64,000 nt of DNA from an uncultured Alphaproteobacteria bacterium (GTDB lineage Bacteria > Pseudomonadota > Alphaproteobacteria > HIMB59 > GCA-002718135): positions 62,001 to 126,000 of the forward strand of contig CACKRG010000003.1 of the NCBI GenBank assembly GCA_902602515.1, in the 5' to 3' direction. The notes under the pieces were generated by a model that saw only the letters and a program-made list of their open reading frames with translations, did no database searches and was not told the DNA's origin. Positions 1 to 64,000 of this stretch are shown one piece after another (position 1 is the first letter of the stretch; every line of letters starts with the position of its first letter). The position numbers and the translations under genes were made by a program.

Positions 1-100
1 CGTGTGGATTAGAGCTTCCAAAGGTATGAAGAACATTATTAGAATCTTTGATCTCTAGAGTACCATCAAATTTCAACTTACTTAAAACGTTATAGAGCAT
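1..100 (-). CDS. Partial CDS (N-terminus only), possibly cyclopropane-fatty-acyl-phospholipid synthase-like
   Basis: Minus-strand ATG at 100 opens a frame to the window edge without a stop: MLYNVLSKLKFDGTLEIKDSNNVLHTFGSSNPH; N-terminal pattern resembles Cfa-like proteins; too short to be sure. Confidence 0.3.
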   Translation of the reverse strand, partial: MLYNVLSKLKFDGTLEIKDSNNVLHTFGSSNPH

Positions 101-182
101 TTTTTAACATTTTAAAAAATTAGAAAACAATGTCAACAAGTTGAGAAATTGTTTTCCAATTAAATAAAGTAAAAAGATTGAA

Positions 183-407
183 TTAAGCCGCAATACGACG
201 ATTTTTCTGAGCTTCTTTTTCTTTTTTTAGCTCTTTTTCGTCAAGATATGCAACATCACAGTGATTTTGACAGTAAGGTTTGCCAGAAACTGTTTTTTCC
301 TCACAAAAATGGAATTCCTTTTCTTGAGGATCTCCTATCGGCCATTGACAGCTAGAAAAACTATGCATCACACTGTTTTGTTTAAAGTAGTTTTTTAAAA
401 TAGACAT
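183..407 (-). CDS. GcrA C-terminal-domain-like short protein (74 aa)
   Basis: CQWPIGDPQEKEFHFCEE...GKPYCQNHCDVAY matches the conserved GcrA C-terminal signature; in-frame TAA three codons upstream of the ATG rules out an N-terminal extension. Confidence 0.6.
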   Translation of the reverse strand: MSILKNYFKQNSVMHSFSSCQWPIGDPQEKEFHFCEEKTVSGKPYCQNHCDVAYLDEKELKKEKEAQKNRRIAA

Positions 408-567
408 AATTTGTTACCTAAAATAATTTCGATGTAGTTTATATTTATGAAAAAACTAGTATTCAACACAAATTTATAAAAAGTTGTTAATTATCAATAT
501 GTTAGTATCAAAAAATATTTAACCTACTATATGTAGATGTGTTATTAAATAATAAAGCGAATCGAGA

Positions 568-747
568 TTATATAAATAGTACAGGAGTGAAAATTAAAAC
601 AAAAAAAAGTGTTGAATAAATTAATACTTTTTTTGACAGCTTTGAATTGGGAGGTTTTCTAATTGCAATAAATATTACAACAATCATCCAAAATAATAAA
701 AGTATTACCCACCCAGCTACATAAGCATAAAAAAAATCACTTTCCAT
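568..747 (-). CDS. Small predicted membrane protein (59 aa), not in the ORF track
   Basis: Hand translation: MESDFFYAYVAGWVILLLFWMIVVIFIAIRKPPNSKLSKKVLIYSTLFFVLIFTPVLFI*; two hydrophobic segments separated by a basic loop. Confidence 0.45.
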   Translation of the reverse strand: MESDFFYAYVAGWVILLLFWMIVVIFIAIRKPPNSKLSKKVLIYSTLFFVLIFTPVLFI

Positions 748-773
748 TTAGTAAATGAAATAAAAACTAGTAT

Positions 774-1235
774 CTAAATTGCACAATGTAATCCAGTTTT
801 TTGAATATATTTTTGATGATATTCTTCAGCTTTATAGTATTCTTTAGCTTCACTAATTTCTGTAACAATATTAAGATTATTAGATTTAGAATAATCTTGT
901 TTGGATTTTTCAGCTATTTTTTTTTGGTTATTATTAAAATAAAAAATAACAGATCTGTATTGAGTTCCTATATCTGGACCTTGCCTATTTAAAGTAGTTG
1001 GATTATGACAACTCCAAAAGTAAACTAATAACTCCTCAAAAGATATTTCATCCTTATTATATTCGATAAAGACTACTTCAGCATGATTTGTATTACCTTT
1101 ACATACATCCTCATATGAAGGATTGTTAGTAATACCTCCTGAGTATCCCACTTCTGTTCTTATAATACCTGGTAATTTTCTGAATTTTTCTTCCACACCC
1201 CAAAAACAACCAGCTCCAAATAATACTTTTTCCAT
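774..1235 (-). CDS. msrA: Peptide-methionine (S)-S-oxide reductase MsrA
   Basis: GAGCFWGVEEKFR active-site motif, full-length 153 aa. Confidence 0.95.
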   Translation of the reverse strand: MEKVLFGAGCFWGVEEKFRKLPGIIRTEVGYSGGITNNPSYEDVCKGNTNHAEVVFIEYNKDEISFEELLVYFWSCHNPTTLNRQGPDIGTQYRSVIFYFNNNQKKIAEKSKQDYSKSNNLNIVTEISEAKEYYKAEEYHQKYIQKTGLHCAI

Positions 1236-1278
1236 ATAGAATTAAATATATACCTATTTATTAAATTATCAAACTTAT

Positions 1279-1860
1279 ATGAGTTCTAAATTTAAAATTA
1301 TAAATAAAAAAAATATTCATAAAGGTTTTTTTGAAATGAATGAAGTGACTCTTAAATATAAAAAGATCGATGGTAGTTGGACAAACAATATTAAAAGAGA
1401 ATTATTTGGAGGAGCACAAGTTTCAGCAGTTTTACCCTATGATCCAATAAAAAAAGAAATAGTACTTATTCAACAATTTAGACCTGGAACGATATCCAAA
1501 AATTTTAATAATTTTCTGTACGAAATAGTTGCAGGCATTATAGATAAAGGCGAAAGTGCTGAAACAACTGCAAGACGTGAGTGCATAGAGGAAACTGGTT
1601 GTGAAATCAAAAACATATTACCAATTCAAGGATATTTTCCTGCCCCAGGTTCATCAGAATCTTTCTATCATTTATTCCTTGGAGAAATAGAAGCATTTGA
1701 AGGTTCAAGAAGTATGGGATTAGAAAGTGAAAATGAAGATATTTTAGTTAAGTGTTATAATTTTAGTAAAGTTAAACAGATGCTTCAGAACAAAGAAATT
1801 GTTAATGGAATTACATTAATTGCGTTACAATGGTTTTTTTTAAATATATGTAAGTATTAG
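1279..1860 (+). CDS. NUDIX hydrolase, ADP-ribose pyrophosphatase-like
   Basis: Nudix box GxxxxxExxxxxARRECIEETG; NudF-like length and context. Confidence 0.85.
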   Translation: MSSKFKIINKKNIHKGFFEMNEVTLKYKKIDGSWTNNIKRELFGGAQVSAVLPYDPIKKEIVLIQQFRPGTISKNFNNFLYEIVAGIIDKGESAETTARRECIEETGCEIKNILPIQGYFPAPGSSESFYHLFLGEIEAFEGSRSMGLESENEDILVKCYNFSKVKQMLQNKEIVNGITLIALQWFFLNICKY

Positions 1861-2192
1861 GTGCCAACTCCTCTCTGATAGGGTTGGACTAACTGTTTAC
1901 AAATTAATGTCATATCTAATGTATCTAAGGTAGGGTCCATAGTTTGATATTCCTGACATTCAAATAGATCGTTTTCTTTCTGTAATACAGTTACAAATAA
2001 CAATAATAATAGCCCATTTTCAGTTTTTATATTACTTATAGAATAACTTTTTACTTCGTATCCCTCATTAATCAAATCTTTATAAGTTTTATCCGTATCT
2101 AACCATTGGTCTAAGTTAGGATTAGCATTTAGAGAAAATGATTTTAAAAAAAATAAAATGAATACAAATAATATTAATTTATTTTTAACCAT
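1857..2192 (-). CDS. Exported hypothetical protein
   Basis: N-terminal hydrophobic signal-like segment; no family recognised. Confidence 0.5.
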   Translation of the reverse strand: MVKNKLILFVFILFFLKSFSLNANPNLDQWLDTDKTYKDLINEGYEVKSYSISNIKTENGLLLLLFVTVLQKENDLFECQEYQTMDPTLDTLDMTLICKQLVQPYQRGVGT

Positions 2193-2728
2193 ACCAATAC
2201 TTCATTTACATGCTTGTTAATAGAATGAATAGGAAAGAATACCTTTCTAATAATATTTTTTTCCACAATTATAGTTATTTTTTTTATAAATGTTCGATTT
2301 TTAATTGAAAAGGTTGGTAATTTTAACTCAGAAACACACTTTAGAGAAGAATCACTTAGAACATCATATTGAATTCGTAATCTAGAAGTCATTTCATAAA
2401 TATCTTCTACTGTTTGAGTTGATATACCAATTGGAATAGAATTTAATTCTATAAATTTTTCATAATTATCTCTAAAACTACAATTTTCTAAAGTGCAGCC
2501 ATTTGCTCCAGGTATTTTATTCCAATTTTCAGGTAGTTTTTTTTCAGGATGTCCTGTCAAAGAATAAAAATAAATAACTTTTCTAAAGGTATCTGATCTA
2601 TTCAATTTCAATAAATTACCTGATTGATTTGGAAGAGAAATATCTGGTAATAATTTATGTAATAAGTGGTCACAAGAACCATGATTTTCAGTAATTTGTT
2701 GATCTTTTAAAGATTTAGTGACATCCAT
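2174..2728 (-). CDS. Peroxiredoxin (BCP/AhpC-TSA-like)
   Basis: GANGCTLENCSFRDNYEKF resembles the PGCTxEACxFRD peroxidatic motif. Confidence 0.65.
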   Translation of the reverse strand: MDVTKSLKDQQITENHGSCDHLLHKLLPDISLPNQSGNLLKLNRSDTFRKVIYFYSLTGHPEKKLPENWNKIPGANGCTLENCSFRDNYEKFIELNSIPIGISTQTVEDIYEMTSRLRIQYDVLSDSSLKCVSELKLPTFSIKNRTFIKKITIIVEKNIIRKVFFPIHSINKHVNEVLVWLKIN

Positions 2729-2769
2729 AGTATTAATAATTACTTAACTTTTAAAATTAATTTTTTTTT

Positions 2770-3708
2770 ATGACAAAATATAAACCTTTATCAAGTATGA
2801 CTACACCAAGATTTGCTGATATTGCAACTTTTTTTCGCTTGCCGATCGAAAAAAATCTTGCTGAATTAGATTATTGTATATGTGGCATACCATGGGACGG
2901 AGGAACAACAAATAGGCCAGGTGCAAGACATGGCCCGAGAGAAATAAGGAATGCTTCTTCTTTAGTAAGATTGTACCATCCTGTTTCATTGCAAAGTCCT
3001 TATGATAAATATAATATAGCTGATGTTGGAGATTGCCCAGTAAATCCTGCTGATTTAAATGATTCATTAATAAAAATTGAAGAATTTTATAAAAAAATAT
3101 CATTAAGTAAAACAATCCCAATTTCTATTGGTGGCGACCATCTTATTAGCTTACCTATATTGAGAGGATTAAAAAAAGAAAAACCAATCAGTTTATTTCA
3201 ATTTGATTCCCACTCAGATACTTGGGACACATATTTTGGTGATTACAAGTATACCCATGGAACACCTTTTAGAAGAGCGATTGAAGAAGGCTTAGTGGAT
3301 CCCAGTAAATATGTTATTCTAGGTTTAAGAGGATCACTTTATGATCCAAATGATCTAAAATGGGCAAGAGAACAAGGGGTTACAATTATTACTATAGATG
3401 AATATTATCAAATGGGATTAAATAATTGTATCAAAAAAATTTACGAAGTTTTAGGAGAAACTAATACATACTTCACATTTGATATAGATGGGATTGATCC
3501 AGCATTTGCCCCTGGGACTGGAACACCAGAAGTAGGTGGTTTTTCTGTAAGAGAATCACAGCTGATAATTAGAGCCCTTAATAAATTAAATTTCATTGGA
3601 GGTGATGTTGTTGAAGTTTCACCACCATTTGATGTTAATAATTTAACATCACATGTAGGAGCAACAATAGCATTTGAAATGCTATGCACAATGACAAGAA
3701 CTAATTAA
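2770..3708 (+). CDS. Agmatinase/ureohydrolase family protein
   Basis: SIGGDHLISLP, QFDSHSDTWD, FDIDGIDPAFAPGTGTPE metal-binding motifs. Confidence 0.9.
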   Translation: MTKYKPLSSMTTPRFADIATFFRLPIEKNLAELDYCICGIPWDGGTTNRPGARHGPREIRNASSLVRLYHPVSLQSPYDKYNIADVGDCPVNPADLNDSLIKIEEFYKKISLSKTIPISIGGDHLISLPILRGLKKEKPISLFQFDSHSDTWDTYFGDYKYTHGTPFRRAIEEGLVDPSKYVILGLRGSLYDPNDLKWAREQGVTIITIDEYYQMGLNNCIKKIYEVLGETNTYFTFDIDGIDPAFAPGTGTPEVGGFSVRESQLIIRALNKLNFIGGDVVEVSPPFDVNNLTSHVGATIAFEMLCTMTRTN

Positions 3709-3718
3709 AGTTTTACCC

Positions 3719-4903
3719 ATGCAACTTTCTTTTAGATGGTATGGTCCAAACGATCCTGTGAGTTTGTCAGATATAAGGCAATCAAATGCTGAATATGTTG
3801 TAACTTCTTTACATCAAATACCTACTGGTGAAAAATGGACACAATCTAAGATAAAAGAAAGAGTTAATTTAATTAAAAGACAGAATTCTAAATTAAATAT
3901 TAACTTAAAATGGAATGTTGTAGAAAGTATACCAGTACACAATAATATAAAACTAAGAGAAAAAAATTTTAAAAAATTAATAAATAATTATAAAGATACC
4001 ATTTCTAATATTGCAAAGAATAAAATTTACACAGTATGTTATAATTTTATGCCTATAGTTGATTGGACGAGAACGCAATTAGATTTTAAACTTTCAACTG
4101 ATGGGTTGGCATTAAGATTTAATTACCTGCATATAATAATTTTTGAAAAATATATTCTTAAACTAAAAAATCTTGAACGAAGATATACTTCAAAACAAAT
4201 AATAAGTGCTGAGAAACTATTTAAAAAAATGAAATTAAAGGAGTTAAATGATTTAAAATATGCAGTTATGGGAGGTTTACCAGCTGCAGAAAAGAAGTAT
4301 TCAATAAAAGAATTCAAAGAAATGTTATTAGCTTATAAAGATTTTAAGGATGAAGATTTAAGAAATAATTTAAAATATTTTTTAAAAGAAATTATTCCAG
4401 TTGCTGAAGAAAACAAAATTAAAATGGCTCTTCATCCTGATGATCCACCTTTACCTCTATTTGGCGTTCCAAGAATTGTGTCAAGTTTAGAGGATTATAA
4501 AAGCATTTTAAATTCATATAATTCACATTCAAATGGAGTTACGTTTTGTGCTGGATCACTCGCATCTAATATAAAAAATGATGTTTATGAAATTTTTAAA
4601 AATTTGAGAAAAAAAATTAATTTTATACACTTAAGAAATGTAAAAATAGAAAGTGATAGGAGAAGTTTTTTTGAAACTAATCATTTAAGTGGTAATATTG
4701 ATTTTGTTAAGCTAATTAAATTAATAACTGAAGAGGAAAAAAATAGATATAAAAATAAGCAGTTTCATATACCAATGAGACCAGATCATGGTCATTGCCT
4801 ATTAGATGATCAAAAAAAGAAAAATATTAATCCTGGATATACTGCAATAGGAAGAATGATGGGTCTCGCAGAAATTAGAGGTATAATCAAATCTATTAAG
4901 TAA
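3719..4903 (+). CDS. uxuA: Mannonate dehydratase UxuA
   Basis: FRWYGPNDPVSL N-terminus, HPDDPP, MRPDHG motifs; 394 aa. Confidence 0.88.
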   Translation: MQLSFRWYGPNDPVSLSDIRQSNAEYVVTSLHQIPTGEKWTQSKIKERVNLIKRQNSKLNINLKWNVVESIPVHNNIKLREKNFKKLINNYKDTISNIAKNKIYTVCYNFMPIVDWTRTQLDFKLSTDGLALRFNYLHIIIFEKYILKLKNLERRYTSKQIISAEKLFKKMKLKELNDLKYAVMGGLPAAEKKYSIKEFKEMLLAYKDFKDEDLRNNLKYFLKEIIPVAEENKIKMALHPDDPPLPLFGVPRIVSSLEDYKSILNSYNSHSNGVTFCAGSLASNIKNDVYEIFKNLRKKINFIHLRNVKIESDRRSFFETNHLSGNIDFVKLIKLITEEEKNRYKNKQFHIPMRPDHGHCLLDDQKKKNINPGYTAIGRMMGLAEIRGIIKSIK

Positions 4904-4917
4904 ATACTTAATAAAGT

Positions 4918-5487
4918 TTATAGATAAGGAACCAAACCAATAAATTTTCTAAATCTATCTCTAATAGTAATAGGATTTAAGGGTATTGGTTCAACGTTTA
5001 CATTACCTGATTTGACTTTTGAAATTATAACGTAAGAATTTTTTTTATCATTAATTGCTTTTGAAAGTATTTCTGTAGTATCTTTACCTTCACATTCGAT
5101 TACATTTTTACACCCTGCACCGATTGCAACTTTTTTTAATACAGTTTTTTCACTAGTAAAAGTTTTTTGATCTCCTGTAGATCCATATGATCCATTATCA
5201 ATAATAAGAAGTGTGAAATTATTAGGAGCTCTATTTGCAATAGTAGAAAGTGTATTCATATTCATAAGAACAGATCCATCTCCATCAATACTTATTACAT
5301 CTTTATTTTGAGATAACGCTAAACCTAAACCGATAGATGATGACAAACCCATGCTGCCCAACATATAAAAATAATTTGGCTGATCTTTTATTTGATATAA
5401 TTCTTGAGATGGAAGGCCAATATTACAAATTATAAGATTATTTTTAAAAACCTTGTGAATAAGTTTTAAAAGATCAAATCTATTCAT
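4918..5487 (-). CDS. comE: Sulfopyruvate (or phosphonopyruvate) decarboxylase, beta subunit (ThDP-binding)
   Basis: YMLGSMGLSSSIGLGLAL and GDGSVLMN...DNGSYGSTG ThDP motif; paired with an alpha subunit. Confidence 0.7.
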   Translation of the reverse strand: MNRFDLLKLIHKVFKNNLIICNIGLPSQELYQIKDQPNYFYMLGSMGLSSSIGLGLALSQNKDVISIDGDGSVLMNMNTLSTIANRAPNNFTLLIIDNGSYGSTGDQKTFTSEKTVLKKVAIGAGCKNVIECEGKDTTEILSKAINDKKNSYVIISKVKSGNVNVEPIPLNPITIRDRFRKFIGLVPYL

Positions 5488-5984
5488 GTGTCATCTTTCA
5501 TTAAATTAAAATCACATAATATTGCTACGGGAGACTCAGATATCTTTGCATGATTTATATAAGTAATTATTTGTTCAATATCATTTTCAGAAGAACAATG
5601 TAAAACAGGTATATTTAGAATTTTAAAAATATCTTTGGTTATCTTGGCCATACCAACCTGTGCCCCAATTTTTTCCCCAGGGGTTCCCCTGTAGCTAATA
5701 AGAAAAATAATAGGTAAATTATATAACTGAAGTAAAGAAACTATTGCGTTAACTGAATTGCCAATTCCTGTATTTTGCATCATTATACATGGTATTTTAT
5801 TTCCTAAATACGCTCCTGCACAAATACCTATTCCTTCTTCCTCTCGTGGAACAGAGGAATAATAGACTCCTTTGTCCTTTTCTAGAATTTTAATCATATT
5901 AGCTAGTAATTTACATGGGACACTTAAAAAAAAATTAACCCCACCTTTTTTTAAATTTTTGATTATTTTTTTACTTATTCTCAT
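5484..5984 (-). CDS. comD: Sulfopyruvate decarboxylase, alpha subunit
   Basis: FFLSVPCKLLANMI and PREEEGIGICAGAYLGNK ThDP pyrimidine-domain motif; overlaps comE-like gene. Confidence 0.7.
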   Translation of the reverse strand: MRISKKIIKNLKKGGVNFFLSVPCKLLANMIKILEKDKGVYYSSVPREEEGIGICAGAYLGNKIPCIMMQNTGIGNSVNAIVSLLQLYNLPIIFLISYRGTPGEKIGAQVGMAKITKDIFKILNIPVLHCSSENDIEQIITYINHAKISESPVAILCDFNLMKDDT

Positions 5985-5988
5985 TTAT

Positions 5989-7047
5989 CTAATTTCTAAT
6001 AAAATCGTTTCTTAACTTAATCTTAGTAAAAGATTTATAAATTTTTCCCTTTTTTAGAATTGGCGAAGGAAAATTTTGATTATTAATAGCATCTGGAAAA
6101 TTTTGTGTTTCTAAGCACATACCATATTGGAGACCATATTTTTTTCCATATTTACCTTTGTATTCATTCTTCATCATATTGCCTGTGTAAAACTGAATAC
6201 CAGGTTGATTTGTTGAATATTCAACTCCCATACCAGTTTTTTTGCTAAAAATTTGAGCAACTGAGTTCTTATGTTTAACGTCTAATAAAGAGTAATTATT
6301 ATCAATACCACCATTATTTAGAAAATCATTATTTATAAGTAAGAATTTATTTAAGTCAAATTTTGAGTTCTCTACATTAAACAATTTGCCAGTGGGTATT
6401 GAGCTTTTATCATTTTCACAAATATGTTTAGATTCTATTTTTACGACATGGTCAGTTATATTTTGATAAGAATTTTTATGTCCATGAAAATTCCAATAAT
6501 TATGATTTGTCATATTTACGATTGTATCTTGATCAGATGTAGCATTGTATGAAATAGAAATTTCATTACTATTATTTAATTCATAAATAGTCGTACATTC
6601 TAAATTTCCAGGATAATTCTCTTCAAGATCTTTTGAAAAATACTTTAGTGTACATTTTACAGAATTTTCATTCTTTTCGATATTTTCTATTTGCCAAATT
6701 TTTTTATTAAATCCATTATTGCCACCATGAATGTGATTTAGATTATCATTTGGAAATAAATTATATTGTTTTCCATTTAGAACAAAACTGCTATTTTTTA
6801 TTCTATTGCATACCCTACCTATGATCGAGTTAAAATATCCATCATTTTCAATTAAATCTTCAAAATTATCATAACCTAGCAATACATCTTCTGTATAGCC
6901 TGAGTCTTGTAAAGTAGGAATGAGCACTTCATGAAAATATCCTCCAAATGTATAAAATTTTATTTTATAATTATTTGAATTCTCAATTTCTACAACATCA
7001 ATGTCTAAATCTAAATTATTACTTAATTTTGAAATTTTATATTTCAT
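5989..7047 (-). CDS. galM: Aldose 1-epimerase (mutarotase)
   Basis: GRVCNRI, NHIHGGNNGF, NMTNHNYWNFHG motifs. Confidence 0.9.
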   Translation of the reverse strand: MKYKISKLSNNLDLDIDVVEIENSNNYKIKFYTFGGYFHEVLIPTLQDSGYTEDVLLGYDNFEDLIENDGYFNSIIGRVCNRIKNSSFVLNGKQYNLFPNDNLNHIHGGNNGFNKKIWQIENIEKNENSVKCTLKYFSKDLEENYPGNLECTTIYELNNSNEISISYNATSDQDTIVNMTNHNYWNFHGHKNSYQNITDHVVKIESKHICENDKSSIPTGKLFNVENSKFDLNKFLLINNDFLNNGGIDNNYSLLDVKHKNSVAQIFSKKTGMGVEYSTNQPGIQFYTGNMMKNEYKGKYGKKYGLQYGMCLETQNFPDAINNQNFPSPILKKGKIYKSFTKIKLRNDFIRN

Positions 7048-7946
7048 TAAACTTTTCTATCTCTCTGGATATTGTAATAGTTTTGTCTTAAATATATTAT
7101 AATGCCTCCAGCAACTATAAATAAAGCACCAGGAAGTAATTGATCTACTGGCCACTCTCTAAAAAATATCCAGCCTAAAATTAAAGCAAAAAATATTTCA
7201 ATATAATCAAATGGCATGATTTTGCTTAATTCAGCTTTTCTAGAACCATAAATTAATAACAAGACCCCTGAACCTCCGCATATACCCATTATTAATAATA
7301 TAAATAAATCGTAAAAACTTTTAAAATCACTCCACATATTAAAAAAAATAACCAATAATGAAGAACAAATTACGGTTCCTATATTTGCATATAAATTTAT
7401 TAAAGGTACAGGAGTATCATTTGTAAAATTAAGTGCTGTTACCCTTGCAAGGGAATATCCAAATGCAGCCATAACTGGCAATAACATGAAAAAATTAAAA
7501 CTTTCTGACCATGGCTGCATTATAAATAATATTCCAACAAATCCAGTAAAAACAGCTAGTGACTTATACCAACCAAATTTTTCACCTAACAACGGTATTG
7601 CTAATAAAGTAATCATCATTGGTCCTGTATATTCCATGGTAGCAACTAAAGCATAAGGTAGATAAAGATATGAAGTATAAAGACACATTTGAGCAAATGT
7701 CATAATCAACCCTCTTAGCAAACCAAATTTCCATCTTTTAATAATTATTTTTTTTCCACTCGCATACCAATCTTTTGAAAAATATAATGCGATAAAACAT
7801 GGTATCATTCCAAATAAATTTCTAAAAACAGATAGCTGAGCTGCAGAGTAATCATTGCGTAAATATTTGATTGCAATACCCATACAATCTAATAAGAACA
7901 AACCTGAAAGCGATAAAATAACAGCTAGAAATAAATTATTTTTCAT
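7047..7946 (-). CDS. DMT superfamily (EamA) transporter
   Basis: About 10 hydrophobic segments, EamA-like duplicated halves. Confidence 0.85.
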   Translation of the reverse strand: MKNNLFLAVILSLSGLFLLDCMGIAIKYLRNDYSAAQLSVFRNLFGMIPCFIALYFSKDWYASGKKIIIKRWKFGLLRGLIMTFAQMCLYTSYLYLPYALVATMEYTGPMMITLLAIPLLGEKFGWYKSLAVFTGFVGILFIMQPWSESFNFFMLLPVMAAFGYSLARVTALNFTNDTPVPLINLYANIGTVICSSLLVIFFNMWSDFKSFYDLFILLIMGICGGSGVLLLIYGSRKAELSKIMPFDYIEIFFALILGWIFFREWPVDQLLPGALFIVAGGIIIYLRQNYYNIQRDRKV

Positions 7947-7978
7947 AAATTATTATGTATTTATAGAAGATACTTCTT

Positions 7979-8965
7979 TTATATGACACAACATTGGTCT
8001 ACCCAGTGACCTGGTTCAACTTCAGTAAGACCCATTTTAATCTCTCCACCTTTGCAATCTACTCCAGGATTAGGACACCTAGTTCTAAAGACACAACCTG
8101 GAGGTGGATTTAATGCGCTGGGAATTTCTCCTTTTAGCTCAATAGCTTCAGATCTTTTCTCTGGGTCAATTGATGGAATAGAAGATAGTAATGCTTTTGT
8201 ATATGAATGTTTAGGGTTCTTAAATAATTCTCTTGAAGGACCCATTTCAACTATATGCCCCAAATACATAACTGCAACAACATCACATACATGAGCAACA
8301 ACACTTAAATCATGACTAATAAATAAATAGGTAAGGTTAAGTTCGTTTTGAAGTTGTTTTAAAAGATTTAATATATCTGCTTGTATTGATACATCTAAAG
8401 CAGCAACACTTTCATCTGCTACAATAAATTTAGGATTACTTACCAAGGCTCTTGCAATTGATATTCTTTGTCTTTGTCCTCCAGAAAATGCATGAGGAAA
8501 TCTTCTTAAATGCTCAATATTTAATCTACATTTAGCTGCAATATCTCTTACTCTTTTATCAGTCTCTTGTCTTGAGTTTGTTATTTTCATGACTTCTAGA
8601 GGTTCTGCAATAATATCCCTAACTGTCATTCTTGGGCTTAAAGCAGCATAAGGGTCTTGAAAAATTAGTTGAGCTTTTTTTCTATATTCTTTTAAATCAT
8701 GTTTGCTCATGTTAGTTAAATCATAATCTTTTTCATCATCATGAAAAATAATATTGCCCGAGCTAATTTTATTAGCTCCAAGTATTGCTCTTCCAAGAGT
8801 AGTTTTTCCTGAACCAGACTCGCCAACTAAACCAAAAAAAGATCCTTTTTTAATTTTGATATTAATATTGTTTACAGCATGTATTTTTTGTTTTTTTGAA
8901 ATAAAGTTCTCTTGATAATCAAAATTAACTGAAACGTTATTAACTGATATTAAATTATCATCCAT
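7979..8965 (-). CDS. Opp/Dpp-type ABC transporter ATP-binding protein (DppF-like)
   Basis: Walker A GESGSGKTT, signature SGGQRQR, OppF C-terminal PxxGCxFRTRCP; start probably at 8965 (MDDNLIS) rather than the track start 9019. Confidence 0.92.
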   Translation of the reverse strand: MDDNLISVNNVSVNFDYQENFISKKQKIHAVNNINIKIKKGSFFGLVGESGSGKTTLGRAILGANKISSGNIIFHDDEKDYDLTNMSKHDLKEYRKKAQLIFQDPYAALSPRMTVRDIIAEPLEVMKITNSRQETDKRVRDIAAKCRLNIEHLRRFPHAFSGGQRQRISIARALVSNPKFIVADESVAALDVSIQADILNLLKQLQNELNLTYLFISHDLSVVAHVCDVVAVMYLGHIVEMGPSRELFKNPKHSYTKALLSSIPSIDPEKRSEAIELKGEIPSALNPPPGCVFRTRCPNPGVDCKGGEIKMGLTEVEPGHWVDQCCVI

Positions 8966-9947
8966 TTTGACCACACTTAATTCCACACTGATCAACCCAA
9001 TGACCTGACTCAACTTCAATTAATTTCATTTCTATTTTACCATCTTTTCCCTCTGGATTGTGATGAGGGCATCGAGTTCTAAAAACACAGCCTGACGGTC
9101 TATCTAATGGACTTGGAATATTTCCAGGTATCGGGGATAATGGAGCGTCTAAGTTATTTATGTCAGGAAGGGCTTGTAATAGACCTTTTGTATAAGGATG
9201 TTTAGGATTTTTAAGAATTTCATTTACTGGACCTTTTTCCACTACACTTCCTAAATACATTACTGCCACATGATCAGCTACCTGAGCAATTACACCTAGA
9301 TCATGAGTAATAAATATTACGCCCATTTGATATTCTTTAATAATATCTTTAATTAAGTTAATTACTTGAGCCTGAATTGTTACATCTAAAGCAGTTGTTG
9401 GCTCGTCTGCTAATAAAAGTTTAGGCATGGTTGATAGTGCCATAGCTATCATTGCTCTTTGACGCATTCCCCCAGATAATTCAAATGCATATTGATTAAA
9501 ACGTTTTTCTGCATCTGCTATACCTACTCTTTTAAGCATGTTTATAGATATTGATTTTGCTTCATCTTTATTAATATCTTTATGAATTAGTAGTTGCTCA
9601 ACCATTTGTGCGCCAATTTTTATTGCTGGAGCAAAACTTGCCATAGGCTCTTGAAAAATCATTGACACTTTGCCACCTCTAATTTTTTTTAAGTCTTGCT
9701 TAGAAGTAAATTGTAGAACGTTTTCGTTATCTAAAATTATTTCTGCATCTTTGTTATAATAGGTATTACCTGGGTTTAACTTCATAATCGATTTAGCTGT
9801 AACAGATTTACCTGATCCAGATTCACCAACTATACCAAGTACTTTACCTTGATCTACAGAAAGAGAAATATTTTCAACTGCTGTAATTCTACCTTCATCA
9901 GTATCAAATTTTACATCTAAATTTTTTACCTCTAATAAGTGGCTCAT
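8958..9947 (-). CDS. Opp/Dpp-type ABC transporter ATP-binding protein (DppD-like)
   Basis: Walker A GESGSGKS, LSGGMRQRAMIA signature, C-terminal Cys motif. Confidence 0.92.
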   Translation of the reverse strand: MSHLLEVKNLDVKFDTDEGRITAVENISLSVDQGKVLGIVGESGSGKSVTAKSIMKLNPGNTYYNKDAEIILDNENVLQFTSKQDLKKIRGGKVSMIFQEPMASFAPAIKIGAQMVEQLLIHKDINKDEAKSISINMLKRVGIADAEKRFNQYAFELSGGMRQRAMIAMALSTMPKLLLADEPTTALDVTIQAQVINLIKDIIKEYQMGVIFITHDLGVIAQVADHVAVMYLGSVVEKGPVNEILKNPKHPYTKGLLQALPDINNLDAPLSPIPGNIPSPLDRPSGCVFRTRCPHHNPEGKDGKIEMKLIEVESGHWVDQCGIKCGQNG

Positions 9948-11108
9948 TTACTTTACCTTATGAGGATCTGCTGCATCACGTAATCCATCCCCTACATAGA
10001 CAAATGTTAAAATTAATACGACTAAGAAAAATACAGGTATGAAATACCATTGATAGTTTAGAAGTACGTCAGCCTTTGTTGCATTTTGCAAAAGTACACC
10101 AAGAGAATTTACTGGCTCTCGCAAACCAAGTCCTATAAAACTTAAAGCAGTTTCAGATAATAACATGTATGGAAAACTAATTACTAAATCTACAATAATA
10201 TAACTCGTAAAACTTGGTAATAAGTGTCTTACAATAATGTGAGTAGATGATGCTCCACAAAGTTTTGCAGCAAGAATATATTCTTGACTTCTTTCACTAA
10301 GCAAATGTGTTCTTACTCTTCTTGCTAGTGTGGGCCAAGAAATTAATCCAAGCAAACAAGATATAAAAAAGAAACGTAATTCAGAACTCCATTCTAATGG
10401 GGCAAAAGCTGCAAGACACATAAATAGAGGTATAGGTGGTACTGTTCGAATTGCATCAGTAAACATCTGAAGTACACTATCAATCCAACCACCATAATAA
10501 CCAGATATTCCTCCAATAATTAGCGATAGCACGAATGATATAAAAACACCAAGCGTACCTACAGCAAGTGAAATATAAATTGCACTTAAGGTTCTACTAA
10601 ATAAATCTTTTCCTGCTTTATCTGTTCCAAATATGTGAATTCCACCTTCTTCAACTCCAAATAAATGGGTATTAAATGTAAAACCTGAAATTTTAAAATC
10701 TAAAACCTTACCTGGAAGATTTATATTAAAATCAAAAACTTTGTATTCCCATCCTTCGACAAAAAAATAAACGTATCTTCTTTTTTCAGTATCAACTTTA
10801 TATACCCATCTGAAGTTAGTATCTGCTCCTCTATATTTTTCTAATGTGTGTAAAAACGGCCTAGCTGAAAAACCATTCTCATCCCAAAACATTGGAATTT
10901 GAGGAGCTCCATTTTCATAATCTTTATCTCGTCCTTTGATGGTTGGATCATAAGGAGATAAAAAATCTGCAAAGAGACTACAAATAATCATAAATAATAA
11001 AATAGATCCAGCAATCATTGCAGATCTATTTCCAAAAAAACGTGTTCTTACCAATTGCATTTGTGTTGCAGTATAATAAGCTTCTTTTTTTTGATTACTA
11101 ACCTCCAC
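9948..11108 (-). CDS. Opp-type ABC transporter permease (DppC/YejE-like, with extended periplasmic insertion)
   Basis: SLFADFLSPYDP N-terminus, C-terminal BPD_transp_1 region. Confidence 0.9.
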   Translation of the reverse strand: MEVSNQKKEAYYTATQMQLVRTRFFGNRSAMIAGSILLFMIICSLFADFLSPYDPTIKGRDKDYENGAPQIPMFWDENGFSARPFLHTLEKYRGADTNFRWVYKVDTEKRRYVYFFVEGWEYKVFDFNINLPGKVLDFKISGFTFNTHLFGVEEGGIHIFGTDKAGKDLFSRTLSAIYISLAVGTLGVFISFVLSLIIGGISGYYGGWIDSVLQMFTDAIRTVPPIPLFMCLAAFAPLEWSSELRFFFISCLLGLISWPTLARRVRTHLLSERSQEYILAAKLCGASSTHIIVRHLLPSFTSYIIVDLVISFPYMLLSETALSFIGLGLREPVNSLGVLLQNATKADVLLNYQWYFIPVFFLVVLILTFVYVGDGLRDAADPHKVK

Positions 11109-12117
11109 CCATAACTCCTTTTCTTATTCTTGGATCAATTATAGCTAAAATAATATCAGTAATAAAATTAACAAAAACAATAGTTGCTGTTAAAAGAAAA
11201 ATAATCGCACCTGCTAATTGTTGATCATTCGATCTAGCTAATGCTTCAATCAATAATGCTCCTGCTTCAGTAAGAATTAAAATCAATGCTACGATAGGTA
11301 ATGCGCTAAAAATTCGATTAAGATCAAAACCTATAGAATTAATAACGGGGCCTAATGAATGCTTGGCAGGGTATCTCCATAGTAGACTCATTCCTGATAT
11401 TCCTCTAGCTCTTGCAGCCATCACATATAATTTATCATTTTCATCTAACATGAGTGCTCTAACTGTCTGAAGAGCAAACGCAGTTGCATTCCAACCTAAA
11501 ACAAAAATTGGAAGCCATGCTCTACTCAAAAAATCAAATAATTTTGACGTTGACCATGGTTCATTTTCATATTCTTGAGAAAATAAACCTGTCATTGTAT
11601 CTCCATAATAAACAGTCATAAAAAGCATTATACACAGTGCAACTAAAAAATTTGGAAGGGCAATTCCAAGATAACTAATAAATTTAAGCGTGTTATCTAA
11701 TGATGCATATTTTGTCGTGGCCGAAATAATACCAACAGGTATTGCTATTAAATATGAAAAAATAAGTGCTACCAAACATATTGTAAGTGATAGCATAAAT
11801 CTTCCACTTAATAATTCATTTATGTTCATTCTTAAGATACAACTATCACCAAAATCACCATTAAAGACTATATTAGAAACCCATTTCCCATACCTATATA
11901 AGAATGGTTTATCTAAACCTAAACGAATTTTTTCTTTCTCTATGTCTTCATAAGTTATTTGCGATCCTTGTGTATTTTTAAATGCAAGATATCTCTCTGC
12001 ACATGTTCCAGGGACTAATTCCATTAAAGAAAAAACAATAAAACATACTAGTAGCAATGTTATGATTGCTAGTCCTGCTCTTGTAAGAGTAAATTGTATA
12101 AAATTAATCATATCCAA
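11098..12117 (-). CDS. Opp-type ABC transporter permease (DppB-like)
   Basis: LLLVCFIVFSLMELVPG N-terminus, AARARGIS...PAKHSLGPVI EAA-type loop. Confidence 0.9.
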   Translation of the reverse strand: MDMINFIQFTLTRAGLAIITLLLVCFIVFSLMELVPGTCAERYLAFKNTQGSQITYEDIEKEKIRLGLDKPFLYRYGKWVSNIVFNGDFGDSCILRMNINELLSGRFMLSLTICLVALIFSYLIAIPVGIISATTKYASLDNTLKFISYLGIALPNFLVALCIMLFMTVYYGDTMTGLFSQEYENEPWSTSKLFDFLSRAWLPIFVLGWNATAFALQTVRALMLDENDKLYVMAARARGISGMSLLWRYPAKHSLGPVINSIGFDLNRIFSALPIVALILILTEAGALLIEALARSNDQQLAGAIIFLLTATIVFVNFITDIILAIIDPRIRKGVMGGG

Positions 12118-12147
12118 TAATTAGCAATTTAGAATAATTGAAAAAAG

Positions 12148-12177
12148 AAAAGCGGCAATAAATAATTGCCGCTTTTT
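12148..12177 (-). terminator. Hairpin between the SBP gene and the downstream permease gene (terminator/attenuator or mRNA 3' stabiliser)
   Basis: aaaa-GCGGCAAT-aaata-ATTGCCGC-tttt: perfect 8 bp GC-containing stem with A/T flanks on both sides. Confidence 0.75.
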
Positions 12178-12197
12178 GTATATTTTATTAATTTAAA

Positions 12198-14249
12198 TTA
12201 CTCGTCTAACCACCATTGAGTAGCTAAGTATGGGTATGTTCTATAATACTCATAAGAAGTAGTTTTAAATTGCGTAAAGTTTTTAAGAGCATTTCTATGA
12301 TAAGTTGGGAAAGGAGCTTTCACCGTACCTATCAAGAGGCTTTGCTCAGTTAACATTGTAGCAATTTTTTCACCCCACTCATTAGACTCTGCAGTACCAA
12401 GAGCATAAGATTGGAATTTATCAATTCCATCACTTAAGTCATATACCCACTGAGGTGGTTCAGTACCTTCAGAACCATTACTGTCAATATATGCTGCCCA
12501 ATCTAAACCTTGTGTATGGTTAAAATAGTTACCAAATGGAGGTTTAAATGTTTCTGGGTTACCAGCAACAATTGCAAGTGGTTGGCCTTTGTCCCATACA
12601 TGAACATCTAATTGATTTGCAGCTTGCGAACCACGATATTCATCTGGAGTTACTTCTTTGAAAGTAGTTTTAACTCCTACCTCATTGAAATATCTTGCAA
12701 CAAGTTCAACTTCAACACCACCAATACCTTGAGTAGCATAATCAATGTTAATAGCTAGAGCATCACCATTTGGAAGTTCTCTAAATCCATCACCATCTAC
12801 ATCTTTTAATCCTACTTCATCAAGAAGTGCATTTGCTCCGTCTGGATCGTATTGTGTCATGTGCATTTTAATACTTTCAGGAACAAAGTCTGGTGCAGGT
12901 GAAAATCCTACAAACTGCTCAACTTTACCTAAACCGTAATAAGCAACATCATTGATTTCATCTCTATTCATTGCAATTGACATTGCTTGACGGAAACGAA
13001 TATCACCATACACTTTACGTTTTTCAGGGTCAGGGTGAGTTACATTAAAGCTAAATAATGCAGCACCACAACCTGGGTTGATTTGCACACTATAACCACC
13101 TGCATCAGCACCATCTAATAGTTGAGGCGCAGACTCAAGCTGAACTGACTGAGATTTATAATCAACTTCACCATTAACAAGTTTTAATAATCTTATTTCG
13201 TTTTCATTGATGTATCTTTCATTTTGATAATCAATATATGGTAACTGATTTCCTGCAGTATCAACTTGGTGGAAATAAGGATTAGCAGCATATACTCTTC
13301 CTTCAGTGGTATCTTCAATAGTCATATATGCTTCCAAAGATGGATATGCAGCATATGGAAGGCCAGCTACTAAATCCGGTCTTGCAAGAAGTGGAGTTGG
13401 AGTATCAGTCCATCCAGAGTTTCCATAATATGCAGCAAGCGCATCATAACCATCTGAAAATCCTAAAGCTTGCGCATTTGCATCAGCATTAGAGTCAATT
13501 TCTGGGTGAAACTGTTCTAGGAAATGAGAAGGCATGAAAAACTGATTATATGACCATGCGATTGTGGCAGTTAAACCAGGGAATGGTGAAGGTAAATTGA
13601 ATCTAACAGTTTGATCATCAATTACATCAACAGTCATTGGTTCGCCACCAACTAATAAATAAGGATATGGTTTTTCTCTGATTTTTGGATTCATCATTAA
13701 ATCCTCATACCAAAACTCTACATCTCTAGCGACAAATGGTTCTCCATTAGACCACTTGTGACCTTTTCTAAGTGTAAAAGTTAAAGTTGTAAAATCAGAA
13801 TTCCATTCAAAATCTTTAGCAACGTTTGGAACGATAGTAGATAAGTCATCAGCAAAACGAAGTAAATTAACGTGTCTTGTTGAAAGCATATCAGACGTAC
13901 CAGCTTCTGTTGCGTTAGAAAGGAAATTAATAGTTCCACCATATTCACCAATAGAATCGTAAGGAACAACTACTAGAGGTTCATCAGGTAATCGATCTGC
14001 GACACCAGGCAAACCTTCGTTACCTTGAATTGTAGCATTAATACTAGCAATATTTGGATTTTCAGAAAACTTCATAGTACATCCGGCTGCACTTTCATAT
14101 TCTGACAATTCATATTGCTGTGGGTACTTTCCGCCAGTTTGACCATCGTTCATTGTAGAACCTTTACAATGACCATCTGCGAAAGAGCTTCCACTCCACA
14201 CTAAAGTTGTGAAAGAAAATACTAAAGCTATGAATAGTTTTTTTAACAT
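12198..14249 (-). CDS. ABC transporter substrate-binding protein, large Opp-type (SBP_bac_5)
   Basis: Signal peptide MLKKLFIALVFSFTTLVWSGSSFA; RBS aggagaaa upstream of 14249, so the track start at 14315 is probably too long. Confidence 0.88.
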   Translation of the reverse strand: MLKKLFIALVFSFTTLVWSGSSFADGHCKGSTMNDGQTGGKYPQQYELSEYESAAGCTMKFSENPNIASINATIQGNEGLPGVADRLPDEPLVVVPYDSIGEYGGTINFLSNATEAGTSDMLSTRHVNLLRFADDLSTIVPNVAKDFEWNSDFTTLTFTLRKGHKWSNGEPFVARDVEFWYEDLMMNPKIREKPYPYLLVGGEPMTVDVIDDQTVRFNLPSPFPGLTATIAWSYNQFFMPSHFLEQFHPEIDSNADANAQALGFSDGYDALAAYYGNSGWTDTPTPLLARPDLVAGLPYAAYPSLEAYMTIEDTTEGRVYAANPYFHQVDTAGNQLPYIDYQNERYINENEIRLLKLVNGEVDYKSQSVQLESAPQLLDGADAGGYSVQINPGCGAALFSFNVTHPDPEKRKVYGDIRFRQAMSIAMNRDEINDVAYYGLGKVEQFVGFSPAPDFVPESIKMHMTQYDPDGANALLDEVGLKDVDGDGFRELPNGDALAINIDYATQGIGGVEVELVARYFNEVGVKTTFKEVTPDEYRGSQAANQLDVHVWDKGQPLAIVAGNPETFKPPFGNYFNHTQGLDWAAYIDSNGSEGTEPPQWVYDLSDGIDKFQSYALGTAESNEWGEKIATMLTEQSLLIGTVKAPFPTYHRNALKNFTQFKTTSYEYYRTYPYLATQWWLDE

Positions 14250-14367
14250 ATATTTTCTCCTATAAGATAAATTTATCGTATACTTTTTTTTTATACACTT
14301 TTGAGTTTTTATCAAAAATATTTGACAATTATATTACGTTTTTTTTAAGAAAATTGTGTATTTCTTT

Positions 14368-15276
14368 TTACAGCCAAACAGGGTTTAACCAAGCAAAACC
14401 ACCAAATTTATCAATAATACTAATTCTAAACCAACTTGTATCAAGATTGCTCAGATCAAAAATTGCTTCTGTAATATTATTACCATTTACACTTAAGGAT
14501 TTAGAACCTTTGCCAACTAAAGTGATATGCTCAGCTGGAGAAGAAATTACTTTTACTAAATTATTTTTGATTTCAAATTTTAAAACCTCAACCCCAGTTG
14601 AGGAATAATATTTTCCCATCTTCAAAGAATTTAATATGGATTGTTCATTCAAATTATCAGAGGCTACCATTACCCAGCCTCCTCCGGCATCAGGCATTCT
14701 AAAATGTGAGTCATCAGTAGCTGTTAAAAAAATTTTTTTATTTTCTTGCAATAAATAATCTACAGTTGCCGTGCCAAAACCTCTTGCTGCTTCTATGTGG
14801 CATGAGTGGTTATATATTTCTATTCCATGAGCATGACTTACAGACATGCATTCATCAAAAGTTAAAGTATACCATTCTGGATGTGCAATTGTTACAAATG
14901 CACCTGCATCTAATGCTCTTTTAATTAACTCTGGTGCTCTTTCTTGATCATCAGCACACTTAAAATCTAAAGGTAATCCATTGGCAACTATATGCCAGAG
15001 CTCATTTTTGATATATTTTTTTCCTTTACAATGAAGTTCAGCAGATGGAATGACAATAAAATTATCTTCATTTAAATTACTTGTATCTAAAACTAATTCG
15101 TTAGCAAACTTTTCACTTTTCCAAAGATGTTCAGAGAGACATGTAAAGTCATATCCTAATTTTTTGTACTCATTAACAACTTCATTTGGTTTTAATGCTC
15201 CATCAGAATGAGTAGAGTGTCCATGTAAGTTTCCCTTAAAATAATTAGTTGAATTTTTTGGAGGTAGTAATTCCAT
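14368..15276 (-). CDS. PHP-domain metal-dependent phosphoesterase-like protein
   Basis: NLHGHSTHSDGALKPNEVVNEYKKLGYDFTCLSEH and AHPEW motifs. Confidence 0.85.
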   Translation of the reverse strand: MELLPPKNSTNYFKGNLHGHSTHSDGALKPNEVVNEYKKLGYDFTCLSEHLWKSEKFANELVLDTSNLNEDNFIVIPSAELHCKGKKYIKNELWHIVANGLPLDFKCADDQERAPELIKRALDAGAFVTIAHPEWYTLTFDECMSVSHAHGIEIYNHSCHIEAARGFGTATVDYLLQENKKIFLTATDDSHFRMPDAGGGWVMVASDNLNEQSILNSLKMGKYYSSTGVEVLKFEIKNNLVKVISSPAEHITLVGKGSKSLSVNGNNITEAIFDLSNLDTSWFRISIIDKFGGFAWLNPVWL

Positions 15277-15337
15277 ATAATCTCTATAGTTGATATTATT
15301 TATATTTTATTTTATTTAAATCTATATAAATTAATTC

Positions 15338-16387
15338 ATGTTAACTACAGTAATAGGTGCCTATCCAAAACCTAAATATATTAAAATTACTGATTGGTTT
15401 AATGCAGCAGGTGGAACAGATACGGAGCATCCGACAAAATTCTATAATAATGAAATTAAGGAAATGGGTACTAAGGCTGAAGAACTATTTCAAAGAGCAA
15501 CAATAGAAATAATTAAAGATCAAGAAGAGTGCGGAATAGATATTTTAACTGATGGTGAAGTTAGAAGAGAAAATTATATTCATTATCATTGCAGATATCT
15601 TGAGGGTATTGATTTTGAGACACTTTCTGAAAAAGTAGCAAGAACAGGTAATTACAAATGTTGGCTTCCAACAATAACAGGAAAGGTTAAAGCTACAGAA
15701 CCTTTTTTAGTTGATGAATGGAATATTAACCAAAAACTTACTTCAAAACCTCTAAAAATTACAATTCCAGGTCCTATGACGATAACAGACACTATTGCCA
15801 ACACTTACTATAAATCTGATGAAAAGATGGGAGAAGATTTAGCAGATGCAATAAATATTGAAATTAAAAGATTAGTTGATGTCGGATGTAAGTATATACA
15901 AGTAGATGAACCGCTGTTTGCAAGAAAACCAGAAAATGCATTAAATTTTGGTATTAAAAATTTAGAGAGATGTTTTAAGGATATAAATGATGAAAGTGTA
16001 GAAAAAATAACACATATTTGCTGCGGATATCCTGATAAATTAGATGTTATTGATTATCCAAAAGCTCCTTTAGATTCTTATAGAAAAGTTAGTGAGGATT
16101 TAGATAACTCTATTATAGATACAGTTTCAATCGAAGATGCTCACAGATATAATGATCTAAATTTTTTAAAAAATTTTAAAAATACAAAAATTATTTTTGG
16201 ATTAATAAAAATTGCAAGTTCAGAGATAGAAACTAAAGAAGAAATCATTTCAAGAATAAAAGATGTATTACACTTTATTGATAAAGAACAACTTATAGTA
16301 GCACCAGATTGTGGACTAGGACATTTATCTAGAGATTTAGCAAAAACTAAACTAAAGATTATGGTAGATGCTGCTAAAAGTTTCTAG
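15338..16387 (+). CDS. MetE C-terminal-like (cobalamin-independent methionine synthase family) protein
   Basis: TVIGAYPKP N-terminus, DILTDGEVRRENYI, HICCG and PDCGLG putative Zn-ligand motifs. Confidence 0.8.
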   Translation: MLTTVIGAYPKPKYIKITDWFNAAGGTDTEHPTKFYNNEIKEMGTKAEELFQRATIEIIKDQEECGIDILTDGEVRRENYIHYHCRYLEGIDFETLSEKVARTGNYKCWLPTITGKVKATEPFLVDEWNINQKLTSKPLKITIPGPMTITDTIANTYYKSDEKMGEDLADAINIEIKRLVDVGCKYIQVDEPLFARKPENALNFGIKNLERCFKDINDESVEKITHICCGYPDKLDVIDYPKAPLDSYRKVSEDLDNSIIDTVSIEDAHRYNDLNFLKNFKNTKIIFGLIKIASSEIETKEEIISRIKDVLHFIDKEQLIVAPDCGLGHLSRDLAKTKLKIMVDAAKSF

Positions 16388-17499
16388 TGAACTAAATTTT
16401 CTGGATCTATATATTCATAGCTTAAATCATCGGCAATAGCTTTATAAGTCACTGAGCCTTTATAAATATTTAGACCATCCATAAAGTTTTTATCATTTTT
16501 AAGTGCTTTATTAAAACCATTAGCAGCTAAGCTTTGAATAAAAGGTAATGTAACAGTGTTTAAAGCAAGAGTTGAAGTTCTAGGAACACCACCGGGCATA
16601 TTAGCAACGCAATAATGGACAATATCATCAACGATATATGTTGGATTTGCATGAGTTGTTGGTTTACTTGTTTCCACACAACCCCCTTGATCAATTGCAA
16701 CATCTACAATTACAGATCCGCTTTTCATTTCTTTAATCATTTCTTTAGTTATAATTTTTGGTGCATTAGAACCAGGTACTAAAACTCCTCCAACAAGCAA
16801 GTCACATTCAGAAATATAATCTTGAATATTAATTTTATCACTTTGCAAAGGTTCAATTTTATCTCCAAATTTCTCTTTTAATTCTTCTAAACGTCGCTCA
16901 GACTTGTCAGTAATAAATACTTTTGCTTGCATTCCTGTTGCAATGATTGCAGCGTTTTCACCAACAACACCGCCTCCTAAAATCAGAACTGTGCCAGGTA
17001 AAACACCTGGAGCACCCCCTAATAATAAGCCGCTTCCTCCTTTATGCTTTTCAAGAGAATAAGCTCCAGCTTGAATTGACATTCTACCAGCAACTGCGCT
17101 CATAGGGGCTAACAATGGCAGTTTATTATTTTGATCAGTTACTGTTTCATAAGCGATACAAATTGATTTTGAGTCTATTAGACCTTTTGTTAATTTGGGA
17201 GCAGCTGAAAGATGTAAATAAGTAAATAGAATTTGGTTTTCTTTTAACATTTCTACTTCATTCATTTGAGGTTCTTTAACCTTAATAATCATTTCAGAGT
17301 CGTTAAATATGTCCTCTGCTGAATTGACGATTTTTGCTCCAGAATTTTCATAATCACTATTTGAAAAGCCTGCGCCTATTCCCGCATTATTTTGAATTAA
17401 AACAGTATGACTATCTTTAGTTAATTCTTTTACACTTTGTGGTGTAAGACCAACTCTTGATTCTTGAGCTTTAATCTCAGACGGTACTCCAATTTTCAT
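16384..17499 (-). CDS. ald: Alanine dehydrogenase
   Basis: MKIGVPSEIKAQESRVGLTP, KVKEPQ, NMPGGVPRTST motifs. Confidence 0.93.
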   Translation of the reverse strand: MKIGVPSEIKAQESRVGLTPQSVKELTKDSHTVLIQNNAGIGAGFSNSDYENSGAKIVNSAEDIFNDSEMIIKVKEPQMNEVEMLKENQILFTYLHLSAAPKLTKGLIDSKSICIAYETVTDQNNKLPLLAPMSAVAGRMSIQAGAYSLEKHKGGSGLLLGGAPGVLPGTVLILGGGVVGENAAIIATGMQAKVFITDKSERRLEELKEKFGDKIEPLQSDKINIQDYISECDLLVGGVLVPGSNAPKIITKEMIKEMKSGSVIVDVAIDQGGCVETSKPTTHANPTYIVDDIVHYCVANMPGGVPRTSTLALNTVTLPFIQSLAANGFNKALKNDKNFMDGLNIYKGSVTYKAIADDLSYEYIDPENLVH

Positions 17500-18839
17500 T
17501 ATCTATCATGCATATAATTTGAAATACCAGTTCTTAGTTTTTCAATAATCTCATCGATATGTTTTTTTTCACAGATGAAAGGTGGTGCAACAATTAAACA
17601 ATCTCCTGTTGCTTTAAGACTTAAACCAGCTTCAAATAATTTTTTAAAACATGCATAACCAGCTTTACCTAAACGCTCATCCATCTTGATATCAATTCCA
17701 CCCATCATTCCATAACCTCTAATATCGGTTATTATATCAAGGTCTTTTAATGAAAATAAACCATCTAAAAAATAGGGTGACATATCTTTTGCTCTTTCAA
17801 AGAGATTTTCTTTTTCAATAATATCCTGCATAGCAAGACCTGCAGCCATTGAAACAGGGATAGCAGAATAGGTGTATCCGTGAAAAAATTCTATTGCACC
17901 TGTAGGAGACGCGTCAACAATAGTGTCATATATATGATCTCTAGATGCAACAGCTCCTAATGGAACAACTCCGTTGGTTATTGCTTTAGCCATTGTCATT
18001 ATATCAGGACAAACATCAAATGCTTGAGCTCCAAATGGTGCGCCCATTCTACCCCAACCAGTTATAACTTCGTCAAAAATTAAAAGTATTCCGTGCTTGT
18101 TACATATTTCTCTCAAACGTTTTAAATATCCTTTTGGTGGCACTAGAGTACCTGTTGATCCAGCTACAGGTTCAACAATACATGCTGCGATATTTTCTGC
18201 TCCTATATTACCAGCTATTCTCTCTAAATCATCTGCAAGGTCAGCTCCGGTTTCTGGTTCACCTTTTATAAAAAGATTTTCTGGTAAATGAGTATGTCTT
18301 AAATGATGTACATTGGGCATCAAAATATTTGAAAATGTTTTTCTATTTGCAATCATACCTCCGACAGAAATTCCACCAATGTTCATACCGTGATAACCAC
18401 GTTCTCTGCCAACAATATGAGATCTATGGCCCTCACCTTTTGCTTTGAAATATGCAATGGCTGTTTTTATTGCAGTTTCAACTGCTGAAGATCCACAGAT
18501 TGTGAAAAATATTTTATTTAAATCCTCTGGAGTGTGTTTTGAAACCTTTCTGGCCAAATCAAATGAGCCTCCAAAACCTTGCTGAAAAGGTTGAACATAG
18601 TCTAATTGTTCTAACTGGTTTGAAACTGCTTCACGAATTTCTGGTCGTGAATGACCAGCTGGACTACAAAATAAACCCGAGCTAGCATCGATTAGCTTAT
18701 TTCCATAATGATCTGTATAATAAACTCCTTCAGCCTTAACCATTAATCTTGGACTATTTTTATAGTCTCTATTTGAAGTAAATGGCATCCAATGTTCTTC
18801 AAGAGAGTTAGGTATTTCGGTTCTTTTTTCTAAGTCCAT
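17499..18839 (-). CDS. Class III omega-amino acid:pyruvate aminotransferase (candidate taurine:pyruvate or beta-alanine:pyruvate)
   Basis: EEHWMPFTSNRD, DASSGLFCSPAGH, FDEVITGWGRMG PLP motif; overlaps ald by 1 nt. Confidence 0.85.
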   Translation of the reverse strand: MDLEKRTEIPNSLEEHWMPFTSNRDYKNSPRLMVKAEGVYYTDHYGNKLIDASSGLFCSPAGHSRPEIREAVSNQLEQLDYVQPFQQGFGGSFDLARKVSKHTPEDLNKIFFTICGSSAVETAIKTAIAYFKAKGEGHRSHIVGRERGYHGMNIGGISVGGMIANRKTFSNILMPNVHHLRHTHLPENLFIKGEPETGADLADDLERIAGNIGAENIAACIVEPVAGSTGTLVPPKGYLKRLREICNKHGILLIFDEVITGWGRMGAPFGAQAFDVCPDIMTMAKAITNGVVPLGAVASRDHIYDTIVDASPTGAIEFFHGYTYSAIPVSMAAGLAMQDIIEKENLFERAKDMSPYFLDGLFSLKDLDIITDIRGYGMMGGIDIKMDERLGKAGYACFKKLFEAGLSLKATGDCLIVAPPFICEKKHIDEIIEKLRTGISNYMHDR

Positions 18840-18881
18840 TTTTTTCCTTTTTTTTAATTGAGTATATGAAAATTAAGCTAA

Positions 18882-18915
18882 TTCAAAGAATATTTCTTCT
18901 TTGAAAGAGAAATAT
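18882..18915. promoter_or_regulatory. Nested inverted repeats between divergent aminotransferase and Pta-like genes
   Basis: TTCAAAGAA-N6-TTCTTTGAA (18882-18905) overlapping ATATTTCT-N10-AGAAATAT (18890-18915). Confidence 0.45.
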
Positions 18916-18957
18916 CATAGGAAAAAATGTAGCAGTGGTATAGAGAGAATACCAAAT

Positions 18958-19857
18958 ATGAGCACATTACCAGAAGATCTTAAAAGCAAAGCTTTAGAGA
19001 CTCCTAACATACCAGTAGCTGTAGTATGCCCCAATCAAGAAAGCATCCTATCAGCTGTAATTGAAGCTAAAAATATGAACCTAATCGATCCAACTTTAAT
19101 CGGAAATAAGAGTTTAATTGCTGAAACTGCAAAAAATTTAAGTTTAGATATTACAAATTTTGATATTGTCGAAGCAAAGGATGAAGAAGATAGTGCCTCA
19201 GTTGCTTGTCAAATGTCCAATGAAAATAGAAGTAAAATCATAATTAAAGGAAATCTTCATACTGATATTTTAATGCGTTCTTATCTAAAAAAAGAATTTA
19301 ATTTACTTGATGGCAGAAGATTAAGTCATATTTGGCATATGACTGCTCCACAACTTAAAAAACCTTTTTTTATTACTGATGGTGCCCTGAATGTTTTACC
19401 AAGAGTTGATATAAAATTACAGATTCTTAAAAATGCTGTTCAGTTTTGTAATAAACTAAATATTAAAAAACCAAAAGTTGCAATTTTATCAGGTACAGAA
19501 GATCCAATTGAAAGTATGCCAAGTTCAATTGATGCCAAAAAAGTTATGGAACTTGCTTTTGAAGAAAACATTAATGCATTTATTCATGGTCCACTAGCTT
19601 TTGATAATGCTGTTTCTGAGGAAGCAGCTACAATAAAAGGCATTAAAAACGATGTTGCTGGTGATGCTGATGTGTTATTAGTACCTAATTTAGAAACTGG
19701 AAATTCTTTATCTAAAATAATGGTTTATTTTATGAACGCATGTGCTGCAGGAATAGTAATTGGTGGTAAAATACCAGTTGTGGTGCCAAGCAGAGCTGAT
19801 AGTAAAAATTCTAAACTTGCATCAATTATGGCAGCTGTTGTAGCGGCAAATAACTAA
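18958..19857 (+). CDS. Phosphate acetyl/butyryltransferase family protein (Pta-like, COG0280 type)
   Basis: PTA_PTB-like sequence; IKGNLHTDILMR, TDGALNVLPR, GPLAFDNAVS...GDADVLLVPNLETGN; ATG at 18958 preferred over track start 18901 (TTG). Confidence 0.82.
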   Translation: MSTLPEDLKSKALETPNIPVAVVCPNQESILSAVIEAKNMNLIDPTLIGNKSLIAETAKNLSLDITNFDIVEAKDEEDSASVACQMSNENRSKIIIKGNLHTDILMRSYLKKEFNLLDGRRLSHIWHMTAPQLKKPFFITDGALNVLPRVDIKLQILKNAVQFCNKLNIKKPKVAILSGTEDPIESMPSSIDAKKVMELAFEENINAFIHGPLAFDNAVSEEAATIKGIKNDVAGDADVLLVPNLETGNSLSKIMVYFMNACAAGIVIGGKIPVVVPSRADSKNSKLASIMAAVVAANN

Positions 19858-19880
19858 TTAATAAATAAATTTTAAGTCAG

Positions 19881-20738
19881 ATGCTTTTGAGACATTATTT
19901 TTTAATTTTAATAATTACTTTTTTATTTGGAAGTGCCTACCCAGTTCAAAAAGTTATTTTTAATGAAAATGTACCCCCATTATTAATGGGAAGTTTAAGA
20001 ATGTTAGTAGTTTTTATATGCCTTTCACCTTTTTGGAGATTTCGAATTCCTGAAAAAAAATACTGGCTACCCCTTCTCTTTTTTTCGATCTCTATGGGTT
20101 TTTTAGCAAATGTCTTTATGACATTATCTTTAAATGAAGCAAATATAGTTTCTCCAATTATTATTGGTTCTCAACTGGCTGTACCCTTTGCAATATTATT
20201 AAGCTCATTTTTTTTAAAAGAGAAAGTAAGTATTAAAAAATGGGTGCTTATTTTTATCTCTTTTTTTGGCATTATTTTATTAGGCTTTGACCCATTAATA
20301 AGAAATGAAATTTTTGCGTTATTCTTAATTACGTTAATGGCATTCTTCTATGCTAGCGCACAAGTATTTTCAAGGTACCTAAAAGATTTAGAAGTTACTC
20401 TCACAAATGCGGTAATGGGACTAGTTGGATTTGTATTACTAATTATTTCATCATCAATTTTTGAAGGACAAACAATAAACGAAATAAAAAATATTAGTTT
20501 TCAGTCATGGTTATTAATATTGCATTCAGGTATATTTGTGTCAATTGCTGCACACATGTCGATGTTTTATTTGTATAGGATGTATCCTGTTAATAGAGTA
20601 TTTCCATTTTACGCTTTATTTCCTGTATTTGGTGTGTTGTTAACATTTATGATTTTTTATGAAATACCAACTTTAATTACTTTTATTGGTGGTGTAATCG
20701 TAATCGTAGCAACTTATTTTATAAATAAAGAAAATTAA
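19881..20738 (+). CDS. DMT superfamily (EamA) transporter
   Basis: 10-TM pattern with EamA repeats. Confidence 0.85.
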   Translation: MLLRHYFLILIITFLFGSAYPVQKVIFNENVPPLLMGSLRMLVVFICLSPFWRFRIPEKKYWLPLLFFSISMGFLANVFMTLSLNEANIVSPIIIGSQLAVPFAILLSSFFLKEKVSIKKWVLIFISFFGIILLGFDPLIRNEIFALFLITLMAFFYASAQVFSRYLKDLEVTLTNAVMGLVGFVLLIISSSIFEGQTINEIKNISFQSWLLILHSGIFVSIAAHMSMFYLYRMYPVNRVFPFYALFPVFGVLLTFMIFYEIPTLITFIGGVIVIVATYFINKEN

Positions 20739-20745
20739 ATTTTGA

Positions 20746-21513
20746 TTATTTAGCTGTCCATCCTCCATCAATTACTAGTGATGAACCAGTCATCATTGAT
20801 GCAGCATCTGAAGCAAGATAGACTACAGCACTAGCAATATCACTTTCTGTTGCTACTTTTCCTAAAGGTATGTTTTCAATTACAGATTTTTTAAAACTTT
20901 TATCTTTAAAAAATTTTTTGACCATTGGGGTTTCCACAAATGTAGGACAAACAGAATTAACTCTAATGTTGTGCTTAGCCAAATCAATAGCCATCCCTTT
21001 GGTAAGACCTTCAACACCAAACTTAGTCATATTATAAACACTTCTAAGAGGAGCTCCTACTTTACCTAACTGAGAAGAAATGTTTATTATTGATCCACCA
21101 ATTTTTTTTCTATTTTTTGATTTAAGCATAACTTTTGTAGCTAATTGAGCAATATCGAATGATGCTTTAATATTAAGATCAACCACTTCACTCATATCTT
21201 TTCTTTTAATTTTGGTGAAATATTCAGGTCTATTTGTGCCAGCATTATTTACTAAAATGTCTAATTTATTGATTTCAGAAAATATTTTTTTTATTTCTTT
21301 TAAATTAGTTACATCACACACATAATAACTACATTTCTTTTTGAGTTTTTTAATTTTGTTTTGAACAATTAAAAGATCTTTCTCTGTACGACTAAGAATT
21401 ATTACACTTGCGCCTGCTTCTGCTAACGCTATAGCACATGCTTTACCTATACCTTTGCCTGACCCTGTCACAAGAGCAGTCTTATTTTCTACATTAAAAT
21501 TTTTAAGAAACAT
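20746..21513 (-). CDS. Short-chain dehydrogenase/reductase (SDR)
   Basis: TGSGKGIGKA, NNAG, YxxxK (YNMTK) motifs. Confidence 0.92.
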   Translation of the reverse strand: MFLKNFNVENKTALVTGSGKGIGKACAIALAEAGASVIILSRTEKDLLIVQNKIKKLKKKCSYYVCDVTNLKEIKKIFSEINKLDILVNNAGTNRPEYFTKIKRKDMSEVVDLNIKASFDIAQLATKVMLKSKNRKKIGGSIINISSQLGKVGAPLRSVYNMTKFGVEGLTKGMAIDLAKHNIRVNSVCPTFVETPMVKKFFKDKSFKKSVIENIPLGKVATESDIASAVVYLASDAASMMTGSSLVIDGGWTAK

Positions 21514-21526
21514 TTGATCTGATTAT

Positions 21527-22186
21527 TTACAATGAAAAAATAGATTGATCTAATAAATTCATTTTTTTAATACACATTTGAAAATTATCTTCTAAATGGT
21601 AATCACCTGGAAACCCAATACATTTAATTCCAGCATTTATGGCAGAATTGCTACTTTCTTCAGTATCCTCTATTGCAAGACAATCTTCTGGCTGTAAATT
21701 TAATTTATCTAATGTAACTTTATAAATTTCTGGATGTGGTTTTTCATTTTTTACAAATGATTTATTACCAATGAATTCAAATTCTTCTTTTGAAATTTGA
21801 CCTGAAAGACTTTCAAATACTGCATCGACATTATTTAAAGTTGTAGAGGTTGAGAAAGCAAGTTTAATATTATTATCTTTTGTATACTTAATTATTTCAT
21901 CAACGCTCTTTCTTAATTTTTGTTTATTCTGAATAATGAACGAGCTAAAGATTTCTGTTTTTCTATTTCTAATTTGTGAAGCATTTACATTAACATTATT
22001 TTTTTCAGCAAAATCTTCTACCCTTTTTGTCCCCCCAGATTTTTTTAACAAAATTTTATAGTCTTGCTCATCCCAATACCAATCAAGTCCAGCTTCTTTA
22101 AAAGCTTCATTAAATGCGTTACGTTGAATGTTAGAAGATTCAATTAGTGTCCCAATAGATCCAAATAGAAGTGCTTTATATTTCAT
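21527..22186 (-). CDS. HAD-superfamily (CbbY/PGMB-like) protein lacking the DxD catalytic motif
   Basis: Overall HAD-IA pattern (NEKPHPEIY, AIEDTEESSNSAINAGI) but N-terminal motif is FGSIGTL instead of FDxDGTL. Confidence 0.8.
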   Translation of the reverse strand: MKYKALLFGSIGTLIESSNIQRNAFNEAFKEAGLDWYWDEQDYKILLKKSGGTKRVEDFAEKNNVNVNASQIRNRKTEIFSSFIIQNKQKLRKSVDEIIKYTKDNNIKLAFSTSTTLNNVDAVFESLSGQISKEEFEFIGNKSFVKNEKPHPEIYKVTLDKLNLQPEDCLAIEDTEESSNSAINAGIKCIGFPGDYHLEDNFQMCIKKMNLLDQSIFSL

Positions 22187-22204
22187 AAGATTAGAAATTT
22201 ATTA

Positions 22205-23086
22205 TTAACCTTTTACTGCTCCAGCAGTTAAACCACTTATTAATTGTCTTTGGAAAAACATGATTATCATAAAAAGTGGTGCTGTTGCTGAAACAACACT
22301 TGAGACTGCCCACATATAATTTCCACTATGTTCAATAGTACCCAAATAAGCATTAATTTTAGGAACCATTGTATAATTCTGCTGATTTAAAAGAAGTGAA
22401 GTAACTGTAAAATCATTATAGGCTAACATCATACTGAATAAACCTGCTGTAACAACTCCAGGCCACATAACAGGCATTATAACAAAGCGAAACGCTTGAA
22501 AATATGAACAGCCATCAATTAGTGCGCTTTCATCTAACTCTTTAGGAACTGTTTTAAAGAAGGAATAAAGTAACCATAATGTAAAGGGTTGATTGATTGC
22601 AACTAAAACAATTATGGTAGTTGGAAGTATGCCCCAAACGTTCAATTGGAAGAAAGGAAACAGATAACCAGAAACTAGCGTAATGTGTGGCATCGCTCTA
22701 AAAATCAACGCAGCTATTAAAATCCAAAAAGTATATTTATATGTCGATCTAGACAATGCATAAGCACCTAATGTTCCTAAAAATAAAGAGATCGTAACAA
22801 CTGAAACAGTAATAATAATTGTATTCATTGTAGCTTTCCAAAATTCACCTTCAGTCCAAGACTCTACATATGCTTTAACTGTAGAAGTATCCCCTGTTTC
22901 AATCAAAGTATTAACTCCTGTGACTGCAAACATCCAATCAGCTCTTGAGAAAAAGTCGGCTTTTACTTTAAATGATCCCCAAAAAGTCCATATAAAAGGG
23001 AACACAGAAACAATTAACCAAGCAAGAATAAAAAAACTATTTATTAAAATTAGTTGTTTTGAGTATCTGTTAATTTTTGATTCCAT
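22205..23086 (-). CDS. Carbohydrate-type ABC transporter permease (MalG/UgpE-like)
   Basis: CUT1 permease; DESALIDGCSYFQAFRFVIMPVMWPG EAA loop. Confidence 0.92.
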   Translation of the reverse strand: MESKINRYSKQLILINSFFILAWLIVSVFPFIWTFWGSFKVKADFFSRADWMFAVTGVNTLIETGDTSTVKAYVESWTEGEFWKATMNTIIITVSVVTISLFLGTLGAYALSRSTYKYTFWILIAALIFRAMPHITLVSGYLFPFFQLNVWGILPTTIIVLVAINQPFTLWLLYSFFKTVPKELDESALIDGCSYFQAFRFVIMPVMWPGVVTAGLFSMMLAYNDFTVTSLLLNQQNYTMVPKINAYLGTIEHSGNYMWAVSSVVSATAPLFMIIMFFQRQLISGLTAGAVKG

Positions 23087-23087
23087 A

Positions 23088-24116
23088 TTATCTTTCTGTC
23101 CTAAATTCTCTCCATGTTCTTATAAGTACTGGTGTTAGTAGGATAGCTACACCAATGATAGTTAACATAGATGTTGCTCCTGCAGACCCAAATAACATTT
23201 TGTTTTCACTTCTTAAGTCATTATAAATCATCCAAGAAAGTGATTGAGCAACTCCTTCAGCAGCAAACCCAATTATTGGCTCAAGAACTCTAAAATTATC
23301 CATGAGACAAATTAATATAATAAATGTTGCTACCGGATAAAGATGTGGAATAACAATATGTCTGACTCGTTCATATCTTGAGGCACCATCTATGATCGCT
23401 GCTTCAATTGGATCTTGAGGAACAGTTTGTAATGCAGCATAAAAGACAACAAAAGCAAATGGTGTATTATGCCAAATCCCATAAATAATCAGAGTAATCC
23501 AAGTCAATTGACTTGAGGACTTTAGTGATAGGTTTGGATCATCAAATAAGAATTGAATAAATGAACCTAATATTCCCTTAGCATCTATCATCCAAAATAA
23601 AACGAGAGATCCAATCAATGGTGTTACAATCATAGGAAGTATAACACCAAAAATGGTTGGGCCTTTTAAACTTTTTGTAATTGTATTTACACTTAAAGCA
23701 ACGATGAACCCTAAAACTACAACTGGTGGTGTAACGGCAAAACAAAATGTAAGTGTAAATAAAAGTGCTTTGTAAAAAGGTAAATTTAGTAAGATATCCG
23801 TAAACTCAGCCATAGATGAGGAATTAGTCCAGGCCTCTTTAATTTCATCAAAAGCCAAATGGTTTCTATCGCCGTATGTTCCTAAACCATTGAATCTTCC
23901 AAGAGGCTGTTCTTCTTGTAATTTTGTTGTTGCTTCAATATCAACTTTTGTTTCTGTTTTACATCCAAATGGATCACATTTTTCTACTTCCATTAAAATT
24001 TGTTCAGGCTCAATATGAAGAGATTGAAAAAAACTAGAAATAATTGGAAGGCCAATAAATAATAGCATTGCCAATCCACTTGGAAAGAAGAACCAAAAAA
24101 ATGTTCTGTGGGGCAT
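23088..24116 (-). CDS. Carbohydrate-type ABC transporter permease (MalF/UgpA-like)
   Basis: EAAIIDGASRYERVRHIVIPHLYP EAA loop. Confidence 0.92.
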   Translation of the reverse strand: MPHRTFFWFFFPSGLAMLLFIGLPIISSFFQSLHIEPEQILMEVEKCDPFGCKTETKVDIEATTKLQEEQPLGRFNGLGTYGDRNHLAFDEIKEAWTNSSSMAEFTDILLNLPFYKALLFTLTFCFAVTPPVVVLGFIVALSVNTITKSLKGPTIFGVILPMIVTPLIGSLVLFWMIDAKGILGSFIQFLFDDPNLSLKSSSQLTWITLIIYGIWHNTPFAFVVFYAALQTVPQDPIEAAIIDGASRYERVRHIVIPHLYPVATFIILICLMDNFRVLEPIIGFAAEGVAQSLSWMIYNDLRSENKMLFGSAGATSMLTIIGVAILLTPVLIRTWREFRTER

Positions 24117-24134
24117 CTATTTCTTACTAAAAAA

Positions 24135-24162
24135 AAAGTGGAACATAATAATGTTCCACTTT
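24135..24162 (-). terminator. Hairpin between the SBP gene and downstream permease genes
   Basis: AAAGTGGAACAT-aata-ATGTTCCACTTT, perfect 12 bp stem, 4 nt loop. Confidence 0.75.
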
Positions 24163-24182
24163 ATCATAAATATTTATAGGAT

Positions 24183-25418
24183 TTATAGAAAACCTTGCTC
24201 AGTAGCTTTTGCTACGTAAGCAGCTTCTACATCCGCTAATGCTTTTTCAGCAGACTCATTTCCTTGAAGGAATTCAACAAGTTCTGTACTCAAAGCACCA
24301 TGTAATAGACTCATGTATGGTAAGCTTGGGTAAGGTGTTGCACCTCTGTTAGCAGCGTCAACAACTGGTCCTGCTGTATCTCCAGGCGAATAACCATCAA
24401 TCAACCAAATTGTTGCATTTGGATTAGCATTTGCCATTTCTGTTGAAGTTGCTGCACCTAAAAGAGCTCTAAAAGATGCTTCTGCATTTACATCAGAAGT
24501 ATTTGTTGCAATTCCAAATCCATCCCACCATAGAGTTGTTGCTGGTTTACTTCCACCACCTACAGATGGAGAAGGAGCTAATCTAGTATCAGCTTTAATT
24601 GCTTGATCACCTTCGTCATCTAACAATGAAGCTGCGCCTGAATTCCAGATGTGCATTAATGCTACATTACCAGACTCCCATTCTTCTTTAACTGCATTTG
24701 TATCTTGAGTTAAGAAATCAGGGTTACTTACTTCGGTTAATCTTTTAAGCATGTTAAGAGCAGCTACACCTTTAGCATTATTTACACTAACTTCAGCTGT
24801 TCCAGCTTTAAAGAAATCACCTCCGTGACCAAGGTACATGTTTACAAACTCTTGACCTAGGTTCCATCCAGATTTGAAAGCACCAGCATATGGGTTAGCC
24901 ATTTTACCAGAAGCTTTAATTTTTTCTGCAGCCGCAATTACCTCTTCATATGTTGAAGGAACTGCGATACCTAAATCATTAAGAATACTTTCTCTGTACC
25001 AAAGATGTTGAGCATTAGCCATAAATGCTACTGCATAGATTTTACCATCAATCACAATTTTTTGATTGTCTTGTAATGCACTTCCGTATTTAGCAACTAA
25101 ATCATCAAGTGGACGAATTAAGTTATCATTCATTAAAGTCGTGATTGAACCATTAGTTACAAGTTTAGCAGAGAACTCAGCTGGGTTAGCTGATAGTGCT
25201 GCTACTTGTAGTTTGTTATGATCAACTGAATGAGTTACAGAAAAATCTGCATCAGGTCCTGCACAACTTTTTACTTCATCCATGAAAATTCTGTATGTTG
25301 TAAATTCGTTTGCTAGAATCTTTATTGATCCATCTGTTACTCCACAAGGCGAGTGCCCATCGGCATATGCACCTGTGCTAACAAATGTGAACAATAGAGC
25401 TATTAATAGTTTTTTCAT
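24183..25418 (-). CDS. Carbohydrate-type ABC transporter substrate-binding protein
   Basis: Signal peptide MKKLLIALLFTFVSTGAYA; SBP_bac_1-like; LWYRESILNDLGI. Confidence 0.9.
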   Translation of the reverse strand: MKKLLIALLFTFVSTGAYADGHSPCGVTDGSIKILANEFTTYRIFMDEVKSCAGPDADFSVTHSVDHNKLQVAALSANPAEFSAKLVTNGSITTLMNDNLIRPLDDLVAKYGSALQDNQKIVIDGKIYAVAFMANAQHLWYRESILNDLGIAVPSTYEEVIAAAEKIKASGKMANPYAGAFKSGWNLGQEFVNMYLGHGGDFFKAGTAEVSVNNAKGVAALNMLKRLTEVSNPDFLTQDTNAVKEEWESGNVALMHIWNSGAASLLDDEGDQAIKADTRLAPSPSVGGGSKPATTLWWDGFGIATNTSDVNAEASFRALLGAATSTEMANANPNATIWLIDGYSPGDTAGPVVDAANRGATPYPSLPYMSLLHGALSTELVEFLQGNESAEKALADVEAAYVAKATEQGFL

Positions 25419-25440
25419 ATATTTCCCCTTATTAATAAAG

Positions 25441-25453
25441 TGTGAAATTCACA
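25441..25453. promoter_or_regulatory. Short palindrome upstream of the SBP gene
   Basis: TGTGAA-A-TTCACA, perfect arms around one central base. Confidence 0.35.
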
Positions 25454-25509
25454 TTTAAGTATAAATCCTTTATATTAGTATTAAAAAATAATGCAATAAT
25501 ATGAATTGA

Positions 25510-25527
25510 TATTCAAGATTTTGAATA
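25510..25527. promoter_or_regulatory. Candidate operator, TATTCA-N6-TGAATA
   Basis: TATTCA-agattt-TGAATA 20 bp upstream of lacI-family ATG, in the divergent SBP/LacI region; same palindrome at 28157 and 32359. Confidence 0.65.
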
Positions 25528-25547
25528 TTAAAATGGGGGGATAATTC

Positions 25548-26546
25548 ATGAGTTTTAAAAAGACTGCGACATCACAGGACGTAGCAAAACTAGCAGGAGT
25601 ATCCCAATCAGCTGTTTCTAGATGTTTTACTAAAGGTGCTAGCATTTCTAGTAGAACAAAGTTGAGAGTCTTGGAAGCAGCTAGAAAATTAAAATATAAA
25701 GCACCTAATATTTCTTCTAATTCAATATCTAATGATGATAGCGGATTAGTGGCTGTCATTTTACCTTACGTTACAAGCAGATATTATCCGGAAGTTTTAA
25801 TAGAGTTACATGAAGCACTTAGGAATGGGGGTTTTAGAATTTTATTAATTACGACTGATGATGGAGAGGAATTAGATGAAAAATTAATACAGCCATACTT
25901 AAAAGAAAAACTAACTGCAATAATATCAGCCACAAAACCTACTGAAAAATTTGTTGAAGACTGCAATCAAAAAAGAATACAGTTTATTGCCTATAATAGA
26001 AGTTGGAATATACCAACAATAAGTTCCGTTGCGTGTGATCACCGTCATGGAGGAGAAATAGTTGCTGAATATTTTACCAAAAAAAATCATAAAAATATTG
26101 GCCTTATTGAAGGACCAAAAGGATCTTTCGTTAGCGATGAGCGATGCAAAGGTTTTAAAAATTATCTTAAAAATAATAAAAAAGTTAAATTAAATATTGA
26201 AAAAGGTTTTTTTACTTATGAAGGTGGCTATCAAGCAACTGAAAAAATTTTTAATAAAAACATAAGTGCAATATTTTGTGCTGATGACACAATGGCATTT
26301 GGATGTTTAGATTATATTAAAAAAAATACTTCGTTAAAAACACCTTCTCAATTAGAAATTATAGGCTATGACGATATATCAATGTCATCTTGGGAGTCAT
26401 ATAACCTGACAACTGTCAGACAACCTATTAGACAAATGTCAAAACTAGCAACCCAATTAATAAATGAATATATTAAGGATCCAGATTTTGAACCTATAAA
26501 TCACATTGTACAAGGAAGACTTATAAAAAGAAAAACTACAAAATAA
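25548..26546 (+). CDS. LacI-family transcriptional regulator
   Basis: N-terminal HTH ATSQDVAKLAGVSQSAVSRCF; periplasmic-binding-like C-terminal domain. Confidence 0.94.
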   Translation: MSFKKTATSQDVAKLAGVSQSAVSRCFTKGASISSRTKLRVLEAARKLKYKAPNISSNSISNDDSGLVAVILPYVTSRYYPEVLIELHEALRNGGFRILLITTDDGEELDEKLIQPYLKEKLTAIISATKPTEKFVEDCNQKRIQFIAYNRSWNIPTISSVACDHRHGGEIVAEYFTKKNHKNIGLIEGPKGSFVSDERCKGFKNYLKNNKKVKLNIEKGFFTYEGGYQATEKIFNKNISAIFCADDTMAFGCLDYIKKNTSLKTPSQLEIIGYDDISMSSWESYNLTTVRQPIRQMSKLATQLINEYIKDPDFEPINHIVQGRLIKRKTTK

Positions 26547-26547
26547 T

Positions 26548-26967
26548 TTATATAAATTTTAATCCCATCTGTTCGAAAACACCATGGTTATCTACCATAA
26601 CGTAATTATCTAAAAACTTTCCATCTTTAATTGTCCAAAAATCTGAAAATTGCATTTTTATAGATTTGCCTGTTGGTTCTACTCCAAGATATTTTCCACT
26701 ATGTGTGCCTGTTAAAAATCCTGTTGCACTAATCCATTCACCTTCAGCAACCACAATATCATTTTTTACATGGTAATCTGGAAATGCTTCATAAAAAGGT
26801 TTTAGAACTTTGTATTTAAAATTTTCTATACCATGGATATCGCCAAAACCTGGAGGGCCATGCCAAACCATATTATTATGCCAGTATTTGTGTTGTGCTT
26901 CTAGATCTTGAGCATTAAGTGCATCATACATATCAGCTAATAATTTTTTACTTTCATCTAAAGTCAT
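26548..26967 (-). CDS. SnoaL-like (NTF2-fold) protein, single domain
   Basis: YWHNNMVWHGPPGFGDIHGIENFKYKVLKPFYEAFPDYH SnoaL-type pattern. Confidence 0.85.
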   Translation of the reverse strand: MTLDESKKLLADMYDALNAQDLEAQHKYWHNNMVWHGPPGFGDIHGIENFKYKVLKPFYEAFPDYHVKNDIVVAEGEWISATGFLTGTHSGKYLGVEPTGKSIKMQFSDFWTIKDGKFLDNYVMVDNHGVFEQMGLKFI

Positions 26968-28103
26968 TTTTTATCTCCTAAAATTTGCATTAGAATTGCA
27001 AGCTCATTAAAACCAGTCCACTCTTTAATAATTTTATTATTTTTAATTTCCCATTGAGTGATTCCCCACAAATACACTTCTCTATTAGATGGTTGGCCAT
27101 ATGAGCCATTCCCTTTATGCGTTCCTACTGCGCCCCAACGAACCGATACTAAATAGCCATCTTTTGTATTTCCCATCCAGTATAAATCTTCAATACTGAG
27201 TGCAAGATCAGGAAACGAAGCTAAAAGTGAAATTATAAATTTTCTTAATTGCAAAACTCCTTTAAATTTACGACCAGTTGAACCTTCAAATTCTACCTTA
27301 CTCGAGTATGCTTTATTTATTGCAGAAAAGTTTCGTCTATTCCAAATTGTATCATAAACTGCATGGACAAACTCTCTTAGATTTGTAATTTTATCTGGAA
27401 TATCAAAACTAATTGGTTTTAATTTAGTAATATTTCTAGTTGGCTTGGAGTTTTTAAAATGAGGGGCATAAGGACCTGCAATTCCCTCATCAACAAGTTG
27501 CTTGGCAACTTGATTTAAATCTAATCCGAGTTGTTTAATTAAACCTGCTGTATCGTAGACAACATTTTCGTAATAAATTTCATTATTTTTGGCTACACAA
27601 TTCGCAATACAAAATAATCTTACTTTTTTACCAGTTGGTTTGGAAAATTTGCTAAATCCAGTATTTGTTCCAGTAATAATTGTCCTATGCGAAGTATGAA
27701 AACTTACATTTTCATCTCCTGCCCAAATAACTTCATCTGCAAATAATCGAATATCTGGAAAGGCATTGTTGGTATGTACAGTATCAGCTACAATTTTTTC
27801 AGATCCAGATTGTAAACCAAACTCATCCCAAACTCTGCAATCTTTACTATAGGTGTCATAAATATACCCAATATTTTTTTCTTCCCATATTTGATACGTA
27901 ATCCTTACAATATAATCTATTATATTTTTATACTGATCCTCAAAACCCTTCATTGATTGATGTTTAAGTTTTTTTGGTTTTGGATTTAATGATTTAGTTG
28001 TTCCTCCACCTCCGTATGCTTTTAATGAAACATCATAACTCTTAGGCATATGATGATCTTGAAGGGCTTCTGGTCTTTTGTCTGTAATTTTATTAAATTT
28101 CAT
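26964..28103 (-). CDS. Two-domain SnoaL-like protein
   Basis: MKGFEDQYKNIIDYIVRITYQIWEE and second half VSVRWGAVGTHKGNGSYG; overlaps the 26548 gene by 4 nt. Confidence 0.78.
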   Translation of the reverse strand: MKFNKITDKRPEALQDHHMPKSYDVSLKAYGGGGTTKSLNPKPKKLKHQSMKGFEDQYKNIIDYIVRITYQIWEEKNIGYIYDTYSKDCRVWDEFGLQSGSEKIVADTVHTNNAFPDIRLFADEVIWAGDENVSFHTSHRTIITGTNTGFSKFSKPTGKKVRLFCIANCVAKNNEIYYENVVYDTAGLIKQLGLDLNQVAKQLVDEGIAGPYAPHFKNSKPTRNITKLKPISFDIPDKITNLREFVHAVYDTIWNRRNFSAINKAYSSKVEFEGSTGRKFKGVLQLRKFIISLLASFPDLALSIEDLYWMGNTKDGYLVSVRWGAVGTHKGNGSYGQPSNREVYLWGITQWEIKNNKIIKEWTGFNELAILMQILGDKK

Positions 28104-28156
28104 AATTTGTATTTCTAATGAGATACATTTAAAAATATTTCAAAGCAATGAAATTT

Positions 28157-28174
28157 TATTCAAAAAAATGAATA
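28157..28174. promoter_or_regulatory. Candidate operator, TATTCA-N6-TGAATA
   Basis: TATTCA-aaaaaa-TGAATA in the divergent region between the 26964 and 28211 genes. Confidence 0.65.
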
Positions 28175-28210
28175 TTGTCTTTTTTAGCTTATTAATATAA
28201 TCAAAATAAA

Positions 28211-29215
28211 ATGACTGATCTTCAAGCAGAAAAAAAATTAGTTTTAGATTATTTCAATGAAATAGATAGTTGCAACATTGATACATTATCTGAAGTTATA
28301 TCTAAATACTCATCAGAAGATTTTAGTATGAAATGTACACATCCATTCAACGAACTGAGAAGTATCGATCTTATTGTTAATAATCTTTGGAAGCCAATTA
28401 AAAATTCATTTTCACCTATACAACGTCGATTAGATATATTTTATGCTGGGATAAATTCACTAGATAAAAATAAAGGGAAATGGATCTCCAGCATGGGTCA
28501 TTTCATGGGTGTTTTCAATAAGCCATTTGTAGGCCTTAAGCCAAATTATAAATCTATTTTATTAAGATTTGCTGAATTTTACAAAGTGGAAAATAATAAA
28601 ATTACTGAAGGAGCTATTTTCTTAGATGTAATGAATTTAATGCAGCAACTAGGTCTTTCTATCATTCCTGAATCTACAGGTCTCGTTTGTGTAACACCAG
28701 GACCAATGAATCATAAAGGTTTAAAATTTGATGTTTCTAATCAAAGTGAAAGTCAAAAAACATTAGATTTAATTCACAGAATGCGCGATCGACTTGTTAA
28801 AGGATCCAAAATGCAATCTTACAAAGAAGAATTAGAATTAGATTGGCATAAAGACATGATTTGGTGGGGACCAGGAGGTATAGGAGCTTCATATACTATT
28901 GATGGTTATCAAAAAGGCCACACAAAACCATTTCAAGATGGTTTAGAGTTTGTTCGTTTCAATGGACACATACTTAGCAGCTCTGAAGACGATCTAGGAG
29001 GTTGGTTTGGTTGGCCAAATTTAATTATGAAACCTAAGGGAGAATATTTAGGATTAACGAATGCAAGTGATGTTGAATCAGAAATGAGAGTTGTAGATTT
29101 ATATCGAAGAGATGGAGATAAACTGGCTGAAAATTGGATCTTTATTGATCATTTGCATTTTTTAAAAAAACTAGGAGTAGATCTTTTAGAAAGAGCAAAA
29201 TTTTTAAATCAGTAA
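28211..29215 (+). CDS. Two-domain SnoaL-like protein
   Basis: Second half KDMIWWGPGGIGASYTIDGYQKGHTKPFQ matches the SnoaL pattern; first half TGVFNKPFVGLKP-like. Confidence 0.78.
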   Translation: MTDLQAEKKLVLDYFNEIDSCNIDTLSEVISKYSSEDFSMKCTHPFNELRSIDLIVNNLWKPIKNSFSPIQRRLDIFYAGINSLDKNKGKWISSMGHFMGVFNKPFVGLKPNYKSILLRFAEFYKVENNKITEGAIFLDVMNLMQQLGLSIIPESTGLVCVTPGPMNHKGLKFDVSNQSESQKTLDLIHRMRDRLVKGSKMQSYKEELELDWHKDMIWWGPGGIGASYTIDGYQKGHTKPFQDGLEFVRFNGHILSSSEDDLGGWFGWPNLIMKPKGEYLGLTNASDVESEMRVVDLYRRDGDKLAENWIFIDHLHFLKKLGVDLLERAKFLNQ

Positions 29216-30343
29216 TTAGATAACTTTTGAGGCAAGTTTAGTACCTTCAACTAATGCATGAAGCTTTTCATAACAAATTTTTTCATCAATTTTTCCAAAA
29301 CCAGCAAATGTACTAAAACCGCAATCTGTCCCTGCCATTAATTGATCTTTTGGAATGACTGTAGAAAACTGAATTAATCTGTCTGCAACAACTTCCGGAT
29401 GTTCTACAAAATTAGAGGTTGAGTCGATTACGCCAGGTACTAGGACTTTATCTTTTGGTAACCTTATATCTTGAAAAACTTTCCATTCATGAGCGTGCCT
29501 AGGATTTGAAGATTCAATGAGAAAGTATTTTATCTTTGATTTCAAAATTATAGGTAATATTTTCTCTAGAGCAATATCGTGTGTGTGGGGTCCTTCATAA
29601 TTACCCCAACATATATGCATTCTAGTTTGTTCAACATCTACATTAGATAATGCTGAGTTTAGGCATTCAATTTGTAACTCTGCACGTTTAATAAACTCAT
29701 CTTCAGATAAATTTTTAAAATTCATATGTCTTGCTAAAGCAAGGTCTGGGCAATCTAATTGAACTTGGATATCTGATTTTGTTATTAGCTCATATTCTTT
29801 AGCCATAATATTAGATAATTTATCCAAATATTCATCTTCGCTACTATAAAATTTATTTGGCATAAAAACATTTATGACGCCAGGTGATGCTGAGTTCATA
29901 AATGCATGTCGGTGATTTAGTTTATCAAGTGAATTTTTAAAATTATTTATATCCTGGAGAAGGGAAGTTTCATCTTTTACTTTTAATTCGTTTGTACAAC
30001 ATGGTCTGGTATAAGTTGGTGTACCACCACTTTTTGCAATCTTTTCTTTGTATTCTGGAAAATCATCAAGATCAGCAGGTGCTCTTCTTTCACTTTCACC
30101 TGAGAACCCATCAATTCTGTCTTTAATATATGTAGCGTAGCTAATTTTACTCATCTCCCCATCACTGACAAAATCAATTCCAACATCAAGTTGACTTTTA
30201 ACAACACTTTGCACGTTGTTTTTTAATACTTCATCAAAACTACTTTGACTAAATTTCTCTCCTTTATCTTTTGCAAATAAAAATTCTGAAAGTTCTTTTG
30301 ATCTAGGAAGGCTTCCAACATGTGTTGTCAAAATATTAGACAT
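29216..30343 (-). CDS. MetE-like / COG0620 family zinc protein (class that includes epoxyalkane:CoM transferase-like proteins)
   Basis: TTHVGSLPRS N-terminus, HICWGNYEGPHTHD and GTDCGF putative Zn-ligand motifs. Confidence 0.8.
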   Translation of the reverse strand: MSNILTTHVGSLPRSKELSEFLFAKDKGEKFSQSSFDEVLKNNVQSVVKSQLDVGIDFVSDGEMSKISYATYIKDRIDGFSGESERRAPADLDDFPEYKEKIAKSGGTPTYTRPCCTNELKVKDETSLLQDINNFKNSLDKLNHRHAFMNSASPGVINVFMPNKFYSSEDEYLDKLSNIMAKEYELITKSDIQVQLDCPDLALARHMNFKNLSEDEFIKRAELQIECLNSALSNVDVEQTRMHICWGNYEGPHTHDIALEKILPIILKSKIKYFLIESSNPRHAHEWKVFQDIRLPKDKVLVPGVIDSTSNFVEHPEVVADRLIQFSTVIPKDQLMAGTDCGFSTFAGFGKIDEKICYEKLHALVEGTKLASKVI

Positions 30344-30347
30344 TAAA

Positions 30348-31340
30348 TTAACCTGTTATTAATAAAATCTGTTTCCAGATCATAGTTTCATCATAGAGAA
30401 CCCATTCATTTTTAATACCTCTTTCTCCAAATTCAACATGATTAATACCCATTATATAAATTTTTGAATTAGAGGCTTTCCCAAAAAGACCATTTCCTTC
30501 ATGTTTACCTACCATAGACCATCGGACTGAAGCTTTTTTAGGTTCATATTTTTCTTCAGTAAATGCAATATGCTCAACTGAGAACAATGCGTTAGGAAAA
30601 GTATCTCTTAATTGTTTCCAAAATTTTACTACCTCATCTCTACCATGGTGAGTATTTCCTCCTGGCTGAAATTGCTGTATGGCTCTGTCATAACTATCAT
30701 TTATTGTTTTCTCTAAATTAATGTTCATAATAGAAGTTAAGATATTTGCATATAATTCTCCACAGTTACCAGAAGCTAATACAGGAGATTTATAAATAGA
30801 TTTAACAGGTGTATTTTCATCAAAGGGTTTACTAGCCTTTTCAGGACCACCTTCATCTTTAATAAGATTGCTTGCAAATTTCTTGGGGTCAATTCCAATT
30901 TGTCTCACAATTGCTCCTTGATCTCTCACAAGCCACTCATCATAAACTTGATTATTCATGCATGCACAATCAGCGATAGTTCGGTAATATAGTTTTTTCC
31001 CTGTCGCTTTCCCATACATCCCATCAACAGAATGAGTAGAAGTTGATAAAATGCGGTGTGATGAAAAATATCCCTCTTCATCATTCCCTGTCCAAATTAC
31101 ATCTTCACCTAAAAGTGTTCTGTCGGGAAATATTTTTTTACTAGCATAAGTACTTTCTATTACCGGGTCTGCACCGTAAATTACTCCTGAAGGAGATCTT
31201 GTAGGTGTAGGGAGGCTTACATTTGGAGTATCAGCATAATAATTTCTTATTGCTTCAACATCATTGTTTTCCCAAATTTGATATGTGATCTTTAAAATAT
31301 AATCAGGAAAATCTTTGAATTGTGTATCAAATCCTTTCAT
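30348..31340 (-). CDS. Two-domain SnoaL-like protein, paralog of the 26964 gene
   Basis: MKGFDTQFKDFPDYILKITYQIWEN and ASVRWSMVGKHEGNGLFG match the 26964 product. Confidence 0.8.
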   Translation of the reverse strand: MKGFDTQFKDFPDYILKITYQIWENNDVEAIRNYYADTPNVSLPTPTRSPSGVIYGADPVIESTYASKKIFPDRTLLGEDVIWTGNDEEGYFSSHRILSTSTHSVDGMYGKATGKKLYYRTIADCACMNNQVYDEWLVRDQGAIVRQIGIDPKKFASNLIKDEGGPEKASKPFDENTPVKSIYKSPVLASGNCGELYANILTSIMNINLEKTINDSYDRAIQQFQPGGNTHHGRDEVVKFWKQLRDTFPNALFSVEHIAFTEEKYEPKKASVRWSMVGKHEGNGLFGKASNSKIYIMGINHVEFGERGIKNEWVLYDETMIWKQILLITG

Positions 31341-31351
31341 ATAATTAATAT

Positions 31352-32323
31352 TTAATTAGTTTGTCGTATTATAAATAAATTACCATCATTGTCACTTATC
31401 TGTCTTATTGAACGTAGTGAATTTTTTGGTACAGAAAATGTATCCTTTTCTTTAATAACTACTTTGTCTCCGTCACAATCTATTTCCCATTCACCAGATA
31501 AACAATGATACACTTCTGATTTCTCAAGTTTGTATTCATGTATATGAGCAGTTTTTCCATTAAGTAGAGAAAGGCTAAAACCTGTCACATGTGGTATGTT
31601 TGGAGTAAAAGATTTATCATGAATTTGAAACTGATCAATATAGTTAATAATTTTATTTGATTGATAATGATCATCATCAACAAAGTATTTTTCTTTATCA
31701 TTAAATCGAATGACAAACTTTTCTATATCTTCTGAAGAGTAGTGGTCGAAAGTCTCTAATTCGTTATCTTTTAGTGGCTGAATAATTTTTGTCTCATCTG
31801 TTATTTTCTGTTTCTCAGTATCAATTAAAGAATTATCATTCATTAATACCATGCCAGATTCTTTAGCATCTTTTAAAAGTTTAGGCGTCCAAGTAATTAC
31901 ACCTGGGTCGTTTTCACCTAGTACAACAAACATTAGTGCTTCTTCATTACTTACATTCTGAAAACCTCTGAACATGTTTGTAGGAAAAGAAGCAATATCA
32001 CCTTTGTTTAGGATTACTTCTCCCTCTGTGCCATCAACTCCCCAATAAAAACGCCAAGCCCCAGAGTGAATTATAAAAACCTCTGCGGTTGTATGACTAT
32101 GTAATCCAGAACCATTCATTGGAGCAGCGCTTACCGCACCAATATTAAAACCATGCTCTTCAGCTATTTTTACATTTTGTTTAGCATCTTCACTGACACC
32201 AGGGCCTATAACTGAATAGTTTTTCCTATCTTGATGACCTTTTAGTTTTCCCTCAACAAATGGTATATTACTAGGAATAAGTTCATCGAATTTGGCTAAT
32301 CTAGATGTAATATTAATTGACAT
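31352..32323 (-). CDS. Bicupin (two cupin domains)
   Basis: LHSHTTAEVFIIHSGAWRFYWG and AHIHEYKLEKSEVYHCLSGEWEI, two cupin motif 1 instances. Confidence 0.82.
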   Translation of the reverse strand: MSINITSRLAKFDELIPSNIPFVEGKLKGHQDRKNYSVIGPGVSEDAKQNVKIAEEHGFNIGAVSAAPMNGSGLHSHTTAEVFIIHSGAWRFYWGVDGTEGEVILNKGDIASFPTNMFRGFQNVSNEEALMFVVLGENDPGVITWTPKLLKDAKESGMVLMNDNSLIDTEKQKITDETKIIQPLKDNELETFDHYSSEDIEKFVIRFNDKEKYFVDDDHYQSNKIINYIDQFQIHDKSFTPNIPHVTGFSLSLLNGKTAHIHEYKLEKSEVYHCLSGEWEIDCDGDKVVIKEKDTFSVPKNSLRSIRQISDNDGNLFIIRQTN

Positions 32324-32338
32324 ATTGTTATGATCTTT

Positions 32339-32376
32339 TATTCATTTTTTTTGAATATTATTCAAAATAATGAATA
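32339..32376. promoter_or_regulatory. Tandem candidate operators, TATTCA-N7-TGAATA and TATTCA-N6-TGAATA
   Basis: 32339-32357 TATTCA-ttttttt-TGAATA; 32359-32376 TATTCA-aaataa-TGAATA; divergent cupin/SnoaL region. Confidence 0.65.
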
Positions 32377-32414
32377 AATCAATTATTATTTAACAATAGT
32401 GTTATTAAATTATT

Positions 32415-33512
32415 ATGGCAAATAAAATACAAAACTTTGATACAGGTGAGAAAGATAACTCAAATATAATTTATTTAGATCTTGATCTAAAAATAAATAT
32501 AGAAAACAAAATATATTTTAAAAATTTATTAAATAAAATTGCTGAGTGCTCTTTAGATGATTTAGAAGATAATCTTGAAAATTTATATCACGTTGATGCT
32601 GAGTTTAATGGCTTTCATCCAATTAATGAAATTAAGGGAATTGAAGAAATAAAAAATAAATATTTAATACCTCTAAAGAAGGCATTCCCCAATCTTGAAA
32701 GAAGAAATAATCTAGTTATTGGTGGTGCATTTAGAGATAAAGTTTTTGTCTCATTTGTTAGTCATTTAACTGGAACTTTTACAAATGAATGGTTGGGTGT
32801 AAAACCAACTAACAAGACAATTTATCTAAGAACATGTGAAGCACATCAAATTACAAACAATAAAATAATAAAATCTTACACATTGATAGATACTGTAGAT
32901 TTTATCCGTCAAGCTGGACATTGGCCTATAAATAAATCACTTGGAGTAGAGGGTATGTGGCCTAGTCCAATCACAGGTGATGGAGAAAATAATCAAAATT
33001 TAGATAAGGAATTGTCTCTTCAATCTTTGAATCAAAATTTAACCATGCAAAGAAGTTTAAATATTAAACCCGAGACTGAGCCAGGTCTATCAAAGGAGCA
33101 AATAAGAGAAAAATTAATTAATCATCCTCAACAAGATTACTGGCACCCAAAAATGATGTGGTATGGGCCAAGTGGTATAGGTACAGCTAGAGGTTTAAAT
33201 GGTTTTGTTGATCATCACCAACTCCCATTTAGACTTACATTCAAGGACAGAGACTATTGGAAAATTGGGCATTACATAGAAATTGGAGATGGAAATTATT
33301 CTATGACTGGTGGTTGGCATAGTATCCAATGCGTACATGGTTCAAGTGATTGGCTGGGATATGAACCAACTCAAAAAAAAATAACAATGAGAGTAATGGA
33401 TTTTTATTTACACCATGAAGGTTTGATTAGAGAAAATTGGGTTCCAATTGATATTGCACACATTTTAAATCAAATAGGGATTGATATATTTAAATTAATT
33501 CATAAAAAATAA
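32415..33512 (+). CDS. Two-domain SnoaL-like protein, paralog of the 28211 gene
   Basis: HPKMMWYGPSGIGTARGLNGFVDHHQLPFR matches WHKDMIWWGPGGIGASYTIDGYQKGHTKPFQ. Confidence 0.8.
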   Translation: MANKIQNFDTGEKDNSNIIYLDLDLKINIENKIYFKNLLNKIAECSLDDLEDNLENLYHVDAEFNGFHPINEIKGIEEIKNKYLIPLKKAFPNLERRNNLVIGGAFRDKVFVSFVSHLTGTFTNEWLGVKPTNKTIYLRTCEAHQITNNKIIKSYTLIDTVDFIRQAGHWPINKSLGVEGMWPSPITGDGENNQNLDKELSLQSLNQNLTMQRSLNIKPETEPGLSKEQIREKLINHPQQDYWHPKMMWYGPSGIGTARGLNGFVDHHQLPFRLTFKDRDYWKIGHYIEIGDGNYSMTGGWHSIQCVHGSSDWLGYEPTQKKITMRVMDFYLHHEGLIRENWVPIDIAHILNQIGIDIFKLIHKK

Positions 33513-33514
33513 TT

Positions 33515-34837
33515 ATGGCTATAGAATATCTTAAAAAAGGCATTGATGAGAAACAAAGAACGGAAAATAATGAGAAAGTAAAAAAAGTTGTTGAAGAAAC
33601 ATTGCATAAAATTGAAATAGAAGGAGATAAATACATCAGAGACTTATCAAAAAAATTTGATAATTATTCTCCACCTAATTTTAAATTATCTGAAGATGAA
33701 ATAGCTCAACTAATGAGTGAGATCTCAGATGAAGATATGGAAGATATTAAATTTGCTCAAAAACAAGTTAGGTCTTTTGCTGAGGCACAGCTAAAAACAA
33801 TAAACGAACTTGAAGTAGAAATACAACCTGGTGTAATATTAGGCCATAAAAATATTCCTGTTCAAGCTGTCGGTTGTTATGTTCCAGCTGGAAAGTTTCC
33901 TATGGTAGCATCTGCTCATATGTCAGTTGTTACAGCGTCTGTTGCTGGTGTCCCAAGAATAGTTGCAACAACTCCTCCATTTCAAGGTAAACCAAATCCA
34001 GCTGTTGTCACAGCAATGAAACTTGGTGGTGCTCATGAAATATATGTTTTAGGAGGTATGCAAGGTGTTGGCGCTATGGCAATAGGCACTGAAACTATAA
34101 AACCGGTTGATATGCTAGTTGGTCCAGGAAATGCTTTTGTAGCTGAAGCTAAAAGACAGCTATATGGAAAAGTAGGTATCGACTTATTTGCTGGCCCTAC
34201 TGAAACTATGATAATTGCTGATGATTCAGTTGATGGTGAAATTTGTGCAACTGATTTATTAGGTCAAGCAGAACATGGCTATAACTCACCAGCGGTAATG
34301 ATTACTAATTCAAGAAAACTTGCTGAAGAAACAAAAAATGAAATAAAAAGAATATTAGAAATTTTACCAACAAAAGACACGGCAGGTGTCAGCTGGAGAG
34401 ATTATGGTGAAATAATTTTATGTGATACTTATGAAGAAATGTTGGATAAAGCAAATGAAATTGCCTCCGAACATGTTCAAGTAATGACTGATAGAGACGA
34501 TTGGTTCTTAAATAATATGAAAGCATATGGAGCGCTTTTTTTAGGAGCTCGTACAAATGTTGCTAATGGTGATAAGGTAATTGGAACTAATCACACATTA
34601 CCAACGAAAAAAGCTGGTCGATATACTGGAGGCCTCTGGGTAGGTAAATTTATTAAAACACATACTTACCAGAAAATAATGACTGATGAGGCAGCGACTA
34701 AAATTGGTGAGTATGGGTCAAGACTTTCTTACCTAGAAGGTTTCATAGGGCACGCTGAGCAATGTAATGTTAGGGTAAGAAGATTTGGGGGCGTAAATGT
34801 TGAGTATGGGAAACCTGCAGCTAAATTAAAAAATTAA
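33515..34837 (+). CDS. hpsN: Histidinol dehydrogenase family protein, HpsN-like (candidate sulfopropanediol 3-dehydrogenase)
   Basis: HisD-type core ([25 protein letters not shown]) with [20 protein letters not shown]-terminal segment resembling HpsN rather than biosynthetic HisD. Confidence 0.6.
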
Positions 34838-36705
34838 ATTTTATTATTGTTTTTTAAATATTGTAAAACTTGATCAGCTAAATCTTCAGCATTTTTAATT
34901 TCTGTTTTTAAAATAATTTCAGGTTTATGAGGTATTTCATATTTTGAGTCAATTCCGGTAAAATTTTTTAACTTTCCTGATCTGGCTTTTTTATATAATC
35001 CTTTAGGATCTCTTTTTTCACATTCATCAATTGGTGTATCAACAAAAATTTCAATAAACTCATTTTCTTCTACCAATTCTCGTGCCATTTTCCTCTCAGA
35101 TTTAAATGGTGAGATAAAAGATACAATTGTAATTAATCCAGCATCAACCATTAATTTAGAAACTTCTGAAATACGTCGAATATTTTCCACACGATCAGAA
35201 TCAGTAAAACCAAGATCTTTGTTTAATCCGTGTCTCACATTATCACCATCTAACAAATATGTATGTTTACTTAGCTTATGTAATTTTTGTTCAATTATAT
35301 TTGCTATAGTAGATTTGCCTGATCCTGAAAGTCCGGTAAACCATAATATACAAGGTTTCTGTCCATTAATAGAAGATCTCAGATTTTTATTTATAGACAT
35401 ATCTTGCCATAAAATGTTTGAAGCTCTTCTTAGTTCATGATCAATAACCCCTGCTGCTAAGGTTTGATTAGTAAATTGATCAATTATTACAAAACTTCCA
35501 AGCCTCTTATTATTTTTATAAGAATTAAAAATTGTATTTTTATTTAATGCAACCTTACAATAACCAATTTCATTTAAGCCTAATGACTTGGAGGCAATTT
35601 TATCAAAAGTGTTAATATTAACTTTATGAACGAGGTCAGTAATTTTTCCAACTATTTGAGAATTTATAAATCTAAAAATATAATTTCTTTCAGGTAGCAT
35701 TTTCTCCTTATTCATCCAAATAATGTGAGAAGCAAATTGATCAGCAGAAAAGTAATTATGTTTTTCATTTGAACAAATTAAATTTCCCCTTGAAACATCT
35801 ATTTCTTTATCAAAAGTCAAGGTTACAGCTTGATCTTTTACTGCAAAGTCTTTTTCCCCACTAGGTGTTATTATTTTTTTTATTTTATTCTTTTCTCCAC
35901 TTGGTAAAACTTGAACTTCATCATCTACTTTAATTTTACCCGATGAAATTGTACCACTATAACCCCTAAAATTGGAACTTAACCTATTTACCCATTGAAC
36001 AGGTAAAGAAAAAAAACCTTCTTCATGATTGACTAAACTTATCTGTTCAAGTTCTTCAATTAATGTTTTACCTTTATACCAATCTACATTTTTATTTTTT
36101 GTAAATACGTTGTCACCTTTGAGAGCAGAAATTGGAATGAATTCTTCTGTCTTAAAATTAAATTGACTAGAAGTTAATTTAAAGGATTGTTTTATTTCTT
36201 GGAATATTTTTTCGTCATAATCAATTAGATCCATCTTGTTAATTGCGACAAGTATATTTTCAATTCCAAGAAGTGATAATATAAAAGTGTGTCTTTTTGT
36301 TTGATCTAAAATTCCCTTTGCAGCATCCACCAATATGATACCTATATCAGAATTAGAAGCTCCAGTTGCCATGTTTCTTGTGTACTCCTCATGACCAGGG
36401 GTGTCTGCAACAATGAACTTACAATTTTCAGTCTCAAAATAACGGTATGCTACATCTATTGTTATTCCTTGTTCTCTTTCAGCTTGAAGGCCGTCAATTA
36501 ATAATGCCAGATCAATTTTTTTTCCTTGTGTTCCATACTTCTCACTTTCAGTCTGTGTTTGACTTAGTTGATCACTATAAATATTTTTAGAATCATACAT
36601 AAGTCTACCAAGCAAAGTTGACTTACCATCATCAACAGATCCACAAGTTAAGATTTTTAACTGTTTTTTTTCATTTTGATTTTTAAAGAAGGTTTCTACA
36701 TCCAT
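34834..36705 (-). CDS. cysNC: Bifunctional sulfate adenylyltransferase subunit 1 / adenylylsulfate kinase
   Basis: GTPase motifs [28 protein letters not shown]-terminal APS kinase P-loop [16 protein letters not shown]. Confidence 0.95.
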
Positions 36706-37604
36706 TAAAAATATCCTTCTTGTTTTTTTCTCTCCATTGAACCGATTTGATCATTATCTATTAGTCGTCCTTGTCTTTCTGAGTGTTTAGTTTCTAAAAG
36801 TTCAATTAAAATTTCTTCTACACTTGATGCTGAGGATTCAACAGCAGCTGTCAGTGGATAACAACCTAAAGTTCTAAATCTAACATGTATTTGCTCTATT
36901 TTTTCGTTTTGTTTTAATTCTAATCGATCATCATCAACCATGATCAACATATTATCACGCTTAATTATTGGTCTTGTTTTAGCAAAATACAGCGGTACAA
37001 TCGGTATCTTTTCTTGATAAATATATTGCCATACATCAATTTCAGTCCAGTTAGACAATGGGAATACCCTAACACTTTCATCTTTATTAATTTTGGTATT
37101 AAATAGATTCCAAAGCTCTGGTTTTTGATTTTTAGGATCCCAACGATGGCTTTTATCTCGAAATGAAAAAATTCTTTCTTTTGAGCGTGATTTTTCCTCA
37201 TCTCTTCTGGCACCTCCAAATGCAGCATCAAATCGATATTTATCTAGTGCTTGTTTTAAAGCTTGTGTTTTCATTATATCTGTGTGTATTTTAGAGCCAT
37301 GAGTAATAGGACTTATTTTGTCACGTACTCCTTCTTCATTAATATGCACCAATAAATCTAAATTATAATTTTTTGCAGTTTCTTCTCTGAAAAAAATCAT
37401 TTCTTTAAATTTCCAAGTTGTATCTATGTGCATTAATTTAAATGGAATTTTATTTGGAGCAAAAGCTTTTTGAGCTAAGTGGAGCATTACCGATGAATCT
37501 TTTCCAATCGAATAAAGCATTACAGGATTTTCAAATTCAGCTACAACCTCTCTTATAATGTGAATGCTTTCAGATTCTAGTTTTTCAATATGCGATAATT
37601 TCAT
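36705..37604 (-). CDS. cysD: Sulfate adenylyltransferase subunit 2
   Basis: [38 protein letters not shown]. Confidence 0.95.
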
Positions 37605-37605
37605 G

Positions 37606-38409
37606 CTAGTCTACTTTTGATAAATTCCCATAAGCTATAAAATGAGGATTTAAAATATCATCTTTAGTATTGTATAAAATATCTTTATTATCAATTGTTT
37701 TCAATTTTCCTCCTGCTTCTTCTAAAATAATATGACCAGCAGCTATATCCCATTCGGAAGTTGGTCCAAATCTTGGATAAATATCAGCCTTTCCTTCAGC
37801 AAGAATACAAAACTTAAGAGAACTACCGATTGTGATTAGTTCAAAATTTGTAAATTTTTTTTCAACCCAATTTATAAATTCTTTACTTGAATGCGATCGA
37901 CTACCAATAACCTTCGTGGTTATGTTTTTCTCTTTGTGTATATTTATTTTGTTAAAATCTTTTAAGGTACTTAAATTTGAATTAGTTTTTAATTTATAAC
38001 AGCCATTATTTTTAAGTGCATAGTATAATAAAGATTTTACAGGAGAATAAATTATTCCAAAAATTGGATAGTTATTTTCAATTAATGAAATATTAACTGT
38101 AAACTCTCCATTTCTATTTATAAATTCTTTTGTTCCATCTAGAGGATCTATAAGCCAATAATTAATCCAATCTTTTCTATTTTTCCATTCAACCACACTT
38201 TCTTCAGTTAAAATTGGAATATTACACTCAAGTTTTTTTAATCTGTTAACTATTAAATCGTTAGAATTTATATCTGCTTGAGTAATTGGTGATTTATCTT
38301 CTTTAGAATTTACAACAATTTCATCATTATAAATATTAAGTATTTCTTTTCCTGCATCTATTGCAATATTTAAGAGTTCTAAAATATTTTTTTCATGATT
38401 AAGTATCAT
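37606..38409 (-). CDS. cysQ: 3'(2'),5'-bisphosphate nucleotidase CysQ
   Basis: Inositol monophosphatase fold motifs [22 protein letters not shown] and [15 protein letters not shown]. Confidence 0.92.
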
Positions 38410-38416
38410 TCTTCAA

Positions 38417-39328
38417 TTAAATAAAAATAAAATACATATAATATGCGTATAATATTAAACCTATACTACCATAAATTCTTCCTATTTTTTTGAAAAAAAA
38501 CATAAAGCCTAAAATTATAAAGGTAATTAAAAGCATGAAGAATAAATCTTGTTTAGCTATAATTTCTGGCATTGAAAATGTTCCAAAAAAAGAACTAATA
38601 CCTAAAACACCAAGCACATTATAAATATTTGAACCTAAAATATTACCAAGAGCAAAATCAACTTTTCTCTTTAATGCTGACATTATCCCTACAACTAATT
38701 CTGGCAATGATGTTCCAAAAGCTATAATTGATAATCCGATTACAGCTTCTGAAATATTGTAATAATTTGCAATGCTAATTGCTGAATTTACAAATAGCTC
38801 AGATCCATATATTAAAAATATAATTCCAAGGACTATTAAAATTATAGATAAAAGAGTTGAATATTCATTTTTATCTATTTCTTCTAAATCTAATGAACCT
38901 TTTTTAAATTGTAGATACATAATTAAAACTAACAAAATCATTGAAACAATTCCAAATATATAATTAAAATATAAAAAGCTCATAAGTATCAAAGCGATTC
39001 CAAGACCTATGTTTATCCACGCTTGATTAATTTGATTTTTAGTAATGTTAGTTATTGGGAGTATTACAGTAGTAGCTGCCATAACTAATATTAAATTTGC
39101 TATATTACTTCCAACTACCGCTCCAACCGCTAGATCAGCATGATTATTTATAACAGCATTAATACTACTAGCTAATTCAGGCAATGAAGTGCCGCCAGCA
39201 ACGATGACAACACCAATTGCAAATAGTGAAATATTTAATTTTTTTCCAAAACTTACTGAGCCTCTAATAACTATTTCAGCCCCAGCAACTAATAGCAACA
39301 AGCCTATGATTAGATATAAAAGATCCAC
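38417..39328 (-). CDS. Calcium/sodium antiporter (CaCA family, YrbG-like)
   Basis: Two alpha repeats GGTSLPELASSI and AFGTSLPELVVGI. Confidence 0.9.
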   Translation of the reverse strand: MDLLYLIIGLLLLVAGAEIVIRGSVSFGKKLNISLFAIGVVIVAGGTSLPELASSINAVINNHADLAVGAVVGSNIANLILVMAATTVILPITNITKNQINQAWINIGLGIALILMSFLYFNYIFGIVSMILLVLIMYLQFKKGSLDLEEIDKNEYSTLLSIILIVLGIIFLIYGSELFVNSAISIANYYNISEAVIGLSIIAFGTSLPELVVGIMSALKRKVDFALGNILGSNIYNVLGVLGISSFFGTFSMPEIIAKQDLFFMLLITFIILGFMFFFKKIGRIYGSIGLILYAYYMYFIFI

Positions 39329-39335
39329 TAATGAA

Positions 39336-41105
39336 TTATTGAATAACAGTATCTTTAGGATCTATACCGGCAACCTCAACAGGAGCTTTCATAGCATCTC
39401 TTCTAAATGGTTCTCCAAGCTCTTGGTTGAGCATAACTTCTATAAAAGTTGTAGTGCCTTCCATTTGCTCTTTGCATGATAGTTTTAAAGCTTCAGTTAA
39501 TTCTTCTTGCGTATTAACTTTAACACCTTTAAATCCACATGCATCAGCAATTTTGGCATAACTTAATTTTGGATCAAGCTCAGTACCAACAAAATTATTA
39601 TTATACCAAAGAGTAGTATTTCTTTTTTCAGCACCCCATTGATAATTTCTAAATATGATCATTGTGATACTCGGCCATCCCTCTCTATTACAAGATGTCA
39701 TCTCACTCATACTAATTCCAAAAGCGCCGTCTCCAGCAAATCCGACTACGGGTGTATTAGGGCAACCAATCTTAGCCCCAATAACAGATGGAAAGCCATA
39801 GCCACAAGGACCAAACAAACCAGGGGCTAAATATTTTCTTCCATTTTCAAATGTAGGATATGCATTTCCGATTGCACAATTATTTCCTATATCACTAGAA
39901 ATAATTGCATCCTCTGGTAATCCTGCCTGTATAGCTCTCCACGCCATTCGTGGTGACATTTTTTCAGGTTCTCTATCTCTAGAATCTTTGTTCCAAGATG
40001 TTCCTGGATCATCATCTTCATGATCAAGTCCAGTTAATGTTTGTAGCCAAGATGATTTAGTTTGGTGAATTAGTTCTTCTCTTTCTTTTCTATTCACATT
40101 TCCCGCATCTGAGGAAAGGTTCTCAAATATTTGTTTTGAAACTAATTTAGCATCCCCACATATACCTATGCTGATTTTTTTTGTTAGGCCAATACGATCA
40201 GAATTAATATCAACTTGAATAACTTCAGCATCTTTAGGCCAATAATCAATACCATATCCTGGAAGAGTAGAAAAAGGATTTAGTCTTGTTCCAAGTGCAA
40301 GAACAACATCTGCTTTAGAAATAATTTCCATAGCTGCTTTCGAACCATTATATCCTAGCGGCCCAACTGCTAGAGGATGTTTGCCTGGAAAACTGTCATT
40401 ATGTTGGTACCCACATGCAACAGGAGCACTCAATTTTTCAGCAAGTTTTTTACAATCATCAATAGCATCAGCTAAAATGACACCAGCGCCGGATAAAATA
40501 ACTGGAAATTTTGCATTAGATAATAAGTCTGCTGCTTGTTTAATCGCTTCTAAACCTCCTGAAGGTCTCTCAAATTTAATTATGGGAGGAAGTTCGATAT
40601 CAACTACTTGAGTCCAAAAATCTCTAGGAATATTTAATTGAGCTGGAGCTGATCCTTTAATTGCTTTAGAAATAACTCTATTTAAAACTTCAGCTACTCT
40701 TGAAGGGTCTCTTACCTCTTCTTGATAGCAAACCATATCTTTAAATAGATTCATTTGTTCAACTTCTTGGAAACCTCCTTGACCCATTGTTTTATTTGCA
40801 GCTTGCGGTGTAACAAGTAACATCGGAGTATGATTCCAATATGCAGTTTTTATTGGAGTAACTAAGCCTGTAATGCCTGGTCCATTTTGGGCAATACACA
40901 TTGCAATTTTACCGGTTGATCTAGTGTACCCGTCAGCCATAATACCACCATTAGACTCATGCGCCACATCCCAAAAAGTAATATTTGCTTTTGGAAATAA
41001 ATCAGAAATTGGCATAAACGCTGATCCGATAATGCCAAAAGCATGCTGTATCCCGTGTCTTTGTAAAACTTTTACAAAAGCTTCTTCAGTTGTCATTTTG
41101 GCCAT
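39336..41105 (-). CDS. xsc: Sulfoacetaldehyde acetyltransferase
   Basis: ThDP enzyme, FGIIGSAFMPISDLFPKANITFWDVAHESNGGIMADGYTRSTGK and RNYQWGAEKRNTTLWYNNNFVGTEL typical of Xsc; 589 aa. Confidence 0.93.
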   Translation of the reverse strand: MAKMTTEEAFVKVLQRHGIQHAFGIIGSAFMPISDLFPKANITFWDVAHESNGGIMADGYTRSTGKIAMCIAQNGPGITGLVTPIKTAYWNHTPMLLVTPQAANKTMGQGGFQEVEQMNLFKDMVCYQEEVRDPSRVAEVLNRVISKAIKGSAPAQLNIPRDFWTQVVDIELPPIIKFERPSGGLEAIKQAADLLSNAKFPVILSGAGVILADAIDDCKKLAEKLSAPVACGYQHNDSFPGKHPLAVGPLGYNGSKAAMEIISKADVVLALGTRLNPFSTLPGYGIDYWPKDAEVIQVDINSDRIGLTKKISIGICGDAKLVSKQIFENLSSDAGNVNRKEREELIHQTKSSWLQTLTGLDHEDDDPGTSWNKDSRDREPEKMSPRMAWRAIQAGLPEDAIISSDIGNNCAIGNAYPTFENGRKYLAPGLFGPCGYGFPSVIGAKIGCPNTPVVGFAGDGAFGISMSEMTSCNREGWPSITMIIFRNYQWGAEKRNTTLWYNNNFVGTELDPKLSYAKIADACGFKGVKVNTQEELTEALKLSCKEQMEGTTTFIEVMLNQELGEPFRRDAMKAPVEVAGIDPKDTVIQ

Positions 41106-41241
41106 ATTTACTCTCTTAAATAATATTAAATATACCTATATTAAATTAAACAATAAATGAAATATAATAACTTTATTACATCAAATAGATTATTGTATAA
41201 GCTGTATATAGAGAATTATTGACTTTTTTACGACTGTTAAA

Positions 41242-43074
41242 ATGACGCTTAAAGGACTAGAAATAATAAGAGCTACCTCCAAGTCACTGCCTAATCAGCC
41301 AGGAGTTTATCAAATGGAGGATAATAAAGGTAATATTTTATACATTGGTAAAGCAAAAAATTTATCAAATAGAGTCAAAAATTATTTATCAATAAATAAC
41401 TTAACTAGAAGAATTCAGAGAATGGTTAGTTTAACAAATTCAATGAATTTTTTTATTACAAATTCTGAACTAGAAGCCATAATACTAGAGTGTAATTTAA
41501 TAAAAAAACATAAACCTAGATTTAATATTCTTTTAAGGGATGATAAATCATTTCCCTATATTTTTATATCTTCTGAGCATGATTTCCCAAGAATTGAAAA
41601 ACACAGAGGTCCAAAAAAAAAACTTGGGAGATATTATGGGCCTTTTGCAAGTCCAGATGCTGTTAATAGAACAATAAACACAATACAAAGAATTTTTTTA
41701 TTAAGATCATGCACTGATAAAGAAGTATCTGCTTCAAATAAGCTATGTTTTAATTATTATCTTAAAAGATGCTCAGGCCCATGCGGAGGAAAAATAACTA
41801 AAAAGGCATACTCTAAACTTATTGAGTCAGCAGATGAATTCTTAAGTAGTGGTAATTATGAAAGGATTCAAAAGAGTTTTACTTTACAAATGTATAAAGC
41901 ATCTAAACAAAAAAACTTTGAACTAGCTGCTTCTTTAAGAGATAGATTAAAAGCACTTAAACACATTGCACAAAATAATTCTATTAAAATTAAGGACATC
42001 AAAAATGCAGATATTTTTGCAATTAATACAACAGATGGTAAAACTTGTATTTATGGAAGTTTTTTTAGAAATAGAACTTCTTACGGAGGTAAAGCTTTTT
42101 TTCCTGATCATGATAAGCTAGCAGAGAAAGAAGAAATAATGCTTGGTTTCTTAAATATTTTTTATGCTGATAAAGAAATTCCTGAGTTTATTATTACAAA
42201 TAGCAATATTAAAAATAGTAATTATAAAAATATTCTAGGTAAAAATTTTGAAAATACAAAAATTTTACAACCAGTTAAAGGGCCAAAGAAAAACCTATTA
42301 AAGTTTGCAGAAAAAAATTCACGTATAAATTTAGATTTAAAAATTAATAAACTAAAATCATTTGATAATTTTGTCTATGAGTTAAAAAATATTTTCCAAA
42401 TAAAAAAAGAAATAAATAGAATTGAAGCTTTTGACAATAGTCATACATCTGGAAAATATCCGGTGGGTGTAATGATAGCATATAATAGTAATGGATTTAT
42501 AAAATCTAATTATAGAAAATTTAATATTAAGTTTGATATGGAAGAAAATAAAAGCAATGTAGATGATTTTTATATGATGAGAGAAATGTTAACTAGAAGG
42601 TTCAAAAATTTAAAATTTAGAGATGATATAGAATTTCCAGATTTACTATTGATAGATGGAGGAAAAGGACAATATAATTCGGCTAAAAAAGTACTTGATG
42701 AATTAAAAATTAAAATACCCGTAATATCAATGGCTAAAGGTGTTGAAAGAGACTCTGGAAAAGAAATTTTAATTCATGAAAAATTTTCGCATAGATTAAG
42801 CAATGATAATTCTCTACTTCATTTTTTACAGAATATAAGAGATGAAGTCCATAGATTTGCTATAACAACACATAGAAGTAAAAGATCTAAAATGAGTATA
42901 AAATCAGTTTTTGATGATTTAGATGGAATAGGTCCAGAAAGAAAAAAAATTCTTAAAAACCATTTTGGATCAATCGAACAAATGAAATTGGCTAGTATGG
43001 AAGAGCTAAGAGAAGTTAAATCAATACCTGAAAAAATACTTAAAAAAATTTATGAATATTTTCATAGCCTTTAA
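41242..43074 (+). CDS. uvrC: Excinuclease ABC subunit C
   Basis: LPNQPGVYQMEDNKGNILYIGKAKNLSNRV GIY-YIG domain, full length. Confidence 0.95.
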   Translation: MTLKGLEIIRATSKSLPNQPGVYQMEDNKGNILYIGKAKNLSNRVKNYLSINNLTRRIQRMVSLTNSMNFFITNSELEAIILECNLIKKHKPRFNILLRDDKSFPYIFISSEHDFPRIEKHRGPKKKLGRYYGPFASPDAVNRTINTIQRIFLLRSCTDKEVSASNKLCFNYYLKRCSGPCGGKITKKAYSKLIESADEFLSSGNYERIQKSFTLQMYKASKQKNFELAASLRDRLKALKHIAQNNSIKIKDIKNADIFAINTTDGKTCIYGSFFRNRTSYGGKAFFPDHDKLAEKEEIMLGFLNIFYADKEIPEFIITNSNIKNSNYKNILGKNFENTKILQPVKGPKKNLLKFAEKNSRINLDLKINKLKSFDNFVYELKNIFQIKKEINRIEAFDNSHTSGKYPVGVMIAYNSNGFIKSNYRKFNIKFDMEENKSNVDDFYMMREMLTRRFKNLKFRDDIEFPDLLLIDGGKGQYNSAKKVLDELKIKIPVISMAKGVERDSGKEILIHEKFSHRLSNDNSLLHFLQNIRDEVHRFAITTHRSKRSKMSIKSVFDDLDGIGPERKKILKNHFGSIEQMKLASMEELREVKSIPEKILKKIYEYFHSL

Positions 43075-43102
43075 AATATTCTTAATTTAAAACCAATATA
43101 TA

Positions 43103-43645
43103 ATGAACTTATCCAATTTCCTGACTCTGATAAGAATAGCAGTTATTCCAATAATAGTTTTATGTATTTATCTTAAAAGCCCAATTTTTGGTTGGACAGC
43201 CTTTATTTTATTTTGTTTGGCAAGTATTACCGACTATTTTGATGGGTATCTTGCGAGAATAAGAAATGAAGTTACAAATTTTGGTACTTTTTTAGATCCA
43301 ATAGCTGATAAACTATTAGTTGCCTCAGTGATATTAATTTTAACGTCAAAAAATATAATATCCGATTGGGAAACAATCCCAGCATTAATAATTTTATTGA
43401 GAGAAATAACAGTATCTGGATTAAGGGAGTATCTAGCTGGAATTAAAGTTAGCATTCCAGTGTCAAGAATTGCAAAATTAAAAACATTATTACAACTCTG
43501 TGCACTTGCGCTATTAATATTATCTGAAAGTATAAGCAATCTTGCTGTTATATTATATTTAGGAAAAATTTTTTTATGGGTTTCCGCTTTACTGACTTTA
43601 TATACAGCTTATGATTATGTTAAAGGTTCAATAAAACATTTTTGA
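43103..43645 (+). CDS. pgsA: CDP-diacylglycerol-glycerol-3-phosphate 3-phosphatidyltransferase
   Basis: CDP-alcohol phosphatidyltransferase motif SITDYFDGYLARIRNEVTNFGTFLDPIADK. Confidence 0.93.
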   Translation: MNLSNFLTLIRIAVIPIIVLCIYLKSPIFGWTAFILFCLASITDYFDGYLARIRNEVTNFGTFLDPIADKLLVASVILILTSKNIISDWETIPALIILLREITVSGLREYLAGIKVSIPVSRIAKLKTLLQLCALALLILSESISNLAVILYLGKIFLWVSALLTLYTAYDYVKGSIKHF

Positions 43646-43646
43646 T

Positions 43647-43892
43647 ATGAAAATTAAATACTTCGCATGGATAAAAGATATAACAAATAAGGATTATGAA
43701 GAAATTAATAAAAATCATCCAAAAAATATTGAAGATTTAAAAAAAGTATTAAATTCACATTATCCAGATTTAAAAAAACATATGAACAAAAATATATTAA
43801 GATTTGCAGTAAATATGGAATACGTATCAACAAATAAAAATTTAAATTCAAGTGATGAAATAGCAATTTTTCCTCCCGTAAGTGGTGGTTAA
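43647..43892 (+). CDS. moaD: Molybdopterin synthase small subunit
   Basis: 81 aa, C-terminal FPPVSGG. Confidence 0.88.
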   Translation: MKIKYFAWIKDITNKDYEEINKNHPKNIEDLKKVLNSHYPDLKKHMNKNILRFAVNMEYVSTNKNLNSSDEIAIFPPVSGG

Positions 43893-44308
43893 TGGTTAAA
43901 ATTCAAAAAAAAGATTTTGATATAGAAAAGGAAGTCCAACTTATTAAAAATCAATATTCTAATATAGGAGCAGTGAGTTTATTTATTGGATATGTTCGTG
44001 ATTTCAATAATAATATGGATGTAAATTTATTAGAAATAGAAGTCTATGAAAATATGGCAAAAAAAGAATTGTCTAAAATTAGAGAAAATGCCGTTAGAAA
44101 GTGGAATTTAATTGATTGTTTAATTATTCATAGATACGGTAAATTAAAAGTAAATGATAAAATTGTTCTAGTAGCAAGTTTTTCTGAGCATCGAAAAGAT
44201 AGTTTTAATTCAAATAAATACATAATGGATTATTTAAAAAAAAATGTTCCATTTTGGAAAAAAGAGACTTACTCAAAAGGATCAAGCTGGGTAGAAAATA
44301 ATTTTTAG
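43892..44308 (+). CDS. moaE: Molybdopterin synthase catalytic subunit
   Basis: FIGYVRD, EVYENMAKKEL, HRYGKLKVND, WKKE motifs; follows moaD. Confidence 0.92.
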   Translation: MVKIQKKDFDIEKEVQLIKNQYSNIGAVSLFIGYVRDFNNNMDVNLLEIEVYENMAKKELSKIRENAVRKWNLIDCLIIHRYGKLKVNDKIVLVASFSEHRKDSFNSNKYIMDYLKKNVPFWKKETYSKGSSWVENNF

Positions 44309-45186
44309 GATTTAGTTACTAAATCTCTGTAATCTTTCATAAATTGAAAAGTTGTAGATTTATCTCCTGTTAAAAATTTATAAGAATCAATTGACTTTAC
44401 TGGTGTAATTTCTGCAGCTGTACCAGTAAGAAAAACCTCATCAAAATTTTTTAATTCTTCAGGCTTTATATAACGTTCGATTAAATTATATCCCTGGTTC
44501 TTAACCATTTCAATTACAGTTTGTCTTGTTATACCATTGAGAAAGCAATCTGGAATAGGCGTATGTATTTCTTTCTCTTTTATTAAAAAAATATTTGAAC
44601 TTGTAGCTTCAGCAATCAAACCTCTATAATCAAGCATTAAGGCCTCATTATATCCATTTTCTTCAGCAAAAGATTTAGAAAGTGTGCAAATAAGGTATGG
44701 CCCTGAAGCCTTAGCCTCAAATGGAATTGAATCTGGAGGGGGTCTCTTCCATGGAGATGTAATTAAACTTAACCCGTCCTTCATATCTTCAAGTTTATAA
44801 TAAGTAGTCCAATCATCCCAGACCGCTATTGAAACATGTATATTTGAATGAGTTGTAGAAAGTCCCATTAAGTTGCTACCTCTCCATGCAAATGGTCTTA
44901 CGTAGCAATCTTTATAATTCATTTTTTTAATTAATTCTTCTTTTGCTTGGTTAATTTCTTCTTGAGAATATGGAATTTTAATCCCCACTGTTTCTGCAGA
45001 TTTAAAAAACCTTTGAGTATGTTCTACGCTTTTAAAAATTGTACCATTGTATGCTCTCTCACCCTCAAAAACAGCACTGGCATAGTGTAATCCTTGACTG
45101 ATAATATGGGATTTTGCATTATTCCACTCAATGAATTTTCCATCATACCAAATCCAACCTTCTCTATTTTCAAATGTTTTGAGCAT
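44305..45186 (-). CDS. ilvE: Branched-chain amino acid aminotransferase
   Basis: ASAVFEGERAY, EATSSNIFLIK, FLTGTAAEITPV. Confidence 0.92.
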   Translation of the reverse strand: MLKTFENREGWIWYDGKFIEWNNAKSHIISQGLHYASAVFEGERAYNGTIFKSVEHTQRFFKSAETVGIKIPYSQEEINQAKEELIKKMNYKDCYVRPFAWRGSNLMGLSTTHSNIHVSIAVWDDWTTYYKLEDMKDGLSLITSPWKRPPPDSIPFEAKASGPYLICTLSKSFAEENGYNEALMLDYRGLIAEATSSNIFLIKEKEIHTPIPDCFLNGITRQTVIEMVKNQGYNLIERYIKPEELKNFDEVFLTGTAAEITPVKSIDSYKFLTGDKSTTFQFMKDYRDLVTKS

Positions 45187-45248
45187 AAATAAAATAATTA
45201 TATTTTTTAAATGACAATTGACTATCAGTGATGCATAATTAAGTCAAT

Positions 45249-45731
45249 ATGGCTGACCTAAATAAATTGTTAACTCCCATTTATTTGAATGAAAAAGAAA
45301 TTCGCAAAATAATAGAATTAATGTTCTTTTCTTATAGGGATTTTACTTCTGGACCTGACAAAATCTTAGAAAAAATTAAATTTGGAAGAGCACATCATAG
45401 AGTAATCTATTTTGTCGGAAAAAGGAATAATCTAACAATTAAGGAGCTTTTATCAATATTAAAGATAACTAAACAAAGTTTATCTAGAGTGTTAAATCAA
45501 TTAGTTAAAGAAAAATATATTGTATTATCAATAGGAGAGGACAAAAGAACAAAAAAACTTTCACTTTCAAGAAGGGGGTTAGAGCTTGAAAAAAAATTAT
45601 CTGAGATTCAAATTAATAAAATTTTTAATGTAATTAAAAATTTTAACGAAAATGAAATTAATGGCTTTAAGAAAGTCTTATTTGAAATGATAGATCATAA
45701 AAACCAAAATAAATTTAATGAAATTAATTAA
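45249..45731 (+). CDS. MarR-family regulator (PetP-like)
   Basis: Winged-helix ILKITKQSLSRVLNQLVKEKYI...GEDKRTKKLSLS; adjacent to RR/HK. Confidence 0.85.
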   Translation: MADLNKLLTPIYLNEKEIRKIIELMFFSYRDFTSGPDKILEKIKFGRAHHRVIYFVGKRNNLTIKELLSILKITKQSLSRVLNQLVKEKYIVLSIGEDKRTKKLSLSRRGLELEKKLSEIQINKIFNVIKNFNENEINGFKKVLFEMIDHKNQNKFNEIN

Positions 45732-45736
45732 TCTAT

Positions 45737-46417
45737 ATGAAAAAAAATATCTTAATAATTGACGATGACAAACGATTGAGAGAGCTTCTAAAGGATTATT
45801 TAAGTGAAAAAAATTTTGATGTTTATTTAAGTGAAGATTTTATTGAAGCAAAAGAAATACTTTCATTTGTTTTTTTTGATTTAATAATTTTAGATAGGAT
45901 GATGCCATCAGGTGATGGAATAGATTTGATAAAATTTATTAAAGAAAATTCTAGTTCACCAGTCATAATGTTGACAGCTCTTGATCAGGATAAAAATAAA
46001 ATTCAAGGTTTAAAATTAGGCGCAGATGATTATGTATCCAAACCATTTGAACCTGAAGAATTATACTTAAGGATTATTAAACTATTAAAATTATATGAAA
46101 ATTTTTCAAACCAAGATATCAAAATTACTTTTGGAAGTTTCACTTATGACATATCAACATTGGAATTAAAAAGAAATAATGAATTAGTTTATTTAACAGA
46201 AAGCGAAAATGATTTAATGATCAGATTAATTGATAAAAGAAATGATATCGTTCTAAGAGAAGAGCTAGCTGATCAGGAATTTGATGAGTCAGAATTAAGA
46301 AAAGTTGATGTGAGAATCACAAGACTCAGACAAAAAATAGAAAAAAATGCTAAACAGCCTCAATTTATCAAAACTATACGAGGTAAAGGGTATAAATTAA
46401 TTTGTGATGAATTGTGA
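45737..46417 (+). CDS. OmpR-family response regulator (PetR-like)
   Basis: Receiver domain with DD, D, K residues; C-terminal winged helix with IRGKGYKL. Confidence 0.93.
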   Translation: MKKNILIIDDDKRLRELLKDYLSEKNFDVYLSEDFIEAKEILSFVFFDLIILDRMMPSGDGIDLIKFIKENSSSPVIMLTALDQDKNKIQGLKLGADDYVSKPFEPEELYLRIIKLLKLYENFSNQDIKITFGSFTYDISTLELKRNNELVYLTESENDLMIRLIDKRNDIVLREELADQEFDESELRKVDVRITRLRQKIEKNAKQPQFIKTIRGKGYKLICDEL

Positions 46418-47709
46418 TGTTTAGAAAATTTATACCAACTACTTTAATAGGTCGTTCTATAATTATAATATTTGTTCCAATTATAATTTTAGTACTTCTA
46501 ACATCAATCGTTTTTTATCAAACATCATGGAATATAATTTCAAAAAGGTTAGCAGAGTCTGTTGTTGCAGATATAAGCGTTTTAGTAAAATTAATTGAAA
46601 ATGATCTTAAAATCGATGCAGAAAATATAGCACAAAAAGATTTTAAAATGCAATTTGATATTATAGAAAGTGATAAACTTGGAATAACTTTTAAAAAAAC
46701 TAATAGAGGAATTTTATCTAAAAGATTGGAGCAAGCTCTTATAAATTTGAGTACTCCTTTTGAGTATGATCTTAGTAATTTAGAAAATGGTGCAATTATT
46801 AAAGTACAATTAAAAAACAAGATTCTAATTATAAATGTTGATAAGGATAGACTGTATAGTGAAACAGCATTTGTTTTTTTGCTTTGGATGATATTTGCAT
46901 CATTAATTCTTTTATTTATGTCATACTTTTTAATGAATAAGCAACTTAGACCATTGAAAAGACTAGCTATTATTGCAGAAACTTTTGGAAGGGGGCTAGA
47001 TGCACCTGAATTAAAAAGTGTTGGTGCTTATGAAATAAGGCAAACATCTCAAGCATTTAATCAGATGAGAACAAGAATTAAAAGATTTTTAAAACAAAGA
47101 ACGGAAATGCTGGCAGGTGTCAGTCACGATCTAAGAACACCTTTAACGAGGATGAAATTACAAGTTTCTCTTATTAAAGATCAAAAAGCAAAATCAGAAC
47201 TTGAATTAGATATTAATGAAATGACTGCCATGTTAGATAGCTATGTAAGTTTTGTAAAGACAGAGTCTCCAGAAACAATAGAAAATATATATATTAATGA
47301 GCTTATAAAAGAATGTATTAAAGATATTGATAGAGTGAAACACGAATTAATCATAGAAGAAATTGATAAAATACATACATCAGGCAGGCCAATTCAGTTA
47401 AAAAGGGTTTTCCAAAATATTATTGATAATTCTAAAAGGTATGCACAGAAAATTAAAATTATAATTTATCTAATTAATGAGGGTTGTTGCATTGAATTTC
47501 ATGATAATGGCCAAGGAATACCTAAACATAATTTTGAAGATGTGTTTAAACCTTTTTTTACATTAGATCCTTCTAGAAATAAGTTAAAGGGTGAAAGTGG
47601 TCTTGGACTTACAATTTCTAGGGACATTGTTCGTTCTCATGGTGGAGAAATAAAACTGGATAAATCAGGCCTTGGAGGTCTAAAATTGTCAGTTTTATTA
47701 CCAATATAA
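46414..47709 (+). CDS. Sensor histidine kinase (EnvZ-like)
   Basis: HAMP region, GVSHDLRTPLTRMKLQ H-box, GLGLTISRDIVRSHGG. Confidence 0.93.
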   Translation: MMFRKFIPTTLIGRSIIIIFVPIIILVLLTSIVFYQTSWNIISKRLAESVVADISVLVKLIENDLKIDAENIAQKDFKMQFDIIESDKLGITFKKTNRGILSKRLEQALINLSTPFEYDLSNLENGAIIKVQLKNKILIINVDKDRLYSETAFVFLLWMIFASLILLFMSYFLMNKQLRPLKRLAIIAETFGRGLDAPELKSVGAYEIRQTSQAFNQMRTRIKRFLKQRTEMLAGVSHDLRTPLTRMKLQVSLIKDQKAKSELELDINEMTAMLDSYVSFVKTESPETIENIYINELIKECIKDIDRVKHELIIEEIDKIHTSGRPIQLKRVFQNIIDNSKRYAQKIKIIIYLINEGCCIEFHDNGQGIPKHNFEDVFKPFFTLDPSRNKLKGESGLGLTISRDIVRSHGGEIKLDKSGLGGLKLSVLLPI

Positions 47710-47711
47710 TT

Positions 47712-48056
47712 TTAGTACAATCTCACACCATTTTGAAGATTTGTTGCTGGAAAGATTAAAACTGGTTCTTTTTTATCATTAGGCAGTCCTAATACTAATA
47801 CCTCAGACATTATAGAACCTATTTGTTTTGGTTTAAAATTTACTACTGCTATAATTTGTTTATTAATTAATTCTTTCGCAGAATAATTTTCTCTCAATTG
47901 TGCTGAACTTTTTTTTATTCCAATGTTTTTTCCAAAATCAATTTTAAGTAAAATTGATGGTTTGTTTAACTTATCATAATTCTCAGCTTCTATAATTGTT
48001 CCCAACCGAATATCAACTTTTTCGAAATCAGAATAACTAATTAATTTTTTATTCAT
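47712..48056 (-). CDS. tRNA-binding-domain protein (CsaA-like)
   Basis: DFEKVDIRLGTI...KQIGSIMSEVLVLG. Confidence 0.85.
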   Translation of the reverse strand: MNKKLISYSDFEKVDIRLGTIIEAENYDKLNKPSILLKIDFGKNIGIKKSSAQLRENYSAKELINKQIIAVVNFKPKQIGSIMSEVLVLGLPNDKKEPVLIFPATNLQNGVRLY

Positions 48057-48592
48057 TTTATTAATTTAATTAATTTATCTAAATTACTTAGATATCTATC
48101 TAATGTTGTCATGGTTTTTTCTAGAGATTTAGTTTCATCATTATTCCAAGTAAAAATTATCAGCATATATAAAATAACAACTGTTTTAATTTTTGGGACA
48201 GCAAGTATGCCGTTTGTATTTATTTTTGATAATTTCATTATTAACATTATACTTTCAATAAAAGATGGTAGTACCTTAATAAAAACATGAGGTTTTAATA
48301 AAAAATAATTTATTATTTTTTTGACTGATGTTCTGTAGTTATTAAGAATATCCAGTCTTTCCATTAATACTTCAAAAAGCATATCTTTGCTTGATGATAC
48401 CTCTAAAAATGATAAATTTTCTTTTAACAAATAGTCAAAATATCTATTAATTATAATTAAGATATCTGTTTTATTTTTAATAGTTATTTTTTTTTGTTTA
48501 CTTAAAATATTTGATAGAGAAATTTTTTCCCATGAATTTTTTTCTAATAATTTTAAAGCATTTAAAGCAATAGATATTTCATTTTTTTGCAT
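48053..48592 (-). CDS. TetR-like / COQ9-family protein
   Basis: N-terminal TetR-like helices; DMLFEVLMERLDILNNYR segment typical of alphaproteobacterial COQ9-like proteins. Confidence 0.6.
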   Translation of the reverse strand: MQKNEISIALNALKLLEKNSWEKISLSNILSKQKKITIKNKTDILIIINRYFDYLLKENLSFLEVSSSKDMLFEVLMERLDILNNYRTSVKKIINYFLLKPHVFIKVLPSFIESIMLIMKLSKINTNGILAVPKIKTVVILYMLIIFTWNNDETKSLEKTMTTLDRYLSNLDKLIKLIK

Positions 48593-49403
48593 TTAATTTA
48601 CCTTGAACTTTTGCTCTTTTGTAAGATGCTTTTGTTAATTCATTAAATATTTTATGTATTTTATATTTATTCATTATTTTTAATCCTGCTTCTGTAGTTC
48701 CACCTTTAGTAGCAACTGTATTTACAAGTTTTTTAGCACTAAATTTATTATTAGAAAATAAATCAACAGATCCTTTAAAAGTTTGTGATACTAATATTTT
48801 TGCAACAGATTTTTTAAATCCTAATTTTACAGCAGAATTCTCCATACAATCTATAAGATTAAATACAAAGCCGGGTCCACTTCCAGATATTGCAGTTGCC
48901 ATATCAATTTGATTTTCATTTTCTAAAAGTAATGTTTTTCCAGAATAATTAAATAATTCTAATACTTGTTTTATTTTTTTTCTATTTACTTTTCTTCCTG
49001 CAACAATACAATTCATACTTTTACCAATTGAAGCAGGCATATTAGGCATTACTCTAAAAAAATTATTGGTTTGTTTGAATTTTTTTTCAAATAAATTTAT
49101 TTTTTTTCCAGCAATTACACTTATAATTGATGTCTGATTCCCTATTTTTATGTATGAAACATCTTTAAGGATATTGTTTAAATCAAGTGGCTTTATAGCA
49201 AAAATAATAAAATCAAAAATTTTATCTCTTTTACTATTTGAAATTTTTTTTAGAATAGTTACATTAGCTTTATAATATTTTTTACTTAATGAACTAAATT
49301 TATTAGGATCAATTATAGTTAAAGAATATTTTTTTGAATTTATCCATGAAGTGACTAAAGCACTTCCCATATGTCCACAGCCAATAACTAATATTTTTTT
49401 CAT
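48579..49403 (-). CDS. proC: Pyrroline-5-carboxylate reductase
   Basis: VIGCGHMGSAL, FRVMPNMPASIGKSM, ATKGGTTEAGL. Confidence 0.9.
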   Translation of the reverse strand: MKKILVIGCGHMGSALVTSWINSKKYSLTIIDPNKFSSLSKKYYKANVTILKKISNSKRDKIFDFIIFAIKPLDLNNILKDVSYIKIGNQTSIISVIAGKKINLFEKKFKQTNNFFRVMPNMPASIGKSMNCIVAGRKVNRKKIKQVLELFNYSGKTLLLENENQIDMATAISGSGPGFVFNLIDCMENSAVKLGFKKSVAKILVSQTFKGSVDLFSNNKFSAKKLVNTVATKGGTTEAGLKIMNKYKIHKIFNELTKASYKRAKVQGKLNAKK

Positions 49404-49432
49404 AAAATTTTTTATTATTTATATTATATATA

Positions 49433-49921
49433 TTAAGCTCTGCCAATTATTTCAAATTTAGAAAATTTGATAGCTTCTTTTGGTGTTATTTCATCAAACA
49501 ACACTTGTTGAAAACTAGAATAAAATTTTTCACATTCATAGATTCCAATATCAACTAAATCTTCAAATTTTTTATGAAGTAATTCATTTTCTGAATTTGA
49601 AAGAATTGTATGCCTAAATGCTGGAATGCCATTTTTACTTGTTATATCAAAATGGCCTATCCATAAATTTTCATTTATCAAAGCTAATAATTCATAAGCT
49701 TTGGATAATTTTGTTTGTGGAAAACGAATATCAAAGGTAATAGATAAGCTTAATGCATTAATATTTTCTGACCATGAAAAATATAATCTATAAGCACACC
49801 AGTTAGAAGATATTTCAGCTACAAGTTCATGGTCAGCAGCTCTACTAAAATTCCATTTTTTCTGGTGTATTACGTCCTCTACAATGTCTATAGGATTTAA
49901 AAACATGTTTTCATTATTCAT
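49433..49921 (-). CDS. YbjN-domain protein
   Basis: 163-residue class YbjN-like sequence; NPIDIVEDVIHQKKWNFSRAADHELVAEI. Confidence 0.8.
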   Translation of the reverse strand: MNNENMFLNPIDIVEDVIHQKKWNFSRAADHELVAEISSNWCAYRLYFSWSENINALSLSITFDIRFPQTKLSKAYELLALINENLWIGHFDITSKNGIPAFRHTILSNSENELLHKKFEDLVDIGIYECEKFYSSFQQVLFDEITPKEAIKFSKFEIIGRA

Positions 49922-50037
49922 ACTCTATGTAGTAGATCTATCTAATAGAGCTACTATATTTATGAATTACTAAAATTTTCCGTTGTTTTGCAAGAAAATT
50001 TATAAAAAAAAAAATGATAATGTGAATAATTAAGAGA

Positions 50038-50319
50038 TTACCGTTTTTTTGCTTTTTTCTTATTAGATTTTCCAACTATAGCGGATTTTTTGGCTTTTTT
50101 TCGGCTTTTCATTACTTTTCCATTACTAGCCATTAATTTATCTACCTGTTTTTTAAGAACATCGAATTCATCTTTTTTTACTAAGTTCATTTTTTTTATT
50201 ACTTTATTTACTCTTAAAGACACAATTGTCTCTATTTCCTCTTTAACGCCTGAAAAAGTACTCATGGCATCTACAGCAAATTTTGATAAATCTGATAAAA
50301 TCTTGTTTCTATTAACCAT
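50038..50319 (-). CDS. Membrane fusogenic activity / UbiK-type accessory factor
   Basis: Short coiled-coil protein with DEFDVLKKQVDKL and Lys-rich tail. Confidence 0.7.
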   Translation of the reverse strand: MVNRNKILSDLSKFAVDAMSTFSGVKEEIETIVSLRVNKVIKKMNLVKKDEFDVLKKQVDKLMASNGKVMKSRKKAKKSAIVGKSNKKKAKKR

Positions 50320-50330
50320 AGTATTATTAA

Positions 50331-51137
50331 ATGTATAAATATATGAATTTTATTCAACCTTCAATAGATCCTATAATATTTTCCTTTGGATTTATTGATA
50401 TCCGTTGGTACAGCTTGTCATACATCTTGGGTATAATATTGGGTTTTCTAGTTATCAAAAAACTCAATAAAATTAGAGGTGATAAAATTAAAGTTGCTCA
50501 ATTGGATAGCTTTTTTATTTGGGCAGTATTTGGAATTATTTTGGGAGGGAGAATTGGATATGTAATTTTTTATCAGACTGAATTATTTTTTCAAAATCCA
50601 GGTTTTATATTTGAAATTTGGAATGGTGGCATGTCTTTTCATGGAGGTTTAGCAGGTATAATAATAAGCATATATATATTCACTAAAATCAATAATATAA
50701 AATTTTTTTATTTAAGTGACTTAGTTTCTATTGCTGCACCAATTGGTTTGTTTTTTGGACGTATTGCAAATTTTATAAATACTGAATTAATCGGGAGGCC
50801 AACTGAATTCTTTATAACTGTTATATATCCTTCAGTTGACAATTTACCACGACATCCCTCTCAGCTTTATGAAGCATTTTTTGAAGGTATAATTTTATTT
50901 CTTATTTTGATTTTATATTTCATGAGGACAAAAAATTTAGAAAATCATGGTTTCATTTCAGCACTTTTTTTATGTCTTTATTCAACCTTTAGGTTTATTA
51001 TTGAATTTATTAGAGAGCCTGATTCACACTTAGGATTATTTTTTAATTTTTTAACAATGGGTCAAATATTATGCATTCCACTGTTTTTATATGGTTTGTT
51101 TATTATTCAAAACTATGTATTTAGAAGAAAAAATTAA
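50331..51137 (+). CDS. lgt: Prolipoprotein diacylglyceryl transferase
   Basis: GGMSFHGGLAG, GRIANFINTELIGRPT motifs. Confidence 0.95.
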   Translation: MYKYMNFIQPSIDPIIFSFGFIDIRWYSLSYILGIILGFLVIKKLNKIRGDKIKVAQLDSFFIWAVFGIILGGRIGYVIFYQTELFFQNPGFIFEIWNGGMSFHGGLAGIIISIYIFTKINNIKFFYLSDLVSIAAPIGLFFGRIANFINTELIGRPTEFFITVIYPSVDNLPRHPSQLYEAFFEGIILFLILILYFMRTKNLENHGFISALFLCLYSTFRFIIEFIREPDSHLGLFFNFLTMGQILCIPLFLYGLFIIQNYVFRRKN

Positions 51138-52149
51138 AAACACTATTCTTTTAAAAAAAAATGGTATTCGCCTGGATAAGTTTATAAAATATGCTCTTTT
51201 TGACAAAGATGGTTACTATTACACAAAAAAACCAATTGGGAAAAATAGAGATTTCACTACATCACCTGAAATTAGCCAAGCGTTTGGAGAGATTATTGGT
51301 CAATACTTATTTTATTTTTGGAAGACAAAAATTAAGTCTGAGTTTAACCTGATAGAATTAGGGCCAGGAAAAGGGACCTTATTTTCAGATATTGCTAATA
51401 GTTTAGAAAAATATTCCAGTTTTTTTAATAATTCAAAAATTTTTTTTATTGAAATTAATGAAGAGCTTATCAAAAATCAAAAGAAAAAAATTAAAAATTT
51501 TAAATTAAATAAGGTTACATGGAGAAATAGAATAAATTTTCAAAATAAAATTCCCTCAATAATTTATTCAAATGAATTTTTTGATTGTTTCCCTGTCAGG
51601 CAATTTGTGCATAAAGATTTTTGGTTTGAAAAATACATTAATATAAACAATGATAACAATTTTTGTTTTAAAGAAAATATGATAACTAATAAAAAATTGT
51701 TATCGTATTTAAATAAATATAAAAATAATGATATTTTAGAAATTTCATTTGAAAGAAATAATTATTTTGAAAAAATTTGTAAATATATTCATAAAAATAG
51801 TGGTCTTTTTTTTACTATTGATTACGGATATTTTAAAAAAATAAATAATTTTACTTTACAAGGCATCCAAAATCATAAGTTATCAAATATTTTAGAAAAT
51901 GTTGGTGAAAAAGACATTTCAAGTCATGTTAATTTTAATGATTTAATCAATATAGCTAAAAAAAATAAACTTAAAATTGAAGAGTTTTGTACTCAAAAAG
52001 AATTTTTTACTAAATTTGGAATTTTAGAGAGAAAACAATATTTTAAAAAGAAAAATAATTCGAAAGAATTTGAAGATGCAATTGATAGATTAATTGATGA
52101 AAATGAAATGGGAAATTTATTCAAATGTTTAGTGGTATCTAATTTATGA
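51115..52149 (+). CDS. SAM-dependent methyltransferase, NDUFAF7/MidA family
   Basis: RDFTTSPEISQAFGEIIGQYL, ELGPGKGTL, NEFFDCFPVRQF, DYGY; start probably 51115. Confidence 0.88.
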   Translation: MYLEEKIKNTILLKKNGIRLDKFIKYALFDKDGYYYTKKPIGKNRDFTTSPEISQAFGEIIGQYLFYFWKTKIKSEFNLIELGPGKGTLFSDIANSLEKYSSFFNNSKIFFIEINEELIKNQKKKIKNFKLNKVTWRNRINFQNKIPSIIYSNEFFDCFPVRQFVHKDFWFEKYININNDNNFCFKENMITNKKLLSYLNKYKNNDILEISFERNNYFEKICKYIHKNSGLFFTIDYGYFKKINNFTLQGIQNHKLSNILENVGEKDISSHVNFNDLINIAKKNKLKIEEFCTQKEFFTKFGILERKQYFKKKNNSKEFEDAIDRLIDENEMGNLFKCLVVSNL

Positions 52150-52910
52150 CTAATAAAAATTTTCTTACAGTTAAAAAGCTCAGCAATAAATATAATTTTG
52201 GTTTCTTTAAGTCTAAAGGTGGTGTGTCTAGAGGAAGTTTTTATTCTTTAAACTGCAGTAAGGGAGTTGGTGATAAAACTAAAAATGTTGAAAAGAATAT
52301 AAAAATTGCTTTAGGTAATTTATTAATTTCAAAAAATAAAATTAAATTAATTAATCAAGTTCATTCAAACAAAATATTTTTTATTAACAAAAATAATTTT
52401 AATAAAGAATTATATGGCGATGGCTTAGTAACTAATGAAAAAAATATTGCCATTGGAGTTTTAACAGCTGATTGTGCACCAGTATTTTTATTTGATATTG
52501 AAAAAAAATTAATTTGTTGTCTACATGCGGGATGGAAAGGAGCTCTAACAAATATTTGTAGAGAAGGTATAAAGACATTTGCAAATAAAAAAATAAAAAG
52601 TAGAAACGTTATAGCTGTTGTTGGACCTTGTTTAGGATTTAAAAACTTTGAAGTAGATAAAAAATTCAAATTAAAATTTATAGAAAAAGATACTAAATAT
52701 TTTAAATTTTTTAAATATAAGAATAAAAATAAAGATTTATTTAATTTGAGAGCATTATTAAATTATCAAATTAATGCTGAGGGTATAAAAAATATCTATA
52801 ATTTAAAAAAAGATACTTATAAATATAGTAAAGATTTTTTTAGCCACAGAAGAATGACTCACCAAAAAAAGAGCAAAACAGGCAGGATGATAAATATAAT
52901 TTCTTTTTAA
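52146..52910 (+). CDS. pgeF: Purine nucleosidase/oxidase family (YfiH/multicopper polyphenol oxidase-like)
   Basis: NQVHSNKI, LTADCAPVFLFD, HAGWKGAL. Confidence 0.9.
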   Translation: MTNKNFLTVKKLSNKYNFGFFKSKGGVSRGSFYSLNCSKGVGDKTKNVEKNIKIALGNLLISKNKIKLINQVHSNKIFFINKNNFNKELYGDGLVTNEKNIAIGVLTADCAPVFLFDIEKKLICCLHAGWKGALTNICREGIKTFANKKIKSRNVIAVVGPCLGFKNFEVDKKFKLKFIEKDTKYFKFFKYKNKNKDLFNLRALLNYQINAEGIKNIYNLKKDTYKYSKDFFSHRRMTHQKKSKTGRMINIISF

Positions 52911-52962
52911 TATAATTTCTATTGCACTATTTATATTCTTATATAAAAATTAAATCGATTAA

Positions 52963-53898
52963 ATGAAAATAATCGCTTGTAATAGCAGTAAAAGCTTATC
53001 TGAAAAAATATCTCAACACATTGGTGTACCTTTAGCTGATGCTTCAATAAGGACTTTTAATGACAGAGAAATATTTGTTGAAATAAATGAAAATATTCGC
53101 GGAGAGGATGTTTTCATAATACAATCAACATCACATCCAGCTAATGATCATTTGATGGAACTTTTAATAACAATAGACGCAGCAAGAAGAGGTTCTGCAA
53201 AAAGAATTACCGCTGTTATTCCTTATTACGGATACGCAAGACAAGATAGAAAGACAGGTCCTAGAACTCCTATTACTGCTAAATTAGTTGCAAATCTAAT
53301 AACTTCTGCTGGAGCTCATAGAGTTTTAACAATGGATTTACACGCTGGTCAAATTCAAGGTTTTTTTGACATTCCATTAGATAATATTTTTTCAGCTCCA
53401 CCAATATTAAAAGATATCAAAGAAAAATTTTCAGGAAACAAAGAACTAGTAGTTGCATCACCAGATGTCGGAGGTGTTGTAAGGGCAAGAGCATTTGCTA
53501 AGAGATTAGATGCTGGATTAGCAATTGCAGATAAAAGAAGAGAAAAAGCTGGAGAGTCAGAAGTAATGAATATAATTGGAGAAGTAGATGGAAAAATTTG
53601 TATTTTACTGGATGACATTGCAGACTCAGCTGGAACATTATGTAATGCTGCTGAAGCACTTAAAAAAAATGGCGCAAAAGAAATTTATTCATATATTGTT
53701 CATGGAGTATTATCAGGCAAAGCTTTAGATAGAATTTCTAATTCAGCTATTAAAGAACTTGTATTAACAGATACTATTGAGCCTTCTAATGATATAAAAA
53801 ATACAAAAAACATTAGACATATCAGCATAGCTCCTTTAATGGGTGAGGCGATTAAAAGAATTAGTAGTGACGCTTCTGTTTCTGCTCTTTTTGATTAA
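52963..53898 (+). CDS. prs: Ribose-phosphate pyrophosphokinase
   Basis: [42 protein letters not shown]. Confidence 0.96.
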
Positions 53899-53905
53899 TT
53901 TTAAT

Positions 53906-54583
53906 ATGGAAAATTATAAAGCACTTAATCGAAACAAAGAAGCTGGTTCAACGCACAGTCTCTTAGCTAAAGGAATGGTACCTGGAATAATATATGGTAA
54001 AGGTTCAGAGCCAACAAAAATTGCATTAGAGGATAAAATATTAAAAAAACTTATGCATACTGGCTCTTTCTACTCCACCATAATTGATATTGAAGTTAAT
54101 GGAAAAGTAGAGAAAATATTGCCTAAACAACTACAATATCATCCAGTAAGTGATAAGTTGATTCATTTTGACTTTTTAAGAGTGCAAGAAAACACTAAAG
54201 TGAATGTCGAAATTCCTATAGAATTTTTAAATCAAGAAAAATGTCCTGGTTTAAAAAAAGGTGGTGTTTTAAATACAGTAAGGCGTTTAGTTGAGCTTTC
54301 ATGTAATGCAAATAATATACCGAGTAAGCTTGAGTTCGATTTAATCGATAGTGAAATAGGAGATGCAGTTAAAATAAGTAACATTAATCTTCCAGAGGGT
54401 GTTATTCCAACAATATCCGATAGAGATTTTGTAATTGCTACATTAGTGCCTCCAACTGTAGAAGTTGAAACAAAAACTGAAGAAACTGCTGAAGATGGCT
54501 CAGAAGAGAGTGGTGAAGAAAAATCAGAAGACAAAAAAGAAGACAGTTCTGATAAAAAAGAAGAAAATAAAGAATCTAAGTAA
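53906..54583 (+). CDS. rplY: 50S ribosomal protein L25/Ctc
   Basis: MVPGIIYGKGSEP, HFDFLRV; ATG at 53906 preferred over track start 53843, which overlaps prs. Confidence 0.92.
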   Translation: MENYKALNRNKEAGSTHSLLAKGMVPGIIYGKGSEPTKIALEDKILKKLMHTGSFYSTIIDIEVNGKVEKILPKQLQYHPVSDKLIHFDFLRVQENTKVNVEIPIEFLNQEKCPGLKKGGVLNTVRRLVELSCNANNIPSKLEFDLIDSEIGDAVKISNINLPEGVIPTISDRDFVIATLVPPTVEVETKTEETAEDGSEESGEEKSEDKKEDSSDKKEENKESK

Positions 54584-54604
54584 CTTTAATTTATACCTAA
54601 TTAT

Positions 54605-55165
54605 ATGTTTTTAATTTGTGGCCTAGGAAACCCTGGTGATAAATATAAAAACACGAGACATAATATAGGTTTCCACTTAGCTGATCATTTAATATCACGA
54701 TTTAATTTATGTAAAGTTAGAGAAGACAAAACAAAAGAATTATATTCAGGTCATCTTAATAATAATAAATTACTAGTCTTAAAACCTCTTACATTCATGA
54801 ATTTATCTGGAAAAGCTGTTTCAGAAATTATGAATTTTTATAAAATAAAACTAGATCATACTTTTGTTATCCATGATGACCTTGATTTAGAGTTATCAAA
54901 AGTAAAAATAAAGCAAGGTGGTGGAAACGGAGGTCATAACGGATTGGAAAGTATTGACCAATTTATAGGAGAAAATTATTTTAGAATACGTATTGGGATT
55001 GATCATCCTGGAAATAAAGATTTAGTTTCAAGTTATGTTTTAAATAAATTTTTAAAATCAGAAGAAGAAATAATAAATAAAAAGTTTGATAAAATGGTTA
55101 ATAATATAGAATTAATATTTTCAGATATTCCTCTATTTTTAACAAAAATAAGTGAGCAAAATTAA
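54605..55165 (+). CDS. pth: Peptidyl-tRNA hydrolase
   Basis: GLGNPGDKYKNTRHNIGF, HDDLDL, GGGNGGHNGL. Confidence 0.95.
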   Translation: MFLICGLGNPGDKYKNTRHNIGFHLADHLISRFNLCKVREDKTKELYSGHLNNNKLLVLKPLTFMNLSGKAVSEIMNFYKIKLDHTFVIHDDLDLELSKVKIKQGGGNGGHNGLESIDQFIGENYFRIRIGIDHPGNKDLVSSYVLNKFLKSEEEIINKKFDKMVNNIELIFSDIPLFLTKISEQN

Positions 55166-55167
55166 TT

Positions 55168-56268
55168 ATGGGATTTAAGTGCGGGATAGTAGGATTACCA
55201 AATGTTGGTAAATCTACTTTATTTAATGCACTCACCCAATCAAATAAAGCAGAGGCCGCAAATTATCCATTTGCAACTATAGAACCAAATATAGGAAGAG
55301 TTGCAGTACCTGACGATAGATTAGATAAACTTGCAATTATTGGAAAAAGTGAAAAAATAATTCCTTCTTTCATGGATTTTGTTGACATCGCTGGATTAGT
55401 TAAAGGAGCATCACAAGGAGAAGGTCTAGGAAATAAATTTTTAGGACATGTAAGAGAAGTTGATGCAATAGCACATGTAGTTAGATGTTTTGAAGATACA
55501 AATATTACTCATGTATCATCAAAAATTGATCCATTAGATGATATTGAAACAATAAATTTAGAATTACAATTGGCTGATCTTGAAAGTTTAAACAATAAAA
55601 AATCTAGTTTAGAAAAAAAATTAAAAGCAAATGATAAAGAAGCTAAAGATCAATTTAATATAATAAATAAAATCTTACAAATACTAGATTCTGACAAAAT
55701 CTTAACAATTAATGAGTTTGCTAGTAATGAAATTGACTACGTAAATAGTCTTAATTTAATTAGTCTAAAGCCTACAATGTATATATGTAATGTAGATGAA
55801 GAATCTATTCATACCGGAAACGATTTGTCAAACAAAGTCATATTGTTCGCTAAAAAAAATAATCATTCTGTAGTTTTAATATCTGCATCGATTGAAGCAC
55901 AAATAGCAGAATTAGATAATGAGGAAGAAAAACTTCAATTTCTTAAAGAACTCAATTTAGATCAAACAACATTGAATAAGGTAATAAAATCAGGATATGA
56001 ACTTTTGGGTTTAATTAACTATTTTACATGTGGTCCAAAAGAAACAAGATCATGGACAATAAAAAAGGAAACGTTTGCACCACAGGCTGCTGGAAAAATT
56101 CACACTGATTTTGAAAAAGGCTTCATTAGAGCAGAGACTATTTCATATGAAGACTATATAGAAAATAACGGGGACGCTGGAAGCAGAGATTCAGGAAAGT
56201 TAAGACAAGAAGGTAAAGATTATATCGTCAAAGATGGTGATGTAATGAACTTTTTATTTAATGTCTAA
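55168..56268 (+). CDS. ychF: Redox-regulated ATPase YchF
   Basis: GIVGLPNVGKSTLFNALT, FTCGPKETRSWTI. Confidence 0.96.
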   Translation: MGFKCGIVGLPNVGKSTLFNALTQSNKAEAANYPFATIEPNIGRVAVPDDRLDKLAIIGKSEKIIPSFMDFVDIAGLVKGASQGEGLGNKFLGHVREVDAIAHVVRCFEDTNITHVSSKIDPLDDIETINLELQLADLESLNNKKSSLEKKLKANDKEAKDQFNIINKILQILDSDKILTINEFASNEIDYVNSLNLISLKPTMYICNVDEESIHTGNDLSNKVILFAKKNNHSVVLISASIEAQIAELDNEEEKLQFLKELNLDQTTLNKVIKSGYELLGLINYFTCGPKETRSWTIKKETFAPQAAGKIHTDFEKGFIRAETISYEDYIENNGDAGSRDSGKLRQEGKDYIVKDGDVMNFLFNV

Positions 56269-57014
56269 GTAATGTCTCGCCAGAGTCTATTTTTTGCTAA
56301 GTAAACAATCGTTCCTAGAATAATAAAGAATAATATTACTTTAATTCCTAAATTTTTTCTTACTTCCATTTCTGGTTCAGCTGCCCAGTGAAGAAAATGC
56401 GTTACATCAGCTGATAACTGTTGTGCATTGTTATCTGTTCCATCATCGTAATCTACACTTCCATCTGCAATTGGTGCTGGCATAGCTATTTGATTTCCAG
56501 CCATCCATTTATTGTAATACATACCATTTCCAACCTCCATTCCCTTTGGAGGTTCAACATATCCTAGAAGTAAGTTGTAAATATAATCAACTCCATATTT
56601 TCTAGCTTTTGTAATTACACTTAAATCAGGAGGATAGGCTCCATTATTATTTGCTCTTGCTTCATTATCATTGGCATAAGGATTAACAAATCTGTCTGCT
56701 GGTCTAGCTGGTCTTTCAAACATTTCACCATCATCATTTGGACCATCTAAAACAGTATATTCGGAAGCAATTACTTTTACTTGAGCTTCAGAAAAACCAA
56801 CATCAATAAGATCTCTGTAGTAAAGTAGTTTCATTGAATGGCATCCAGCACATACTTCTCTGTAGACTTTATAACCTCTTTGAATTGCAGCTCTATCAAA
56901 AGTTCCAGTTACACCTTTAAAAGACCAATCGTGTTTTGGCATTTTTTCAGTACTCATTTCTGCTGCAAATATATTTGAGGAGAAGAATAAAAAAATAATA
57001 AGTAATAGGCGCAT
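56265..57014 (-). CDS. petC: Cytochrome c1
   Basis: EVCAGCHSMK heme-binding motif; PPDLSVI; C-terminal TM anchor. Confidence 0.95.
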   Translation of the reverse strand: MRLLLIIFLFFSSNIFAAEMSTEKMPKHDWSFKGVTGTFDRAAIQRGYKVYREVCAGCHSMKLLYYRDLIDVGFSEAQVKVIASEYTVLDGPNDDGEMFERPARPADRFVNPYANDNEARANNNGAYPPDLSVITKARKYGVDYIYNLLLGYVEPPKGMEVGNGMYYNKWMAGNQIAMPAPIADGSVDYDDGTDNNAQQLSADVTHFLHWAAEPEMEVRKNLGIKVILFFIILGTIVYLAKNRLWRDIT

Positions 57015-58306
57015 TATAGATTGGTATCTTTTTGCATTGCTGGTGAAGGCATCCCTGTTCCTCCTGCACCAATATTAGGACCTATGTTTTTAGCATAAAC
57101 ATCACTAATACTCAGCGGTAGCTTTCTTGGCTTCTCAATCCAACCAACAAATGGTGTAATAATGAAGAAAAAACCAAAATAGTAAAGTAAGCCTACTCTA
57201 GCAATTAAAAGATATAAACCCTCAGCAGGAAGCATACCAACATAACCTAATGCGAAGAAGTTAACGAAGAAGCCCATCATAAACCACTTATATATTGGTC
57301 TATAATTACAACTTCTTACTTTTGATCTATCTAGCCAAGGTAGAACAAATAGAATTACTATTGCACCAAACATAAGGAGAACTCCTCCTAATTTATCAGG
57401 TACTGCTCTTAAAATTGCGTAAAAAGGTGCAAGATACCAGTTTGGAACAATGTGGGCTGGAGTAACTAGTGGATCTGCTGGAATATAATTGTCAACCTCA
57501 GCCATAAGATTTGGCCCAAAGAATATTACCGCAGAAATGGCAACACCAAAAGCACACATAGCCACAGTATCTTTAATTAGCATATATGGAAAAAAGTTTA
57601 CTGAGTCGTTATTAGTTTTGATGTCAATCCCATCAGGGTTATTTGAGCCATGAACATGGACTGCAGCAACGTGTAAGCCTACGACACCAAAAATAACAAA
57701 CGGTAAAACATAATGAAGAGCGAAAAAACGGTTTAAAGTAGCATTTCCAACGTTGTAATCACCGAGAAGCCATGTTTTCAATCCTTCACCAATAAATGGT
57801 ATAGCACTAAATAAATTAGTTATAACAGTTGCTCCCCAATAAGACATTTGTCCCCATGGTAATGTGTAACCAAGAAAAGAAGTTGCCATCATTAATAAAA
57901 ATATGAATACACCTAAAATCCAATTAAGCTCTCTTGGATATTTATAAGAACCAAAATACATTGCTCTTACTATATGAATGTAAACTATAATGAAGAAAAA
58001 GGCTGCACCATTAGAATGGATGTATCGCATTAACCAACCGTAATTGACATCTCGCATTATCCTTTCCACGCTATCAAACGCCATATCTGTGTGTGGTGTA
58101 TAATTCATAGCAAGAAAAATTCCACTTACAATCATTGTAACAAGAGTAATTGTAGCTAGAGCTCCAAAGCTCCAAAAATAGTTACAATTTTTAGGCATTG
58201 GGTAATCACCGTATTCTTTTTTGAAATAAGAAATAATTGGTAAACGAAACTCTATCCAATTAAGGACAGGATTTTTAAATTGATGTACTTTTCTATTCTT
58301 ATCCAT
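57014..58306 (-). CDS. petB: Cytochrome b
   Basis: WSFGALATITLVTMIVSGIFLAMNYTPH, GYTLPWGQMSYWGATVITN. Confidence 0.96.
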   Translation of the reverse strand: MDKNRKVHQFKNPVLNWIEFRLPIISYFKKEYGDYPMPKNCNYFWSFGALATITLVTMIVSGIFLAMNYTPHTDMAFDSVERIMRDVNYGWLMRYIHSNGAAFFFIIVYIHIVRAMYFGSYKYPRELNWILGVFIFLLMMATSFLGYTLPWGQMSYWGATVITNLFSAIPFIGEGLKTWLLGDYNVGNATLNRFFALHYVLPFVIFGVVGLHVAAVHVHGSNNPDGIDIKTNNDSVNFFPYMLIKDTVAMCAFGVAISAVIFFGPNLMAEVDNYIPADPLVTPAHIVPNWYLAPFYAILRAVPDKLGGVLLMFGAIVILFVLPWLDRSKVRSCNYRPIYKWFMMGFFVNFFALGYVGMLPAEGLYLLIARVGLLYYFGFFFIITPFVGWIEKPRKLPLSISDVYAKNIGPNIGAGGTGMPSPAMQKDTNL

Positions 58307-58308
58307 CT

Positions 58309-58836
58309 TTATCCTATCTTTATAGTATTATCATTTAAAAAGGTATAGGGCGGAACGTCCAAGTTTTTTGGTGCTGGTCCTTTCCTTATTCTACCTGATG
58401 TGTCGTAATGTGAACCATGACATGGACAATACCAACCGTCGTACTCACCTTTCATATCTGAAACTTTCTGACCAAGTGGAACACATCCTAAGTGTGTGCA
58501 TACTCCCACTAAAACTAACCATTCTTCTTTTTGTACTCTATCTGCATCATCTTGTGGATCTCTTAAATCAGAAGCTTGAACCATTTTAGCTGCATCAATC
58601 TCATCTTTTGTTCTTTTTTTAATGAAAACAGGTTTTCCACGCCATTTGATTGTAATACTTTGACCTTCTTCAATAGTGCTAATATCTACTTCAGTTGACC
58701 CCGCTGCTAATGTATCTTCTGCAGGACTCATACTTTTTATGAATGGCCATATAAAGGCACCTGTACCAACTGCACCAAGGGTAATGGTACTTAGTTGTAA
58801 AAAATCTCTTCTCTTATTATTGGGTTTTTTAGCCAT
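58309..58836 (-). CDS. petA: Ubiquinol-cytochrome c reductase Rieske iron-sulfur subunit
   Basis: CTHLGC and CPCHGSHYD Rieske motifs. Confidence 0.96.
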
Positions 58837-58930
58837 TTATTTTGAATTTCTTATATCGTAAATACTTAAAAAAGTACTTTTTATGTATGTGCCAGCGTGA
58901 CGCAAGTAATATAATAATATAGTAAAAAGT

Positions 58931-59377
58931 ATGAGAATTGCTCTATTTGAACCTGACATACCGCAAAATGCTGGAAATATATTTAGATTAGGTGCGTGTC
59001 TAGGAATACCAGTAGATATAATAGAACCAGCTGGCTTTGCAATTGATGATAAAAGACTGAAAAGAGCTTCAATGGATTATTATAATTACCTAGAATTAAA
59101 AAAACATTTAAGTTGGGAAAAATTTTATGAATGGTCACAGGATAATTCATATCGACTAATTCTTCTAACAACAAAAAGTAAAAAAAGTTATTTTGATTAT
59201 AAATTTCAATCAAATGATATTATTTTATTTGGCAGAGAAAGTGCAGGAGCACCTGATTTTGTCCATAGCTCTGTCGATGAAAGATTAACAATACCAATGA
59301 TAAAGGGGCCTAGATCGATTAATCTTAGTAGTTCAGTTGCAATAGTAACTGGTGAAATGTTACGCCAATTAAATTAA
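58931..59377 (+). CDS. trmL: tRNA (cytidine(34)-2'-O)-methyltransferase
   Basis: FEPDIPQNAGNIFRLGACLG, FGRESAGAP; SPOUT family. Confidence 0.93.
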   Translation: MRIALFEPDIPQNAGNIFRLGACLGIPVDIIEPAGFAIDDKRLKRASMDYYNYLELKKHLSWEKFYEWSQDNSYRLILLTTKSKKSYFDYKFQSNDIILFGRESAGAPDFVHSSVDERLTIPMIKGPRSINLSSSVAIVTGEMLRQLN

Positions 59378-60231
59378 GCTAAGCTTCCCATTTTTCCTTC
59401 TTGATAGTCCATCATTGCTTGCTTGATTTCACCTTCAGAATTAGCCACAAAAGGACCATAACGTGCAACAGGTTCTTTAAGTGGCTTACCTGCTAAAACT
59501 AGGTAGGATCCTTTTTCTGATATTGATGTAAGTTGAATCTCATCACTTGACTGATCAAAGTAAATCATATCACCTTTATTAGCGATTTTATCTTCCTCAT
59601 TAAACTGCAACTGACCATCAATAATATAGATCATAAGATTTTGTTCTTTATCAACATTAAACTTTGTCATATCTGGTTTTGAAAATTGAATATCAAATAT
59701 TGATACAGGTGAATATGTTTGAACTTTGGATTTGGTTCCATTTATTTCTCCCACAAGAACTTTAATTTCTATATTTGCATTTTCAGATATTGTTGGAATA
59801 GTGTTTCTTTTAATATGTTGGTACCAAGGTTTAACTTTTTTATTTTTTTGTGGAAGGTTCACCCAAATTTGTAATCCTTGCATGACACCTCCACTCTTCT
59901 TAAATTTTTCTGTTACTAACTCAGAATGGATTAAACCTGATCCAGTTGTCATCCATTGTACATCACCAGTTTCAATTTTTGCTTGTCCGCCAAATGAGTC
60001 TCTGTGTTCTACCTCACCACCAAGCATATAAGTAATTGCCTCAAATCCACAATGAGGATGTGCTGGTACACCAGTTGCCCCTCCCGGTTCATAATTAATT
60101 GGGCCGAAATGATCAAAAAGAAGAAATGGATCATTTTCTCTCATACCAGGGACAGGGAAAGCTCTCGTTACAGGTATCCCGTCACCCTCGAAAGTCTTCA
60201 TACACTCTTTAATTTCTAATGCTTTTCTCAT
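59374..60231 (-). CDS. Pirin family protein
   Basis: FDHFGPINYEPGGATGVPAHPHCGFEAITYMLGGEVEHRDSFG. Confidence 0.93.
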   Translation of the reverse strand: MRKALEIKECMKTFEGDGIPVTRAFPVPGMRENDPFLLFDHFGPINYEPGGATGVPAHPHCGFEAITYMLGGEVEHRDSFGGQAKIETGDVQWMTTGSGLIHSELVTEKFKKSGGVMQGLQIWVNLPQKNKKVKPWYQHIKRNTIPTISENANIEIKVLVGEINGTKSKVQTYSPVSIFDIQFSKPDMTKFNVDKEQNLMIYIIDGQLQFNEEDKIANKGDMIYFDQSSDEIQLTSISEKGSYLVLAGKPLKEPVARYGPFVANSEGEIKQAMMDYQEGKMGSLA

Positions 60232-60265
60232 TTGTATTTTAAATTATTATAAAAAATATATAGGT

Positions 60266-60355
60266 ATGATTATGAAAAATCAAAATCCAAACCCACCAAA
60301 GTGTGGTTGCAGCTGCAGCTGTTGTTGCACTTGTGAAGGTGGAGATTGCTGTTAA
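60266..60355 (+). CDS. Very short Cys-rich peptide (27-29 aa, 9 Cys), candidate metal-binding/metallothionein-like; not in the ORF track
   Basis: Hand translation (M)IMKNQNPNPPKCGCSCSCCCTCEGGDCC* followed by tandem stops; AGG 7 nt upstream of the second ATG (60272). Confidence 0.5.
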   Translation: MIMKNQNPNPPKCGCSCSCCCTCEGGDCC

Positions 60356-60422
60356 TAATACATTCTAAATTAAACAAAATTCAGAAATAAATAATTATAA
60401 TTTAATTTTTTTTAAAATTTTA

Positions 60423-60830
60423 CTATTTTAAATTAATAATAATATCTGACTTACTATTTATTGGAGGAAATCTACCAACGATATTAGATCTATATATTTC
60501 AGGTCTATGTCTACGTCTCAAAAAACCATCATCAGATTTGCTATAGGATAATAGCAGTTCCTCTATTGAATCAATATAAGCAGAATTTTCAGGATCTATA
60601 TCTCCAAACACATAGGTAAAACAATTTTCTGCGGTAAAGGATACAATACATGAACGTTTACAATTACTCATGCAATTTACACCTCTTAAAGTTACATTTT
60701 TTGTATTTTTAAATTTATCAATTAATTTTTGTGCAAGTTTTTCTCCTGCAAGTTTATTATTATTTTGAGCTTTATTAAGGGTACATGTGAGACAAACAGA
60801 TAATATTATTTCTTTTTGTTTTTTTGACAT
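60423..60830 (-). CDS. DUF1636-type Cys-containing putative metal/Fe-S-binding protein
   Basis: SVCLTCTLN...GVNCMSNCKRSCIVSFTA...TYVFGDID. Confidence 0.75.
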   Translation of the reverse strand: MSKKQKEIILSVCLTCTLNKAQNNNKLAGEKLAQKLIDKFKNTKNVTLRGVNCMSNCKRSCIVSFTAENCFTYVFGDIDPENSAYIDSIEELLLSYSKSDDGFLRRRHRPEIYRSNIVGRFPPINSKSDIIINLK

Positions 60831-60851
60831 TTTTATTCTAAATTTAATAAT

Positions 60852-61106
60852 CTAATGGGTGTGGTTTGTTAGATTATTAATATCTGACTCCTCTATTTCT
60901 TCTATTGATTTTGCAACTCGCCAATTTTTCATTGATCCGTCTTCATTTCTTGCAGTAATTACAGTTTCGATTGGTGGACAATCAGGCTCATGACAACTGA
61001 GCTCAGCAATACTTATTATAGTATTTTCTGGTAATTTATATTTCTTGGAAATTAAATGTTTAAGATTTCTTATTTTTTCAACATTTTGAGTTTTACGATT
61101 AAACAT
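60852..61106 (-). CDS. Conserved small protein with CHEPDCPPIETVI motif
   Basis: 84 aa; ELSCHEPDCPPIETVI looks conserved and metal-related; no named family recalled with certainty. Confidence 0.6.
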   Translation of the reverse strand: MFNRKTQNVEKIRNLKHLISKKYKLPENTIISIAELSCHEPDCPPIETVITARNEDGSMKNWRVAKSIEEIEESDINNLTNHTH

Positions 61107-61116
61107 ATTTTCTCCT

Positions 61117-62154
61117 TTAATTGTCTGCCCATAAAGATGATAAAAGAATAGAACCTTTCATATCCCCAATTAATATTTGTGAATTATCACTAGATATCGC
61201 TATTGTTGAAACTTCCGAACCTGTTGAACTTCTAATCATAATTGGTTTTTTACTTTCATCAATTTCTGCTAATAAAACTGACCCATCTGTAAAACCGGTG
61301 AAAACAGCTTTTTCTCCATTTAGTGCTTTAACAAATGTTGCAAGTTCTTTACCACCGTTTGCAACAACAATTGGCTTTCTCCCCATTGGTCCTTCTTTAC
61401 CATCAAATGGCCAGCAAACTGCATCACTGGATCCAGATGTTACCAAATACGGTGTATCACCAACCCAAGTAAAACTTTTAATTTTTGATGGATAACCTCT
61501 CATTGCTAAATCAGCTTTGTCGTTTATGCGCCAACCATGAATTTGATTTTCTTGCATTGCAGTTACAATATATTTTGTATCAGGGCTAAACGTTACAGTT
61601 CCATGCGATCCTTTCCATGTAAAATTTGATGCTGTCCATTTATTATTATTAAGTTTCCACACTGTTACTCCACCGTATCTTGAGACCGCAAGACGCTTGC
61701 CTTTATTATCAAATGCTAATCCAGCAACAGTACTTTGATGCTCTAAAGTTTGTGGTTTATCTTTGTTTTTTGTCCAAATATAAACAGTCTTTCCTGATGA
61801 ACAAACTTTAGTATCTTTGTGGGAAGCTACACAGTCAACCCACTTTGAACCAAAATTAAAAATTTCATCAATATTTCCATCAGATGATATTTTTAGAAAA
61901 CGTCCATCTTCTCCTCCCGTTAACACATGATCTTCATAATTTGTCATACTCAACACTACACCCTTATGTGCTTTAACAGTTTTAGGATCAGATCCAGATT
62001 GAAAAAATCTTACAGTACCGTCTCCAAATCCTACCGCTATTTGATCACGAATTGTAACCGCTTCTGTAGCTGGGGCTCCAATATTAAAAATTGAACCTCT
62101 TCTTTCAAGTTCAGTTTTATTTGATTCTTGAAGTGTTTTTAAATCAGCGTTCAT
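61117..62154 (-). CDS. WD40-repeat protein
   Basis: Repeating beta-propeller pattern (AHKGVVLSMT, GEDGRFLKI, VAGLAFDNKGKRLAVS, GSHGTVTFSPDTKYIVTAM). Confidence 0.85.
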   Translation of the reverse strand: MNADLKTLQESNKTELERRGSIFNIGAPATEAVTIRDQIAVGFGDGTVRFFQSGSDPKTVKAHKGVVLSMTNYEDHVLTGGEDGRFLKISSDGNIDEIFNFGSKWVDCVASHKDTKVCSSGKTVYIWTKNKDKPQTLEHQSTVAGLAFDNKGKRLAVSRYGGVTVWKLNNNKWTASNFTWKGSHGTVTFSPDTKYIVTAMQENQIHGWRINDKADLAMRGYPSKIKSFTWVGDTPYLVTSGSSDAVCWPFDGKEGPMGRKPIVVANGGKELATFVKALNGEKAVFTGFTDGSVLLAEIDESKKPIMIRSSTGSEVSTIAISSDNSQILIGDMKGSILLSSLWADN

Positions 62155-63122
62155 GCTGATTTACAATTATCAAAGCCTTCCTTAAGATTCATATTATCAA
62201 GATCACGACCAATAAATACTACTCGAGAACTTCTATCTTTTCCTTTAGGCCAAGGTCCCATTGGTGAAGCATCCATGAGCATGTGTACTCCTTGAAATAC
62301 ATATCGCTCTTCTTCACCTTTAAAGTTCAAAATTCCTTTTGATCGAAGTATGTCCTGACCCTTAGTCCTGAGTAAATTTCCAAACCAATCTTGGAACTTA
62401 TCCATATCTAATGGTGTATCAGATACAAAGGATAGACTAGTAACATCATCATCATGTTCATGATCATGATCTGATTCAAGAAAGTCAGGTTCAATATCTA
62501 ATACTCTATCTAGACTAAATGCATTTAAGCCTACGATTTCATCAAGAGGTGCATCACAACGTGTTGTTTTAATAATCTTAGCAAAAGGATTAATTTTTCT
62601 AATACGATCATTAACTTTTACAATGTCATTATCTTCAACAAGTTCAACTTTATTTAACAAAATTACATCAGCAAAAGCAATTTGTTCTTCTGCTTCATGA
62701 TGATCGACTAATTGAGAACTTAGATGAACAGCATCGGCAACTGTAACAATTGCATCTAATTTTGTTCTATCAGCAACATCTTGATCAACAAAAAATGTCT
62801 GAGCAACTGGGGCTGGATCTGCTAAACCAGTTGTCTCAACTATAATTGCATCAAGCTTATCAGCACGTTTCATTAAGCCACTTAGAATTCTAATTAAATC
62901 ACCTCTAACAGTGCAACAAATGCACCCGTTGTTCATTTCAAATACTTCTTCATCAGCATCAACAACAAGATCATTGTCGATACCTTGTTCACCAAATTCA
63001 TTAACAATGACAGCGTATTTCCGTCCATGCTGTTCAGTTAAAATTCGATTTAAAAGAGTTGTTTTTCCAGCTCCAAGAAACCCTGTTAAAACAGTAACTG
63101 GAACCTGAGAAGTATTTTCCAT
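62151..63122 (-). CDS. CobW/COG0523-family GTPase (metallochaperone-type)
   Basis: TGFLGAGKTTLLNRIL, NNGCICCTVRGDL (CxCC), ETTGLADPAPV, His/Asp-rich DHDHEHDDD. Confidence 0.94.
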   Translation of the reverse strand: MENTSQVPVTVLTGFLGAGKTTLLNRILTEQHGRKYAVIVNEFGEQGIDNDLVVDADEEVFEMNNGCICCTVRGDLIRILSGLMKRADKLDAIIVETTGLADPAPVAQTFFVDQDVADRTKLDAIVTVADAVHLSSQLVDHHEAEEQIAFADVILLNKVELVEDNDIVKVNDRIRKINPFAKIIKTTRCDAPLDEIVGLNAFSLDRVLDIEPDFLESDHDHEHDDDVTSLSFVSDTPLDMDKFQDWFGNLLRTKGQDILRSKGILNFKGEEERYVFQGVHMLMDASPMGPWPKGKDRSSRVVFIGRDLDNMNLKEGFDNCKSA

Positions 63123-63146
63123 ATCAATTTCCTTATAATTAGTTTT

Positions 63147-63179
63147 ATAAATTCCACCTTAATACAAGGTGGAATTTAT
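63147..63179 (-). terminator. Hairpin between znuA and the cobW-like gene
   Basis: ATAAATTCCACCTT-aatac-AAGGTGGAATTTAT, perfect 14 bp stem. Confidence 0.75.
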
Positions 63180-63193
63180 TTAAATATTAAAAT

Positions 63194-64000
63194 TTAACAG
63201 CCTTTAAGCTCGTTCCCGAGATTACTAATCAACGTAAAGTAAAGTGACTTACCAGCATCAATGTTAGCACCTAAAGGATCAAAAACTCCTGTTTTGATAT
63301 TCATATCCTCAGCTATTGTTGTAATAATCTTTGGATTAAATTGAGGTTCAGAGAAAATACATTTTATTCCCTTATCCTTAATAACATCCTGAATATCAGC
63401 TATTTGCTTCGCACCAGGTAAAACATCAGTATTCAATGTTAATGCTCCTGCTGCTCTTACACCAAATCTTTCTTCAAAGTATTGGTAGGCGTCATGGAAG
63501 ACAACAAATTTTGCATCAGAATTAATATCTGTACCAACATCACTAATAAGCTGATCTAAAGCTTTAATTGTTGCTTCAGCATTTGCTTCATATTTCTCTT
63601 TATTGGCAGGATCTAAATCACCTAACTCATGAGCTATTTCATGAACCATTTCTTTAGCATTCATTGGATCTAGCCAAATGTGAGCATCAAATTCACCGTG
63701 TGCATGGCCGTGATCATCGTGGTCATCATGATCATCGTGATCATCGTGGTCATCGTGGTCGTCGTGATCGTCATGGTCACCAAAAATTGATTCTTCTCTA
63801 AATTTTAATTTAGCAATTGAATCAAGTTCCATAAATTCAATTACTTCTGCATCTTTTGCAATTGTGTCTAGAGGTTCTTCCATTGATGTTTCAATACCCT
63901 CTCCAATCCAAAAAATGACATCTGCTTCTTCAAGCATTTTCGCATGAGAAGGTTTCATTGTAAAACTGTGTGGTGATATACTTCCATCGATTATGAGTCC
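63194..64000 (-). CDS. znuA: Zinc ABC transporter substrate-binding protein, 5' end truncated by window edge
   Basis: Frame stays open beyond the track ATG (63958): GLIIDGSISPHSFTMKPSHAKMLEEADVIFWIGEGIE; His/Asp-rich loop; HDAYQYFEERFGV, SEPQFNP. Confidence 0.92.
   Translation of the reverse strand, partial: GLIIDGSISPHSFTMKPSHAKMLEEADVIFWIGEGIETSMEEPLDTIAKDAEVIEFMELDSIAKLKFREESIFGDHDDHDDHDDHDDHDDHDDHDDHGHAHGEFDAHIWLDPMNAKEMVHEIAHELGDLDPANKEKYEANAEATIKALDQLISDVGTDINSDAKFVVFHDAYQYFEERFGVRAAGALTLNTDVLPGAKQIADIQDVIKDKGIKCIFSEPQFNPKIITTIAEDMNIKTGVFDPLGANIDAGKSLYFTLISNLGNELKGC
63710..63781 (-). repeat. 9-bp coding tandem repeat encoding the (DDH)n metal-binding loop of ZnuA
   Basis: About 8 consecutive units of consensus gtgatcatc/gtggtcatc (plus-strand reading). 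Confidence 0.85.

Follow-up and report, generated by a model that had tools for sequence, protein, structure and literature searches.

The closest described systems are the local, autoregulated regulons of LacI-family proteins. In the survey of Ravcheev et al. 2014 (PMC4052901), 72% of the regulators have a site in their own promoter, and 1173 of 1303 motifs (90%) carry a CG centre, with 49 having another centre and 29 a degenerate one. In LacI-family proteins, a conserved hydrophobic residue of the hinge, mostly leucine, inserts into this central CG; exceptions are described as rare, and CytR is cited as such (PMC2978694). The relaxed half-site spacing of CytR is attributed to a flexible, unstructured interdomain linker, according to Jorgensen et al. 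1998 as cited in PMC2978694. Here, we analysed a stretch of 64,000 nucleotides from an uncultured alphaproteobacterium (the window), which contains a catabolic gene island with a lacI gene. The island resembles the surveyed regulons in its even 18-bp inverted repeat of constant spacing, a regulator located beside its targets, a site in the regulator's own promoter, and a sugar-type ABC importer as a target. It departs from them in lacking a central CG, in carrying tandem double sites at each promoter, and in its degenerate hinge. We consider it highly probable that the palindromes are operators of the LacI protein encoded at 25548-26546, that tandem dimers of this protein repress six transcription units until an effector releases them, and that the canonical hinge and the central CG have been lost. 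The genes of the island are as follows.

20746..21513, minus strand: short-chain dehydrogenase (SDR), likely importer operon, 13-base gap
21527..22186, minus strand: HAD-family phosphatase (beta-phosphoglucomutase-like), likely importer operon, 18-base gap
22205..23086, minus strand: ABC importer permease B (BPD_transp_1; MalG/GlcU-like)
23088..24116, minus strand: ABC importer permease A (BPD_transp_1)
24183..25418, minus strand: solute-binding protein (SBP; SBP_bac_1) of the ABC importer, heads the importer operon, start codon 92 bp from the primary operator
25548..26546, plus strand: LacI-family repressor, 332 aa, with HTH GVSQSAVSR, non-canonical hinge YKAPNISSNSISNDDS and periplasmic-binding-like effector domain (Pfam PF00356, PF00532, PF13377)
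26548..26967, minus strand: SnoaL-like protein, 139 aa
26964..28103, minus strand: two-domain SnoaL-like protein of 379 aa, heads the unit to the left of the middle operator
28211..29215, plus strand: SnoaL-like protein of 334 aa, heads the unit to the right of the middle operator
29216..30343, minus strand: short MetE-like protein (Meth_synt_2), last in the cupin operon
30348..31340, minus strand: SnoaL-like protein, 330 aa, cupin operon
31352..32323, minus strand: two-domain cupin, heads the unit to the left of the third operator
32415..33512, plus strand: SnoaL-like protein of 365 aa, heads the unit to the right of the third operator
33515..34837, plus strand: HpsN-like dehydrogenase (histidinol-dehydrogenase family), whose closest solved structures are sulfopropanediol dehydrogenases

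A search of the complete 1,431,626-base assembly (86.5% of the genome) with consensus patterns found the palindrome TATTCA-N6-TGAATA exactly three times, once in each of the three divergent promoters of the island. The reversed control pattern gave 0 matches in the same assembly, and Markov models of order 1-3 predicted about 0.03 copies per 64 kb and 0.6-0.8 per genome. The looser form ATTCA-N6-TGAAT was found at 9 places genome-wide. The only intergenic ones are the three island sites, and the remaining 6 all lie within long open frames (266-757 aa). The putative primary operators are listed below.

25510..25527, no strand: TATTCA-agattt-TGAATA, lacI/importer divergent promoter, conserved in 75/75
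28157..28174, no strand: TATTCA-aaaaaa-TGAATA, SnoaL379/SnoaL334 divergent promoter, 41/41 where the module is present
32359..32376, no strand: TATTCA-aaataa-TGAATA, cupin/SnoaL365 divergent promoter, conserved in 74/74

An earlier note on this DNA, made from its letters, had reported these three exact copies, and the sequence search confirmed their positions. The genome scan that it proposed returned no other exact copy and just 6 looser matches in coding frames. The same note had placed each site in a gap between divergent genes, as is the case, and within 20-75 bp of start codons, which does not apply to the SBP gene: the primary operators lie 20-54 bp from the first start codon in five of the six units, but 92 bp from that of the SBP.

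Conservation was assessed in 84 sequences (1.54 Mb): the window, 74 public loci surrounding the LacI ortholog, and additional stretches. Most of the related records are single-cell (SAG-style) assemblies, AG-337-I02 among them. The counted pattern tolerates one half-site variant, TATGCA, seen mainly at the lacI promoter. The palindrome was present in every examinable promoter (lacI 75/75, middle 41/41, cupin 74/74), and no copy was detected outside these promoters in the 84 sequences. The SnoaL139/379/334 module is missing from about half of the islands, and exactly those have no middle site. In several clades the importer has been replaced (SBP/permease identity down to 42-60%) and the site retained. 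The footprinting of orthologous promoters suggested in the earlier note thus found the site in all 190/190, as its grouping of importer, SnoaL, cupin, MetE-like and HpsN-like genes into one regulon predicts. Since the genome is AT-rich, one might regard the palindromes as chance or structural features of AT-rich promoters; this origin was rejected, because the half-sites are invariant beside variable spacers in 190/190 promoters and the expectation is about 0.03 per window, which leaves it a practically negligible probability. The palindrome observation is genuine and far above chance.

All three promoters are double sites, with a weaker second palindrome to the left of each primary one. The putative secondary operators are the following.

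25490..25507, no strand: AATGCA-ataata-TGAATT, lacI promoter, its centre 20 bp from that of the primary operator
28137..28154, no strand: ATTTCA-aagcaa-TGAAAT, 20 bp from the primary operator, middle promoter
32339..32357, no strand: TATTCA-N7-TGAATA, 19.5 bp from the primary operator, cupin promoter, N7 in 32/32 distinct promoters

The N7 variant had been pointed out before and proved to be real and conserved in orthologous promoters; the weaker palindromes at 25490-25507 and 28137-28154 were absent from the earlier note. With a generic half-site score, the offset of -20 was the clear maximum among all offsets tested. At this offset the secondary site scored 10/10 in 34/34 distinct lacI promoters and a mean of 9.9/10 over 17 middle promoters, and its N7 form scored 10/10 in 32/32 cupin promoters, whereas the window-wide chance of a second palindrome is 0.0002 per place. 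The stronger palindrome always lies toward the plus-strand gene. Because 20 bp corresponds to about two helical turns, two dimers could bind on nearly one helix face.

The tandem arrangement also creates inner half-sites, TGAAT-N4-ATTCA, that could be read as an ArgR-type box placing the island under arginine control. The sequence TGAAT-tgat-ATTCA at 25502-25515 does fit the E. coli ARG-box pattern. However, the inner half-sites of the cupin promoter are N3 apart, the outer pair is N6 without exception, and distant clusters have the N6 palindrome mostly as a single site. ArgR was rejected as the regulator, with no PF01316 match in the assembled genome (86.5% complete) and matches in 9 of 14 control genomes. 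We give arginine control hardly any credence.

The protein encoded at 25548 was placed in the LacI/GalR family because both of its domains match: the LacI-type HTH (PF00356) scores 42 bits against a cut-off of 27, and the effector domain scores 70.1 bits with PF00532 and 66.9 bits with PF13377, both above cut-offs. The hinge is a variant feature. The nearest solved sequences are CcpA, PurR, RbsR and LacI. The overall domain order is that of PurR, LacI and CcpA, but their hinge puts a leucine into the central CG (PMC2978694); in the CcpA alignment, the window protein has an extra residue before PN and is without the A-R-x-L motif. The extra hinge residue is shared by all 29 orthologs of the window's order in the alignment. 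The hinge-helix motif (P-N-x-x-A-R-x-L type, scored as P-x-x-x-A-R) is found in 0/29 distinct orthologs of this order and in 18/18 distant ones. Within the window's order, mean column entropy is 0.14 for the HTH, 1.52 for the hinge and 0.49 for the core, making the hinge the most variable part; among the distant orthologs the values are 0.76, 0.70 and 1.33, the hinge being conserved like the HTH. The AlphaFold prediction for this protein, with a mean pLDDT of 67.6, has no helix in the hinge, a region of low confidence where pLDDT is below 50.

The distant orthologs are encoded in the same gene cluster in 18 stretches (L209-L226) from other alphaproteobacterial families, with 28-36% identity by tblastn. 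Their HTH core, GVSQSAVSR, is near-identical and the same in nearly all, and the recognition helix is unchanged between them and the window's order. Their predicted operator, TTGCA-wwCGww-TGCAA, has the N6 spacing of the window and precedes SBP, SnoaL, HpsN or cupin genes. At 9/10 or more matches, 27 TTGCA-N6-TGCAA sites were counted in the 18 distant stretches, 20 of them with a central CG; permuted-arm controls gave means of 6.9 (all sites) and 0.76 (CG-centred) and maxima of 41 and 7, respectively. Not every distant cluster has a clear TTGCA-N6-TGCAA site: six to seven out of 18 show none within the stretch that was read. Distant sites are mostly single, with tandem pairs in L223 and L226 (22 and 24 bp apart). 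The distant systems therefore resemble that of the window in catabolic gene set, HTH core and N6 palindrome architecture, and differ in their canonical hinge motif, mostly CG centre and half-site TTGCA instead of ATTCA. Hybrid half-sites in the window's order, TATGCA at lacI promoters and ATGCA/TTGCA in the secondary site, form a link between the two motifs.

No central CG was seen in any of the 191 sites of the window's order, compared with 20/27 distant sites. The earlier note was right to call the AT-rich centre atypical for LacI operators; its reservation that a different regulator is possible is countered by the degenerate hinge, which probably accounts for the centre. In this LacI lineage the hinge contact appears to have gone, and the operator centre would then no longer have been constrained. 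Part of the AT-richness could instead come from the low G+C of the genome, which may also have helped to remove the CG. Literature precedent for hinge loss was found only in E. coli CytR, a partial precedent for the window's LacI variant. CytR is likewise a LacI-family member with TTGCA in its half-sites (PMC3454398), and the window sites also vary in spacing (N6 and N7). Unlike the window protein, CytR acts with CRP, and its half-sites are weak, variably spaced or direct repeats, whereas the window's primary sites are strong and always N6. The CytR family model (NF008269) gave the window protein 130 bits, below the cut-off of 436. We hypothesize that the tandem sites compensate for lost hinge contacts; tandem pairs also occur in at least two distant clusters. 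It seems to us an even bet whether the AEGEAN-169/HIMB59-type LacI lineage has dispensed with hinge helix and central CG altogether, cooperative tandem hinge-less dimers having replaced minor-groove intercalation along a path that the hinge-intact orthologs display. With these orthologs comes an evolutionary series that bears on a textbook question, the mutual dependence of hinge helix and central operator CG in the LacI family.

A sister family provides a natural loss experiment. Of its 52 genomes, 30 contain the cupin island, and two of these (G512, G515) keep lacI, 81-82% identical, together with all three sites. In the 28 without lacI, the cupin promoter never carries the site (a contig end leaves one of the 28 readable only in part), and no promoter in the twelve complete lacI-less islands contains a site. 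Decayed copies such as TTTTCA-N6-TGAATATTATTCG survive in some lacI-less promoters, so loss is likelier than original absence. The cupin tree requires at least two independent changes, and the case for a coupled loss of operator and lacI draws on about two evolutionary events, which limits its weight. Among same-genus genomes, those with neither lacI nor cupin in their rows have scattered background matches only. Recurrent TATTCATCTACATGAATA-type matches in these genomes fall within a coding region resembling a UvrD-type helicase. Same-genus genomes with cupin but no lacI match are uninformative as knock-outs, the fetched contigs ending in or beside the island.

These data bear on whether another regulator, encoded elsewhere, binds the palindrome and leaves the adjacent LacI a bystander. 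An AT-rich centre without CG, atypical among LacI-family sites, would suit such a regulator, which we regard as decidedly improbable: within one family the sites are lost with lacI and present with it, half-sites of equal spacing accompany the distant LacI orthologs that share its HTH, and every intergenic site lies within the lacI-linked island. Three independent lines make the adjacent LacI the probable regulator: the tracking of lacI presence and loss by the sites, the distant half-sites, and the site in its own promoter. The adjacent LacI is thus supported as the predicted regulator of the palindrome promoters, as the earlier note had thought simplest, by the coupling in the sister family and by the match to the operator of distant LacI orthologs.

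In the proposed mechanism, LacI dimers would occupy the two adjacent palindromes of each promoter, 20 bp apart on roughly one helix face. The outer half-sites would be read by the unchanged recognition helix, while loss of the canonical hinge-helix motif would have left the operator centre AT-rich and unconserved, without CG, an effect that the tandem arrangement may offset. Bound LacI would cover the core promoters and turn off six transcription units together: lacI itself (autoregulation), SBP-permease-permease-HAD-SDR, SnoaL379-SnoaL139, SnoaL334, cupin-SnoaL330-MetE2, and SnoaL365-HpsN. Release would follow once the effector domain binds the imported substrate or an early product of its breakdown. 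The sequences themselves show the sites and how they are conserved, the association with lacI, the tandem geometry and the changes in hinge and CG. Physical binding, repression over activation, cooperativity and an inducer are what we infer from sequence comparison. Promoter-like hexamers overlapping the operators were no commoner than in shuffles, which lends no support to repression by promoter occlusion.

Alternatively, bound LacI might switch the genes on, or act as a dual regulator, and not be a simple repressor. The SBP start codon, 92 bp away, is compatible with activation on that side, and some LacI-family proteins, such as PckR, are predicted to be dual regulators (PMC4052901). On the other hand, distances of 20-54 bp to five of six first start codons are typical of repression, and lacI-less genomes retain the catabolic genes and the conserved outer promoter parts TTCAAAGCAAT and TGAATATT, as expected if the promoters function without LacI. 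We therefore consider activation unlikely and favour repression.

For an abundant, uncultivated lineage of the ocean, the analysis proposes an operator together with its regulator and a regulon of six units. The genes conserved in the cluster (importer, several SnoaL, HpsN-like, SDR, cupin and short MetE) suggest a single widespread catabolic pathway, and the LacI regulator could help to trace its substrate. A literature search on a SnoaL-containing catabolic pathway found nothing relevant. The SBP is of the sugar-binding type, weakly similar to solved ones. Its type and the nearest structures of the HpsN-like enzyme hint at the substrate, and our guess is a sugar- or polyol-like, perhaps sulfonated, compound.

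Many alphaproteobacterial families keep one catabolic gene set, which is present in the window and in L209-L226, 18 DNA stretches from other families of the class that carry a LacI ortholog. Its members are as follows:

Window 20746-34837: ABC importer, several SnoaL-like proteins, HpsN-like dehydrogenase, SDR, cupin, short MetE-like protein and LacI

A literature search found no paper giving this gene set a name. The importer operon (window 20746-25418) lacks an ATPase gene; it would have to rely on a shared ATPase encoded at another genomic location. Compared with the window, several clades (L103-L137) have a distantly related importer in place of the one adjoining lacI, and the operator is kept. 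The island position of the HpsN-like gene is occupied by either of two diverged versions; identity to the window's version is about 46% for one (e.g. L089, L104, L106, and L119) and 80-98% for the one in the other stretches. Another short MetE-like gene, the second in the window, is located at 15338-16387, outside the regulon and several kb to the left of the importer operon.

The island is flanked (window 16384-19857 and 39336-41105) by genes for alanine dehydrogenase, a class-III aminotransferase, phosphate acetyltransferase, and a TPP enzyme that looks like Xsc, a combination that suggests taurine degradation. CysD/CysN-C-like genes sit between these flanking genes.

In genome G003, a TATTCA-N6-TGAATA palindrome occurs outside the island, 18 bp upstream of a GNAT acetyltransferase gene (L054:1501-1518). 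The same 18-mer was found again in several genomes (also G030, G068, and G070), and this copy is possibly an extra target, or possibly due to chance.

Two assemblies call for comment. The contig L107, labelled as a Euryarchaeota MAG, bears the alphaproteobacterial island, most likely reflecting a binning error. In L259 (genome G508), the island genes are split into many frames, apparently through errors in the assembled sequence and not through decay.
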